Assembly (NCBI GenBank): GCA_037576195.1
Contig: CM075104.1
Span: 7,012,775-7,076,774, forward strand
DNA length: 64,000 bases
Reading direction: 5' to 3'
Source of the DNA: Phytoseiulus persimilis
Lineage: Eukaryota; Arthropoda; Arachnida; Mesostigmata; Phytoseiidae
In this document: positions 1 to 64,000 of the stretch, piece by piece
Numbering within the stretch: the first letter of the stretch is position 1
Layout: every line of letters begins with the position of its first letter
The notes under the pieces: model-generated
The model's database searches: none
What the model saw: only the letters and a program-made list of their open reading frames with translations
Told to the model about the DNA's origin: nothing
Made by a program: the position numbers and the translations under genes

Positions 1-1058
1 CGGAACTCGAAGTGTCGACCCGAATCTCCTCAAGTGACATAGAATACACGGAGCGTCCACATCTTCTTTAACTATGTTTGTATTGAGCTCAGATAAGGGA
101 GAGTCTCTAATTGAAACGGCCACCCTGTATGTCGCTTGAAAAAAAATCGAGGGGGGGGGGCGATCGTGGGCGTTTTTTTTCATCGTGTCAAAGTCGATGG
201 TCAGTTCCCCCGTCATTCCCTCGGGCGCTCGTTCTGAAAGAGTTCATAGTGATCTACAAAAGTAACGCACCTCCCGACCAGATTACTCACTGCGGGGTTA
301 ATCGCTCCATCGAGCTGACAGAGTCAGTGCACCGCACGTCCACCGGTACGCGGAGAAAACATGCCTTTTGTGAAAAGCTCTCAAATTGTTCTCAAGAGCC
401 CTCGACATTTCCAACCGCTCGTTCTCCACCGGTTTGCTGCTCCTTCTCAAAGTTGACTGCGGGACGGCCATGTTTTCTCGAGACAATGGCCGAGTCCTTT
501 TGGTGATATGTAGACCCGCCATTTCGGCTCCTCTTTCTCAACGGGACCCTGACGCGACAGCACCATTGTGACACCAGAAGATCAAGTTAAAGCTGCCGTC
601 GGAGCTTTCTTCGGAGGGAACGGAATTAAATCTAACCGTAGAAGAATCACTGCTTTGGTGGATCGATGGAAGAGGTGTTCAGCTGCCAAGGCTCATCACT
701 CCGATTAGAATCGCATTTGCCAATGAAAAGTTGTGTGAGTCAATGTTTCCGAAATAAAACCGGAAAATAACTTATGTGGACCCCTAATAGCTAAAGAGTT
801 CACGAGAAGGAGAACTGGGAGGCAGAGAAGCTAAGAGTAAAAAACTATATTCTGCCAGATCAGGACAAAGACCCGGGCACACATGGCCGAGAACGATCCC
901 AGAAGCGATTGGAACATATGACCCATGCAGTTCAGCACACCAGATAATGCTTCACTGCGAATGCGAGGTTGTTCGAATGCGCAGAGCTGGAGTCACTAAA
1001 GGCAGCAAGTAACCTTGAGTGGAAAACCTCCCGCAGAGAGGTTGAACAGTCACTGCCC
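1..1058. other. No recognised gene
   Basis: Only short open frames occur and none resembles a family I know. A G homopolymer lies near 152-161 beside A and T runs. I see no repeat or RNA gene. Confidence 0.5.
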
Positions 1059-2244
1059 ACAGGTATTCATCCGTCACAACCTCACGATGAAACTCAGGAG
1101 GCACTCAGCTGGTCATGTAATAATCGCGGCAAAGGGCCTGCGGGGATAAGCGCCCCACCAAGAAAAATCGATTTTTGAAAACTTAAAATGCTCATATCTC
1201 GAGAACCAGTGGAGCTACAGCGCCGATAAAAAACCGTTGTGAAGCTCTTCCCAAGGGCTATCGAACGCCGTAAGCAGCGGGTGCCGGAAACCTGTCGAGG
1301 AAAATGGAAAATTTTGTTGGTTTACCCGGAAGGAGAAGGCTGACCACTTTCTCAGATATCGCTGAAACTACTCCTATCCATCGTCTACTCGCAGGGCAAG
1401 TTCCATCCCGAGTTCATGCGAGTTTGCGGGGCCGAGATATCAACAGTTGAACATCGGCGATGAAGCGGTTTCTCCCCAGAACTCGCTTGAAACCCAGCAT
1501 AAAAATGGATAGAAGTCATCGAATCAAGTAATCTTTCTGGAAATCATGGTCAGATCGATAGGGATCACCCTCCGAGACTCGTCGAAGTATGCTCAGATTG
1601 GTCCCAGGATCACCCTTCCAGACATGGAAAAGTGTGCTCAGATTGGTCCCAGAATCACCTTTCCAGACTTGGAAAAGTCTGATCAGATTGGTCCCGAGAT
1701 CACTCCGATCGACCCTCAGAAGTATGGTCAGTGAGTCAGTATGGTCAGGGACCAATCTGAGCATATTTTTCCGAGTCTGGGAGGGGTGATTCCGGGAACG
1801 ATCTGGGGAAGAAACGCTTCATAGCCAATGTCCAACTGTTGATATCTCGGTCCCGCAAACTCGCATCGGGATGAAACTTGCCCTGCAAGTGGACGATGGA
1901 TGGGAGTACTTTAAGCGATATCTGAGAAAGTGGTCAGCCTTCTCCGTCTGGGTGAACCAACCAACTTTTCCATTTTCCTCGACTAGAAAAGTGGTTTCCG
2001 GGACCCGCTGCCTACGGCGTTCGAGAGCCCTTGAAGAGAGCTTCACAACGGTTTTTTTTGTATCGGCGCTGTGGCTCCACTGGTTCTCGAGATATGAGAT
2101 TTTTTTTATGAGCATTTTAAGTTGACAAAAATCGATTTTTCTTGGTGGGGCGCTCATCCCCGCAGGCCCTTTGCCGCGATTATTACATGACCAGCTGAGT
2201 GCCTCCTGAGTTTCATCGTGAGGTTGTGACGGATGAATACCTGT
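1059..2244. repeat. Foldback-like inverted repeat element
   Basis: The left arm (1059-1479) reads on the opposite strand as the right arm (1802-2244) with moderate divergence and small indels. Both arms contain the block around ctcatatctcgagaaccagt and the block around gttgatatctcgg. The outer ends match precisely at acaggtattcatcc (1059-1072 against 2231-2244). The spacer of about 320 bp carries 45-bp repeats. Long arms with a repeat-filled loop resemble foldback elements. I could not define a target-site duplication, so a local inverted duplication remains possible. Confidence 0.75.
1546..1801 (-). repeat. 45-bp minisatellite units in the foldback loop
   Basis: Roughly four units of about 45 bp with the core cagattggtccc-rgatcac and a ccagac-tggaaaag segment. 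They are the reverse complement of the array at 5010-6450, so the same family sits here in the opposite orientation. Near 1740-1801 one unit flips to the forward orientation, which continues the palindrome into the loop. Confidence 0.7.
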
Positions 2245-2462
2245 CCCTCTGTCAAGAGATTTCAGGTTGTGAGCGTGTCTAATTTAAATCAAGGCGCCAT
2301 TCCAACGGCGTGGGCGCAACACGTCAGCTTGCCTTCTACGAAAATAAAAGAGAGAGATGTGCGTGTAGAAGGAGTCAACGTGTTCTTCGTAACTCCTAGA
2401 AACTAGTGAAATCCCCGCATATTTCCCACACCCTCCATGTTATCCCCGCAGGCCCTTCCCCT

Positions 2463-3674
2463 TCATGTGGTCGCAGTCGCACGCTCTCGGGATGCAATCT
2501 TTGACATCGCTCTGATGACTCCGGAATCGAATTGAAGCAAGACTGCGTCACATGTCACACAAGTTACAATATAACACAGGCAATTTGATAAAGTGTGAGG
2601 GAAAGATGCGACTGTCAGAGTATCCCATGTCTCGTTGTATTTCAGCAGTCTGCGATACTTCAACCGACATCTGCCGCAGGAAATTCCGGCTGAATCCGCG
2701 AGTTTGCAGATGGAAGCTTCAGCCTCGTGACATCGAGAAACGCAAGCGGAAGACTGTCCTGCTAAGAAGAAGAGCTGGGCCATGCAGCCCAATTCACCTA
2801 AGAACTCAAGAACGTCAACACTGGACCGCGGTATTTCCTCGAATAGTCCGGCAAAGCGAAGCACAACATCGACGAGTATCTCCATGTAGTACCCGGAGAG
2901 AACCCAGGAGAAACTGTCGTTCGTTTCTCGGATTCGCTCGCGAACCCACCACTTTTCCTCGGCAATGAAACAGAGCTCCCGGCTGTCCGCGCAGCGGGTT
3001 ATCTCCTCAAGTAGAACTTGGTTGGTCCGGAGAATGTCTCCGTAAATCAGGTTGAATCCGGCGGACATGATCGAGCAGTGCATTACAGCAGCACACATCA
3101 TGGAGATATCAAGAACCGAGCATTCAATCAGGAAAATGGCCATCCGCGCAATGTGGGGGATCGACAAGATCAATGGAATACTGATGTCCCTCATTCTCCT
3201 GTTTCCGCTTCGCAAAAGTGTGGCGAGAGAATGTCGCCTGGTGATGAAGACGAACGTGGCAGAGAGGCTGGTCAGAATGAAAGCCATTTCGTTGACTGCT
3301 CGCACTGGTCCCAGGAGGCTGAGCTCTACTCCGTCGTCGAAGAGTGTATGCCACTCAAAAATCGCAGCCACTGTCAAGTAAGAAGCAAAAAAGCAAAACC
3401 ACACCAATTTGAGCGATAGAATTCGAATTTTTCCCGGCTCACCGCGAAGCTGCAGTCCGTTAAGCAGGCACAATACTTTTAACAAGTGATCAGCAAGCGT
3501 TTCCCTCTCCGAGGAGCTCTCCCCGGCTTCGTATACGCTGTAGCCCATCGCCGAATCACAAAATTCACAAAAGTCACGCATCTCTCTTGATTGCGACGGC
3601 GATCCGAGGCGCGAGCGGGATCTCTCGAGTTTGAATAGACATCCGTAGTCGTCTACGCCCGAGCGCGGAACCAT
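2463..3674 (-). CDS. Gustatory receptor-like seven-transmembrane protein
   Basis: An uninterrupted reading frame of 403 codons, counted from the ATG at 3674. The frame stays open upstream to 3821 but has no earlier ATG. Hydrophobic segments near residues 85-107, 117-146, 165-188, 190-212, 254-276, 287-306 and 361-380 give seven candidate membrane passes. The last one ends in TCDAVLLQF (374-382), which fits the TYxxxxxQF signature of insect-type gustatory receptors with Tyr replaced by Cys. Length and the short tail after QF suit that family, whose members are chemosensory, plasma-membrane, ligand-gated channels. The function is inferred from topology and this motif. There is no visible intron, although many members of the family have introns near the C-terminal end. 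It lies between the foldback element and an interspersed repeat. It is the only intact host-type gene I recognise in the window. Confidence 0.7.
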   Translation of the reverse strand: MVPRSGVDDYGCLFKLERSRSRLGSPSQSREMRDFCEFCDSAMGYSVYEAGESSSERETLADHLLKVLCLLNGLQLRGEPGKIRILSLKLVWFCFFASYLTVAAIFEWHTLFDDGVELSLLGPVRAVNEMAFILTSLSATFVFITRRHSLATLLRSGNRRMRDISIPLILSIPHIARMAIFLIECSVLDISMMCAAVMHCSIMSAGFNLIYGDILRTNQVLLEEITRCADSRELCFIAEEKWWVRERIRETNDSFSWVLSGYYMEILVDVVLRFAGLFEEIPRSSVDVLEFLGELGCMAQLFFLAGQSSACVSRCHEAEASICKLADSAGISCGRCRLKYRRLLKYNETWDTLTVASFPHTLSNCLCYIVTCVTCDAVLLQFDSGVIRAMSKIASRERATATT

Positions 3675-4651
3675 TAGAGGAGGCTTGGACTTGGAAAGAA
3701 TCAATAATCGAAAGAATTCTCGACGCAATTCAACCGACACGTGTGATTGGCGTGTGAAAGCTGTGCGTCGCCGAATGGGGCAGAGATCTGTGAAGCAGGC
3801 GACGCTCCGACAGAGTGTCAAAGGCGGACACGCGCACGAATGAATAAGTGGACGTTGCTATTCTCCGCTGTTTCGTCGAGGCTCGGGTACAGAATCAAGG
3901 GATACTCCGGATCGGGCTCACTCGGAATCCGTGCAGGAATTTCTCGCTTTTGATCCTTAAGTGTTTGGGACTTGAACCTCGGTCTCAACAGTCTAGCCTC
4001 GGGTGATTTCACTCTGCTTCTTAGGCAGCAGGAAATCTCAGTTCAGCCACGGGCATACCGGATGATAAGTTCGCGACAGGAGAGCGCACTTCTCTTGCTA
4101 GATGTACGAGTAGCTCGTTCGTGATTTGAGCCTCGACGTGGTCGCACAGAGAATGTTCCCGAAGCGGGCTCCAACAAATGGAATATTCTTCACAGGAATG
4201 CGTGGGCGTCGAAAAGTTGCATCATCTGCATCTGGGGTGGGCAACTTGGTGCGGCCCGCGGACCGCGGTGCGAAGCACCATCGCGGCCGTGCAAACCTGC
4301 GGGCAGCCACAGAAAACGTATCTCGCGAGCTCAAAGGATTCGTTGGCCTTATGACACGTCTCCAAAGAGCGAAATCCGGCAAAGATGAGGTTTCAAACTC
4401 AGGAATCGTTTCCGGGTGCATGAGATTCGTGAGCTCCAGGAATATCACAACACCTCGATGTGACTAACGAAGTAGGAACCCTCGAATGACTCGTCCACCG
4501 AGATAAGGAGACTCTCTCAGGGTGGGGAATATCGTGGGGAATGTTGAATCTCTTTTCCATGGGAGCGATTCGGCGATTTCGAGCAGTTGAGTTGCGCAGA
4601 GCCCTGCTCAAACACAGTGGTCCATTCGCGGGCCGCACTTTTCTCACCCCT
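3675..4651. other. Gene-poor stretch, possible receptor promoter side
   Basis: This lies upstream of the receptor start. Short open frames on both strands (for example 4126-4467 plus, 4098-4448 minus) overlap each other and resemble nothing I know. A tggggtgggcaac stretch near 4226 resembles some hAT terminal repeats, but I found no partner end. Confidence 0.4.
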
Positions 4652-4925
4652 GATCTATCTATATATATAAAAATCCAGGGTTTGTTTGTTTGTTTGTTTG
4701 TTTGTCTGTTTGTTTGTTTGTCCTCAATAGGCTCCTCCGGTATTGATCGGATCGACTTGGAACAGACTGCATAATGTAGGGCGACTCACCGGGAAGGACA
4801 TAGGCCACCCACCCCTCCCCCCCTCCCCCTCCCCTCCTTCCCCTCTCGCGATTTACCCGAACTTTGACCCCCTCCATACTGTCACCCGCATCCAAATTCT
4901 GACGATAAGGTGCACCGCCCCGTTA
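4652..4925 (+). repeat. Interspersed module with (GTTT)n and C-rich tract
   Basis: An AT-rich head (tatctatatatataaaaatc) runs into a GTTT microsatellite (4681-4720). This is followed by a ggatcgacttggaacag segment, then gggaaggacataggccaccc and a CCCCT-rich run (4808-4855). This order of parts resembles a motif dispersed in many arthropod genomes. The match is from memory and was not searched. It directly precedes the 45-bp array. Confidence 0.45.
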
Positions 4926-5009
4926 TGACGCCAGCCAGACTCATCCCATCGTCATCGGATATCCTTCCCCACCTCCTCTCCCATACATCTATCATAAAAA
5001 TCTATCATA

Positions 5010-6450
5010 AAAATTCCTGGAGGGGTGATTTCGAGACCAATAAGGCCATTACTTCCCAACTCTGGAGGGGTGATTCCGGGACCAATCTGGCCATTAGTTT
5101 CCAACTCTGGAGGGGTGATTACGAGACCAATCTGGCCTTTAGTTTCTAACTCTGGAGGGCTGATTGCGAGACCAATCTGGACATTACTTTCCAACTTTGG
5201 AGGGGTGATTCCGAGACCAATCTGGCCATTACTTTCCAACTCTGGAGGGGTGATTCCGGGACCAATCTGGCCATTACTTTCCAACTCTGGAGGGATGATT
5301 CCGGTGCCAATTTGACCATTAGTTTTCAACTCTGGAGGGGTGATTCCGGTATCAATCTGGCCATTACTTTCCAACTCTGGAGGGGTGATTCCGGTGCCAA
5401 TTTGACCATTAGTTTTCAACTCTGGAGGGGTGATTCCGGGATCAATCTGGCCATTACTTTCCAACTCTGGAGGGGTGATTCCGGTGCCAATTTGACCATT
5501 AGTTTTCAACTCTGGAGGGGTGATTCCGAGACCAATCTGGCCATTACTTTCCAACTCTGGAGGGGTGATTCCGAGATCAATCTGGCCATTACTTTCCAAC
5601 TCTGGAGGGGTGATTCCGAGACCAATCTGGACATTACTTTCCAACTTTGTTTAGAGGGGTGATTCTGAGACCAATCCGACCATTAGTTTCCAACTCTGGA
5701 GGGGTGATTCCGGTGCCAATTTGACCATTAGTTTTCAACTCTGGGGGGGTGATTCCGGTATCAATCTGGCCATTACTTTCCAACTCTGGAGGGGTGATTC
5801 CGAGACCAATCTGGCCATTACTTTCCAACTCTGGAGGGGTGATTCCGAGACCAATCTGGCCATAACTTTCCAACTCTGGAGGGGTGATTCCGAGACCAAT
5901 CTGGCCATTACTTTCCAACTCTGGAGGGGTGATTCCGAGACCAATCTGGCCATTACTTTCCAACTCTGGAGGGGTGATTCCGAGACCAATCTGGACATTA
6001 CTTTCCAACTTTGTTTAGAGGGGTGATTCTGAGACCAATCCGACCATTAGTTTCCAACTCTGGAGGGGTGATTCCGGTGCCAATTTGACCATTAGTTTTC
6101 AACTCTGGAGGGGTGATTCCGGTATCAATCTGGCCATTAGTTTCCAACTCTGGAGGGGTGATTCCGGTACCAATCTGGCCATTACTTTCCAACTCTGGAG
6201 GGGTGATTCCGAGGCCAATCTGGCCATTACTTCCCAACTCTGGAGGGGTGATTCTGGGAGCGATCTGGCCATTACTCTCCTACTCTGGAGGGGTGATTCC
6301 GGTATCAATCTGGCCATTACTTTCCAACTCTGGAGGGGTGATTCCGAGGCCAATCTGGCCATTACTTTCCAACTCTGGAGGGGTGATTCCGGGACCAATC
6401 TGACCATGCTTCTCCGAATCTGAAGGGGTGATTACGACACCAATCTGACC
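5010..6450 (+). repeat. 45-bp minisatellite array, about 32 units
   Basis: Tandem units with the core ggaggggtgattccgagacc and a following caatctggccattactttcc segment. The period is 45 bp, a multiple of three, so long open frames appear in several frames on both strands. Variants alternate every 90 bp (ggtgccaatttgacc against ggtatcaatctggcc). A variant carrying a 4-bp insertion (ttgtttagagg) recurs at 5647 and about 6011, marking a longer period of about 364 bp. The units are nearly identical in the middle and diverge at the edges, as expected for homogenisation by unequal exchange. Confidence 0.95.
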
Positions 6451-6839
6451 ATACTTCTCAAAACCATGATGCTGACCGAGTGAAAAGAGAGGAAAGTGCC
6501 TCGATTCCAGGTCAGAATCTTATCGAGAATCGGTGGCCACTCCCGAAGGTCTCATGACACTACATTCAAGGCAATGTGTCTCTGTCAGCAGTAGACTTCC
6601 GAAGCAAGGGATGGGCCGGCCAGCGTAGTCGGCCGAAGGCCGGCTAGTATATCATAGAAATCCAGCAGTCCGAATGTCCTCGATGGACTTACACCCGACT
6701 GATCGGATCGACCTGGAGCTGGCGGCATGTTGTGGAGTGGTCCACACGGATGGACGAAGGCTTTTTGGGCACCATGAAGGTGCTCCCAGGAACAATCCCA
6801 CCATACTCGCAGCAATCGATTGGGGATGGGAGATTTCGA
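6451..6839. other. Non-repetitive flank of the minisatellite
   Basis: No gene recognised. A short stretch near 6700 (ctgatcggatcgacctgga) resembles the conserved part of the interspersed module at about 4744-4760. Confidence 0.35.
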
Positions 6840-7262
6840 GGTCGATCTGACCATGCTTTTGGGAGTCTAAGGCGGTGGTAACGGGTCCTATCTCAGCACA
6901 CTTCTCGGAGTCTTGGGAGGTATTTTCGAGGTCGATCCGACCAAACTTTCCGGAGCCTGAGGGGTTGATTCCGGGATCGATCTAACCTGACTTCTCGGAG
7001 TCTAGGGAGGTTATTCCGAGGTCGATCATACCATACTTATGGGAGCCTAAACAGGTGGAACCAGGATCTATCTCAGCACACATCTCGGAGTCTGGGAAGG
7101 TGATTCCGGGGTCGATCTGACCATACTTCCCGGAGCCCGAGGAGGTTATCCCGGGATCGATTTGTTCATATTCTCGGGACTTTCAGGAGGTGGCTCCGGG
7201 GTCGATCTCAACACACTCCTCGGAGTCTAAGACGGTGAATCCGGGTTGGGTCTGAACATACT
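6840..7262 (+). repeat. Decayed 45-bp repeats
   Basis: About nine degenerate units share a pattern of ggaggt-att-cgaggtcgatc followed by tgaccatacttctcggagtct. The period and orientation match the 5010-6450 array, but the sequence is much more diverged. This looks like the old edge of a once longer array. Confidence 0.7.
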
Positions 7263-8681
7263 TTTGACAGACAACATGCGCAGATGAGCCGAATGAGGAG
7301 ATAGTTCACCAATGGTGCTGACCCGTTCAAGAGCGTACCAATACAAAGGAGTGGTGTGAAATATCGCGCGGCGATCTCACTCACCACACAGCCCAGGTTC
7401 TGACCGGACACGGGAATTTCCGAAAGTACTTGCACTTCCTGGGGAAAGCACGAAGCTCAGTCTGTGTCGCGATTCCGGCCAGGATCACAATCCGACACAT
7501 ACAATCCTAGGGTGTAAGAGACTGAGGCAACCAAGGGGAAACTTAGCGAATAAACTCAGCAGTATTCAAGATGTGATCAAGAGAATTATGTGCACCGAAG
7601 AAGAATGGACGCACTTCTCACGAAGGATGGGATGCAGAATGAAGAAGAAGTAAGCGCTGTACCGGAATAGGCAGTCTTTCCCACCACGAGCAGCCTCGGC
7701 AAATCCACCGTAACTGGATTCCAACGACATAGAAGCGGAACAGACGCGATGGAGCGGCTTCGAAGAAGACAGTTTACGAAGACTCCACCCCTTATGGAGG
7801 TACTACACAACGAGGCACCGTCCCGAGTTCCCAGTGAGGGTAATAGGAAGGGATAGGGTTCTAGAATAATCACCTCACTGACAGGGCAACGGACTACATG
7901 TCCTATACCTGTTCGTCTGAAGGGGTATCTTCACCCCCAATGGTGGAACCCCTCCCCCCAAAGAATAAAACAATTAAATTCCAATTCAGGCTGGGATTCG
8001 CGAGTTCTTCGGTTGAGTTCTCACACACCCTGTTCGCGTCATGCATGAGAGAGATCGATAATGTATCTGATGAACGAGAAGAGTGGGGCCTCGAACATAT
8101 CTGGTCGCACCCTTTTCTCAAATTTGTAAAAATTCGGTCAATCACTCGCACGCTCGCGGTACATGGAGCATGACCGCTGGAGAACACATGCGTACTGGTC
8201 GGAAGAGATACCGTAGAAGCAAAAGAGTCCTGATTCAGGACTCCTGAATAGAGATATCGATCTGGGGGACTCAGGAATCGCTCCCATTTGACCCATTCAT
8301 CGATATTGTTTCTGTTGGCCCCGCACAGTAGCACTCTGCTCCCCGACCATTCGACTTTGAGGAACGCAGAGCTCCCTCTCCTCATTTGAGTGCTGGGAAT
8401 ACCTTTCTTCTCTCTCGACAATTCTTGTATATTGGGTGCCTCCCCGCCCACTTTCTCCCAAGGACTTCCATCGTTGGAGTTCCGATCTTTAGTGATTGGT
8501 CGAAGACAGGATCATGGAGAACCATGGGGCTCAAGCGAAAGCCTCGTGATTCTCAGGACCCATGAGGCCTGCCTCGTACCTTGGGGAAATCTCCCGGGCA
8601 GGTTCTTCTCAGAATCTTCCCGCGTTGTTTTTTAGCGTCGCAGAGTCACCTCATTCGAGGAATGTTGACCTGGCTCCGTTC
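7263..8681. other. No recognised gene
   Basis: Several overlapping open frames occur (for example 7903-8451 minus, 182 codons), but none shows a known domain or convincing composition. I see no repeat structure. Confidence 0.4.
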
Positions 8682-9852
8682 ATTTTTTTATTTGATTTTA
8701 TTGGACCTTACGTATGCACATAGGTTCCCTCTCATTTCAGGGGTGAATTGTATTGCATTCACAGGTGATAGCTCGTTGTTCTCCCATCGCCTTGGGGCAT
8801 CCATCGTCCTTCCCAGGTTCCTCGCTGTTGAATCAGGGTGAAGTCCTAGTCGGTACGGGAATCCCGTCTGCATCGAGCACATTTCATGTCTATGGAAGGG
8901 TCCCGGGAATTTTATCGGCTCTTGGTGTTGAGCATTCCTGCTCTGGCTATCGCCAATAACCGACTGCCCCGCGAGTTATCGTTCCCTCTCGAGACCTCGA
9001 GTCTCTTTAAACTGTCGAAAAACAGTTAATGTGGATCTGGACTCCATATGAAGTCCAACTTATCCCGCACTCTCGTTTTGAGTTCTTTGCGGAACATATT
9101 CCACATTGGTTTGCTCAGTGTATTCTTGGTCAGACTGAGATTTCAAAATCATACTAGGTTCTCAAACTTCTGAGTCTCTCCATTGCCTTCACTTTTGTGT
9201 TTGTTGACTCAGTTGCCGTGAGTACCATTCTGGGCCAGCTGGATGGATCCATCTGTTTCACTCTCTCGAAATACATGATTTTGCTGATGGTCTCCATGGC
9301 ATCGAAGGAGGACCAACCTAGATCTCCCTAAATAAACTCCTTTGATACGGTTCAGTGTGGCATGCCCATGGCCCACCTTCCCGCGTCCCTTTGTCTGATT
9401 TCAATGAGGTTTCTCAGCCTTCTGGGCATGGTCATCACTCCATTGCACCAGGTCAGTTGTGGTATTGCGGTGGCTTTCCAAAGAATTTTGGAGACTTCAA
9501 ACCTGTTGAAGCTCCAAAGAGTTCTCGCGTTGAGTCTTTTGATCGCCGTGTTGGCCTTGTCCGTCAGCTTATTCCAGTGTTGGGATGAGTAATCTTTTTC
9601 GGCCGATATTTCGATCCACAAGTGCTTATAGGATTCGACCATAGGTATTGACTTCCCTTGTATCTGTAGGTCTCGATTTGGATTGTGATCTGTTGAGGAT
9701 GGTTGAAATACCATCACTCTGCTCTTCGGGGGGTTAAATCTGATTGACCTCTCGGCTCCAAATTTGGATAACACCTCTAGAAGAGTTCTCATATCCGTCG
9801 TGTTGCTCGTTGCTCGTCATGAAGAGCAAATCGTCCGCGAACAACAAACCGA
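8682..9852 (-). pseudogene. LINE (non-LTR retrotransposon) 3' half, truncated
   Basis: Read on the minus strand, the segment opens inside the reverse transcriptase with the catalytic FADD box at about 9830-9843 (LLFADDLLFM). A frame change near 9800 is followed by an open frame (9352-9792) with FNPPKSRVMVF and a YKHLWIEIS segment typical of the RT thumb side. More than one frame is needed to continue through 9050-9350. A C-terminal RLGLHPDS segment lies near 8820-8860. The 3' end has AATAAA and an A-rich tail (8681-8703), as expected for a LINE. The clade is probably I/R1-like. It is non-functional: frameshifts are present, and the 5' part ends abruptly at 9852, where the tandem array begins. 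Confidence 0.8.
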
Positions 9853-10077
9853 GCCGAGTTGCTACCGCTACAGGAAACACTCGGCCGATTCTTTATCAAC
9901 GGTGGCAGCGCCTATGAAGTGTTCAGCGTCATTGACGAGTATGATGCGAAGGTGGCGAAGTTCCGAGCTCTTGCTCCAAGACTCCGACAGATGGTGAGAT
10001 CCTGTGTCAGGGCCTCCTCGAGCCCCCTCGCTTTGTATTACGTGGTCGAAATGGATCAATGGATCTACTACTGCTGA
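9853..10077 (+). pseudogene. 164-codon ORF, 5'-truncated copy
   Basis: Only the last 74 codons remain, beginning at the array edge. The frame matches the complete copies at 21338, 33097, 43498, 56589 and 60478. The end is -WIYYC followed by TGA, and AATAAA follows at 10148-10153. It has no start codon or upstream region, so it is probably silent. Its Met (not Thr) before DQWIYYC and the single-copy 26-nt marker at about 10750 group it with the 56589 copy. Confidence 0.75.
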
Positions 10078-10365
10078 AGCGGCCCACCAGCGTATTTCCA
10101 CACCGGATTTTCCAGTGTATATATTGTATGTTGAGTGTTGCAGCTCCAATAAATTCCCTTCATCGTTACCTCATGTTTGAGAGATTCTTTTAACACAAGG
10201 TTCGCAAATGAGGTTTGGACTGGCCTTCCAGAAACAAGCGAACATCCGGATTCGAGCTAGATCGATCATGCTGAGCTCATGTCCGACTCCCAGGAGCCGA
10301 GAACAGCAGTATGCGATATTTGGAGTTGATCAGGAACCGGAACTCGAGCTCAGACCATCGACAGT

Positions 10366-10476
10366 ATGAAGGGTTCTGAACCGAGAGAAACACGCCGATT
10401 TCGGGCCCGTTTGCAAGAGCTTGAAAGGGAACGGGATGTCTTTCGAGAGCGTTTAGTTCAGAGCAGCGCTGCGTAA
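10366..10476 (+). CDS. Conserved 36-codon ORF, function unknown
   Basis: It begins at an ATG and encodes a very basic, charged peptide with a helical RxRxxELERERD segment. The same ORF is open at 22123-22233, 33887-33997, 44283-44393, 57373-57483 and 61261-61371, with a few substitutions and no indels. All copies lie about 230-300 bases past the AATAAA of the 164-codon ORF. I do not recognise it. It may be a remnant of a longer coiled-coil or gag-like frame. Confidence 0.25.
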   Translation: MKGSEPRETRRFRARLQELERERDVFRERLVQSSAA

Positions 10477-11191
10477 TTGAGCGGACGATGCAATTCGAGG
10501 CTGGAAGTCAATCGCGGACTCCGTTGTCTCGCTCTCTCCGTGCGAGGGATGCATGTTCTTGAACACTCGTGCCTATTGGATCGATCTTTCACCCGTGGGA
10601 CAATATCCCCCATCGGAACGCGTCGTGGTGTCTTGTATTTGACTCTGTCCGGCTTCACTTGGAACGAGCCCGCCCTTCATCCAGCGAGGAATTCATCCAC
10701 CCAATATGGACTCATGATATCCCGATGATCGGCCAAGGTTCTTGAGCCCAGGAACCGGTCCGGTGTGATGAGCTCCGGATTCTACATAATCAGCCACTCA
10801 AAACCCTCTTGTGGGACGAGGAGGGCATGTGCGGGGGTGACCAAGTAGAGGATGTTGGTGCACAAAACGGCAGCAGAGGGTCCAAAAGAGCCGAGCCTGG
10901 GATCAGGCGCGATGGCGCTCGACGGCAGGACGATTCGCAGTCAGTAAGAAAGCATGATTTTGGAGTCGAGCTGGGTCTGTAAGGTCGGTCCAAGACTGCC
11001 CGTCAGAGTCCCCTCGACGTCTCTGGATTCAGGATTCCAACATTCCTTCTCACTCAGCCGTTAAGAAATGCGAGGAACTCATTTACTCGATTTGAAGTCA
11101 TGCGAAGGCGGAGAAGATGAACCCGCTCTTGGTCGAGCGAGAGATTGATTCATTCTAACTGAACTCATGACTTCCTGATGGATGAGCATGC
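10477..11191. other. Spacer of the array module
   Basis: This segment is shared by all six modules. Open frames on both strands (83 and 66 codons) are conserved but lack ATG starts. At about 10750 it carries one copy of the gaaccggtccggtgtgatga marker that is duplicated in other modules. Confidence 0.5.
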
Positions 11192-11677
11192 GTGATTCTC
11201 GACCTCAGAAACCGCCGTATCTATGAGATCAGCGCCGAATCTTCACAGAACGGGCTCCAGAAAAATAGTTATTCGAAGTTGGAGTTTGATCGGCGCTTCG
11301 GACCCTGGGATGCAGATTCGCTCTCACAGAGTGCTCGGGCTGGAATGGAGTCTACGCAATCAAATATGAGCCCTGGGCAGGAAGGCCTCAACTCACTTGA
11401 CGCAGCTCACCTGGCAGACGGAAAGTCATGCTCAAGATGCTTCAGGCCAGGACACCTGAGTCGCGTTTGCCGATCGGCCATCAACGAAACTGGCAATAGA
11501 AGCATTTGGCGCCGGCACGACGGAAAAAAGAACCACGACACGAGATCAAAGAGACGAATATGGTCGATTAATCAGGAACAGGACGAGGACTCCTCCGACA
11601 CAGACAGCGGAGATTTCAGTATCAACGGTATACGAATAGCAAGCATTGACAAACACCAGCGGGGTAGGAAATCCTGA
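11192..11677 (+). pseudogene. Chimeric ORF: spacer module fused to gag zinc knuckle
   Basis: The first two thirds are a module (DLRNRR, later FDRRFGPWDAD) repeated in every array unit and not recognisable as a known protein. At about 11413 it switches to the Gypsy gag end: a CCHC zinc knuckle, CSRCFRPGHLSRVC (Cx2Cx4Hx4C), then an Arg- and Asp/Glu-rich tail. The first knuckle seen at 30996 is missing. There is no ATG at the left end. Beyond 11725 the sequence returns to the long-unit spacer, so the gag piece looks patched in by recombination. The same fusion occurs at 58199 and 62113. Confidence 0.6.
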
Positions 11678-11689
11678 GCATCGCTTCCC

Positions 11690-12345
11690 AGAAAGTACGG
11701 TGCGTACTGGATACAGGGGCTGATGTCTAAGCAGTTGTCGGAGTGTCCCATGAAACCGTTTGGAACCGCCAGCATGCCACTGGCGTAGCTGGGGTGCAGA
11801 ATCGATTCCGGGGTCCGTTCGTCAGAGATTGAGAGGCTCCAGAAGATAAGTTATAGCTTGATTGGACTTTGATCGGCGCTTCGGACCCTGGGGTGCGGAT
11901 TTGGTTTCACAGAGTGCTCCGGCTGGCATGGAAATTTTCCCGATCTATCTGTTGGAAGCCATAGATGGGCCGAATCGGAGCAGATTTTCAAGATCGCAAA
12001 ACGCCGGCTAGCTTGTTAGCAGGGCTATACTTCTCAACGTCATTTGCGAGTCGACTCTTCATCTCATTGCGTCATGCGACTCCGAAATTCCTCTTGGAGG
12101 AGGACTCAACGGAGTCCGCGAAAAGCCTCCAATCTCGAATCGCATTGTCCGTTGAATTTCACAGCTCTCGATGGACATCCGGTTCCTTTTCGATCTCTGA
12201 CGAACGGGGCCAAAGTCAACGTTTTAGCGCAGAAATGCGCTTTTCTTCGGGCTTGTTCACTGGGGTGTAATTGGGAGTGGAACGAAAAAATCGGAACGAA
12301 AAAATCGCAGCGGGAGGCCTTTAGGATCTTCGAAGCGAGGTAAAT
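11690..12345. other. Spacer with repeated FDRRFGP module and a 101-codon ORF
   Basis: A second, diverged copy of the cggcgcttcggaccctgggg module begins near 11872. An ATG-started frame (11965-12270) is also open in the second unit (35239-35544) with two substitutions. It resembles no known family. Confidence 0.35.
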
Positions 12346-12371
12346 TTGAATCAATTGAAATTTGAATCACT

Positions 12372-12391
12372 TGGCGCCCGACGAGTTGAGC
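12372..12391 (+). promoter_or_regulatory. Possible retroelement primer-binding site
   Basis: TGGCGCCCGACGAGTTGAGC begins with TGG, as tRNA-complementary sites do. It recurs at 35623 and, on the minus strand, at 12911-12922. The bases before it differ between copies, so I cannot fix an LTR end. The priming tRNA was not identified. Confidence 0.35.
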
Positions 12392-12399
12392 AGCCGAAA

Positions 12400-12849
12400 A
12401 TGGCCAGTTATTCCAAGTTTTCAGAGGCCACCCTAGCCGAGAAAAGGAGAGGATATGCGGAGAGGGGATGCCCGGAATCAAAACACAGGCACGGCGGGCT
12501 CGATCGCCAGCGAAAACGAGTACGGGAGCTGAGTCGTATAGTATGGGAATGGAATAAAGTGAACCAGAATGTGATGGGATACGGCAAGGGGCCAGAGCAG
12601 TCACTGGCCTACGAGAGGCATCGCAAGGCTTCGGGGAATGGTCTACGACGACCGCGGAGCTGCATGAGCCGCGGGCACTCCTTTGTCTATTCTGATTGCA
12701 ACTGCCTGGCCAGGCACTGTACCCAGGCCAACTCGCAAGAGTACGCCGATAACTCGCGAAGAGAACCCCTGCGTAGGCTCATTAGGCGTTGCGACGGCGT
12801 CAGTGCGAGCTCCGGTGGAAAAAAATTATCGGGCATGCATGATGGCTAA
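12400..12849 (+). CDS. Arg-rich ORF after the PBS-like site, unknown
   Basis: It starts at an ATG 8 bases past the PBS-like site (MASYSKFSEATLAEK) and encodes 149 residues rich in Arg, Gly and Ser. In the second unit the matching ORF (35651-36010) diverges near its end because the downstream sequence differs. The position suggests a retroelement leader or gag N-terminus, but no domain is visible. It may be a chance frame. Confidence 0.25.
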   Translation: MASYSKFSEATLAEKRRGYAERGCPESKHRHGGLDRQRKRVRELSRIVWEWNKVNQNVMGYGKGPEQSLAYERHRKASGNGLRRPRSCMSRGHSFVYSDCNCLARHCTQANSQEYADNSRREPLRRLIRRCDGVSASSGGKKLSGMHDG

Positions 12850-12910
12850 GCTCCGCTGAGTCTGTCGGTAGGCGAACCCCGGTGGCGCGTTGATGCTCGC
12901 TAGCTTAACT

Positions 12911-13200
12911 CGTCGGGCGCCAAACGAAATAGAACCGAATCTCGTTGTCGTATGGATAGTGAAAGATAACGAAGTGATGTTGTTTAGATGAGGTGTGGTA
13001 GATAGCAGACGGCTGAGTTTTGTAAATTTGAAGCTTTCGTGTGTGAGCGTTCGGGTCGTCGGGTATGGAGCGTGCTCCATAGGTATTCACTCATGCCGAT
13101 TTTGCGTATCCTTCGCGTGTTTTGTTGACTCAATGAGACGAGAACTTTTCCTGATCTCATCCCGTTGTTGGGGCCAAGCATGTCACGACATTCCCTGAAG
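12911..13200 (-). other. Possible LTR end and PBS on the minus strand
   Basis: The PBS-like TGGCGCCCGACG occurs on the minus strand at 12911-12922, facing the plus-strand site at 12372. The 270 bases behind it (12923-13195) could be an LTR beginning TGTCGTGACA, but no partner copy confirms this. Confidence 0.25.
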
Positions 13201-13242
13201 CAGAATTGGCAGGATTCCGCTGCGCTCTCATGTGACAGCGTT

Positions 13243-14074
13243 GGGTATAGGAACTTTGCCCGCAGTGTTTACTATATGAACGCATTTTCAGAGAGAGCGG
13301 CCTCCGCCAGCTTGGCGGTCTGCTACTGGCACGGTGAGAGCTGTTGCTGGGAGACCGCGACGACAGCGGGGCGAAACACAATTGAGAATCCGTGTACTTT
13401 CACAAGGGATGAGGGTTGGTAATGAGGAGGTTCGGCTCTTGGTTTCAGAGGGAGAAGATGATTAGGGGTCGGTAGGCAGTGTATGACACGCATTTTCGAA
13501 TTCCGGGAGAGTTCATCCAAGACACTTTCCGTCCAGGAAGCGAACGTTTCCGAGGGAGACGCGAAAAACCGACTGAGTCACTACTCTGCACATGGCGGAT
13601 CCGCTTCAGTGCCGAGGAGGCCTCACGGCCACGGAGTTCTTCGGTCTTCAACCGCCGAAGACCAGAGGTTCCGTGGAGTTTCATCCCACTGTGTCCTGTC
13701 CGAGATGAGAATCACTCAATGCGTCTCGCTGTGGACTTCTTCTCCTTGTATTGAGCCTGGCTCAATGTTCTGCCGTTCACCTTGCGTATCGACTCCTCGC
13801 CATCTGAACTGACATTGTTGACGATGGATCATGTGTAAACCATGGAATCTTTGGAAATTTCATCATTCCCCGGCGAACCATCCCAGCTCTCCTCGCTGTT
13901 CCGCGCCTGGATCTTGCTTGAAATGCTCGGTAGCTCCGCTAGGCTCCCCGCTGTCGTCGCGGTCTCCCAGCAACAGCTCTCAGCGCTCCCGTAGCAGATC
14001 GCCAAGCTGGCGGAGGCCGCTCTCTCTGAAAATGCGTTCATATAGTAAACACTGCGGGCAAAGTTCCTATACCC
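13243..14074. mobile_element. MULE-like non-autonomous DNA transposon
   Basis: An 832-bp element. Its ends are long imperfect terminal inverted repeats: GGGTATAGGAACTTTGCCCG at the left, running to about 13370, and the reverse complement at about 13949-14074. It is flanked by a 9-bp direct duplication GACAGCGTT (13234-13242 and 14075-14083). The second array unit has the uninterrupted site with a single GACAGCGTT at 36009-36017, so this is a true insertion. Long terminal repeats with a 9-bp duplication are typical of Mutator-like elements. No transposase is encoded in the interior. Confidence 0.85.
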
Positions 14075-14083
14075 GACAGCGTT

Positions 14084-15059
14084 GCGTCCTCATGAGAGTA
14101 CAGCGAAAGCCAGCTAATTCCGATGACGAGAAAATGATCCAGAAGGAGATCCTGAATCCTGCCATTGAGAAGATATTCCGAAAATTCCACCGTGAAAACC
14201 AAAGGATGCCGGAGCGGATCGAGCGGATATCCAGTAACAGGCCAGTGCTCTGACGTCAGTACGCAGAGTAACTTTGGGTTCTGTGTGAACTGGAACTGTG
14301 CTTCCAACTCCTCCTTCGAGGACAGCTGTCAGCACTATGGTTTCACGACGATTGTTGGGACGAGGAACAGGAACGGCACCCTGAGCAATTTCTCCTTGTG
14401 ACAAAGAATCGATCCAGAAGGAGATCGTGGAGTTTGCCATTGAGAAGATACTCTGAGGTTTCCACCTTATAATCAGAGGGAGCTGTATCAAATCAGGCTT
14501 CGGATTCACCTCCATTGGTCTCGAAAAGTATGGTTAGATCGTAACCTTGTCCTTCGACTCCAAGAAGTCTGGTTCTGGACGACTACTTCGGATCGCCACG
14601 CGTGTAGCGTGTCTGTGATCAGTTATGGTCCCGCAATTATCTCCGCGATGCGGGTTCGAGACACCGGACCACAGTGGAACTTTCATCCTCGCTTTCCTCC
14701 CTTGAGGTGGATTCCGGAGGCCTTCGAAAAGATCTCCACTGTTCATCCCAGTTAAGGCTCGTGGATTACCCATGTAACTTTTTGTTGTTTTTTCATTTCG
14801 AGTCAGAGGGGATTCGATATAAGATGAGGGCTCCTGCGAAGTCAAGTTGAATATCGCGATCTCGCGAAAGAGTTGGGCTATCTCTCCTTCCGTGAGGATT
14901 GTCGGTCGTGGGACTGCCTGAACAATTATTCATTTACGGGAATAAACAGTACGGTGGGTCGGTTCCGAGTCCAACCGTACTATTCGAAACCGTACTAAAC
15001 GAGGTACTTGATACATTGCAATTCGACTTGGTGAGTTCTCCACCAGCTCCCCGCCGATT
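14084..15059. other. No recognised gene
   Basis: Several frames are open in both long units (for example minus strand 14534-14845, equivalent to 36459-36770), but I recognise none. An AG-rich repeat of gatccagaaggagatc occurs at about 14137 and 14411. Confidence 0.35.
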
Positions 15060-16016
15060 TCAAACATGCATCACGGGTGCAAGGAAGAACCTTGGCTTGG
15101 GCCCAGAGGCAGACTCTCTGTATAAGTCTCTGTAAACGCGGGTTGCATTGTGGACGTTTTCGGTGATTCTTCGTCCTCGCTCTTGCCGCGGATCAACCAT
15201 GGAAATATACTCTGCCAAGTCATCAGCCATCCGAAAGAGAGTCGCCAGGTGGTCGCTAGTGAGCTCCTCTGGTGGAACCTCGATACAGTCTTCGTCGTCC
15301 TCGGTCTCCCCGTGAGCTCGTTCTTGATCCATCCCGATGAGCGTCTGATTGTCAAACCCGTCTGGTTTCCAATTGATCAACTCCTCTATGGTTTCCGTAT
15401 TCACTTCATCTAGACCTCCTTTCTTTGCGATTTCCACCATGCTTCCAATAATCTCAGTACGTTGCTCCTCATTGTTGACTGACACACTCGCGCAATGTGG
15501 TAGAATGATTTTCCAGACTGCTCTCATATTGTGCGCCGATATCTCATCCCAGGCCTCGATTATGTTGACGACAACTTTATTGATGTCGTATGTTTTCCAG
15601 AATTCGACCTACTTAGGATCATCTCCCATCACGTTCTTGATAGCTCGGGACATCGCTCGGCACAAGTAGTAAGCTTTGAAGGTTGAAATGAAACCTTGAT
15701 CCATGGGTTGGATCAAGGAGGTCGTATTCGGCGGGAAGAATGCTACTTTGATGTTTTTCTTCATGGTTGACAGTCCCGTTGAATGACCCGCAGTATTATC
15801 CAGGAGTAGAAGGATTTTGAATCCGATTCTCTTCGTGCGACAGTATCTTTCTGTCGCTGGGCACAAATAGTTGATAAACCAATCCTCGAAAAGAGCTTTG
15901 GTCATGCAGGCTTTTGGATTCGACCGCCATAGCACAAACAGTTCCTCTTCGCAAATTTTCTTGAGAGCTCGAGGATTCTTTTCTCGATAAACAAGCATTG
16001 GCTTCAGCTTCGACAA
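15060..16016 (-). pseudogene. Tigger/pogo-like transposase, C-terminal two thirds
   Basis: Read on the minus strand, the frame contains the DDE endonuclease region: FVLWRSNPKA and LLLDNTAGHS (second catalytic Asp within LLLDN), followed by FFPPNTTSLIQPMDQG, a hallmark of Tigger/TIGD and Jerky proteins. An in-frame TAG at 15609-15611 separates this from the C-terminal part (15060-15527), which continues in the same frame with WKPDG and acidic segments. The N-terminal CENP-B-like DNA-binding domain is absent. The element is a Tc1/mariner-superfamily relic that cannot encode an active enzyme. The second unit (36985-38170) has its own additional damage. Confidence 0.85.
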
Positions 16017-16101
16017 CTAAGATCGGAACTATATCCGTTAACTTTGATCGTTGGAGGTTTTATTTCGGGGCTTACTCCAAAAAATAAAACTGGGGAGTCA
16101 A

Positions 16102-16512
16102 ATGGCTTTCTTTCCCCACCGAAAAAGGATGAGTGAGGGAGGACATCAAAGAAACCTACAATCGCGGGTACAGAGTGTGAGTCAGCCAGCTAAGATAGTG
16201 GCAATTATCGACTCAGAAAGCGATTCGGGGAGTGTCCAGGAATCGAGACGCGGTGAACGAGGACCGGGGGGAAAGGAACATGCGATGACGGTTACTGAAC
16301 GCAAACTCCGGTTCCTGAAGAAAAACAGAGAGAACGCTCAAGGTGAAGTCAGTCAAAGAAAAACAAAAGAATGGTGTGACAGACACGTGAAAAACGTCTC
16401 TTTCACAGAAATGAGGCCGTCGATAGCCACAACAAGAGAGTCGGATCACCAGGATGGTACTCGACTGCCATTGATAATTACATTGGTCGTTGGAAACAAA
16501 AGCAACTTATGA
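16102..16512 (+). CDS. 136-residue basic protein with SIM-like motif, unknown
   Basis: An ATG-started frame, intact here and at 38256-38666 with two substitutions and no indels. The protein is rich in Lys, Arg, Glu and Ser. Around residue 32-43 it carries IVAIIDSESDSGS (IVEIIDSESDSGS in the other copy): a hydrophobic core followed by Ser and acidic residues. That arrangement fits a phospho-regulated SUMO-interaction motif. A Lys/Arg-rich helical stretch follows near residues 65-90. It lies head-to-head with the Tigger remnant, so it may be part of that element or a separate gene. I recognise no family, and two recent copies are weak evidence of coding. Confidence 0.35.
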   Translation: MAFFPHRKRMSEGGHQRNLQSRVQSVSQPAKIVAIIDSESDSGSVQESRRGERGPGGKEHAMTVTERKLRFLKKNRENAQGEVSQRKTKEWCDRHVKNVSFTEMRPSIATTRESDHQDGTRLPLIITLVVGNKSNL

Positions 16513-18067
16513 GTGCACGGACAAAAGTTCATCAGATGGAACAGAGAAGAAGTGGGAATCTACCTTACGATTGATACCCCTGTCTTGGTTAGCCGTACAC
16601 GATAACATGTAATATGGATGTATTTATGGATATTTATTGATCATTTCCTCTCTATCTCTACATTCCAAGTAGACCCTAGCTAAGAGGCAGTGGTGTGGCT
16701 GATATATGCGGCATTTCTCCCGTTGTGTTCGTTGTTCTGGCTGTTGGCGTTTTCCCATTCATCCAGTGCTTTCTTCGTGTCTAGTATCATCTTCGGTGTT
16801 GCGATCGTTCGAACACTCTGCGTCACAGCAGACGCTCCGTTCTCGTCATTAAGTAAATAAAGCCCTCAGTCGTGCTAGAGTGGTTACTCATACCGGCCGT
16901 GTTTTCCTGTGAAACCTTGCAACCTAACATTCGGAGTGCTGTTCTTGTCGAGTTCAAGCCTCTTTCGGGTCTCCTCCTCTACGTTGATCGTCTCAGACAT
17001 CGACGACGGTATCGTCAATTGAGCCATCGGGTTTTTTTGGAGATTCACGTTGCTTCGTCGAGAGTGGCAACGGTCGAAGGCTTATTCTTGACTACACCTG
17101 ACCATGGTCCCGGTAAATTCCAATTCGATCATTCGAAACAAGTAACGAAGCCTCGAATGGTACAACTTCGAACAGAGCTACAACGTTTGAATAATAACCG
17201 ATTCAGAACTCAAGATCACTAATTATCAGAGGAAATGGTTTCTGCCAACCCGATCCTAATGTCTTTCAACGTTCGAAATTTGCCACCACACGCTTTGGGT
17301 ATCACAAACGACAAAGTTTACATGCAATCCACAATTCTCTGTCCACCCCGAAAACCGTTACCTCGTTTTTCTGCAGGTGTTTCGAACGTGAGGTTTCGAT
17401 AAGATTTCGTATCGGTTCCAGGACTGCCCATTCCATCCCAGTTTATCACCGCTCCCGAGCTTTGATCGATTTGAGGAGCATTTTCAATCGCTGTCAGAAT
17501 TTCGAAAACTCAGGGACTCACAAATCCTCCTGGAGAGTGTCTGGCTGGACTGATCAGTTCGGAATAAGCAATTCTCGTCATCATACCTTTTTCTGTCAGA
17601 TCCGTGGTTTTGAAGCTGCAGGCCAAAGTGGAAAACAAGCATCATCCTCATATCCCGACCACGCTTTAGCGATTCGGCAAAACGTCGAACAGCGAATGCT
17701 CTCAATGAGAAATCCCGCGTTTCCTGGAATAGAAAAATGTATGAGACGAAGGAAGGGGTGGTCGTATAGGACAACCTCGACTCACAGATGACGTGGAGGA
17801 GTATAGCCCTGTTCACCAGCTCGCCGGCCCTTTGTAGTTTTGAGAATCCCCAACGATTCGGCCTACCTATTGCTTCCAGGAGATGGACCGGAAAAATCCC
17901 CATTCCTGCCGAGGCACTCTGTGAATCCGATGCGGCACCGCAGGGTCCGAACCGCCGATCCAATTCCGGCTCGAATTACTTCTTTCTGGAGCTCTTTCTA
18001 TGAAAAGTCCGCACTGATTACATGGGCTCGGCGGTTTCTGCGGTCTAGAATCATGGGGTCTCATCCA
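16513..18067. other. No recognised gene; contains FDRRFGP-like module
   Basis: Open frames at 16872-17222 (plus) and 17484-17963 (minus) lack ATG starts and known domains. The minus-strand frame begins with RRFGPCGAASDSQS, related to the module at 11290 and 11872. The module therefore exists in at least three versions and both orientations. Confidence 0.4.
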
Positions 18068-18645
18068 TCAAGAAGTCCTGACTTCAGATCGAATGAACCA
18101 AACCCTTGCTCGTCCGAGGTTGGGTTCATTCCGATTGAAGCCGAACAGATTCAAATTGAAAGCATCAACCGCGTTCCAGGAGGTGATCGTCCTACTGAGT
18201 GAAATTCGAATCGATGGACACGAGTGTGCGTGGACAAGCGGCTCATCGGCTCGAGAGATCGAGGAGAGGTTTCCGCGGAAACATTCGTGTTTCAAGTGTT
18301 TCGCTGCTGTTCCAGGGTTCTCGGAGGCGTCCGAATCCCCCGACGGATTGCAATAAGACTGCAATATTCTGTCGCAATTGACTCCCAACTCCGAGTTGAG
18401 GCGTTCGTCGAGTTCCGCAGCGCAGCTCTTGACTCCGAAGTCTACATTGACGTGTAGTGCAACATCTCCTCCAGACCATCCGCGGCCGCATCATTGCAGG
18501 TGAAGCAATCTCCTCGAGCGGACCCTTCTGTGAGCGAATCTCGGGTAGACCGAGACGATTCGCTGGGATGAACGCCTCCGAGAATTGAGACAGTGAAGAA
18601 GGGCTGTTCGGGAGCAGAATTTAGTTCCTCATACGTCTTCCTCAT
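18068..18645 (-). pseudogene. Diverged relative of the 164-codon ORF
   Basis: On the minus strand, the segment at 18480-18600 reads SESSRSTRDSLTEGSARGD, clearly related to SESSRSTPDSFTEGSAEGD in the 164-codon ORF. It has a 1-base indel just upstream and a stop soon after. A different frame (18068-18388) continues with a Cys-rich stretch of no known family. The similarity at DNA level fades towards the C-terminal half. This is an older, decayed paralogue. It is repeated at 40228-40805. Confidence 0.55.
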
Positions 18646-18734
18646 CTAACTTCCTGATCCCCTCGGCCCTTCCTGGTTTCGGACTGATCTCAGGAATGCC
18701 AGACCGACGGTTGCCGAACCTGCTCGCGTAATAG

Positions 18735-18785
18735 AGCGTGGCCCTCTGATGGAGGAGGCCCCTCTGATGGAGAAGGCCCCTCTAC
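18735..18785. repeat. Short 18-bp tandem repeat
   Basis: Two to three units of gatggaggaggcccctct and gatggagaaggcccctct. The same units are present at 40895-40945. Confidence 0.6.
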
Positions 18786-19133
18786 CAGAAGGGAAACGGT
18801 AATTGGTAATATGCCCAAGAACTAAGTGAGGAAGGCGCTGCTCGCGCGACATGGAGCAGACTGCACTTCCAGTTTTCCATTTCGTTGAGTGCGTTCGAGG
18901 GAGCGAAAGTGATGAGTCATGACAGAATCACCGCTGCTCTGTAGAAAAACTGAGATCTCTTGGTACGATCACTCCGATAGCTTGCAAAACCGCTCGGTCT
19001 GGGGGCTTGAACCGATCCACTACAGCCCCCGCCAAGAAAATCGGTTTCTGCACGCTCTATGGGTTCTCGGATTCGGATTCGATCCCTCGTTCTTGGGCCC
19101 GTGTGAGAGATTTCGTCAGCGCTCAAAAACTTC

Positions 19134-19650
19134 TTGAACTCGCCGCTGAGGCCGGGGGTTGGTTCCAGATTCGCGAGAAGAGAGAACTCCTGGGACGTGG
19201 TAACGTCCGAATTCGGGGACGAGGGGTCCGTCAAGTTTAACCGTCTGGAGAACGGAGTAATGGTAATCGATGAACCATCTGCGGATCGTGATCCAGATCT
19301 AGGCCTACAGAACCAAGGTAAGCCAATGTCTATGGTTGAATCCACTAAGTACTTGGGTATCGAAATATCGGTCGAAAGAGACAACTCAACCCAACATTGG
19401 AACGAGCTGAAAGAGACGGCGATCAAAAGACTCAATGCGAGAACGCTTTGGATTTTCAACAGCTTTGGGTCACAACTCACACGTCTTCCTGGAATGCGAG
19501 GAAGGGAAGTACTCCCAGAGGGGATTCCAGAACCGATTAGGACTCCATCCTGATTCAGCAGCCAAGAACCTTCAAAGGACGAGGGAAATCCTGAGAGGAT
19601 GACACACACGAGTAGGATCCAGTATATCCAAATCCATATAAAGAAAAAAC
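19134..19650 (+). pseudogene. LINE fragment with internal deletion
   Basis: This is homologous to the minus-strand LINE at 8682-9852. The plus frame shows VKFNRLENGVMV and the KYLGIEISVERD segment, matching the RT thumb region there. It jumps after LNARTLWIFNS to the C-terminal RLGLHPDS segment in another frame, then an A-rich tail near 19640. Most of the post-RT region is deleted. Copy two is at 41294-41810. Confidence 0.7.
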
Positions 19651-20266
19651 TGTGGAACTCGACGCATGGCCACTACCGTGATCGACGTTGTTTCACCTGG
19701 TGTCGATGATCGTCATCTTCTTGCCGTTGCTCGATAACAAGATAGAGTGGATCGAGGCGGCCATCTCTCTCTCTCTCGACTTGCACACTCCACGTTGCCT
19801 CCTCCACCCTTCAGCTGACTGTCCTCATCCGTGATTTCAGTTCGTAAGTAGCCAGAGAACCAGAATCTGTCGTAACTATCGTAACTCCGAGTGGTGTTAC
19901 CGGATTGACCTCGTAGTCGGTCTTGAACCTACTTCCGGGCGTGTTTCCTCCGATAATCGTGGTATGCGCTTGGCTGGGTGACATTGCGGTTATTGCGGTC
20001 GATGTCCTGTTCGGTCTTGGTCCATCGTGGCACGTCACCCTCGTGGAGGCATCTGCGTGTTCCAGCTCAATGCATTCGCCGACTTCATTCCGCTGCCGAA
20101 GGCGGCTCCGTGGCGACAAAAGGCGGGTCACTACCACGCGTTCCTCTGGTGCGGTGTCCCAACATCAGCGAGGACAATCCTCGACTAGCTGCAACTGCCA
20201 AACGCCACAGCAACCAGCGTAAAAAACCCCGGGCAATGGGAACGCCACCTCCGGGCCAGCCCCCCA
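19651..20266. other. No recognised gene; CT microsatellite
   Basis: A (CT)n run at about 19765-19780 is 4 bp longer than at 41925. Overlapping open frames are present on both strands (19811-20137 minus, 19978-20286 plus), with no domain visible. Confidence 0.35.
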
Positions 20267-20473
20267 ATGACGGACCACACGTTTAGGAATGGCAACGCAA
20301 CGGGGAGAGAAGACGCACCAGAAGCGATCGAAAGCAAAAACGCTGCGGAACCCCCACACAGCTCTAGCTCGTCATCGTCGTCGAGCTCCTCCGAAAGCGA
20401 CGACGAAGACGAAAACACTCACTGCCTCGAGATCCCTCAGACAGTCGCCTCCATGGACATGGAGGTGAGTTAG
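20267..20473 (+). CDS. Ser/acid-rich ORF, possible exon
   Basis: An ATG-started frame of 68 codons with a run of about eleven Ser followed by ESDDEDENTH. The frame ends just past GGAG|GTGAGT (20461-20470), which resembles a 5' splice donor, so this may be an exon or captured exon. No acceptor or partner exon was found. The copy at 42425-42631 is intact with one change. The composition is low complexity and the assignment weak. Confidence 0.25.
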   Translation: MTDHTFRNGNATGREDAPEAIESKNAAEPPHSSSSSSSSSSSESDDEDENTHCLEIPQTVASMDMEVS

Positions 20474-20503
20474 CTTGCTAAATGACTATCTCACCGAAGC
20501 AGT

Positions 20504-21132
20504 CACCAAATGCAGCTGGACGAAAAAGCCACACTTATGTACTTTCACCAGCCCCTGGGGAAGATTCAGATTCTTTAAAATGCCTCACGACATCGTTTGT
20601 GCTTCGGACGTCTTCCAACGCCTAACAGACGAGCTGTTTGCAAACTTGGAGGGCGCCAGCGCAGTGGTTGACGATATCCTGGTTTGGGGCTCCACCAAAG
20701 AGGAACACGATTGTCGACTTGAGAAGGTCCGACAACGTTGCGTTGAAGCCGGTATGGTGCTGAATCGGGCCAAGTGTAAAATTGTTCGGAATTCAGTCAA
20801 ATACTTCGGCCGCACAAGGTGCCGATTCTGAAGTTTTTCGACCCTACGAAACCGATCACGTTATCAGTGGATGCATGTCATTACGGCCTCGGGGCTCGGA
20901 ATGACTTCTCAAGTGTCGAATCATATCAATCGTCTCCTGATGAGCCCGGTTGGGGGATCTGGAGAGCTGTTTCCACTTCCTTGAAGACTCGTTACAGCAG
21001 CATGTCGGCGCGCATGCGCTCACCGAATCACCTTCCGATCGCAACAACAAAGAACTCACCGTAAAAGCTCTTCATATAGTTAAAGTGGCTGGAAAACTTC
21101 AGTTCGAATTCTCCACAGCTCCACGCTCATAG
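20504..21132 (+). pseudogene. Gypsy RT/RNase H fragment with deletion
   Basis: The segment carries the RT palm after the frame change, with the catalytic VVDDILVWGS box near 20665-20695 and a KCKIVRNSVKYFG segment. About 240 bp present at 32329-32568 are deleted, so it jumps to the start of RNase H (ITLSVDACHYGLGA). No protease or gag precedes it. Inactive. Copy two is at 42662-43290. Confidence 0.8.
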
Positions 21133-21183
21133 TATTGTGGGAACGCAAATGGATCGGACAGATGATCCGGTCGTTTCGGGTAG

Positions 21184-21193
21184 CCCCCCCCCC
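21184..21193 (+). repeat. Poly-C tract upstream of the 164-codon ORF
   Basis: A run of 10 C. The same position has 14 C at 32936, 12 at 43342, 17 at 56425 and 15 at 60316. Confidence 0.9.
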
Positions 21194-21196
21194 TGT

Positions 21197-21202
21197 TCAG
21201 TC
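21197..21202 (+). promoter_or_regulatory. Initiator-like TCAGTC upstream of the 164-codon ORF
   Basis: TCAGTC matches the arthropod initiator consensus TCAKTY. It is kept in all five complete modules (also 32955, 43357, 56447, 60336), 136-142 bases before the ATG. A GGTCA downstream-element-like match follows about 30 bases later. No TATA box is seen. Confidence 0.4.
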
Positions 21203-21337
21203 CGAAATCAGAGAGAGAGTATGAGAGGGTCAGATGAGAGAGACGAAGGAGGAGCCAGGCTCTGATTTAACCGGGTCGCCGAGGTTCACTCGTTATTCAT
21301 TCTGCATCGATTCAACAAAGTCGGAGATCCTACAAAC

Positions 21338-21832
21338 ATGCAGTGCTCTCAACTCTCCCCAAACGCCCGGAGCACCTCGTCTTCGTTGTCGCCATTCGCG
21401 GAGGAGTTCATCCCGAGCGAATCGTCCCGCAGTACTCCGGATTCCTTCACGGAGGGTTCCGCTGAAGGAGATCCCTCCAACTGCGATGTTGCGGATGGTG
21501 CAGAGGAGCTGGCAGGAGAAGTGACCGCGGAGGACTTCGCTGCCGAAATGATGGAGGGCCTCAGAACCTTCATAACAAATGTGACGCTGTCACCGGAGTT
21601 CTTCGAGGCCGAGTTGCTACCGCTACAGGAAACACTCGGCCGATTCTTTATCAACGGTGGCAGCGCCTATGAAGTGTTCAGCGTCATTGACGAGTATGAC
21701 GCGAAGGTGGCGAAGTTCCGAGCTCTTGCTCCAAGACTCCGACAGATGGTGAGATCCTGTGTCAGGGCCTCCTCGAGCCCCCTCGCTTTGTATTACGTGG
21801 TCGAAACGGATCAATGGATCTACTACTGCTGA
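21338..21832 (+). CDS. 164-residue protein of unknown family, copy 1
   Basis: A complete frame starting at ATG in a good context (ACAAACATG) and ending -WIYYC TGA. Residues 1-60 are Ser- and acid-rich and probably disordered. Residues 62-155 look mostly helical (EDFAAEMMEGLRTF, then an LPLQETLGRFF segment). A hydrophobic aromatic end follows. No signal peptide or known domain. I chose this start because the in-frame extension present in three copies (32992, 56484, 60373) is frameshifted here and at 43394, while this 164-codon frame is open in all five. AATAAA lies at 21903-21908. Poly-C, initiator-like site and poly(A) signal outline a compact intronless transcription unit of about 700 bases. 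This copy has Gly-Glu-Val-Thr at 60-63 and Thr before DQW, shared with the 43498 copy. Confidence 0.5.
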   Translation: MQCSQLSPNARSTSSSLSPFAEEFIPSESSRSTPDSFTEGSAEGDPSNCDVADGAEELAGEVTAEDFAAEMMEGLRTFITNVTLSPEFFEAELLPLQETLGRFFINGGSAYEVFSVIDEYDAKVAKFRALAPRLRQMVRSCVRASSSPLALYYVVETDQWIYYC

Positions 21833-21902
21833 AGGGGCCCACCAGCGTATTTCCACACCAGATTTTCCAGTGTATATATTGTATGTTGAGTGTTGCAGCT
21901 CC

Positions 21903-21908
21903 AATAAA
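21903..21908 (+). terminator. Polyadenylation signal AATAAA
   Basis: It lies about 70 bases past the stop of the 164-codon ORF. It is conserved at 10148, 33662, 44063, 57153 and 61043. Confidence 0.55.
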
Positions 21909-21949
21909 TTCCCTTTTCATCGTTACCTCATGTTTGAGAGATTCTTTTA

Positions 21950-23180
21950 ACACAAGGTTCGCAGATGAGGTTTGGACTGACCTTCCAGAAACAAGCGAAC
22001 ATCCGGATTCGAGCTAGATCGATCATGCTGAGCTCATGTCCGACTCCCAGGAGCCGAGAACAGCAGTATGCGATATTTGGAGTTGATCAGGAACCGGAAC
22101 TCGAGCTCAGACGATCGACAGTATGAAGGGTTCTGAACCGAGAGAAACACGCCGATTTCGGCCCCGTTTGCCAGAGCTTGAAAGGGAACAGGATGTCTGT
22201 GGAGAGCGTTTAGTTCAGAGCAGCGCTGCGTAATTGAGCGGACGATGCAATTCGAGGTTGGAAGTCAATCGCGGACTCCGTTGTCTCGCTCTCTCCGTGC
22301 GAGGAATGCATGTTCTTGAGCACTCATGCCTATTGGATCGTTCTTTCACCCGTGGGACAATATTCCCCATCGGAACGCGTCGTGGTGTCTTGTATTTGAC
22401 TCTGTCCGGCTTCACTTGGAACGAGCCCGCCCTTCATCCAGCGAGGAATTCATCCACCCAATATGTTATCATGATTTCCCGATGATCGGCCAAGGTTCTT
22501 GAGCCCAGGAACCGGTCCGGTGTGATGAGCTCCGGAACCGGTCCGGTGTGATGAGCTCCGGATTCTAGATAATCAGCCACTCAAAACCCTCTTGTGGGAC
22601 GAGGAGGGCATGTGTGGGGGTGACCACGTAGAGGATGTTGGTGCACTAAAACGGCAGCACAGGGTGCAAACAGCCGAGCCCGGGATCAGGCGCGACGGCG
22701 CTCGATGGCAGGACGATTCGCAGTCAGTAAGAAAGCATGACTTTGGGGTCGAGCTGGGTCTGTAAGGTCGGTCCAAGACTACCCGTCAGAGTCCCCTCTG
22801 GATTCAGGATTCCAACATTCCTTTCTCGTTCAGCCGTTAAGAAATGCGAGGAACTCATTTACTCGATTCAAAGTCATGCGAAGGCGAAGAAGATGAACCC
22901 GGCCTTGTTCGAGCGAGAGATTGATTCATTTTAACTGAACTCACGACTTCCTGATGGATGAGCACGCGTGATTCTCGACCTCAGAAACCGCTGTATCTAT
23001 GAGATCAGCGCCGAATCTTCACAGAAAGGGCTCCAGAAAAATAGTTATTCGGAGTTGGAGTTTGATCGGCGCATCGGACCCTGGGGTGCAGATTCGTTTT
23101 CACAGTGTGCTCGGGCTGGAATGGGATCTACGCAATCAAATATGAGCCCTGGGAAGGAAGGTTCTCAACTCACTTGAGAG
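21950..23180. other. Array spacer with 26-nt tandem duplication
   Basis: This is equivalent to 10190-11400. The gaaccggtccggtgtgatga marker is duplicated at 22508-22562. It contains the 36-codon ORF (22123-22233) and the DLRNR module (22968-23177), which here is not fused to gag. Confidence 0.6.
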
Positions 23181-23480
23181 GATAATGTCATCGCACTGGT
23201 GGATGCAAACCCGTTTCTGACGATAGAAGACGAAACTAGGCAGTTGTCGGAGTATCCCATGAAGCCGTTTGGAACCGCCAGCATGCCACTGGTTTCTCGA
23301 ATAAGAGGAATATTTAGCCGTCCCGTGAACTAAGTTATGGCCAATTGCGGAAACTTGTGGATAGTTGTGATGTTCTCCCCCGGGAGGACTGGCCCGATCT
23401 ATTTCTGAAGGAGACTGAACAGTCATGAATGCGCTCAACGGAGGACTAGATGTCAGGATTCCTGACATCTAACCCGAGGA
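23181..23480. other. Unassigned segment before the hAT remnant
   Basis: No gene recognised. It contains the aggcagttgtcggagtatcccatgaagccg block also present near 11728 and 35007. A short inverted repeat gatgtcaggattcctgacatc lies at 23449-23469. Confidence 0.4.
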
Positions 23481-25055
23481 ACCTAAGGGGCCAGGGATAT
23501 GATGTCTGCAGCACCATGAACGGGTCTTCCAGAGGACTCCAGGCAGAGATACAATACAAGCTGTCGTTCCACAAGAGTTGTGTTTCCACTGCGCGAGCCA
23601 TCCCGTGCATCTTGTAACTGTGCATTCTAGCGAGCTCGTACCAATACGGTCAGCGGCCGGATTGATGGCCAATGTCTGCGCTTTCTTATCAAGCTCCTGT
23701 GTGCGTGTGAGACTTGTGCAAGATCTGGTGAAAACCCACGCGCGTTCTTCGAGCAAGCGTAGGCTGAAGCCTCTCTGTGCCATTCGATGGGTGGAGAGTC
23801 ATCTTGCGTTCATCACCTTCAGAGAACTTCTCTCACCCATCAGTCATGCTCAAAGAGGGCTCAGGCAAGGAATCGGGGATGCCGTTTTTCGAGCCCATCA
23901 GATGCTCAGTTCGATCTCTAGATGCGAGTTCGTAACATCTCTGCTCATCATAGAAACCTTCTCTTCACTCTCTTTGACTCTATCCACCAGTCTCCAAGCG
24001 AAAGAACTTGACATCTTCTTGACATCGCTGCACTGGGGACCGCGGACAGCGTCCTCTCAGTTTTGAGGCAACGGCGAACGGATGCGGACGTTGTATTCAG
24101 AACAGTCTTCGGAGAGATCTCGCAGCTCTGCGCTGATCTAGATATCGACGCCCGCGTGCCTTCCTTGTGTGAGCGACAAACTCGGAGAGAGAATCATTCA
24201 TCTCTCTAATACGATTGAGGATTATTTCCGAGTTTCGATCCACCTCCCATACCTCGATAGCTCGATTGAAGGATTCATATCAATGTTCGCTGATTCGAGT
24301 CAAGATGTTCTGAAAGTACCATGCTTGGTGCCGAAATGGTTCTTGTGCGTTTGGCCCCCTCTTCTAAAATCACAGCCGGCTAACCCGCCAGCCGACAGCC
24401 AACGATGGCTGACGCGGCGGCGGCTGGAACGCCGCTTCCAAAGGCGCGATATTCGAACTGCCTGAGGAAACTCTGACCCGTTTCTTAACTTCGTCTTCTT
24501 CCTCCGTCTCCTTTCTCCCTGTACCGCCGGCTGACGGGCTGAGAACTCGCCATTTAGGCTGTTTTTCGCGCCGCTTCCGAAGAGGGGGCCAAACGCACAA
24601 GTACCGCCGAAATTAATGGTGAAGTCCTCTTTCCAAGACTTGCTCGACACGATAGACTTCTATGAACCCGAACTGTGGTAACAGCATCGTACGAGGCGAA
24701 TCCGATCGCTGGAAAGCCAAATGAGTCACTTGCCCTCGGAATGAACTTCCTGAGAGCCTGATCGAAGCTCTCAATCACTGCTCTCGGCTGAATGCCCGGG
24801 AATTTTTTACTTCTTCAAATATTCCCTACCTTACCCGTGACAACTGCCTCCCCGCAACAAAGTTTCAGCAGTCTGAGACTGCCTAAAACGTATCTAAGGT
24901 CTGTAATGGATGGAGAGCGTCTCAACGGATCGGCTTCCATGGACATTCAACGTGAAATTCCGGTCATGCCAGAAGAAGTCCTTGATCTCATCGCGACGGA
25001 TCCAGGGAAACTGGACATGATCCTCTGGAAGTCCAGAAATACAATTCGATATTAG
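23481..25055 (+). pseudogene. hAT-like (ZMYM1-type) transposase pseudogene
   Basis: Successive frames read as parts of one hAT transposase. First comes RGQGYDVCSTMNG (about 23481), then an FHCASHPVHLV segment, then LKPLCAIRWVESH (about 23770), then a VSIHLPYLDSSI segment (about 24230). The C-terminal dimerisation domain is at 24836-24990, with LPVTTASPQQSFSSLRLPKT and an ERLNG segment. Frames change at least three times. A MITE (24342-24601) interrupts it. An 8-base insertion near 24015 breaks this copy but not the one at 45627-47193. The N-terminal part with the BED or TTF zinc finger was not found. Inactive. Confidence 0.85.
24342..24601. mobile_element. 260-bp MITE inside the hAT pseudogene
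   Basis: It has perfect 23-bp terminal inverted repeats, starting CTTGTGCGTTTGGCCCCCTC (24342-24364 and 24579-24601), with weaker subterminal inversion further in. There is no coding capacity. No clean target-site duplication is visible. The flanks share only an imperfect ccgaaat-tgg. It is present at 46480-46739 in the second unit. Confidence 0.8.
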
Positions 25056-25440
25056 CGCTCTATCATTCAATTGCGCGTTGAACTGTTATTCTGTTCAGAA
25101 TCTTGTATATGAGAATCATCATTCGTCAGAGTGTACTAGCATGAAGGCTGGAGCAAGAACTCATTGGGTGAAAACGCTATTCTTGTGTGATGAAGCTAAT
25201 TTCATAAAATTTCGGTGGTCGAGTCCGAGATATGGTGACGATGGGTATGGCTAATACACTATCCATTCTGGAGGGAAGCAGTGTTGTTCTATTAGGTAGG
25301 TCAGAAAGTTCTTTCCGACTTCGATCTGAGTTACCGAATGCTTTCCTCGTATTTAATTTCTTGCCGGAGCTCACAACACCTGATCATGTTTCCGGGCACG
25401 AAAAAATCCCAGATGCTGAGTAGAAGATACCGAAAAGACT
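25056..25440. other. No recognised feature
   Basis: No gene, repeat or motif recognised. The segment is nearly identical to 47194-47578. Confidence 0.4.
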
Positions 25441-27115
25441 AGGACTACACGGAGGGAGCACGCCAGGGATGATATCCGACAGCAAGAGAATTCTTAAGAG
25501 ATGGAAACGGGAGAAGGACCCGGTCCTATCTCTTCAAATAAGAATAACCGCATCGTCGACCAGCTGACTGTGAGGCATCGCCCCGTACGAAGGGTCTCCT
25601 ACCATATTTGGAATGAAGATACAGCAGGAAGTTTGTCGACGGAAATTAATCAATCGATTAGATATTCTACATCTCCATATGGTTCTCTATGTGCCTCTCG
25701 AACCGAAACTCAGCTTCTCTCGGAGTCCGAGTGGGAGCTCGAAGCAGGTAGTGTGCTACTCTCAACGAGTCAAACACCCATTGCATGTCCTGCTGCTTTC
25801 CTTCGCTATTCTTCGGATACATTACCAAAATCGAGGAGGTAGTACAAAGGGAGTGGGAACACGTTACAGTGGCTAGGAATTTCGATGCCCACTTTAAAAC
25901 TTGAGGGGATGCCTATTCCACAGCAAAAGGGAGAGAACTCGAAGGAAGACTCGCAGCGGCGGACCTGTATATCATTAATGAGGGGACCATCCCGACCTTC
26001 ATGTCAGGGAACAGGAAATCATGTGTCGATATCACAACGAGCTCTCGGCTGGCGGATGTGGGATTGAGAAGACAAGCACAAAATCGGATCGTTTACCTAC
26101 CCGAAAGGACACCTTTGTTCGTCTAAGACCTGATGGAGCGATACGACCTCCAAGGAACGGAGGCGTCGAGTGAATTCATTCGCATGTACGAACACAAGCT
26201 GTCATCAGTCGACCATGAGTTCCTCTACACCACTGGAATGACAACCACCGAATGGAGAGGACCGAGTCAGAGGACCCCGTGTCCAGACTTGCCGACCACG
26301 GTTTCTACGCTCAACTTCGTATGAAGAAAGTGTACCACGAGCCGGATTATGATCGCCAATGTCAGAGATGAGGACTATCACGCTCGAAATACCATGCGAT
26401 TCACTGTAGACCAGTCAGGAGCATTGCCAGTCTAGCGGGGATAGAGTAGTCAGAAAACAGGGTGTGAAAGAATATGCAAATTATGTATCGTGAGAAATCT
26501 GTAACAGATGACGATATATCGAAGGCATAACCCTACATGCCAATCCGGTCTCGAGACCGGAAGCACTCATATTCCAGGGAGATAGCGTCGATGTGTCTCC
26601 TCCCCGAATCGTTCTCAGATCCGTCGTCGAGGATATCTACTGCACCCGTGACGATATGCTTCCATGCCAGCCGTAACTGTTCCTATCCGCCCCAACCTCA
26701 ACTACCGCGAGCCCTCTTAACATATTCGTTATGTATTCTCCGTGCCACATTACGGCAATCACAACAGCATCCTCCCTGTCGGAAGCTCGTCAGTTGAAAG
26801 CGGCAATTCACTTCAATCCTAAGATCCATGAAGAGGCAAAGAAGAGGATCGCGCCCTTCAACCTCGATACAGGAGACTGAGACCCGACCGTGAGAAAAGA
26901 GGAAGGAATCAAGGAGGAAACCCTGAGAAAGTGGCAAACATCTCCGAAGGTCAGGTGGACCCACGAATGCATTCCGGGCATTGGCAAGTGGATCCAGCGC
27001 GAGCACGGGGACCTAACGTCTCCTTCCAGGGGAGACTGCGTCGACTTGGACTTCCTCTTGAGGGCCGCTTCATCCCGGCGCAGACGGCGCGAGCGAGCCG
27101 AGAAACACTCACCGA
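25441..27115 (+). pseudogene. R1/I-like LINE remnant (endonuclease and C-terminal parts)
   Basis: From 25857 a frame shows an APE-type endonuclease C-terminal half: an NFDAHFKT segment (normally GDFNAH), an in-frame TGA, then GRELEGRLAAADLYIINEGT and PTFMSG, then SCVDITTSS (25900-26060). These are hallmark blocks of R1/I-type LINE endonucleases. Most of the reverse transcriptase is missing. At about 26919-27010 the post-RT segment RKWQTSPKVRWTHECIPGIG with a following REHG resembles the C-terminal region of such ORF2 proteins. Several frames and stops intervene. The open frame 26890-27546 is not a separate gene. Copy two is at 47579-49253. Confidence 0.75.
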
Positions 27116-28004
27116 ACGAAGTAAGTATGACCGCTAGTTTGCATGACATAGAGTCGTTTCCACTGCTGAGCTGTGGCCACGGCCTGAAATTCGAAAATGC
27201 TCCCAGGACAAACGAATATGCATACGATACAATCTCACAAAGTGAAACCCAATATTTCTCATTGATGCCCATCGGTTCGCCCTGCCTCAGCCACAACGAA
27301 GGCGAATCCCCGCGCATCCGATCGGGCACACCGACCGTGGTCACTAGTCGTGACTCACAACTCCCGTGTGTATATCCGAGGTTCTTCTCCCTCAATCGGG
27401 GATACCGAGAACGTTGGGTTCTGGGTAAGGCGCCGGAGGGTGCAGTGCATGTCCCTGGTTCAAGGGGGGATGTTCACTACAACTGTATATCTGCTCCCGG
27501 GGCCCGTATCTGCTCTTCTGTGGCAACTAGAAACTATCTGAAGTGAGCCCCGAGTGGAGGAGGCTTCAAGCTACTCACAGTAGAAAAATTGAGACGTAAC
27601 TTCGTTTCTTCCCCCGTCCAGCGTCCAGAATTCGCGGTTTTGCCCTGATTCTCCCTCGCCAGGATGAGATAGAGGGCTGTTTCTTTTTTGAAACGGTGGA
27701 TAATTTTCTCATCTTGAACTATATTTATGGCAATCCGGCTCCGAGGGCAATTAAAACATTTGAGATACACATACTGGAAAAGTCAAAGTTTGCTTGATGA
27801 CGAATTTCTCTGAGACTCCGCTTTCGCTGGGTATCATCCTCGTTCGAATCGAAATCGAAATTGGTGCATCTGGCGTGGAGATATCAGGGAGATGGTGGTC
27901 GGAAATGGGCCGGACCACGATTCCGAGAAATCGGGCCTCGAAATTGGTGATCACCGGAGTAAAGGCTCGCCATTTCTTGTGGTTTCCACCTGATTTCCCG
28001 GCAC
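27116..28004. other. No recognised gene
   Basis: The frame from 26890 stays open to 27546 without recognisable domains. Beyond it the sequence is A/T-richer and noncoding in appearance. Confidence 0.35.
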
Positions 28005-28460
28005 CAGAACCAGCTGGAGATTTCAATCATCCTTTGAAATGTAGGTGATTGATTCCTCTCGAAGATGAACTAGAACTATCGGGATCCGAACTGGGTAAGT
28101 TTTTTAAAATCGATGAGGAAGATGGAAAAGAACATTTTTTCTCGTTTGTCTAGCGATCCTCTCAAAGAGGACACGTCCGATCGCCATAATTCTAGTTAAT
28201 CTAACAGCCATATTCACCAGCAACCGATTGAAACAAACCGCTCCAAAATCGATGACTCCCACGAGTAGAAATCAGGGAAACGGTGGACCTGGTTTGACCA
28301 AAGTCTCCCGCCTTGTTCGGCCTCTCTCGATGCCTCTGATGGTTCTGACCCCATTTCTCGGCAATGGAACCAGCTAGAGACCTCAATTTTGTTTTGGGAT
28401 GGAACTGATGAATTTCTCTCGGAACTGAATTGGAACTTTCGGGATCCGAGCCGGAGAATA
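28005..28460 (+). repeat. Diverged direct repeat pair
   Basis: About 90 bases at 28005-28100 (ccagctggagatttcaat followed by ctatcgggatccgaactgg) recur, diverged, at 28370-28460. The same pair is at 50142-50237 and 50507-50597. Confidence 0.6.
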
Positions 28461-28537
28461 TTTCTGGAATCCGACTCTTGGAGCCATCGGTCGAATATCT
28501 CCCCTGTTTTCGGATAAAGAGCAGGGAAGTGTCATAT

Positions 28538-29022
28538 TGTAACGAGGTTTCCGCTATCTGCGAAAGCTCGCTCACAGGGCGTCCTAGCGACCTGGGGAAT
28601 GGATGGGCCGTCGCTCCCAGAGTGAGTAGGCGAACTTACTCGGACACAATTCGGAAGCGTGGGAGGGCGAGGTCGGACGGGTCTTGGGACGCTGGCCAGG
28701 GCGAGGACGGGACGTTGGGTCAGGGCACAATTACTCTCACAGCGGAGCGGGGCGCTTCAACTCTAAAGCTAGGGCTGTTGGGTTGGGAGAAAGGGACGGG
28801 CGTGAGGGTCCACAATTCGACTCCACTGTCTTCGTCTCGTCGTCTCTTTTTTATTCAGTCTCTCCTCTCTCGCCTTACTCTCGCTCCCTACACGTCTTGC
28901 GCACAGAATCGCTTGCATGTGACGTACATGTGGTCTCCCCTGACTGCTCTCTGGCTACCTGTCCAGATACGGTCGTCTTTGGAGTACCTCGACTGAATGT
29001 GGCTTCCTTGAGCTTCATGACA
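28538..29022 (-). mobile_element. Solo LTR of Gypsy-like family E3
   Basis: The plus strand reads TGTAAC...GACA over 485 bp. The same sequence lies reversed at 55910-56372, where a purine tract precedes it, which sets the element's sense here as minus. It has TG...CA ends and is flanked by ATAT on both sides (28534-28537, 29023-29026). No internal region is attached, consistent with LTR-LTR recombination after insertion. Copy two is at 50675-51159. Confidence 0.75.
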
Positions 29023-29026
29023 ATAT

Positions 29027-29296
29027 TGTAGGATTGTAAATGATCTCGCCCCGTGTAGCTCCAGCCCTAGGTACCGCTCATTGTTCCCGCCTCCGCTAGA
29101 GAGCGCCCCAGCCATCTCGGAGAAGATGGTGCGAGGGCGGAATTGGAAAGGAGAATTAGAGGCTGATCGTAGAGAGAGAACAGAGAATCACTTTTTCGGC
29201 ACGCGCGTTCGAGATTGGTCGCAACAGCGATACCCAATCAAGGACAGAAGAGCCAGCGAATAAACTGAGTGAAATCCCCGACCCTGCAACCTTACA
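29027..29296 (+). repeat. E2 5' LTR (270 bp)
   Basis: TG...CA ends. AATAAA at about 29259-29264 can serve as the polyadenylation signal. It differs from the 3' LTR by very few bases, implying recent insertion or gene conversion. Confidence 0.85.
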
Positions 29297-29307
29297 AGTG
29301 GTGGAGA

Positions 29308-29961
29308 TGCGGGGTAAAGCTTCAACAGCGACTAGACGAGGCCAGAGATCTCGCAAAACAACTGGCAGCCAAGGAGAAAGACGTCAACAAGACAGCGTAC
29401 GATAGAGATCGTAGGACAACACCGTTCCAGCCCGGAGATTTGGTTTGGCTCCACGTACCGCTACGGAAGGTCGGCCAGTCGGACAAACTACAAAGCCCCT
29501 TCTTCGGACCGTTTAGGATAGGCGAACAAAAAGGCCCGGAAACGTTTTTGATCATCCCCGAACCCGGGGCGAAACTACCAGGACCAAGGACGAAACCACA
29601 TGTGGTCCACTCTTCGCGCCTGAAAATGGTAGTAACCGCGGGAAGCCAAGCGAGTTTAGCTCATCAAGACGAACAGATCAAAGAAGCCGACAGCTCTACA
29701 GAACCAGCCCAGGAGATTGACCTAGCACAGGATGAACCAGCACACACCGATCCGGCACCGATTGATCCAGCGCCCAGTGGTCCAGCACACGTCGATCCAA
29801 CAACCTTCGGTCCAGCATCCAACGATCCAGCCCGGGAGACTAATAGAGAAGAAGCCAGAAGATATCCCACGAGGAACCGCAAACGGCCCGAGTATTGGGC
29901 GGAAGCAAACCAACTGAGCGGCGACAAGAACCGGGTCGGTTCTTCATTAGTAGGGGGGTCA
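29308..29961 (+). pseudogene. Integrase C-terminal domain remnant in E2
   Basis: The open frame encodes LQQRLDEARDLAKQLAAKEK, then PFQPGDLVWLHVP and an SPFFGPFRIGEQKGP segment, ending near HVVHSSRLKMVV. This order is the C-terminal (GPY/F) module of Gypsy integrases. A Pro-rich tail follows, with repeats such as TDPAPIDPAP and an Arg-rich NRKRPEYW. The catalytic core is absent. The frame starts without ATG near the PBS and runs open through the purine tract into the 3' LTR, stopping at 30196-30198. In the full parent it would be the end of pol. Confidence 0.8.
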
Positions 29962-30231
29962 TGTAGGATTGTGAATGATCTCGCCCCGTGTAGCTCCAGC
30001 CCTAGGTACCGCTCATTGTTCCCGCCTCCGCTAGAGAGCGCCCCAGCCATCTCGGAGAAGATGGTGCGAGGGCGGAATTGGAAAGGAGAATTAGAGGCTG
30101 ATCGTAGAGAGAGAACAGAGAATCACTTTTTCGGCACGCGCGTTCGAGATTGGTCGCAACAGCGATACCCAATCAAGGACAGAAGAGCCAGCGAATAAAC
30201 TGAGTGAAATCCCCGACCCTGCAACCTTACA
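29962..30231 (+). repeat. E2 3' LTR (270 bp)
   Basis: Matches the 5' LTR. It is followed by ATAT and then the interrupted target sequence gattcagcc. Confidence 0.85.
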
Positions 30232-30235
30232 ATAT

Positions 30236-30380
30236 GATTCAGCCTTAAGTATGGGAGATAAGGGACTACTTTTTCAACCATAAATTCACCCAGAATTCAC
30301 AGTCATCGATGGAATTTTCCCTAATTAGTAGTTCCAGTTCAACTCCAACAACAAATACTACATGGTGTCAGAGAGGTGAA
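30236..30380 (+). promoter_or_regulatory. Possible short LTR end and tRNA-Leu-type PBS (family E1)
   Basis: Sequence up to AAATACTACA (30353-30362) is followed directly by TGGTGTCAGAGAGGTGAA. Its first nine bases match the complement of a tRNA-Leu 3' end. The gag remnant starts about 50 bases later. Removing the two nested insertions joins TGTCATAT (28530-28537) to gattcagcc (30236), giving a candidate LTR of about 135 bp preceded by a purine tract. No second LTR copy was found. Confidence 0.4.
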
Positions 30381-30411
30381 TCCAACGCGGCAACCTTCTT
30401 CAAACGTCAGT

Positions 30412-31304
30412 ATGCTGGAAACATCCGAAATATCAACCTCAATAGCAACGATGCCTAAGCCCCCTAATGTGAAACGAGGAAATCTCGCAGAATCCTGGCG
30501 CCGTTTTGTATCAGATTTCAAAATCTACGCGACGCTCACACATTTGGATTAACAGACAGCTGAGTACTGGACAGTTCTCGGAGATGGATGGACAGGAACG
30601 AGGTGGATGAAGAACTACCATACGACGAACTGATCCAAAAGATCGCAGAAAAGACAGGAGAGGCCACAATGGAGGCCATGGCCGATTTCTACTTCTGGCA
30701 AAGTGAGAAGGATCAGAAAGCAGGAGAGCCGTTCGAAACTTTCTACGAAAGAATAAAGACGGTGGCGCGCACCTGCGCTTTCAGCAAGTTGGAGGATCGA
30801 ATGATAAAGTCAAACTTGTGGTTGGCATACACAGTCGAGAAATCCAACGCATGCTGCTAGCCGAGGATCACGATCTGGATTCGGCTGTAAAAAGATGTCG
30901 AGGGTTTGAGGCCGGCGACCCGGGCGCGCGAACCATCAAGGGTGACTCATCAAGGTCCATCAAGTCGTGAACAAATAGCGGCTATCGGAAGAGGACCCTG
31001 CAGCCGATGTGGCTACAAGCATGGAAGGAACTCATGTTCGGCAGACGGAAAGTTATGCTCAAGATGCTTCAGGCCAGGACACCTCAGTCGCGTTTGCCGA
31101 TCGGCCATCAACGAAACTGGCAATAGAAGCATTTGGCGCCGGCACGACGGAAAAAAGAACCACGACACGAGATCAAAGAGACGAATATGGTCGATTAATC
31201 GGGAACAGGACGAGGACTCCCCCGACACAGACAGCGAAGATTCCAGTATCAACGGTATACGAATAGCAAGCATTGACAAACACCAGCGGGGAAGGAAATC
31301 CTGA
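30412..31304 (+). pseudogene. Gypsy gag pseudogene (family E1)
   Basis: The frame starts at ATG 30412. It contains LAESWRRFVSDFKIYATLTH (30445-30545), the typical N-terminal gag motif, and meets TAA at 30550. A second frame (30588-30860) continues with FETFYERIKTVARTCAF, the usual gag core. A third (30906-31304) has two zinc knuckles, CSRCGYKHGRNSC and CSRCFRPGHLSRVC, then an acidic and basic tail ending at TGA 31302. Gag proteins form the particle and bind RNA. At least one stop and two frame changes inactivate it. The pol frame overlaps the end in the -1 frame, the usual arrangement. Copy two is at 53483-54376. Confidence 0.85.
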
Positions 31305-32816
31305 GCATCGCTTCCCAGAAAGTACGGTGCACACTGGATACAGGGGCTGATGTCAGTGGATTGCCACAAGAATTCATCGACCACCGAAGAAAGCAAAGAA
31401 CACCGATAGCGGCGAACCGGGTCGAAACCAGGCTGCTCTCGTACTTCGGGGAGGCTTACGACTTTCGCCAGACGGTGAACCTTCCGCTATCTCACAAAAG
31501 CATCAATGAGGTCGAGAAATTTCACATAGTGGACGGACCTGTGGCGCCCACAATCTGTGGAGACACGGCAGAGACGTTGGGCATATTCGAAAGAGTGCGA
31601 TCCTTAACCGAGGATGCGGGAACATTGGAACACTGGAGAAACAGATTTCCGGCAGCCGTCAACGGAATCGGCAACATAAAAAACTTCAAGTCCAGCATTC
31701 AACTGAAAGACGACTACAGACCCGTGATAAGCCCGTGTCGTCCTATACCGGTCAAGTACGAGGAAGCAGCAACGAAGGAACTTGAACGAATGATCGACAA
31801 GGGAGTTATTCGGCCAGGGGAGCAACACACGGAGTTCGTTTCAAACCTTACCATCACCCAGAAGGCCAACGGAAAAATTCGGGTTTGCCTTGATCCGACG
31901 CACCCGAACAAAGCCATACAGAGAGGTCCACATCCTACGAAGCGACTCGATCAGATCTCATCGAAACTCTCCGGCGCGAGATACTTCTCAACACTCGATG
32001 CGTATGAAGGATTTTGGCAAGTACAGCTGGACGAAAAAGCCACACTTATGTACATTCACCAGCCCCTTGGGAAGATTAAGATTCTTAAAAATGCCTTACG
32101 ACATCGTTTGTGCTTCGGACGTCTTCCAACGCCTAACAGACGAGCTGTTTGCAAACTTGGAGGGCGCCAGTGCAGTGGTTGACGATATCCTAATTTGGGG
32201 CTCCACCAAAGAGGAACACGATTGTCGACTTGAGAAGGTCCGACAACGTTGCGTTGAAGCCGGTATGGTGCTGAATCGGGCCAAGTGTAAAATTGTTCGG
32301 AATTCAGTCAAATACTTCGGCCACACAATCTGCCAAAATGGGCTCGGCCTGGACCCACAGCGGGTTCAGGACATCAGCGACGTGAAAACTCCCAAAACCG
32401 TCAAAGATGTCCAGAAATTCCTTGGCATGCTGAACTTCATTGCCGGCTTCATTACCAATCTGTCTTCGCAATTGGCATCGCTAAGGCAACTCCTAAACAA
32501 AGATGTGATTTTCACGTGGGAGCCACATCATGAGCAGGCTTTCGAGCAACTCAAAGGCATGCTCATGAAGGCGCCGATTCTGAAGTTTTTCGACCCTACG
32601 GAACCGATCACGTTATCAGTGGATGCATCTCATTACGGCCTCGGGGCTCGGAATGACTTCTCAAGTGTCGAATCATATCAATCGTCTCCTGATGAGCCCG
32701 GGTGGGGGATCTGGAGAGCTGTTTCCACTTCCTTGAAGACTCGTGACAGCACCATGTCGGCGCGCATGCGCCCACCGAATCACCTTCCGATCGCAACAAC
32801 GAAGAACTCACCGTAA
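31305..32816 (+). pseudogene. Gypsy protease-RT-RNase H pseudogene (family E1)
   Basis: The frame begins with the aspartic protease site LDTGADVSGLP (about 31334). It continues into reverse transcriptase with a YRPVISPCRPIPVKYEEA segment (about 31720) and LDAYEGFWQV, which holds the first catalytic Asp (about 31996). Near 32047 the frame shifts by one base, and the rest, including the VVDDIL catalytic box (about 32178), lies in the other frame to 32816. A connection and RNase H start (ITLSVDASHYGLGA) follow, then similarity ends near 32650. No integrase follows. The same frame change is present in every copy, so the lineage was already defective when it was amplified. Confidence 0.85.
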
Positions 32817-32935
32817 GAGCTCTTCATGCAGCTAAAGTGGCTGGAAAACATCAGTTCGAATTCTCCACAGCTCCACGCTCATAGTATTGTGGGAACGCAA
32901 ATGGATCGGACAGATGATCCGGTCGTTTCGGGTAG

Positions 32936-32960
32936 CCCCCCCCCCCCCCTGAGTTCAGTC
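32936..32960 (+). promoter_or_regulatory. Poly-C tract and TCAGTC initiator-like site
   Basis: 14 C (32936-32949) followed by TCAGTC (32955-32960), before the 33097 ORF. Confidence 0.4.
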
Positions 32961-33096
32961 CGAAATCAGAGAGTGAGGATGAGAGGGTCAGATGAGAGAG
33001 ACGAAGGAGGAGCCAGGTTCTGCTTTAAAACGGGTCGCCGAGGTTCGCTCGTTATTCATTCTGCATCGATCGAACAAAGTCGGAGATCCTACAAAC

Positions 33097-33591
33097 ATGC
33101 AGTGCTCTCAACTCTTCCCAAACGCCCAGAGCACCTCTTCTTCGTTGTCGCCATACGCGGAGGAGTTCATCCCGAGCGAATCGTCCCGCAGTACTCCGGA
33201 TTCCTTCACGGAGGGTTCCGCTGAAGGAGATCCCTCCAACTGGGATGTTGCGGATGGTGCAGAGGAGCTGGCAGAAGAAGTGACCGCGGAGGACTTCGCT
33301 GCCGAAATGATGGAGGGCCTCAGAACCTTCATCACAAATGTGACGCTGTCACCGGAGTTCTTCGAGGCCGAGTTGCTACCGCTACAGGAAACACTCGGCC
33401 GATTCTTTATCAACGGTGGCAGCGCCTATGAAGTGTTCAGCGTCATTGACGAGTATGATGCGAAGGTGGCGAAGTTCCGAGCTCTTGCTCCAAGACTCCG
33501 ACAGATGGTGAGATCCTGTGTCAGGGCCTCCTCGAGCCCCCTCGCTTTGTATTACGTGGTCGAAATGGATCAATGGATCTACTACTGCTGA
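33097..33591 (+). CDS. 164-residue protein of unknown family, copy 2
   Basis: Complete frame, ATG to TGA, with the same layout as copy 1. It is marked by Phe at residue 7, Tyr at 20 and Trp at 49, and by Met before DQWIYYC, shared with the 60478 copy. Here the frame is open upstream to the ATG at 32992, adding 35 residues (MRETKEEPGS...), but that extension is not preserved in every copy. AATAAA is at 33662-33667. Confidence 0.5.
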   Translation: MQCSQLFPNAQSTSSSLSPYAEEFIPSESSRSTPDSFTEGSAEGDPSNWDVADGAEELAEEVTAEDFAAEMMEGLRTFITNVTLSPEFFEAELLPLQETLGRFFINGGSAYEVFSVIDEYDAKVAKFRALAPRLRQMVRSCVRASSSPLALYYVVEMDQWIYYC

Positions 33592-33667
33592 AGCGGCCCA
33601 CCAGCGTATTTCCACACCGGATTTTCCAGTGTATATATTGTATGTTGAGTGTTGCAGCTCCAATAAA

Positions 33668-35238
33668 TTCCCTCCATCGTTACCTCATGTTTGAGATATT
33701 CTTTTAACACAAGGTTCGCAAATGAGGTTTGGACTGGCCTTCCAGAAACAAGCGAACATCCGGATTCGAGCTAGATCGATCATGCTGAGCTCATGTCCGA
33801 CTCCCAGGAGCCGAGAACAGCAGTCAGCAGTATGCGATATTTGGAGTTGATCAGGAACCGGAACTCGAGCTCAGACGATCGACAGTATGAAGGGTTCTGA
33901 ACCGAGAGAAGCAAGCCGATTTCGGGCCCGTTTGCCAGAGCTTGAAAGGGAACAGGATGTCTGTCGAGAGCGTTTAGTTCAGAGCAGCGCTGCGTAATTG
34001 AGCGGACGATGCAATTCGAGGTTGGAAGTCAATCGCGGACTCCGTTGTCTCGCTCTCTCCGTGCGAGGAATGCATGTTCTTGAACACTCGTGCCTATTAG
34101 ATCGATCTTTCACCCGTGGGACAATATCCCCCATCGGAACGCGTCGTGGTGTCTTGTATTTGACTCTGTCCGGCTTCACTTGGAACGAGCCCGCCCTTCA
34201 TCCAGCGAGGAATTCATCCACCCAATATGTTATCATGATTTCTCGATGATCGGCCAAGGTTCTTGAGCCCAGGAACCGGTCCGGTGTGATGAGCCCAGGA
34301 ACCGGTCCGGTGTGATGAGCTCCGGATTCTACATAATCAGCCACTCAAAACTCTCTTGTGGGACGAGGAGGGCATGCGTGGGGGTGACCACGTAGAGGAT
34401 GTTGGTGCACAAAACGGCAGCAGAGGGTCCAAAAGAGCCGAGCCTGGGATCAGGCGCGATGGCGCTCGACGGCAGGACGATTCGCAGTCATTAAGAAAGC
34501 ATGATTTTGGAGTCGAGCTGGGTCTGTAAGGTCGGTCCAAGACTACCTGTCAGAGTCCCCTCGACGTCTCTGGATTCAGGATTTCAACATTCCTTCTCAC
34601 TCAGCCGTTAAGAAATGCGATGAACTCATTTACTCGATTTGAAGTCATGCGAAGGCGAAGAAGATGAACCCGCTCTTGGTCGAGCGAGAGATTGATTCAT
34701 TCTAACTGAACTCATGACTTCCTGATGGATGAGCATGCGTGATTCTCGACCTCAGAAACCGCCGTATCTATGAGATCAGCGCCGGATCTTCACAGAACGG
34801 GCACCAGAAAAATAGTTATTCGGAGTTGGAATTTGATCGGCGCTTCGGACCCTGGGGTGCAGATTCGCTCTCACAGAGTGCTCGGGCTGGAATGGAGTCT
34901 ACGCAATTAAATATGAGCCCTGGGCAGGAAGGCCTCACTTGAGAGGCTAATGTCATCGCACTGGTGGATGGGAACCCGTTTCTGACGATAGAAGACGAAA
35001 CTAAGCAGTTGTCGGAGTGTCCCATGAAACCGTTTGGAACCGCCAGCATGCCACTGGCGTAGCTGGGGTGCAGAATCGATTCCGGGGTCCGTTCGTCAGA
35101 GATTGAGAGGCTCCAGAAGATAAGTTATAGCTTGATTGGACTTTGATCGGCGCTTCGGACCCTGGGGTGCGGATTTGGTTTCACAGAGTGCTCCGGCTGG
35201 CATGGAAATTTTCCCGATCTATCTGTTGGAAGCCATAG
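33668..35238. other. Array spacer, third subtype
   Basis: It contains the 36-codon ORF (33887-33997), a different tandem duplication of the ccaggaaccggtccggtgtg marker (about 34269-34322), and the DLRNR module (34739-34942), unfused. A gatagaagacgaaac block follows near 34987. Confidence 0.55.
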
Positions 35239-35622
35239 ATGGGCCGAATCGGAGCAGATTTTCAAGATCACAAAACGCCGGCTAGCTTGTTAGCAGGGCT
35301 ATACTTCTCAACGTCATTTGTGAGTCGACTCTTCATCTCATTGCGTCATGCGACTCCGAAATTCCTCTTGGAGGAGGACTCAACGGAGTCCGCGAAAAGC
35401 CTCCAATCTCGAATCGCATTGTCCGTTGAATTTCACAGCTCTCGATGGACATCCGGTTCCTTCTCGATCTCTGACGAACGGGGCCAAAGTCAACGTTTTA
35501 GCGCAGAAATGCGCTTTTCTTCGGGCTTGTTCACTGGGGTGTAATTGGGAGTGGAACGAAAAAATCGCAGCGGGAGGCCTTTAGGATCTTCGAAGCGAGG
35601 GAAATTTGAATCAATTTTCGTT

Positions 35623-35642
35623 TGGCGCCCGACGAGTTGAGC
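35623..35642 (+). promoter_or_regulatory. Possible retroelement primer-binding site, copy 2
   Basis: TGGCGCCCGACGAGTTGAGC, as at 12372. The preceding bases (caattttcgtt) differ from those at 12372 but resemble those before the minus-strand site at 12922. Confidence 0.35.
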
Positions 35643-35650
35643 AGCCGAAA

Positions 35651-36010
35651 ATGGCCAGTTATTCCAAGTTTTCAGAGGCCACTCTAGCCGAGAAGTGGAG
35701 AGGATATGCGGAGAGGGGATGCCCGGAATCAAAACACAGGGACGGCGGGCTCGATCGCCAGCGAAAACGAGTACGGGAGCTGAGTCGTATAGTATGGGAA
35801 TGGAATAAAGTGAACCAGAATGTGACGGGATACGGCAAGGGGCCAGAGCAGTCACTGGCCTACGAGAGGCATCGCAAGGCTTTGGGGAATGGTCTACGAC
35901 GACCGCGGAGCTGCATGAGCCGCGGGCAATCCTTTGTCTATTCTGATTGCACCTGCATCTCGACATTCCCTGAAGCAGAATTGGCAGGATTTCGCTTCGC
36001 TCTCATGTGA
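35651..36010 (+). CDS. Arg-rich ORF after the PBS-like site, copy 2
   Basis: Same start as 12400 (MASYSKFSEA). It shares about 95 codons and then diverges and stops at 36010. The differing ends argue against a conserved protein. Confidence 0.2.
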   Translation: MASYSKFSEATLAEKWRGYAERGCPESKHRDGGLDRQRKRVRELSRIVWEWNKVNQNVTGYGKGPEQSLAYERHRKALGNGLRRPRSCMSRGQSFVYSDCTCISTFPEAELAGFRFALM

Positions 36011-36054
36011 CAGCGTTGCGTCCTCATGAGAGTACAGCGAAAGCCAGCTAATTC
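35978..36054. repeat. Imperfect palindrome and empty MULE target site
   Basis: The arms gaattggcaggatttcgctt (from 35978) and agcgaaagccagctaattc (to 36054) are inverted, with a short loop holding a single GACAGCGTT (36009-36017). Unit A1 has the 832-bp MULE-like element at exactly this 9-mer. Confidence 0.8.
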
Positions 36055-36984
36055 CGATGACGAGGAAATGATCCAGAAGGAGATCCTGAATCCTGCCATT
36101 GAGAAGATATTCCGAAAATTCCACCGTGAAAACCGAAGGATGCCGGAGCGGATATCCAGTAACAGGCCAGTGCTCTGACGTCAGTACGCAGAGTAACTTT
36201 GGGTTCTGTGTGAACTGGAATTGTGCTTCCAACTCCTCCTTCGAGGACAGCTGCCAGCACTATGGTTTCACGACGATTGTTGGGACGAGGAACAGGAACG
36301 GCACCCTAAGCAATTTCTCCTTGTGACAAAGAATCGATCCAGAAGGAGATCGTGGAGTTTGCCACTGAGAAGATACTCTGAGGTTTCCACCTTATAATCA
36401 GAGGGAGCTGTATCAAATCAGGCTTCGGATTCACCTCCATGGGTCTCGAAAAGTATGGTTAGATCGTAACCTTGTCCTTCGACTCCAAGAAGTCTGGTTC
36501 TGGACGACTACTTCGGATCGCCACGCGTGTAGCGTGTCTGTGATCAGTTATGGTCCCGCAATTATCTCCGCGATGCGGGTTCGAGACACCGGACCACAGT
36601 GGAATTTTCATCCTCGCTTTCCTCCCTTGAGGTGGATTCGGGAGGCCTTCGAAAAGATCTCCACTGTTCATCCCAGTTAAGGCTCGTGGATTAACCATGT
36701 AACTTTTTGTTGTTTTTTCATTTCGAGTCAGAGGGGATTCGATATAAGATGAGGGCTCCTGCGAAGTCAAGTTGAATATCGCGATCTCGCGAAAGAGTTG
36801 GGCTATCTCTCCTTCCGTGAGGATAGTCGGTCGTGGGACTGCCTGAACAATTATTCATCTACGGGAATAAACAGTACGGTGGGTCGGTTCCGAGTCCAAC
36901 CGTACTATTCGAAACCGTACTAAACGGGGTAGTTGATACATTGCAATTCGACTTCGTGAGTTCTCCACCAGTTCCCCGCCGATT
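36055..36984. other. No recognised gene
   Basis: Equivalent to 14121-15059, with a 6-base deletion of gatcga near 36152 relative to A1. Confidence 0.35.
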
Positions 36985-38170
36985 TCAAACATGCATCACG
37001 GATGCAAGGAAGAACCTTGGCTTGGGTCCAGAGGCAGACTCTCTGTATAAGTCTCTGTAAACGCGGGTTGCATTGTGGACGTTTTCGGTGATTCTTCGTC
37101 CTCGCTCTTGCCGCGGATCAACCATGGAAATATATTCTGCCAAGTCATCAGCCATCCGAAAGAGAATCGCCAGGTGGTCACTAGTGAGCTCCTCTGGTGG
37201 AACCTCGATACAGTCTTCGTCGTCCTCGGTCTCCTCGTGAGCTCGTTCTTGATCCATCCCGATGAGCGTCTGACAGTCAAACCCGTCTGGTTTCCAATTG
37301 ATCAACTCCTCTATGGTTTCCGTATTCACTTCATCTAGACCTCCTTTCTTTGCGATTTCCACCATGCTTCCAATAATCTCAGTACGTTGCTCCTCATTGT
37401 TGACTGACACACTTGCGCAATGTGGGAGAATGATTTTCCAGACTGCTCTCATATTGTGTGCCGATATCTCATCCCAGGCCTCGATTATGTTGACGACAAC
37501 TTTATTGATGTCTTATGTTTTCCAGAATTCGACCTACTCAGGATCATCTCCCATCACGTCCTTGATAGCTCGGGGGGATCGCTCGGCGCAAGTAGTAAGC
37601 TTTGAAGGTTGAAATGAAACCTTGATCCATGGGTTGGATCAAGGAGGTCGTATTCGGCGGGAAGAATGCTACTTTGATGTTTTTCTTCATGGTTGACAGT
37701 CCCGTTGAATGACCCGCAGCATTATCCAGGAGTAGAAGGATTTTGAATCCGATTCTCTTCGTGCTACAGTATCTTTCTGTCGCTGGGCACAAATAGTTGA
37801 TAAACCAATCCTCGAAAAGAGCTTTGGTCATCCAGGCTTTTGGATGGGTTGGATCCATGGGTTGGATCAAGGAGGTCGTATTCGGCGGGAAGAATGCTAC
37901 TTTGATGTTTTTCTTCATGGTTGACAGTCCCGTTGAATGACCCGCAGCATTATCCAGGGGTAGAAGGATTTTGAATCCGATTCTCTTCGTGTGACAGTAT
38001 CTTTCTGTCGCTGGGCACAAATAGTTGATAAACCAATCCTCGAAAAGAGCTTTGGTCATGCAGGCTTTTGGATTCGACCGCCATAGCACAAACAGTTCCT
38101 CTTCGCAAATTTTCTTGAGAGCTCGAGGATTCTTTTCTCGATAAACAAGCATTGGCTTCAGCTTCGACAA
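36985..38170 (-). pseudogene. Tigger/pogo-like transposase pseudogene, copy 2
   Basis: Same protein remnant as at 15060-16016. Two extra lesions are present. First, a 228-bp tandem duplication (first copy from 37626, second from 37854) repeats the catalytic LDNAAGHS and FFPPNTTSLIQPMD region in frame. Second, an added base near 37575 changes the frame shortly after FKAYYL. The C-terminal part (36985-37452) remains in one frame. This copy has Ala where A1 has Thr in LDN(A/T)AGH. Confidence 0.85.
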
Positions 38171-38255
38171 CCAAGATCGGAACTATATCCGTTAACTTTG
38201 ATCGTTGGAGGTTTTATTTCGGGGCTTACTCCAAAAAATAAAACTAGGGAGTCAA

Positions 38256-38666
38256 ATGGCTTTCTTTCCCCACCGAAAAAGGATGAGTGAGGGAGGACAT
38301 CAAAGAAACCTACAATCGCGGGTACAGAGTGTGAGTCAGCCAGCTAAGATAGTGGAAATTATCGACTCAGAAAGCGATTCGGGGAGTGTCCAGGAATCGA
38401 GACGCGGTGAACGAGGACCGGGGGGAAAGGAACATGCGATTATGGTTACTGAACGCAAACTCCGGTTCCTGAAGAAAAACAGAGAGAACGCTCAAGGTGA
38501 AGTCAGTCAAAGAAAAACAAAAGAATGGTGTGACAGACACGTGAAAAACGTCTCTTTCACAGAAATGAGGCCGTCGATAGCCACAACAAGAGAGTCGGAT
38601 CACCAGGATGGTACTCGACTGCCATTGATAATTACATTGGTCGTTGGAAACAAAAGCAACTTATGA
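38256..38666 (+). CDS. 136-residue basic protein with SIM-like motif, copy 2
   Basis: Intact copy of the 16102-16512 ORF. The motif reads IVEIIDSESDSGS, and the second change is Met-Thr to Ile-Met in the middle. The start, length and stop are identical to copy 1. Family unknown. Confidence 0.35.
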   Translation: MAFFPHRKRMSEGGHQRNLQSRVQSVSQPAKIVEIIDSESDSGSVQESRRGERGPGGKEHAIMVTERKLRFLKKNRENAQGEVSQRKTKEWCDRHVKNVSFTEMRPSIATTRESDHQDGTRLPLIITLVVGNKSNL

Positions 38667-40227
38667 GTGCACGGACAAAAGTTCATCAGATGGAACAGAG
38701 AAGAAGTGGGAATCTACCTTACGATTGATACCCCTGTCTTGGTTAGCCGTACACGATAACATGTAATATGGATGTATTTATGGATATTTATTGATCATTT
38801 CCTCTCTATCTCTACATTCCAAGTAGACCCTAGCTAAGAGGCAGTGGTGTGGCTGATATATGCGGCATTTCTCCCGTTGTGTTCGTTGTTCTGGCTGTTG
38901 GCGTTTTCCCATTCATCCAGTGCTTTCTTCGTGTCTAGTATCATCTTCGGTGTTGCGATCGTTCGAACACTCTGCGTCACAGCAGACGCTCCGTTCTCGT
39001 CATTAAGTAAATAAAGCCCTCAGTCGTGCTAGAGTGGTTACTCATACCGGCCGTGTTTTCCTGTGAAACCTTGCAACCTAACATTCGGAGTGCTGTTCTT
39101 GTCGAGTTCAAGCCTCTTTCGGGTCTCCTCCTCTACGTTGATCGTCTCAGACATCGACGACGGTATCGTCAATTGAGCCATCGGGTTTTTTTGGAGATTC
39201 ACGTTGCTTCGTCGAGAGTGGCAACGGTCGAAGGCTTATTCTTGACTACACCTGACCATGGTCCCGGTAAATTCCAATTCCATCATTCGAAACAAGTAAC
39301 GAAGCCTCGAATGGTACAACTTCGAACAGAGCTACAACGTTTGAATAATAACCGATTCAGAACTCAAGATCACTAATTATCAGAGGAAATGGTTTCTGCC
39401 AACCCGATCCTAATGTCTTTCAACGTTCGAAATTTGCCACCACACGCTTTGGGTATCACAAACGACAAAGTTTACATGCAATCCACAATTCTCTGTCCAC
39501 CCCGAAAACCGTTACCTCGTTTTTCTGCAGGTGTTTCGAACGTGAGGTTTCGATAAGATTTCGTATCGGTTCCAGGACTGCCCATTCCATCCCAGTTTAT
39601 CACCGCTCCCGAGCTTCGATCGATTTGAGGAGCATTTTCAATCGCTGTCAGAATTTCGAAAACTCAGGGACTCACAAATCCTCCTGGAGAGTGTCTGGCT
39701 GGACTGATCAGTTCGGAATAAGCAATTCTCGTCATCATACCTTTTTCTGTCAGATCCGTGGTTTTGAAGCTGCAGGCCAAAGTGGAAAACAAGCATCATC
39801 CTCATATCCCGACCACGCTTTAGCGATTCGGCAAAACGTCGAACAGCGAATGCTCTCAATGAGAAATCCCGCGTTTCCTGGAATAGAAAAATGTATGAGA
39901 CGAAGGAAGGGGTGGTCGTATAGGACAACCTCGACTCACAGATGACGTGGAGGAGTATAGCCCTGTTCACCAGCTCGCCGGCCCTTTGTAGTTTTGAGAA
40001 TCCCCAACGATTCGGCCTACCTATTGCTTCCAGGAGATGGACCGGAAAAATCCCCATTCCTGCCGAGGCACTCTGTGAATCCGATGCGGCACCGCAGGGT
40101 CCGAACAGCCGATCCAATCCCGGTCATAGTTCGAATTACTTCTTTCTGGAGCTCTTTCTATGAAAAGTCCGCACTGATTACATGGGCTCGGCGGTTTCTG
40201 CGGTCTAGAATCATGGGGTCTCATCCA
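38667..40227. other. No recognised gene
   Basis: Equivalent to 16513-18067, including the minus-strand RRFGPCGAASDSQS-like module. Confidence 0.35.
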
Positions 40228-40805
40228 TCAAGAAGTCCTGACTTCAGATCGAATGAACCAAACCCTTGCTCGTCCAAGGTTGGGTTCATTCCGATTGAAG
40301 CCGAACAGATTCAAATTGAAAGCATCAACCGCGTTCCAGGAGGTGATCGTCCTACTGAGTGAAATTCGAATCGATGGACACGAGTGTGCGTGGACAAGCG
40401 GCTCATCGGCTCGAGAGATCGAGGAGAGGTTTCCGCGGAAACATTCGTGTTTCAAGTGTTTCGCTGCTGTTCCAGGGTTCTCGGAGGCGTCCGAATCCCC
40501 CGACGGATTGCAATAAGACTGCAATATTCTGTCGCAATTGACTCCAAACTCCGAGTTGAGGCGTTCGTCGAGTTCCGCAGCGCAGCTCTTGACTCCGAAG
40601 TCTACATTGACGTGTAGTGCAACATCTCCTCCAGACCATCCGCGGCCGCATCATTGCAGGTGAAGCAATCTCCTCGAGCGGACCCTTCTGTGAGCGAATC
40701 TCGGGTAGACCGAGACGATTCGCTGGAATGAACGCCTCCGAGAATTGAGACAGTGAAGAAGGGCTGTTCGGGAGCAGAATTTAGTTCCTCATACGTCTTC
40801 CTCAT
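40228..40805 (-). pseudogene. Diverged relative of the 164-codon ORF, copy 2
   Basis: Nearly identical to 18068-18645, with the same indel and early stop. Confidence 0.5.
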
Positions 40806-41293
40806 CTAACTTCCTGATCCCCTCGGCCCTTCCTGGTTTCGGACTGATCTCAGGAATGCCAGACCGACGGTTGCCGAACCTGCTCGCGTAATAGAGCGTG
40901 GCCCTCTGATGGAGGAGGCCCCTCTGATGGAGAAGGCCCCTCTACCAGAAGGGAAACGGTAATTGGTAATATGCCCAAGAACTAAGTGAGGAAGGCGCTG
41001 CTCGCGCGACATGGAGCAGACTGCACTTCCAGTTTTCCATTTCGTTGAGTGCGTTCGAGGGAGCGAAAGTGATGAGTCATGACAGAATCACCGCTGCTCT
41101 GTAGAAAAACTGAGATCTCTTGGTACGATCACTCCGATAGCTTGCAAAACCGCTCGGTCTGGGGGCTTGAACCGATCCACTACAGCCCCCGCCAAGAAAA
41201 TCGGTTTCTGCACGCTCTATGGGTTCTCGGATTCGGATTCGATCCCTCGTTCTTGGGCCCGTGTGAGAGATTTCGTCAGCGCTCAAAAACTTC

Positions 41294-41810
41294 TTGAACT
41301 CGCCGCTGAGGCCGGGGGTTGGTTCCAGATTCGCGAGAAGAGAGAACTCCTGGGACGTGGTAACGTCCGAATTCGGGGACGAGGGGTCCGTCAAGTTTAA
41401 CCGTCTGGAGAACGGAGTAATGGTAATCGATGAACCATCTGCGGATCGTGATCCAGATCTAGGCCTACAGAACCAAGGTAAGCCAATGTCTATGGTTGAA
41501 TCCACTAAGTACTTGGGTATCGAAATATCGGTCGAAAGAGACTACTCAACCCAACATTGGAACGAGCTGAAAGAGACGGCGATCAAAAGACTCAATGCGA
41601 GAACGCTTTGGATTTTCAACAGCTTTGGGTCACAACTCACACGTCTTCCTGGAGTGCGAGGAAGGGAAGTACTCCCAGAGGGGATTCCAGAACCGATTAG
41701 GACTCCATCCTGATTCAGCAGCCAAGAACCTTCAAAGGACGAGGGAAATCCTGAGAGGATGACACACAGGAGTAGGATCCAGTATATCCAAATCCAAATA
41801 AAGAAAAAAC
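41294..41810 (+). pseudogene. LINE fragment with internal deletion, copy 2
   Basis: As at 19134-19650. It shares the same internal deletion junction, so the deletion preceded the duplication. Confidence 0.7.
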
Positions 41811-42424
41811 TGTGGAACTCGACGCATGGCCACTACCGTGATCGACGTTGTTTCACCTGGTGTCGATGATCGTCATCTTCTTGCCGTTGCTCGATAACAA
41901 GATAGAGTGGATCGAGGCGGCCATCTCTCTCTCTCGACTTGCACACTCCACGTTGCCTCCTCCACCCTTCAGCTGACTGTCCTCATCCGTGATTTCAGTT
42001 CGTAAGTAGCCAGAGAACCAGAATCTGTCGTAACTATCGTAACTCCGAGTGGTGATACCGGATTGACCTCGTAGTCGGTCTTGAACCTACTTCCGGGCGT
42101 GTTTCCTCCGATAATCGTGGTATGCGCTTGGCTGGGTGACATTGCGGTTATTGCGGTCGATGTCCTGTTCGGTCTTGGTCCATCGTGGCACGTCACCCTC
42201 GTGGAGGCATCTGCGTGTTCCAGCTCAATGCATTCGCCGACTTCATTCCGCTGCCGAAGGCGGCTCCGTGGCGACAAAAGGCGGGTCACTACCACGCGTT
42301 CCTCTGGTGCGGTGTCCCAACATCAGCGAGGACAATCCTCGACTAGCTGCAACTGCCAAACGCCACAGCAACCAGCGTAAAAAACCCCGGGCAATGGGAA
42401 CGCCACCTCCGGGCCAGCCCCCCA
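41811..42424. other. No recognised gene
   Basis: Equivalent to 19651-20266. The CT microsatellite is shorter by 4 bases. Confidence 0.35.
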
Positions 42425-42631
42425 ATGACGGACCACACGTTTAGGAATGGCAACGCAACGGGGAGAGAAGACGCACCAGAAGCGATCGAAAGCAAAAACG
42501 CTGCGGAACCCCCACACAGCTCTAGCTCGTCATCGTCGTCGAGCTCCTCCGAAAGCGACGACGAAGACGACAACACTCACTGCCTCGAGATCCCTCAGAC
42601 AGTCGCCTCCATGGACATGGAGGTGAGTTAG
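42425..42631 (+). CDS. Ser/acid-rich ORF, copy 2
   Basis: As at 20267-20473, with Asp for Glu in the acidic run. The GTGAGT donor-like site is kept. Confidence 0.25.
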   Translation: MTDHTFRNGNATGREDAPEAIESKNAAEPPHSSSSSSSSSSSESDDEDDNTHCLEIPQTVASMDMEVS

Positions 42632-42661
42632 CTTGCTAAATGACTATCTCACCGAAGCAGT

Positions 42662-43290
42662 CACCAAATGCAGCTGGACGAAAAAGCCACACTTATGTAC
42701 TTTCACCAGCCCCTGGGGAAGATTCAGATTCCTTAAAATGCCTCACGACATCGTTTGTGCTTCGGACGTCTTCCAACGCCTAACAGACGAGCTGTTTGCA
42801 AACTTGGAGGGCGCCAGCGCAGTGGTTGACGATATCCTGGTTTGGGGCTCCACCAAAGAGGAACACGATTGTCGACTTGAGAAGGTCCGACAACGTTGCG
42901 TTGAAGCCGGTATGGTGCTGAATCGGGCCAAGTGTAAAATTGTTCGGAATTCAGTCAAACACTTCGGCCGCACAAGGTGCCGATTCTGAAGTTTTTCGAC
43001 CCTACGAAACCGATCACGTTATCAGTGGATGCATGTCATTACGGCCTCGGGGCTCGGAATGACTTCTCAAGTGTCGAATCATATCAATCGTCTCCTGATG
43101 AGCCCGGTTGGGGGATCTGGAGAGCTGTTTCCACTTCCTTGAAGACTCGTTACAGCAGCATGTCGGCGCGCATGCGCCCACCGAATCACCTTCCGATCGC
43201 AACAACAAAGAACTCACCGTAAAAGCTCTTCATATAGTTAAAGTGGCTGGAAAACTTCAGTTCGAATTCTCCACAGCTCCACGCTCATAG
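42662..43290 (+). pseudogene. Gypsy RT/RNase H fragment with deletion, copy 2
   Basis: As at 20504-21132, with the same deletion of about 240 bp and a VVDDILVWGS box near 42823-42850. Confidence 0.8.
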
Positions 43291-43341
43291 TATTGTGGGA
43301 ACGCAAATGGATCGGACAGATGATCCGGTCGTTTCGGGTAG

Positions 43342-43362
43342 CCCCCCCCCCCCTGTTCAGTC
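43342..43362 (+). promoter_or_regulatory. Poly-C tract and TCAGTC initiator-like site
   Basis: 12 C followed by TCAGTC (43357-43362), before the 43498 ORF. Confidence 0.4.
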
Positions 43363-43497
43363 CGAAATCAGAGAGAGAGTATGAGAGGGTCAGATGAGAG
43401 AGACGAAGGAGGAGCCAGGCTCTGATTTAACCGGGTCGCCGAGGTTCACTCGTTATTCATTCTGCATCGATTCAACAAAGTCGGAGATCCTACAAAC

Positions 43498-43992
43498 ATG
43501 CAGTGCTCTCAACTCTCCCCAAACGCCCAGAGCACCTCGTCTTCGTTGTCGCCATTCGCGGAGGAGTTCATCCCGGACGAATCGTCCCGCAGTACTCCGG
43601 ATTCCTTCACGGAGGGTTCCGCTGAAGGAGATCCCTCCAACTGCGATGTTGCAGATGGTGCAGAGGAGCTGGCAGGAGAAGTGACCGCGGAGGACTTCGC
43701 TGCCGAAATGATGGAGGGCCTCAGAACCTTCATAACAAATGTGACGCTGTCACCGGAGTTCTTCGAGGCCGAGTTGCTACCGCTACAGGAAACACTCGGC
43801 CGATTCTTTATCAACGGTGGCAGCGCCTATGAAGTGTTCAGCGTCATTGACGAGTATGACGCGAAGGTGGCGAAGTTCCGAGCTCTTGCTCCAAGACTCC
43901 GACAGATGGTGAGATCCTGTGTCAGGGCCTCCTCGAGCCCCCTCGCTTTGTATTACGTGGTCGAAACGGATCAATGGATCTACTACTGCTGA
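43498..43992 (+). CDS. 164-residue protein of unknown family, copy 3
   Basis: Complete frame. It is closest to the 21338 copy (Gly-Glu-Val-Thr at 60-63, Thr before DQW) with Asp at residue 27 (IPDESS). As in that copy, the upstream extension from 43394 is out of frame, supporting the internal ATG as the start. AATAAA is at 44063-44068. Confidence 0.5.
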   Translation: MQCSQLSPNAQSTSSSLSPFAEEFIPDESSRSTPDSFTEGSAEGDPSNCDVADGAEELAGEVTAEDFAAEMMEGLRTFITNVTLSPEFFEAELLPLQETLGRFFINGGSAYEVFSVIDEYDAKVAKFRALAPRLRQMVRSCVRASSSPLALYYVVETDQWIYYC

Positions 43993-44109
43993 AGCGGCCC
44001 ACCAGCGTATTTCCACACCAGATTCTCCAGTGTATATATTGTATGTTGAGTGTTGCAGCTCCAATAAATTCCCTTTTCATCGTTACCTCATGTTTGAGAG
44101 ATTCTTTTA

Positions 44110-45626
44110 ACACAAGGTTCGCAGATGAGGTTTGGACTGGCCTTCCAGAAACAAGCGAACATCCGGATTCGAGCTAGATCGATCATGCTGAGCTCATGTC
44201 CGACTCCCAGGAGCCGAGAACAGCAGTATGCGATATTTGGAGTTGATCAGGAACCGGAACTCGAGCTCAGACGATCGACAGTATGAAGGGTTCTGAACCG
44301 AGAGAAACACGCCGATTTCGGCCCCGTTTGCCAGAGCTTGAAAGGGAACAGGATGTCTGTCGAGAGCGTTTAGTTCAGAGCAGCGCTGCGTAATTGAGCG
44401 GACGATGCAATTCGAGGTTGGAAGTCAATCGCGGACTCCGTTGTCTCGCTCTCTCCGTGCGAGGAATGCATGTTCTTGAGCACTCATGCCTATTGGATCG
44501 TTCTTTCACCCGTGGGACAATATTCCCCATCGGAACGCGTCGTGGTGTCTTGTATTTGACTCTGTCCGGCTTCACTTGGAACGAGCCCGCCCTTCATCCA
44601 GCGAGGAATTCATCCACCCAATATGTTATCATGATTTCCCGATGATCGGCCAAGGTTCTTGAGCCCAGGAACCGGTCCGGTGTGATGAGCTCCGGAACCG
44701 GTCCGGTGTGATGAGCTCCGGATTCTAGATAATCAGCCACTCAAAACTCTCTTGTGGGACGAGGAGGGCATGTGTGGGGGTGACCACGTAGAGGATGTTG
44801 GTGCACTAAAACGGCAGCACAGGGTGCAAACAGCCGAGCCCGGGATCAGGCGCGACGGCGCTCGATGGCAGGACGATTCGCAGTCAGTAAGAAAGCATGA
44901 CTTTGGGGTCGAGCTGGGTCTGTAAGGTCGGTCCAAGACTACCCGTCAGAGTCCCCTCTGGATTCAGGATTCCAACATTCCTTTCTCGTTCAGCCGTTAA
45001 GAAATGCGAGGAACTCATTTACTCGATTTAAAGTCATGCGAAGGCGAAGAAGATGAACCCGGCCTTGGTCGAGCGAGAGATTGATTCATTTTAACTGAAC
45101 TCACGACTTCCTGATGGATGAGCACGCGTGATTCTCGACCTCAGAAACCGCTGTATCTATGAGATCAGCGCCGAATCTTCACAGAAAGGGCTCCAGAAAA
45201 ATAGTTATTCGGAGTTGGAGTTTGATCGGCGCATCGGACCCTGGGGTGCAGATTCGTTTTCACAGTGTGCTCGGGCTGGAATGGGATCTACGCAATCAAA
45301 TATGAGCCCTGGGAAGGAAGGTTCTCAACTCACTTGAGAGGATAATGTCATCGCACTGGTTTCTGACGATAGAAGACGAAACTAGGCAGTTGTCGGAGTA
45401 TCCCATGAAGCCGTTTGGAACCGCCAGCATGCCACTGGTTTCTCGAATAAGAGGAATATTTAGCCGTCCCGTGAACTAAGTTATGGCCAATTGCGGAAAC
45501 TTGTGGATAGTTGTGATGTTCTCCCCCGGGAGGACTGGCCCGATCTATTTCTGAAGGAGACTGAACAGTCATGAATGCGCTCAACGGAGGACTAGATGTC
45601 AGGATTCCTGACATCTAACCTGAGGA
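44110..45626. other. Array spacer, second subtype
   Basis: Equivalent to 21950-23480. It contains the 36-codon ORF (44283-44393), the 26-nt duplication (about 44669-44722) and the DLRNR module (45128-45337). A short deletion near 45358 relative to A1 removes part of the gcactggtggatg segment. Confidence 0.55.
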
Positions 45627-47193
45627 ACCTAAGGGGCCAGGGATATGATGTCTGCAGCACCATGAACGGGTCTTCCAGAGGACTCCAGGCAGAGATACAA
45701 TACAAGCTGTCGTTCCACAAGAGTTGTGTTTCCACTGCGCGAGCCATCCCGTGCATCTTGTAACTGTGCATTCTAGCGAGCTCGTACCAATACGGTCAGC
45801 GGCCGGATTGATGGCCAATGTCTGCGCTTTCTTATCAAGCTCCTGTGTGCGTGTGAGACTTGTGCAAGATCTGGTGAAAACCCACGCGCGTTCTTCGAGC
45901 AAGCGTAGGCTGAAGCCTCTCTGTGCCATTCGATGGGTGGAGAGTCATCTTGCGTTCATCACCTTCAGAGAACTTCTCTCACCCATCAGTCATGCTCAAA
46001 GAGGGCTCAGGCAAGGAATCGGGGATGCCGTTTTTCGAGCCCATCAGATGCTCAGTTCGATCTCTAGATGCGAGTTCGTAACATCTCTGCTCATCATAGA
46101 AACCTTCTCTTCACTCTCTTTGACTCTATCCACCAGTCTCCAAGCGAAAGAACTTGACATCTTCGCTGCACTGGGGACCGCGGACAGCGTCCTCTCAGTT
46201 TTGAGGCAACGGCGAACGGATGCGGACGTTGTATTCAGAACAGTCTTCGGAGAGATCTCGCAGCTCTGCGCTGATCTAGATATCGACGCCCGCGTGCCTT
46301 CCTTGTGTGAGCGACAAACTCGGAGAGAGAATCATTCATCTCTCTAATACGATTGAGGATTATTCCCGAGTTTCGATCCACCTCCCATACCTCGATAGCT
46401 CGATTGAAGGATTCATATCAATGTTCGCTGATTCGAGTCAAGATGTTCTGAAAGTACCATGCTTGGTGCCGAAATGGTTCTTGTGCGTTTGGCCCCCTCT
46501 TCTAAAATCACAGCCGGCTAACCCGCCAGCCGACAGCCAACGATGGCTGACGCGGCGGCGGCTGGAACGCCGCTTCCAGAGGCGCGATATTCGAACTGCC
46601 TGAGGAAACTCTGACCCGTTTCTTAACTTCGTCTTCTTCCTCCGTCTCCTTTCTCCCTGTACCGCCGGCTGACGGGCTGAGAACTCGCCATTTAGGCTGT
46701 TTTTCGCGCCGCTTCCGAAGAGGGGGCCAAACGCACAAGTACCGCCGAAATTAATGGTGAAGTCCTCTTTCCAAGACTTGCTCGACACGATAGACTTCTA
46801 TGAACCCGAACTGTGGTAACAGCATCGTACGAGGCGAATCCGATCGCTGGAAAGCCAAATGAGTCACTTGCCCTCGGAATGAACTTCCTGAGAGCCTGAT
46901 CGAAGCTCTCAATCACTGCTCTCGGCTGAATGCCCGGGAATTTTTTACTTCTTCAAATATTCCCTACCTTACCCGTGACAACTGCCTCCCCGCAACAAAG
47001 TTTCAGCAGTCTGAGACTGCCTAAAACGTATCTAAGGTCTGTAATGGATGGAGAGCGTCTCAACGGATCGGCTTCCATGGACATTCAACGTGAAATTCCG
47101 GTCATGCCAGAAGAAGTCCTTGATCTCATCGCGACGGATCCAGGGAAACTGGACATGATCCTCTGGAAGTCCAGAAATACAATTCGATATTAG
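45627..47193 (+). pseudogene. hAT-like transposase pseudogene, copy 2
   Basis: As at 23481-25055 but without the 8-base insertion, so one frame (45724-46347) runs from FHCASHPVHLV through LKPLCAIRWVESH to the SLCERQTRREN segment. The C-terminal dimerisation domain is at 46974-47128. The MITE interrupts it at 46480-46739. Other frame changes remain, and the N-terminus is missing. Confidence 0.85.
46480..46739. mobile_element. 260-bp MITE inside the hAT pseudogene, copy 2
   Basis: Identical ends and position to 24342-24601. Confidence 0.8.
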
Positions 47194-47578
47194 CGCTCTA
47201 TCATTCAATTGCGCGTTGAACTGTTATTCTGTTCAGAATCTTGTATATGAGAATCATCATTCGTCAGAGTGTACTAGCATGAAGGCTGGAGCAAGAACTC
47301 ATTGGGTGAAAACGCTATTCTTGTGTGATGAAGCTAATTTCATAAAATTTCGGTGGTCGAGTCCGAGATATGGTGACGATGGGTATGGCTAATACACTAT
47401 CCATTCTGGAGGGAAGCAGTGTTGTTCTATTAGGTAGGTCAGAAAGTTCTTTCCGACTTCGATCTGAGTTACCGAATGCTTTCCTCGTATTTAATTTCTT
47501 GCCGGAGCTCACAACACCTGATCATGTTTCCGGGCACGAAAAAATCCCAGATGCTGAGTAGAAGATACCGAAAAGACT

Positions 47579-49253
47579 AGGACTACACGGAGGGAGCACG
47601 CCAGGGATGATATCCGACAGCAAGAGAATTCTTAAGAGATGGAAACGGGAGAAGGACCCGGTCCTATCTCTTCAAATAAGAATAACCGCATCGTCGACCA
47701 GCTGACTGTGAGGCATCGCCCCGTACGAAGGGTCTCCTACCATATTTGGAATGAAGATACAGCAGGAAGTTTGTCGACGGAAATTAATCAATCGATTAGA
47801 TATTCTACATCTCCATATGGTTCTCTATGTGCCTCTCGAACCGAAACTCAGCTTCTCTCGGAGTCCGAGTGGGAGCTCGAAGCAGGTAGTGTGCTACTCT
47901 CAACGAGTCAAACACCCATTGCATGTCCTGCTGCTTTCCTTCGCTATTCTTCGGATACATTACCAAAATCGAGGAGGTAGTACAAAGGGAGTGGGAACAC
48001 GTTACTGTGGCTAGGAATTTCGATGCCCACTTTAAAACTTGAGGGGATGCCTATTCCACAGCAAAAGGGAGAGAACTCGAAGGAAGACTCGCAGCGGCGG
48101 ACCTGTATATCATTAATGAGGGGACCATCCCGACCTTCATGTCAGGGAACAGGAAATCATGTGTCGATATCACAACGAGCTCTCGGCTGGCGGATGTGGG
48201 ATTGAGAAGACAAGCACAAAATCGGATCGTTTACCTACGCGAAAGGACACCTTTGTTCGTCTAAGACCTGATGGAGCGATACGACCTCCAAGGAACGGAG
48301 GCGTCGAGTGAATTCATTCGCATGTACGAACACAAGCTGTCATCAGTCGACCATGAGTTCCTCTACACCACTGGAATGACAACCACCGAATGGAGAGGAC
48401 CGAGTCAGAGGACCCCGTGTCCAGACTTGCCGACCACGGTTTCTACGCTCAACTTCGTATGAAGAAAGTGTACCACGAGCCGGATTATGATCGCCAATGT
48501 CAGAGATGAGGACTATCACGCTCGAAATACCATGCGATTCACTGTAGACCAGTCAGGAGCATTGCCAGTCTAGCGGGGATAGAGTAGTCAGAAAACAGGG
48601 TGTGAAAGAATATGCAAATTATGTATCGTGAGAAATCTGTAACAGATGACGATATATCGAAGGCATAACCCTACATGCCAATCCGGTCTCGAGACCGGAA
48701 GCACTCATATTCCAGGGAGATAGCGTCGATGTGTCTCCTCCCCGAATCGTTCTCAGATCCGTCGTCGAGGATATCTACTGCACCCGTGACGATATGCTTC
48801 CATGCCAGCCGTAACTGTTCCTATCCGCCCCAACCTCAACTACCGCGAGCCCTCTTAACATATTCGTTATGTATTCTCCGTGCCACATTACGGCAATCAC
48901 AACAGCATCCTCCCTGTCGGAAGCTCGTCAGTTGAAAGCGGCAATTCACTTCAATCCTAAGATCCATGAAGAGGCAAAGAAGAGGATCGCGCCCTTCAAC
49001 CTCGATACAGGAGACTGAGACCCGACCGTGAGAAAAGAGGAAGGAATCAAGGAGGAAACCCTGAGAAAGTGGCAAACATCTCCGAAGGTCAGGTGGACCC
49101 ACGAATGCATTCCGGGCATTGGCAAGTGGATCCAGCGCGAGCACGGGGACCTAACGTCTCCTTCCAGGGGAGACTGCGTCGACTTGGACTTCCTCTTGAG
49201 GGCCGCTTCATCCCGGCGCAGACGGCGCGAGCGAGCCGAGAAACACTCACCGA
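47579..49253 (+). pseudogene. R1/I-like LINE remnant, copy 2
   Basis: As at 25441-27115. The endonuclease blocks lie near 47995-48200 and the post-RT segment near 49057-49150, with the same in-frame stop. Confidence 0.75.
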
Positions 49254-50674
49254 ACGAAGTAAGTATGACCGCTAGTTTGCATGACATAGAGTCGTTTCCA
49301 CTGCTGAGCTGTGGCCACGGCCTGAAATTCGAAAATGCTCCCAGGACAAACGAATATGCATACGATACAATCTCACAAAGTGAAACCCAATATTTCTCAT
49401 TGATGCCCATCGGTTCGCCCTGCCTCAGCCACAACGAAGGCGAATCCCCGCGCATCCGATCGGGCACACCGACCGTGGTCACTAGTCGTGACTCACAACT
49501 CCCGTGTGTATATCCGAGGTTCTTCTCCCTCAATCGGGGATACCGAGAACGTTGGGTTCTGGGTAAGGCGCCGGAGGGTGCAGTGCATGTCCCTGGTTCA
49601 AGGGGGGATGTTCACTACAACTGTATATCTGCTCCCGGGGCCCGTATCTGCTCTTCTGTGGCAACTAGAAACTATCTGAAGTGAGCCCCGAGTGGAGGAG
49701 GCTTCAAGCTACTCACAGTAGAAAATTGAGACGTAACTTCGTTTCTTCCCCCGTCCAGCGTCCAGAATTCGCGGTTTTGCCCTGATTCTCCCTAGCCAGG
49801 ATGAGATAGAGGGCTGTTTCTTTTTTGAAACGGTGGATAATTTTCTCATCTTGAACTATATTTATGGCAATCCGGCTCCGAGGGCAATTAAAACATTTGA
49901 GATACACATACTGAAAAAGTCAAAGTTTGCTTGATGACGAATTTCTCTGAGACTCCGCTTTCGCTGGGTATCATCCTCGTTCGAATCGAAATCGAAATTG
50001 GTGCATCTGGCGTGGAGATATCAGGGAGATGGTGGTCGGAAATGGGCCGGACCACGATTCCGAGAAATCGGGCCTCGAAATTGGTGATCACCGGAGTAAA
50101 GGCTCGCCATTTCTTGTGGTTTCCACCTGATTTCCCGGCACCAGAACCAGCTGGAGATTTCAATCATCCTTTGAAATGTAGGTGATTGATTCCTCTCGAA
50201 GATGAACTAGAACTATCGGGATCCGAACTGGGTAAGTTTTTTAAAATCGATGAGGAAGATGCAAAAGAACATTTTTTCTCGTTTGTCTAGCGATCCTCTC
50301 AAAGAGGACACGTCCGATCGCCATAATTCTAGTTAATCTAACAGCCATATTCACCAGCAACCGATTGAAACAAACCGCTCCAAAATCGATGACTCCCACG
50401 AGTAGAAATCAGGGAAACGGTGGACCTGGTTTGACCAAAGTCTCCCGCCTTGTTCGGCCTCTCTCGATGCCTCTGATGGTTCTGACCCCATTTCTCGGCA
50501 ATGGAACCAGCTAGAGACCTCAATTTTGTTTTGGGATGGAGCTGATGAATTTCTCTCGGAACTGAATTGGAACTTTCGGGATCCGAGCCGGAGAATATTT
50601 CTGGAATCCGACTCTTGGAGCCATCGGTCGAATATCTCCCCTGTTTTCGGATAAAGAGCAGGGAAGTGTCATAT
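49254..50674. other. No recognised gene
   Basis: Equivalent to 27116-28537. It contains the diverged direct repeat pair and ends with the purine tract and ATAT target. Confidence 0.35.
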
Positions 50675-51159
50675 TGTAACGAGGTTTCCGCTATCTGCGA
50701 AAGCTCGCTCACAGGGCGTCCTAGCGACCTGGGGAATGGATGGGCCGTCGCTCCCAGAGTAAGTAGGCGAACTTACTCGGACACAATTCGGAAGTGTGGG
50801 AGGGCGAGGTCGGACGGGTCTTGGGACGCTGGCCAGGGCGAGGACGGGACGTTGGGTCAGGGCACAATTACTCTCACAGCGGAGCGGGGCGCTTCAACTC
50901 TAAAGCTAGGGCTGTTGGGTTGGGAGAAAGGGACGGGCGTGAGGGTCCACAATTCGACTCCACTGTCTTCGTCTCGTCGTCTCTTTTTTATTCAGTCTCT
51001 CCTCTCTCGCCTTACTCTCGCTCCCTACACGTCTAGCGCACAGAATCGCTTGCATGTGACGTACATGTGGTCTCCCCTGACTGCTCTCTGGCTACCTGTC
51101 CAGATACGGTCGTCTTTGGAGTACCTCGACTGAATGTGGCTTCCTTGAGCTTCATGACA
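50675..51159 (-). mobile_element. Solo LTR of family E3, copy 2
   Basis: As at 28538-29022, with the same ATAT flanks (50671-50674, 51160-51163). Confidence 0.75.
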
Positions 51160-51163
51160 ATAT

Positions 51164-53303
51164 TGTAGGATTGTAAATGATCTCGCCCCGTGTAGCTCCA
51201 GCCTTAGGTACCGCTCATTGTTCCCGCCTCCGGTAGAGAGCGCCCCAGCCATCTCGGAGAAGATGGTGCGAGGGCGGAATTGGAAAGGAGAATTAGAGGC
51301 TGATCGTAGAGAGAGAACAGAGAATCACTTTTTCGGCACGCGCGTTCGAGATTGGTCGCAACAGCGATACCCAATCAAGGACAGAAGAGCCAGCGAATAA
51401 ACTGAGTGAAATCCCCGACCCTGCAACCTTACAAGTGGTGGAGATGCGGGGTAAAGCTTCAACAGCGACTAGACGAGGCCAGAGATCTCGCAAAACAACT
51501 GGCAGCCAAGGAGAAAGACGTCAACAAGACAGCGTACGATAGAGATCGTAGGACAACACCGTTCCAGCCCGGAGATTTGGTTTGGCTCCACGTACCGCTA
51601 CGGAAGGTCGGCCAGTCGGACAAACTACAAAGCCCCTTCTTCGGACCGTTTAGGATAGGCGAACAAAAAGGCCCGGAAACGTTTTTGATCATCCCCGAAC
51701 CCGGGGCGAAACTACCGGGACCAAGGACGAAACCACATGTGGTCCACTCTTCGCGCCTGAAAATGGTAGTAACCGCGGAAAGCCAAGCGAGTTTAGCTCA
51801 TCAAGACGAACAGATCAAAGAAGCCGACAGCTCTACAGAACCAGCCCAGGAGATTGACCTAGCACAGGATGAACCAGCACACACCGATCCGGCACCGATT
51901 GATCCAGCGCCCAGTGGTCCAGCACACGTCGATCCAACAACCTTCGGTCCAGCATCCAACGATCCAGCCCGGGAGACTAATAGAGAAGAAGCCAGAAGAT
52001 ATCCCACGAGGAACCGCAAACGGCCCGAGTATTGGGCGGAAGCAAACCAACTGAGCGGCGACAAGAACCGGGTCGGTTCTTCATTAGTAGGGGGGTCATG
52101 TAGGATTGTAAATGATCTCGCCCCGTGTAGCTCCAGCCCTAGGTACCGCTCATTGTTCCCGCCTCCGCTAGAGAGCGCCCCAGCCATCTCGGAGAAGATG
52201 GTGCGAGGGCGGAATTGGAAAGGAGAATTAGAGGCTGATCGTAGAGAGAGAACAGAGAATCACTTTTTCGGCACGCGCGTTCGAGATTGGTCGCAACAGC
52301 GATACCCAATCAAGGACAGAAGAGCCAGCGAATAAACTGAGTGAAATCCCCGACCCTGCAACCTTACAAGTGGTGGAGATGCGGGGTAAAGCTTCAACAG
52401 CGACTAGACGAGGCCAGAGATCTCGCAAAACAACTGGCAGCCAAGGAGAAAGACGTCAACAAGACAGCGTACGATAGAGATCGTAGGACAACACCGTTCC
52501 AGCCCGGAGATCTGGTTTGGCTCCACGTACCGCTACGGAAGGTCGGCCAGTCGGACAAACTACAAAGCCCCTTCTTCGGACCGTTTAGGATAGGCGAACA
52601 AAAAGGCCCGGAAACGTTTTTGATCATCCCCGAACCCGGGGCGAAACTACCGGGACCAAGGACGAAACCACATGTGGTCCACTCTTCGCGCCTGAAAATG
52701 GTAGTAACCGCGGAAAGCCAAGCGAGTTTAGCTCATCAAGACGAACAGATCAAAGAAGCCGACAGCTCTACAGAACCAGCCCAGGAGATTGACCTAGCAC
52801 AGGATGAACCAGCACACACCGATCCGGCACCGATTGATCCAGCGCCCAGTGGTCCAGCACACGTCGATCCAACAACCTTCGGTCCAGCATCCAACGATCC
52901 AGCCCGGGAGACTAATAGAGAAGAAGCCAGAAGATATCCCACGAGGAACCGCAAACGGCCCGAGTATTGGGCGGAAGCAAACCAACTGAGCGGCGACAAG
53001 AACCGGGTCGGTTCTTCATTAGAAGGGGGGTCATGTAGGATTGTAAATGATCTCGCCCCGTGTAGCTCCAGCCCTAGGTACCGCTCATTGTTCCCGCCTC
53101 CGCTAGAGAGCGCCCCAGCCATCTCGGAGAAGATGGTGCGAGGGCGGAATTGGAAAGGAGAATTAGAGGCTGATCGTAGAGAGAGAACAGAGAATCACTT
53201 TTTCGGCACGCGCGTTCGAGATTGGTCGCAACAGCGATACCCAATCAAGGACAGAAGAGCCAGCGAATAAACTGAGTGAAATCCCCGACCCTGCAACCTT
53301 ACA
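51164..53303 (+). mobile_element. E2 derivative expanded to three LTRs
   Basis: The order is LTR (51164-51433), integrase C-terminal segment (51434-52098), LTR (52099-52368), integrase C-terminal segment (52369-53033), LTR (53034-53303). The repeat period is 935 bp. The outer flanks are the same ATAT duplication as in A1, so one insertion grew by unequal exchange between LTRs rather than inserting again. PBS-like and purine tracts are present in each unit. The last purine tract reads agaaggggggtca instead of agtaggggggtca. Confidence 0.9.
51445..53033 (+). pseudogene. Two integrase C-terminal remnants in tandem
   Basis: Each 665-bp internal segment (51434-52098 and 52369-53033) carries the open frame described at 29308: the PFQPGDLVWLHVP block, the GPFRIGEQKGP block and the Pro-rich tail. 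Both frames run on into the following LTR and stop inside it (52333-52335 and 53268-53270). The two segments are almost identical. Confidence 0.8.
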
Positions 53304-53307
53304 ATAT

Positions 53308-53452
53308 GATTCAGCCTTAAGTATGGGAGATAAGGGACTACTTTTTCAACCATAAATTCACCCAGAATTCACAGTCATCGATGGAATTTTCCCTAATTAG
53401 TAGTTCCAGTTCAACTCCAACAACAAATACTACATGGTGTCAGAGAGGTGAA
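53308..53452 (+). promoter_or_regulatory. Possible short LTR end and tRNA-Leu-type PBS, copy 2
   Basis: As at 30236-30380. The PBS-like TGGTGTCAG starts at 53435. Confidence 0.4.
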
Positions 53453-53483
53453 TCCAACGCGGCAACCTTCTTCAAACGTCAGT

Positions 53484-54376
53484 ATGCTGGAAACATCCGA
53501 AATATCAACCTCAATAGCAACGATGCCTAAGCCCCCTAATGTGAAACGAGGAAATCTCGCAGAATCCTGGCGCCGTTTTGTATCAGATTTCAAAATCTAC
53601 GCGACGCTCACACATTTGGATTAACAGACAGCTGAGTACTGGACAGTTCTCGGAGATGGATGGACAGGAACGAGGTGGATGAAGAACTACCATACGACGA
53701 ACTGATCCAAAAGATCGCAGAAAAGACAGGAGAGGCCACAATGGAGGCCATGGCCGATTTCTACTTCTGGCAAAGTGAGAAGGATCAGAAAGCAGGAGAG
53801 CCGTTCGAAACTTTCTACGAAAGAATAAAGACGGTGGCGCGCACCTGCGCTTTCAGCAAGTTGGAGGATCGAATGATAAAGTCAAACTTGTGGTTGGCAT
53901 ACACAGTCGAGAAATCCAACGCATGCTGCTAGCCGAGGATCACGATCTGGATTCGGCTGTAAAAAGATGTCGGGGGTTTGAGGCCGGCGACCCGGGCGCG
54001 CGAACCATCAAGGGTGACTCATCAAGGTCCATCAAGTCGTGAACAAATAGCGGCTATCGGAAGAGGACCCTGCAGCCGATGTGGCTACAAGCATGGAAGG
54101 AACTCATGTTCGGCAGACGGAAAGTTATGCTCAAGATGCTTCAGGCCAGGACACCTCAGTCGCGTTTGCCGATCGGCCATCAACGAAACTGGCAATAGAA
54201 GCATTTGGCGCCGGCACGACGGAAAAAAGAACCACGACACGAGATCAAAGAGACGAATATGGTCGATTAATCGGGAACAGGACGAGGACTCCTCCGACAC
54301 AGACAGCGAAGATTCCAGTATCAACGGTATACGAATAGCAAGCATTGACAAACACCAGCGGGGAAGGAAATCCTGA
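53484..54376 (+). pseudogene. Gypsy gag pseudogene, copy 2
   Basis: As at 30412-31304, with the same early TAA, the same frame changes and both zinc knuckles (about 54068-54160). Confidence 0.85.
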
Positions 54377-55292
54377 GCATCGCTTCCCAGAAAGTACGGT
54401 GCACATTGGATACAGGGGCTGATGTCAGTGGATTGCCACAAGAATTCATCGACCACCGAAGAAAGCAAAGAACACCGATAGCGGCGAACCGGGTCGAAAC
54501 CAGGCTGCTCTCGTACTTCGGGGAGGCTTACGACTTTCGCCAGACGGTGAACCTTCCGCTATCTCACAAAAGCATCAATGAGGTCGAGAAATTTCACATA
54601 GTGGACGGACCTGTGGCGCCCACAATCTGTGGAGACACGGCAGAGACGTTGGGCATATTCAAAAGAGTGCGATCCTTAACCGAGGATGCGGGAACATTGG
54701 AACACTGGAGAAACAGATTTCCGGCAGCCGTCAACGGAATCGGCAACATAAAAAACTTCAAGTCCAGCATTCAACTGAAAGACGACTACAGACCCGTGAT
54801 AAGCCCGTGTCGTCCTATACCGGTCAAGTACGAGGAAGCAGCAACGAAGGAACTTGAACGAATGATCGACAAGGGAGTTATTCGGCCAGGGGAGCAACAC
54901 ACGGAGTTCGTTTCAAACCTTACCATCACCCAGAAGGCCAACGGAAAAATTCGGGTTTGCCTTGATCCGACGCACCCGAACAAAGCCATACAGAGAGGTC
55001 CACATCCTACGAAGCGACTCGATCAGATCTCATCGAAACTCTCCGGCGCGAGATACTTCTCAACAGTGGATGCGGATGAAGGATTTTGGCAAGTACAGCT
55101 GGACGAAAAAGCCACACTTATGTACATTCACCAGCCCCTTGGGAAGATTCAGATTCTTAAAAATGCCTTACGACATCGTTTGTGCTTCGGACGTCTTCCA
55201 ACGCCCAACAGACGAGCTGTTTGCAAACTTGGAGGGCGCCAGCGCAGTGGTTGACGATATCCTGGTTTGGGGCTCCATGAAAGAGGAACACG
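54377..55292 (+). pseudogene. Gypsy protease-RT pseudogene, truncated by E3
   Basis: The protease LDTGADVSGLP lies at 54406. The RT runs to just after the VVDDILVWGS box and stops matching at 55292, after gaggaacacg. The LDAYEG segment reads VDADEGFWQV here. The frame change near 55119 is shared with all other copies. Confidence 0.85.
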
Positions 55293-56372
55293 TGCTTATG
55301 AACCGAAAAATGAAGAATATTTCTTAAAATTAAGAGAGATGTCGAATAATTTTATTCAAAAATACTTGACGGAAGAGGGAATGTACAACGAGCCCCGAAC
55401 GATCAGAAACTTAGAAGCAGAACAATCATCCGTTCCGACCCGCCTCACAACGACCCAGTCCCTAACGTCCGATCCTGAACGATACGAATTGGATTCTTGA
55501 GTCAACCACTCAACGGCGCAACGTCCAGGACCCGCTGGAACGAACCTCATCGCCTTCGACCAGTCGCAACGCAAAAACCCAGGCAAGAAAATGGCTATCG
55601 ATCTCGGACCGAAACTCTTGATCGCCGAAACACTGCCCTACGGAACAACCCAAAAAGTTGCCGATTTTTCCAGTAAGCAAGCTGTTCTCGCAACATCGCG
55701 TCCCGAGGCCTTCATCAGCAACCGATACCCAGCGTGCACGTCTCACTTGTTACGAGAGGTGAAGGCGGTCTACCAGCTAGAGCATCGGAGAACGACAGCG
55801 AAGCCGCACGCGAAAGAACAGGCAATAACGCAGGACCCCGCAATGGTTGTCGGAGTCTCAAAGTTGAAAGCCCAAGAGCCGGGCCGGCTCTTCTCGAGGA
55901 GGGAGGCAGTGTCATGAAGCTCAAGGAAGCCACATTCAGTCGAGGTACTCCAAAGACGATCGTATCTGGACAGGTAGCCAGAGAGCAGTCAGCGGAGACC
56001 ACATGTACGTCACATGCAAGCGATTCTGTGCGCAAGACGTGTAGGGAGCGAGAGTAAGGCGAGAGAGAAGAGACTGAATAAAAAAGAGACGACGAGACGA
56101 AGACAGTGGAGTCGAATTGTGGACCCTCACGCCCGTCCCTTTCTTCCACCCCAACAGCCCTAGCTCTAGAGTTGAAGCGCCCCCGCTCCGCTCTAAGAGT
56201 AATTGTGCCCTTACCCAGCGTCCCAAGACCCGTCCGACCTCGCCCTTCCACGCTTCCGAATTGTGTCCGAGTAGGTTCGCCTACTTACTCTGGTAGCGAC
56301 GGCCTATCCATCCCCCAGGTCGCTAGGACGCCCTGTGAGCGAGCTTTAGCAGATAGCGGAAACCTCGTTACA
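55293..56372 (+). mobile_element. E3 element 3' end with LTR
   Basis: The 3' LTR is 55910-56372 (TGTCATGAAG...CTCGTTACA, 463 bp), preceded by the purine tract cgaggagggaggcag. The 617 bp before it (55293-55909) are internal E3 sequence. An open frame 55591-55917 (ADFSSKQAVLATSRPEA) is not recognisable. The junctions cut the E1 RT at 55292 and meet the gtattgtggg start of the 164-codon module at 56373. In the other units that stretch is E1 RT and RNase H, so this was a replacement, not a simple insertion. Confidence 0.65.
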
Positions 56373-56424
56373 GTATTGTGGGAACGCAAATGGATCGGAC
56401 AGATGATCCGGTCGTTTCGGGTAG

Positions 56425-56452
56425 CCCCCCCCCCCCCCCCCTGAATTCAGTC
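56425..56452 (+). promoter_or_regulatory. Poly-C tract and TCAGTC initiator-like site
   Basis: 17 C (56425-56441), then TCAGTC (56447-56452). Confidence 0.4.
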
Positions 56453-56588
56453 CGAAATCAGAGAGAGAGGATGAGAGGGTCAGATGAGAGAGACGAAGGA
56501 GGAGCCAGGTTCTGATTTAAAACAGGTCGCCGAGGTTCACTCGTTATTCATTCTGCATCGATTCAACAAAGTCGGAGATCCTACAAAC

Positions 56589-57083
56589 ATGCAGTGCTCT
56601 CAACTCTCCCCAAACGCCCAGAGCACCTCTTCTTCGTTGTCGCCATTCGCGGAGGAGTTCATCCCGAGCGAATCGTCCCGCAGTACTCCGGATTCCTTCA
56701 CGGAGGGTTCCGCTGAAGGAGATCCCTCCAACTGCGATGTTGCGGATGGTGCAGAGGAGCTGGCGGAAGAAGTGGCTGCGGAGGACTTCGCTGCCGAAAT
56801 GATGGAGGGCCTCAGAACCTTCATAACAAATGTGACGCTGTCACCGGAGTTCTTCGAGGCCGAGTTGCTACCGCTACAGGAAACACTCGGCCGATTCTTC
56901 ATCAACGGTGGCAGCGCCTATGAAGTGTTCAGCGTCATTGACGAGTATGATGCGAAGGTGGCGAAGTTCCGAGCTCTTGCTCCAAGACTCCGACAGATGG
57001 TGAGATCCTGTGTCAGGGCCTCCTCGAGCCCCCTCGCTTTGTATTACGTCGTCGAAATGGATCAATGGATCTGCTACTGCTGA
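56589..57083 (+). CDS. 164-residue protein of unknown family, copy 4
   Basis: Complete frame. It has Ala for Thr at residue 63 (EEVAAED) and ends -WICYC instead of -WIYYC. The upstream extension from the ATG at 56484 is open. Two silent differences lie in the otherwise invariant core. AATAAA is at 57153-57158. Confidence 0.5.
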   Translation: MQCSQLSPNAQSTSSSLSPFAEEFIPSESSRSTPDSFTEGSAEGDPSNCDVADGAEELAEEVAAEDFAAEMMEGLRTFITNVTLSPEFFEAELLPLQETLGRFFINGGSAYEVFSVIDEYDAKVAKFRALAPRLRQMVRSCVRASSSPLALYYVVEMDQWICYC

Positions 57084-57159
57084 AGCGGCCCACCAGCGTA
57101 TTTCCACACCAGATTTCCAGTGTATATATTGTATGTTGAGTGTTGCAGCTCCAATAAAT

Positions 57160-58198
57160 TCCCTTTTCATCGTTACCTCATGTTTGAGAGATTCTTTTAA
57201 CACAAGGTTCGCAAATGAGGTTTGGACTGGCCTTCCAGAAACAAGCGAACATCCGGATCCGAGCTAGATCGATCATGCTGAGCTCATGTCCGACTCCCAG
57301 GAGCCGAGAACAGCAGTATGCGATATTTGGAGTTGATCAGGAACCGGAACTCGAGCTCAGACCATCGACAGTATGAAGGGTTCTGAACCGAGAGAAACAC
57401 GCCGATTTCGGGCCCGTTTGCAAGAGCTTGAAAGGGAACGGGATGTCTTTCGAGAGCGTTTAGTTCAGAGCAGCGCTGCGTAATTGAGCGGACGATGCAA
57501 TTCGAGGCTGGAAGTCAATCGCGGACTCCGTTGTCTCGCTCTCTCCGTGCGAGGAATGCATGTTCTTGAACACTCGTGCCGATTGGATCGATCTTTCACC
57601 CGTGGGACAATATCCCCCATCGGAACGCGTCGTGGTGTCTTGTATTTGACTCTGTCCGGCTTCACTTGGAACGAGCCCACCCTTCATCCAGCGAGGAATT
57701 CATCCACCCAATATGGACTCATGATATCCCGATGATCGGCCAAGGTTCTTGAGCCCAGGAACCGGTCCGGTGTGATGAGCTCCGGATTCTACATAATCAG
57801 CCACTCAAAACCCTCTTGTGGGACGAGGAGGGCATGTGCGGGGGTGACCAAGTAGAGGATGTTGGTGCACAAAACGGCAGCAGAGGGTCCAAAAGAGCCG
57901 AGCCTGGGATCAGGCGCGATGGCGCTCGACGGCAGGACGATTCGCAGTCAGTAAGAAAGCATGATTTTGGAGTCGAGCTGGGTCTGTAAGGTCGGTCCAA
58001 GACTGCCCGTCAGAGTCCCCTCGACGTCTCTGGATTCAGGATTCCAACATTCCTTCTCACTCAGCCGTTAAGAAATGCGAGGAACTCATTTACTCGATTT
58101 GAAGTCATGCGAAGGCGGAGAAGATGAACCCGCTCTTGGTCGAGCGAGAGATTGATTCATTCTAACTGAACTCATGACTTCCTGATGGATGAGCATGC
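57160..58198. other. Array spacer, first subtype
   Basis: Contains the 36-codon ORF (57373-57483) and a single copy of the 26-nt marker, like 10190-11191. Confidence 0.55.
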
Positions 58199-58684
58199 GT
58201 GATTCTCGACCTCAGAAACCGCCGTATCTATGAGATCAGCGCCGAATCTTCACAGAACGGGCTCCAGAAAAATAGTTACTCGGAGTTGGAGTTTGATCGG
58301 CGCTTCGGTCCCTGGGATGCAGATTCGCTCTCACAGAGTGCTCGGGCTGGAATGGAGTCTACGCAATCAAATATGAGCCCTGGGCAGGAAGGCCTCAACT
58401 CACTTGACGCAGCTCACCTGGCAGACGGAAAGTCATGCTCAAGATGCTTCAGGCCAGGACACCTCAGTCGCGTTTGCCGATCGGCCATCAACGAAACTGG
58501 CAATAGAAGCATTTGGCGCCGGCACGACGCAAAAAAGAACCACGACACGAGATCAAAGAGACGAATATGGTCGATTAATCGGGAACAGGACGAGGACTCC
58601 TCCGACACAGACAGCGAAGATTTCAGTATCAACGGTATACGAATAGCAAGCATTGACAAACACCAGCGGGGAAGGAAATCCTGA
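58199..58684 (+). pseudogene. Chimeric ORF: spacer module fused to gag zinc knuckle
   Basis: Same fusion as at 11192-11677: the DLRNRR and FDRRFGPWDAD module, then CSRCFRPGHLSRVC and the gag tail. Unlike in A1, the protease follows directly, so this is the form from which the A1 patch probably came. No ATG at the left end. Confidence 0.6.
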
Positions 58685-60196
58685 GCATCGCTTCCCAGAA
58701 AGTACGGTGCGTACTGGATACAGGGGCTGATGTCAGTGGATTGCCACAAGAATTCATCGACCACCGAAGAAAGCAAAGAACACCGATAGCGGCGAACCGG
58801 GTCGAAACCAGGCTGCTCTCGTACTTCGGGGAGGCTTACGACTTTCGCCAGACGGTGAACCTTCCGCTGTCTCACAAAAGCATCAATGAGGTCGAGAAAT
58901 TTTACATAGTGGACGGACCTGTGGCGCCCACAATCTGTGGAGACACGGCAGAGACGTTGGGCATAGTCAAAAGAGTGCGAGCCTTAACCGAGGATGCGGG
59001 AACATTGGAACACTGGAGAAACAGATTTCCGGCAGCCGTCAACGGAATCGGCAACATAAAAAACTTCAAGTCCAGCATTCAACTGAAAGACGACTACAGA
59101 CCCGTGATAAGCCCGTGTCGTCCTATACCGGTCAAGTACGAGGAAGCACCAAAGAAGGAACCTGAACGAATGATCGACAAGGGAGTTATTCGGCCAGTGG
59201 AACAACACTCGGAGTTCGTTCCAAACCTTACCATCACCCAGAAGGCCAACGGAAAAATTCGGGTTTGCCTTGATCCGACGCACCCGAACAAAGCCATACA
59301 GAGAGGTCCACATCCTACGAAGCGACTCGATCAGATCTCATCGAAACTCTCCGGCGCGAGATACTTCTCAACACTCGATGCGTATGAAGGATTTTGGCAA
59401 GTACAGCTGGACGAAAAAGCCACACTTATGTACATTCACCAGCCCCTTGGGAAGATTAAGATTCCTAAAAATGCCTTACGACATCGTTTGTGCTTCGGAC
59501 GTCTTCCAACGCCTAACAGACGAGCTGTTTGCAAACTTGGAGGGCGCCAGTGCAGTGGTTGACGATATCCTAATTTGGGGCTCCACCAAAGAGGAACACG
59601 ATTGTCGACTTGAGAAGGTCCGACAACGTTGCGTTGAAGCCGGTATGGTGCTGAATCGGGCCAAGTGTAAAATTGTTCGGAATTCAGTCAAATACTTCGG
59701 CCACACAATCTGCCAAAATGGGCTCGGCCTGGACCCACAGCGGGTTCAGGACATCAGCGACGTGAAAACTCCCAAAACCGTCAAAGATGTCCAGAAATTC
59801 CTTGGCATGCTGAACTTCATTGCCGGCTTCATTACCAATCTGTCTTCGCAATTGGCATCGCTAAGGCAACTCCTAAACAAAGATGTGATTTTCACGTGGG
59901 AGCCACATCATGAGCAGGCTTTCGAGCAACTCAAAGGCATGCTCATGAAGGCGCCGATTCTGAAGTTTTTCGACCCTACGGAACCGATCACGTTATCAGT
60001 GGATGCATCTCATTACGGCCTCGGGGCTCGGAATGACTTCTCAAGTGTCGAATCATATCAATCGTCTCCTGATGAGCCCGGATGGGGGATCTGGAGAGCT
60101 GTTTCCACTTCCTTGAAGACTCGTGACAGCACCATGTCGGCGCGCATGCGCCCACCGAATCACCTTCCGATCGCAACAACGAAGAACTCACCGTAA
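58685..60196 (+). pseudogene. Gypsy protease-RT-RNase H pseudogene, copy 3
   Basis: As at 31305-32816: protease LDTGADVSGLP, RT with LDAYEGFWQV, the shared frame change near 59427, the VVDDIL box (about 59558) and the RNase H start. It differs from the 31 kb and 54 kb copies by several substitutions in the RT N-terminal part (for example EAPKKEPERM and RPVEQHSEFV). Confidence 0.85.
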
Positions 60197-60315
60197 GAGC
60201 TCTTCATGCAGTTAAAGTGGCTGGAAAACATCAGTTCGAATTCTCCACAGCTCCACGCTCATAGTATTGTGGGAACGCAAAAGGATCGGACAGATGATCC
60301 GGTCGTTTCGGGTAG

Positions 60316-60341
60316 CCCCCCCCCCCCCCCTGAGTTCAGTC
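60316..60341 (+). promoter_or_regulatory. Poly-C tract and TCAGTC initiator-like site
   Basis: 15 C, then TCAGTC (60336-60341). Confidence 0.4.
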
Positions 60342-60477
60342 CGGAATCAGAGAGTGAGGATGAGAGGGTCAGATGAGAGAGACGAAGGAGGAGCCAGGTT
60401 CTGCTTTAAAACGGGTCGCCGAGGTTCACTCGTTATTCATTCTGCATCGATCGAACAAAGTCGGAGATCCTACAAAC

Positions 60478-60972
60478 ATGCAGTGCTCTCAACTCTTCCC
60501 AAACGCCCAGAGCACCTCTTCTTCGTTGTCGCCATACGCGGAGGAGTTCATCCCGAGCGAATCGTCCCGCAGTACTCCGGATTCCTTCACGGAGGGTTCC
60601 GCTGAAGGAGATCCCTCCAACTGGGATGTTGCGGATGGTGCAGAGGAGCTGGCAGAAGAAGTGACCGCGGAGGACTTCGCTGCCCAAATGATGGAGGGCC
60701 TCAGAACCTTCATCACAAATGTGACGCTGTCACCGGAGTTCTTCGAGGCCGAGTTGCTACCGCTACAGGAAACACTCGGCCGATTCTTTATCAACGGTGG
60801 CAGCGCCTATGAAGTGTTCAGCGTCATTGACGAGTATGATGCGAAGGTGGCGAAGTTCCGAGCTCTTGCTCCAAGACTCCGACAGATGGTGAGATCCTGT
60901 GTCAGGGCCTCCTCGAGCCCCCTCGCTTTGTATTACGTGGTCGAAATGGATCAATGGATCTACTACTGCTGA
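60478..60972 (+). CDS. 164-residue protein of unknown family, copy 5
   Basis: Complete frame of the same subtype as 33097 (Phe 7, Tyr 20, Trp 49), plus Gln for Glu in FAAQMMEGL. The upstream extension from 60373 is open. AATAAA is at 61043-61048. Confidence 0.5.
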   Translation: MQCSQLFPNAQSTSSSLSPYAEEFIPSESSRSTPDSFTEGSAEGDPSNWDVADGAEELAEEVTAEDFAAQMMEGLRTFITNVTLSPEFFEAELLPLQETLGRFFINGGSAYEVFSVIDEYDAKVAKFRALAPRLRQMVRSCVRASSSPLALYYVVEMDQWIYYC

Positions 60973-61048
60973 AGCGGCCCACCAGCGTATTTCCACACCG
61001 GATTTTCCAGTGTATATATTGTATGTTGAGTGTTGCAGCTCCAATAAA

Positions 61049-62112
61049 TTCCCTCCATCGTTACCTCATGTTTGAGATATTCTTTTAACACAAGGTTCGC
61101 AAATGAGGTTTGGACTGGCCTTCCAGAAACAAGCGAACATCCGGATTCGAGCTAGATCGATCATGCTGAGCTCATGTCCGACTCCCAGGAGCCGAGAACA
61201 GCAGTATGCGATATTTGGAGTTGATCAGGAACCGGAACTCGAGCTCAGACGATCGACAGTATGAAGGGTTCTGAACCGAGAGAAGCAAGCCGATTTCGGG
61301 CCCGTTTGCCAGAGCTTGAAAGGGAACAGGATGTCTGTCGAGAGCGTTTAGTTCAGAGCAGCGCTGCGTAATTGAGCGGACGATGCAATTCGAGGTTGGA
61401 AGTCAATCGCGGACTCCGTTGTCTCGCTCTCTCCGTGCGAGGAATGCATGTTCTTGAACACTCGTGCCTATTAGATCGATCTTTCACCCGTGGGACAATA
61501 TCCCCCATCGGAACGCGTCGTGGTGTCTTGTATTTGACTCTGTCCGGCTTCACTTGGAACGAGCCCGCCCTTCATCCAGCGAGGAATTCATCCACCCAAT
61601 ATGTTATCATGATTTCTCGATGATCGGCCAAGGTTCTTGAGCCCAGGAACCGGTCCGGTGTGATGAGCCCAGGAACCGGTCCGGTGTGATGAGCTCCGGA
61701 TTCTACATAATCAGCCACTCAAAACTCTCTTGTGGGACGAGGAGGGCATGCGTGGGGGTGACCACGTAGAGGATGTTGGTGCACAAAACGGCAGCAGAGG
61801 GTCCAAAAGAGCCGAGCCTGGGATCAGGCGCGATGGCGCTCGACGGCAGGACGATTCGCAGTCAGTAAGAAAGCATGATTTTGGAGTCGAGCTGGGTCTG
61901 TAAGGTCGGTCCAAGACTACCTGTCAGAGTCCCCTCGACGTCTCTGGATTCAGGATTTCAACATTCCTTCTCACTCAGCCGTTAAGAAATGCGATGAACT
62001 CATTTACTCGATTTGAAGTCATGCGAAGGCGAAGAAGATGAACTCGCTCTTGGTCGAGCGAGAGATTGATTCATTCTAACTGAACTCATGACTTCCTGAT
62101 GGATGAGCATGC
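61049..62112. other. Array spacer, third subtype
   Basis: Contains the 36-codon ORF (61261-61371) and the same marker duplication as at 34269 (about 61643-61696). Confidence 0.55.
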
Positions 62113-62598
62113 GTGATTCTCGACCTCAGAAACCGCCGTATCTATGAGATCAGCGCCGGATCTTCACAGAACGGGCACCAGAAAAATAGTTATTCGGAGT
62201 TGGAATTTGATCGGCGCTTCGGACCCTGGGGTGCAGATTCGCTCTCACAGAGTGCTCGGGCTGGAATGGAGTCTACGCAATCAAATATGAGCCCTGGGCA
62301 GGAAGGCCTCAACTCACTTGACGCAGCTCACCTGGCAGACGGAAAGTCATGCTCAAGATGCTTCAGGCCAGGACACCTCAGTCGCGTTTGCCGATCGGCC
62401 ATCAACGAAACTGGCAATAGAAGCATTTGGCGCCGGCACGACGCAAAAAAGAACCACGACACGAGATCAAAGAGACGAATATGGTCGATTAATCGGGAAC
62501 AGGACGAGGACTCCTCCGACACAGACAGCGAAGATTTCAGTATCAACGGTATACGAATAGCAAGCATTGACAAACACCAGCGGGGAAGGAAATCCTGA
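62113..62598 (+). pseudogene. Chimeric ORF: spacer module fused to gag zinc knuckle
   Basis: As at 58199-58684, with the third-subtype spacer variants (ISAGSSQNGHQ). Confidence 0.6.
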
Positions 62599-64000
62599 GC
62601 ATCGCTTCCCAGAAAGTACGGTGCGTACTGGATACAGGGGCTGATGTCAGTGGATTGCCACAAGAATTCATCGACCACCGAAGAAAGCAAAGAACACCGA
62701 TAGCGGCGAACCGGGTCGAAACCAGGCTGCTCTCGTACTTCGGGGAGGCTTACGACTTTCGCCAGACGGTGAACCTTCCGCTGTCTCACAAAAGCATCAA
62801 TGAGGTCGAGAAATTTTACATAGTGGACGGACCTGTGGCGCCCACAATCTGTGGAGACACGGCAGAGACGTTGGGCATAGTCAAAAGAGTGCGAGCCTTA
62901 ACCGAGGATGCGGGAACATTGGAACACTGGAGAAACAGATTTCCGGCAGCCGTCAACGGAATCGGCAACATAAAAAACTTCAAGTCCAGCATTCAACTGA
63001 AAGACGACTACAGACCCGTGATAAGCCCGTGTCGTCCTATACCGGTCAAGTACGAGGAAGCACCAAAGAAGGAACCTGAACGAATGATCGACAAGGGAGT
63101 TATTCGGCCAGTGGAACAACACTCGGAGTTCGTTCCAAACCTTACCATCACCCAGAAGGCCAACGGAAAAATTCGGGTTTGCCTTGATCCGACGCACCCG
63201 AACAAAGCCATACAGAGAGGTCCACATCCTACGAAGCGACTCGATCAGATCTCATCGAAACTCTCCGGCGCGAGATACTTCTCAACACTCGATGCGTATG
63301 AAGGATTTTGGCAAGTACAGCTGGACGAAAAAGCCACACTTATGTACATTCACCAGCCCCTTGGGAAGATTAAGATTCCTAAAAATGCCTTACGACATCG
63401 TTTGTGCTTCGGACGTCTTCCAACGCCTAACAGACGAGCTGTTTGCAAACTTGGAGGGCGCCAGTGCAGTGGTTGACGATATCCTAATTTGGGGCTCCAC
63501 CAAAGAGGAACACGATTGTCGACTTGAGAAGGTCCGACAACGTTGCGTTGAAGCCGGTATGGTGCTGAATCGGGCCAAGTGTAAAATTGTTCGGAATTCA
63601 GTCAAATACTTCGGCCACACAATCTGCCAAAATGGGCTCGGCCTGGACCCACAGCGGGTTCAGGACATCAGCGACGTGAAAACTCCCAAAACCGTCAAAG
63701 ATGTCCAGAAATTCCTTGGCATGCTGAACTTCATTGCCGGCTTCATTACCAATCTGTCTTCGCAATTGGCATCGCTAAGGCAACTCCTAAACAAAGATGT
63801 GATTTTCACGTGGGAGCCACATCATGAGCAGGCTTTCGAGCAACTCAAAGGCATGCTCATGAAGGCGCCGATTCTGAAGTTTTTCGACCCTACGGAACCG
63901 ATCACGTTATCAGTGGATGCATCTCATTACGGCCTCGGGGCTCGGAATGACTTCTCAAGTGTCGAATCATATCAATCGTCTCCTGATGAGCCCGGATGGG
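62599..64000 (+). pseudogene. Gypsy protease-RT pseudogene, truncated by the window edge
   Basis: As at 58685-60196: protease at about 62630, the first RT Asp near 63290, the shared frame change near 63341, the VVDDIL box near 63472, and RNase H beginning near 63905. The window ends inside the degraded tail. Confidence 0.85.

What the first reader, a model, noticed from the sequence alone, without database searches (positions are those of the whole stretch)
21133..21950. An undescribed 164-residue ORF family, intact in all five full copies
Seen: frames at 21338, 33097, 43498, 56589 and 60478 are all open with the same start and stop. Each has a poly-C tract, a TCAGTC initiator-like site, ACAAACATG context and AATAAA. 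Every recognised transposon ORF around them is broken. About ten amino-acid differences fall in the Ser/acid-rich N-terminal part and the last residues. The core (about 75-155) shows only silent differences, apart from one Glu/Gln at its edge. Inference: this may be a functional gene family carried by the array. Caution: the copies are recent, so intactness alone is modest evidence.
Basis: partly seen in the sequence, partly recalled or inferred. Interest (0 to 1): 0.75.

Follow-up and report, generated by a model that had tools for sequence, protein, structure and literature searches.

The report
Truncated PAIP1-like PABP-binding gene family
The repeated small gene looks like a shortened, intron-free offshoot of PAIP1, a protein that works with the poly(A)-tail-binding protein in translation; it has spread over several chromosomes with its poly(A)-protein-binding motif kept intact, so it may tune protein synthesis.

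Summary
In detail: five open 164-codon frames lie at the stated starts. It is a real multigene family: 26 of the 30 genomic loci fetched are near-full copies, on C2, C3, C4 and C118, and 20 of these 26 are intact, at 48-100% identity. Between subfamilies pN/pS is 0.44 overall, 0.12 at residues 14-27 and 0.33 in the core. A TATA-like box 72-73 nt before ATG and AATAAA recur in most; poly-C and TCAGTC occur only in the C4 array. Residues 14-27 are a PAM2 motif, the peptide that binds the MLLE domain of poly(A)-binding protein. The core aligns with the start of the PAIP1 MIF4G domain: core-only hhalign score 29.5 against at most 20.8 in 300 shuffles. The genome's own PAIP1 shares PAM2 and a 19-residue string with the family, but its exon 2 alone finds no family member genome-wide. 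The family lacks PAIP1's predicted introns and C-terminal half. Most likely they are PABP-binding decoys or adaptors; binding, expression and effect are inferred. No homologue among 5.8 billion proteins passed the threshold.

The parts
21338..21832 (+). copy 1 of the 164-codon PAIP1-like gene (stop included)
21377..21418 (+). PAM2 motif, residues 14-27 (SSSLSPFAEEFIPS)
   Evidence: Pfam PAM2 in 15 of 15 members scanned, best E 0.005; this member 15.4 bits, below the curated cut-off of 20; invariant positions; between-subfamily pN/pS 0.12
21536..21757 (+). core, residues 67-140: four predicted helices that match the start of the PAIP1 MIF4G domain
21266..21270 (+). degenerate TATA-like site of copy 1 (tttaa; TTTAAA in sister copies)
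   Evidence: copy 1 itself does not match the patterns
21903..21908 (+). AATAAA poly(A) signal
33097..33591 (+). copy 2
43498..43992 (+). copy 3
56589..57083 (+). copy 4
60478..60972 (+). copy 5
9850..10074 (+). truncated copy, 3' part only (residues 90-164, 97% identical)
   Evidence: C4:7022624-7022848; longer DNA match
18451..18612 (-). old antisense relic of the N-terminal part (a duplicate lies at 40646-40772)

Best explanation
The ORF is a member of a lineage-specific family of short, intronless genes derived from PAIP1, a gene of which this genome also has a normal copy. Each codes for an N-terminal PAM2 peptide, a variable Ser/acid-rich linker, and only the first two helical repeats of the PAIP1 MIF4G domain. 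The likely origin is a reverse-transcribed PAIP1 transcript that lost the 3' half, then spread by duplication, most recently in the C4 array (inferred). Likely action (inferred): the PAM2 peptide docks on the MLLE domain of cytoplasmic poly(A)-binding protein and competes with full PAIP1 and other PAM2 proteins. Because most of MIF4G and the C-terminal region are missing, the protein would act as a decoy or partial adaptor that damps or redirects PABP-dependent translation. Shown: intact copies, constraint, the PAM2 match, collinearity with vertebrate PAIP1, no intron inside the frame. Not shown: transcription, MLLE binding, effect on translation.
For: Identity. PAM2 is the only Pfam family found in 15 of 15 members scanned. 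The residues LSPFAEEFIP fit the consensus LNxxAxEFxP quoted in PMC7356810 (passages), with Ser at position 4 as in vertebrate PAIP1 (LSVNAPEFYP). hhalign of the family with 16 vertebrate PAIP1s, chosen by me from the 120 listed hits: E 6.3e-6, probability 85, 103 collinear columns running from PAM2 into MIF4G. Residues 62-164 only, PAM2 removed: score 29.5, probability 36.5, 57 ungapped columns, against 300 column shuffles with mean 12.8, sd 2.3, maximum 20.8. The genome's own PAIP1 (L064) has a PAM2 over the curated cut-off (23 bits) and 'LQMFITDVTLSPELF' where C4 members read 'LRTFITNVTLSPEFF'. The family HMM scores its three joined exons 24.5 bits, matching from PAM2 to the start of the core; 2000 shuffles, 1168 reported, highest 4.8. 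Exon 2 alone, without PAM2, scores 17.6 bits over 19 residues; 2000 shuffles, 1711 reported, highest 6.9. Vertebrate PAIP1 queries against the genome also reach family members: ranks 3 and 4 of 4 matches, E 4.5 and 6.0, behind proteins that I name NAT1 and eIF4G from recall; and rank 4 of 4, E 0.78, behind these two and PAIP1 itself. Structure: with PAIP1 rows in the alignment AlphaFold2 gives four helices with block pLDDT 86-94 for residues 71-140. Function: 20 of 26 near-full loci intact; pN/pS 0.12 at residues 14-27 and 0.33 in the core against 0.64 in the linker; TATA-like box and AATAAA shared by diverged copies. Origin: two phase-0 introns predicted in PAIP1 from GT/AG sites (between exons 1/2 and 2/3) are absent from the family.
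Against: The Pfam PAM2 hit of the window protein is below the curated cut-off (15.4 against 20 bits) and no member scanned hits MIF4G in Pfam. Among solved structures PAIP1 is only E 0.3, behind NELF-C/D at E 0.023 over 33 residues. Host PAIP1 exon 2 alone, searched against the genome, finds only itself, and so, apart from one chance-level match, does the PAM2 exon. A longer open frame around exon 2 does find two family members (E 0.055 and 0.65), but 33-35 of the 56-58 matched query residues lie upstream of exon 2, in what I take for intron, so that result is not clean; if that likeness is real, the family may come from genomic DNA with part of intron 1, not from mRNA. The host match in the core is only 19 residues; the rest of the core rests on vertebrate PAIP1. 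Without PAIP1 rows the AlphaFold model is poor (pLDDT 55.8), the better model is not independent of the hypothesis, and neither has a significant PDB fold match. Three C4 copies carry Tyr for Phe20 and one Asp for Ser27 inside the PAM2 stretch. Within the C4 array alone pN/pS is 0.45 with a CI of 0.16-1.15, so selection there is not shown. Absence of introns is also compatible with intron gain in PAIP1.
Confidence: 0.67

Rival explanations
1. The family is functional and PAIP1-derived, but stimulates rather than competes: the retained first helical repeats still contact an initiation factor such as eIF4A, so each protein is a minimal PABP-tethered activator, perhaps in one tissue such as the germ line.
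For: The core is conserved (pN/pS 0.33), which a pure decoy would not need. PAIP1 stimulates translation through eIF3 and eIF4A (PMC9753129 and PMC10404277, passages).
Against: Most of MIF4G and the C-terminal region of PAIP1 are missing.
Confidence: 0.25
2. The copies are not genes but recent segmental duplicates, open only because there has been no time to decay.
For: Within the C4 array copies differ at only about 8 sites per pair, with pN/pS 0.45, CI 0.16-1.15.
Against: C2 and C3 members at 48-67% identity to the window protein and near-saturated synonymous sites are still open, with between-group pN/pS 0.44 (0.37-0.53) and a near-frozen PAM2.
Confidence: 0.05
3. The ORF belongs to a transposable element or an endogenous virus and spreads with it.
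For: The clusters looked at are embedded in transposon debris, and C4 copies sit in larger repeated units.
Against: Homology between subfamilies, read by eye, is limited to the gene plus about 110-140 bp upstream and the poly(A) region. No relative in viral contigs. No virus gene was noticed among the ORFs of 130 codons or more in the 12 fetched stretches, which were read by eye, not searched against a library.
Confidence: 0.07
4. PAM2 is real but the core is an unrelated helical domain, so this is a PAM2 protein of another kind.
For: Weak single-sequence scores for PAIP1; NELF-C/D ranks higher in the PDB search; host PAIP1 exon 2 alone does not find the family in the genome; the host match in the core is 19 residues.
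Against: Core-only profile match beyond all 300 shuffles at the collinear place; the shared FIT(N/D)VTLSPE(L/F)F string of C4 members and the host exon, above all reported shuffles.
Confidence: 0.14

Closest known systems
[quoted passage not shown]
   Same: N-terminal PAM2, linker, start of the MIF4G domain in the same order; ungapped 57-column core match with vertebrate PAIP1; shared string FIT(N/D)VTLSPE(L/F)F between C4 members and the host gene
   Different: ends after about two helical repeats; no rest of MIF4G and no PAIP1 C-terminal region; no intron inside the frame; many copies against the one PAIP1 found here
PAIP2
   Same: small PABP-binding protein with PAM2 and without a full MIF4G; competes with PAIP1 or eIF4G and represses translation (PMC9753129 passage)
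   Different: PAIP2 consists of PAM1 and PAM2; here a MIF4G-like helical core is present and PAM1 was not looked for
eIF4G and NAT1/DAP5 MIF4G proteins
   Same: MIF4G domain proteins (names recalled)
   Different: no full MIF4G here and no PAM2-plus-MIF4G order shown for them; a direct profile comparison with eIF4G was not made

Membership tests
PAM2-motif proteins | L-[NS]-x-x-A-x-E-F-x-P peptide | tested here: met
   positions L17, S18, A21, E23, F24, P26 invariant in 15 of 15 aligned members; Pfam PAM2 in 15 of 15, but the window member is below the curated cut-off
PAM2-motif proteins | binds the MLLE domain of PABP | not testable with these tools
   the genome does encode MLLE: 4 matches, 3 over the cut-off, in two genes, a PABP at C1:33994634 and another at C2:51079389
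PAIP1 | PAM2 followed by the start of a PAIP1-type MIF4G domain | tested here: met
   against:
PAIP1 | complete MIF4G domain | tested here: not met
   frames end after 153-164 residues, about two helical repeats; no MIF4G hit in Pfam
PAIP1 | conserved region C-terminal to MIF4G (holding PAM1, recalled) | tested here: not met
   no room for such a region in any of the 20 intact frames; a short divergent tail instead
PAIP2 | PAM1 plus PAM2 only | tested here: not met
   a MIF4G-like core is present; PAM1 itself not tested
transposon- or virus-borne ORF | common element ends or companion genes around copies at unrelated sites | tested here: inconclusive
   homology between subfamilies stops near the gene; no viral relative; element ends not mapped

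The most novel reading that the evidence does not exclude
An animal lineage has turned a truncated copy of a general translation factor (PAIP1) into a large, still expanding family of PABP-binding competitors. They bind the MLLE-bearing PABP and set the balance of translation, deadenylation or termination in some tissue or stage, perhaps the germ line or defence against transposon or viral mRNAs.
Probability: 0.25. Interest if true: 0.75.

Novelty: new variant of a known kind. Interest (0 to 1): 0.57.

Why it matters
Global translation factors are usually kept in one or few copies (general knowledge). At least 20 intact short genes that keep PAIP1's PABP-docking peptide and drop most of the rest would be a natural, repeated experiment on what the PABP-PAIP1 contact does, and a lineage-specific layer of translational control that annotation pipelines can miss because the genes are short, intronless and sit in repeats.

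Tried and rejected
Searches that gave nothing: the 164-residue protein and the 15-member profile against 5.8 billion proteins (the collection does hold eukaryotes; only proteins sharing exact 5-residue words and of similar length are candidates); a viral-contig scan (83 pattern matches, none confirmed); Foldseek of both models against the PDB (no match at E<=0.001). NELF-C/D as a relative was rejected: a match of 33 residues with E 0.02. The upstream 35-codon extension as coding was rejected because the TATA-like box lies in it. My first view that no canonical PAIP1 exists in the genome was wrong: it is split by introns and was found with a full-length query. The Pfam MIF4G scan of the genome (13 matches) does not list PAIP1 or the family. 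I first read as the exon 2 of PAIP1 finding the family; on checking, most of the matched query lay upstream of the exon, and exon 2 alone found only itself. A species name was not obtained; a mite is a guess from memory (four large contigs seen), and an exact TTAGG-repeat pattern search was empty.

Papers: PMC7356810, PMC9753129 and PMC10404277 were seen as the start of the abstract and passages. No paper on such a family turned up with the terms PAIP1+PAM2+gene family+expansion, PAIP1+mite, PAIP1+retrogene, or 'polyadenylate-binding protein-interacting protein 1'+arthropod (titles and starts of abstracts seen). A search for predatory mite genomes listed nothing that I used.

Full report
What was claimed. 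The ORFs are as described: 5 of 5 open, same start and stop, ten variable residues, invariant from 75 to 155.

Genome-wide picture. The window lies in a 181-Mb, 127-contig genome of unnamed origin, at C4:7012775-7076774. The window protein has 46 matches there; a C3 member has 43, in the same regions. These counts are lower bounds. Of the 30 loci fetched, 26 are near-full copies: 8 in the C4 array at 7.03-7.10 Mb, 5 on C2 at 4.17-4.44 Mb, 11 on C3 (3.87-3.89, 4.45-4.47 and 7.10 Mb), 1 at C4 11.6 Mb and 1 on C118. Twenty are intact (7 C4, 5 C2, 8 C3); 6 are broken (L008, L013, L015, L019, L021, L027). The other 4 loci (L016, L028, L029, L030) are fragments. At least one more broken near-full copy lies in L049 at 1595-2051, in two frames, so the ratio is 20 intact of at least 27.

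Selection. With four groups (19 of the 20 intact frames; L026 left out), between-group pN/pS is 0.44 (bootstrap over codons, 95% CI 0.37-0.53). By region: residues 14-27 0.12 (0.03-0.28); core 67-140 0.33 (0.24-0.46); tail 0.56 (0.41-0.72); linker 0.64 (0.49-0.89); first 13 residues 0.95 (0.49-2.33). Pairs are not independent and synonymous sites are near saturation, so these are rough. Within groups: C4 0.45 (0.16-1.15), which proves nothing; C2 0.33 (0.20-0.52); C3a 0.34 (0.23-0.53); C3b 0.52 (0.37-0.77). The older copies carry the argument.

Regulatory anatomy. An upstream alignment of diverged copies shows GAGA-rich sequence and a TATA-like box at -72/-73: TTTAAA or TATAAA in 11 of 20, 16 of 20 with spellings taken from the alignment, none found in 4. 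AATAAA follows the stop in 18 of 20. Poly-C and TCAGTC are in 7 of 7 intact C4 copies and 0 of 13 others.

What the protein is. Residues 14-27 read SSSLSPFAEEFIPS. Pfam PAM2 is found in 15 of 15 members scanned, at best E 0.005 and, for the window protein, below the curated cut-off. The published consensus is LNxxAxEFxP, its Phe being a main determinant of MLLE binding (PMC7356810, passages). The family profile finds PAIP1 in the PDB only weakly (E 0.3, behind NELF-C/D), but profile against profile gives E 6.3e-6 and a collinear match from PAM2 into MIF4G of 16 vertebrate PAIP1s. With PAM2 removed the score is still 29.5 against a maximum of 20.8 in 300 column shuffles, though the hhalign probability is only 36.5. 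AlphaFold2 from window copies alone is poor but already gives the helices; with PAIP1 rows added residues 71-140 rise to block pLDDT 86-94. That rise is not independent of the hypothesis, and Foldseek finds no significant match for either model.

The PAIP1 gene of this genome. A full-length vertebrate PAIP1 query found a match at C2:31358604 (E 0.011). The stretch around it (L064) holds a PAIP1-like gene: an exon with PAM2 YTLSPNAQEFIPN (over the Pfam cut-off), an exon DDAALQLQMFITDVTLSPELF..., an exon with NFRYSGANLC, and a later part of MIF4G. Exon limits are predicted from GT/AG sites. The family HMM scores the three joined exons 24.5 bits, from PAM2 to the start of the core; the best reported shuffle scores 4.8. 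Exon 2 alone scores 17.6 bits over 19 residues (FIT(N/D)VTLSPE and neighbours), the best reported shuffle 6.9.

A check that went against me. As a genomic query, exon 2 alone finds only itself. A longer open frame around it finds two family members at E 0.055 and 0.65, but 33-35 of the 56-58 matched query residues lie upstream of the exon, in predicted intron. Either that part is chance, or the family took in part of intron 1 and so came from genomic DNA. The PAM2 exon as a query finds only itself and one chance-level match. So the link to the host PAIP1 rests on PAM2 plus a 19-residue string, and the link of the rest of the core on vertebrate PAIP1.

Origin. The two predicted phase-0 introns of PAIP1 in this region are absent from the family, which fits a reverse-transcribed origin but does not prove it. 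The C2 and C3 members keep FETE, which vertebrate PAIP1 has and the host PAIP1 lacks, which suggests an old split (inference).

How it may work. PAIP1 stimulates translation by binding PABP, eIF3 and eIF4A; PAIP2 competes for PABP and represses (PMC9753129, passages); loss of Paip1 in Drosophila lowers translation (PMC10404277, start of abstract). The family keeps the docking peptide and two helical repeats and drops the rest. The simplest reading is a competitor or partial adaptor on the MLLE domain. The genome has MLLE over the cut-off in two genes, one a PABP with RNA-binding repeats, the other perhaps UBR5 (names recalled). The sign of the effect is open.

Verdict. The family is real and constrained, and most likely PAIP1-derived; it is a new variant of the PAIP1 kind, not an unknown fold. 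It fails two features of PAIP1 proper (whole MIF4G, C-terminal region), so I do not file it as PAIP1 but as a truncated PAIP1-derived family.

Noticed in passing
window 15698-30232 and 37852-52369; 56372-60086 and 60263-64000: Large recent segmental duplications: a 14.5-kb unit 99.4% identical at a 22.15-kb offset, and a 3.7-kb unit 97.7% identical at a 3.9-kb offset.
   Followed up: partly
window 5017-6456; L051 9524-10000, L052 1-4620, L057 8484-8999: A 45-bp minisatellite in the window; arrays whose open frames read like (LESNGQIGLGITPPE)n, by eye the same repeat, lie beside several distant copies of the family. It may just be common in this genome.
   Followed up: no
L054 2653-3420 and L056 2668-3321: A C2H2 zinc-finger ORF of 210 codons, nearly identical at two C2 clusters, seems co-duplicated with the family copies.
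   Followed up: no
G000 C1:42329190 and C1:48679553: Two similar MIF4G genes that look like CWC22 copies (name recalled).
   Followed up: no
G000 C2:43858402-43860141: Four identical-scoring fragments of the family core in a tandem array with a 509-bp period.
   Followed up: no
L064 1054-1155: The predicted intron 1 of the host PAIP1, read in the exon 2 frame, resembles the linker of C2 members; chance or a trace of how the family arose.
   Followed up: partly
window 2463-3674, minus strand: A 403-codon ORF resembling an arthropod gustatory receptor by eye; no Pfam match at E<=1.
   Followed up: no
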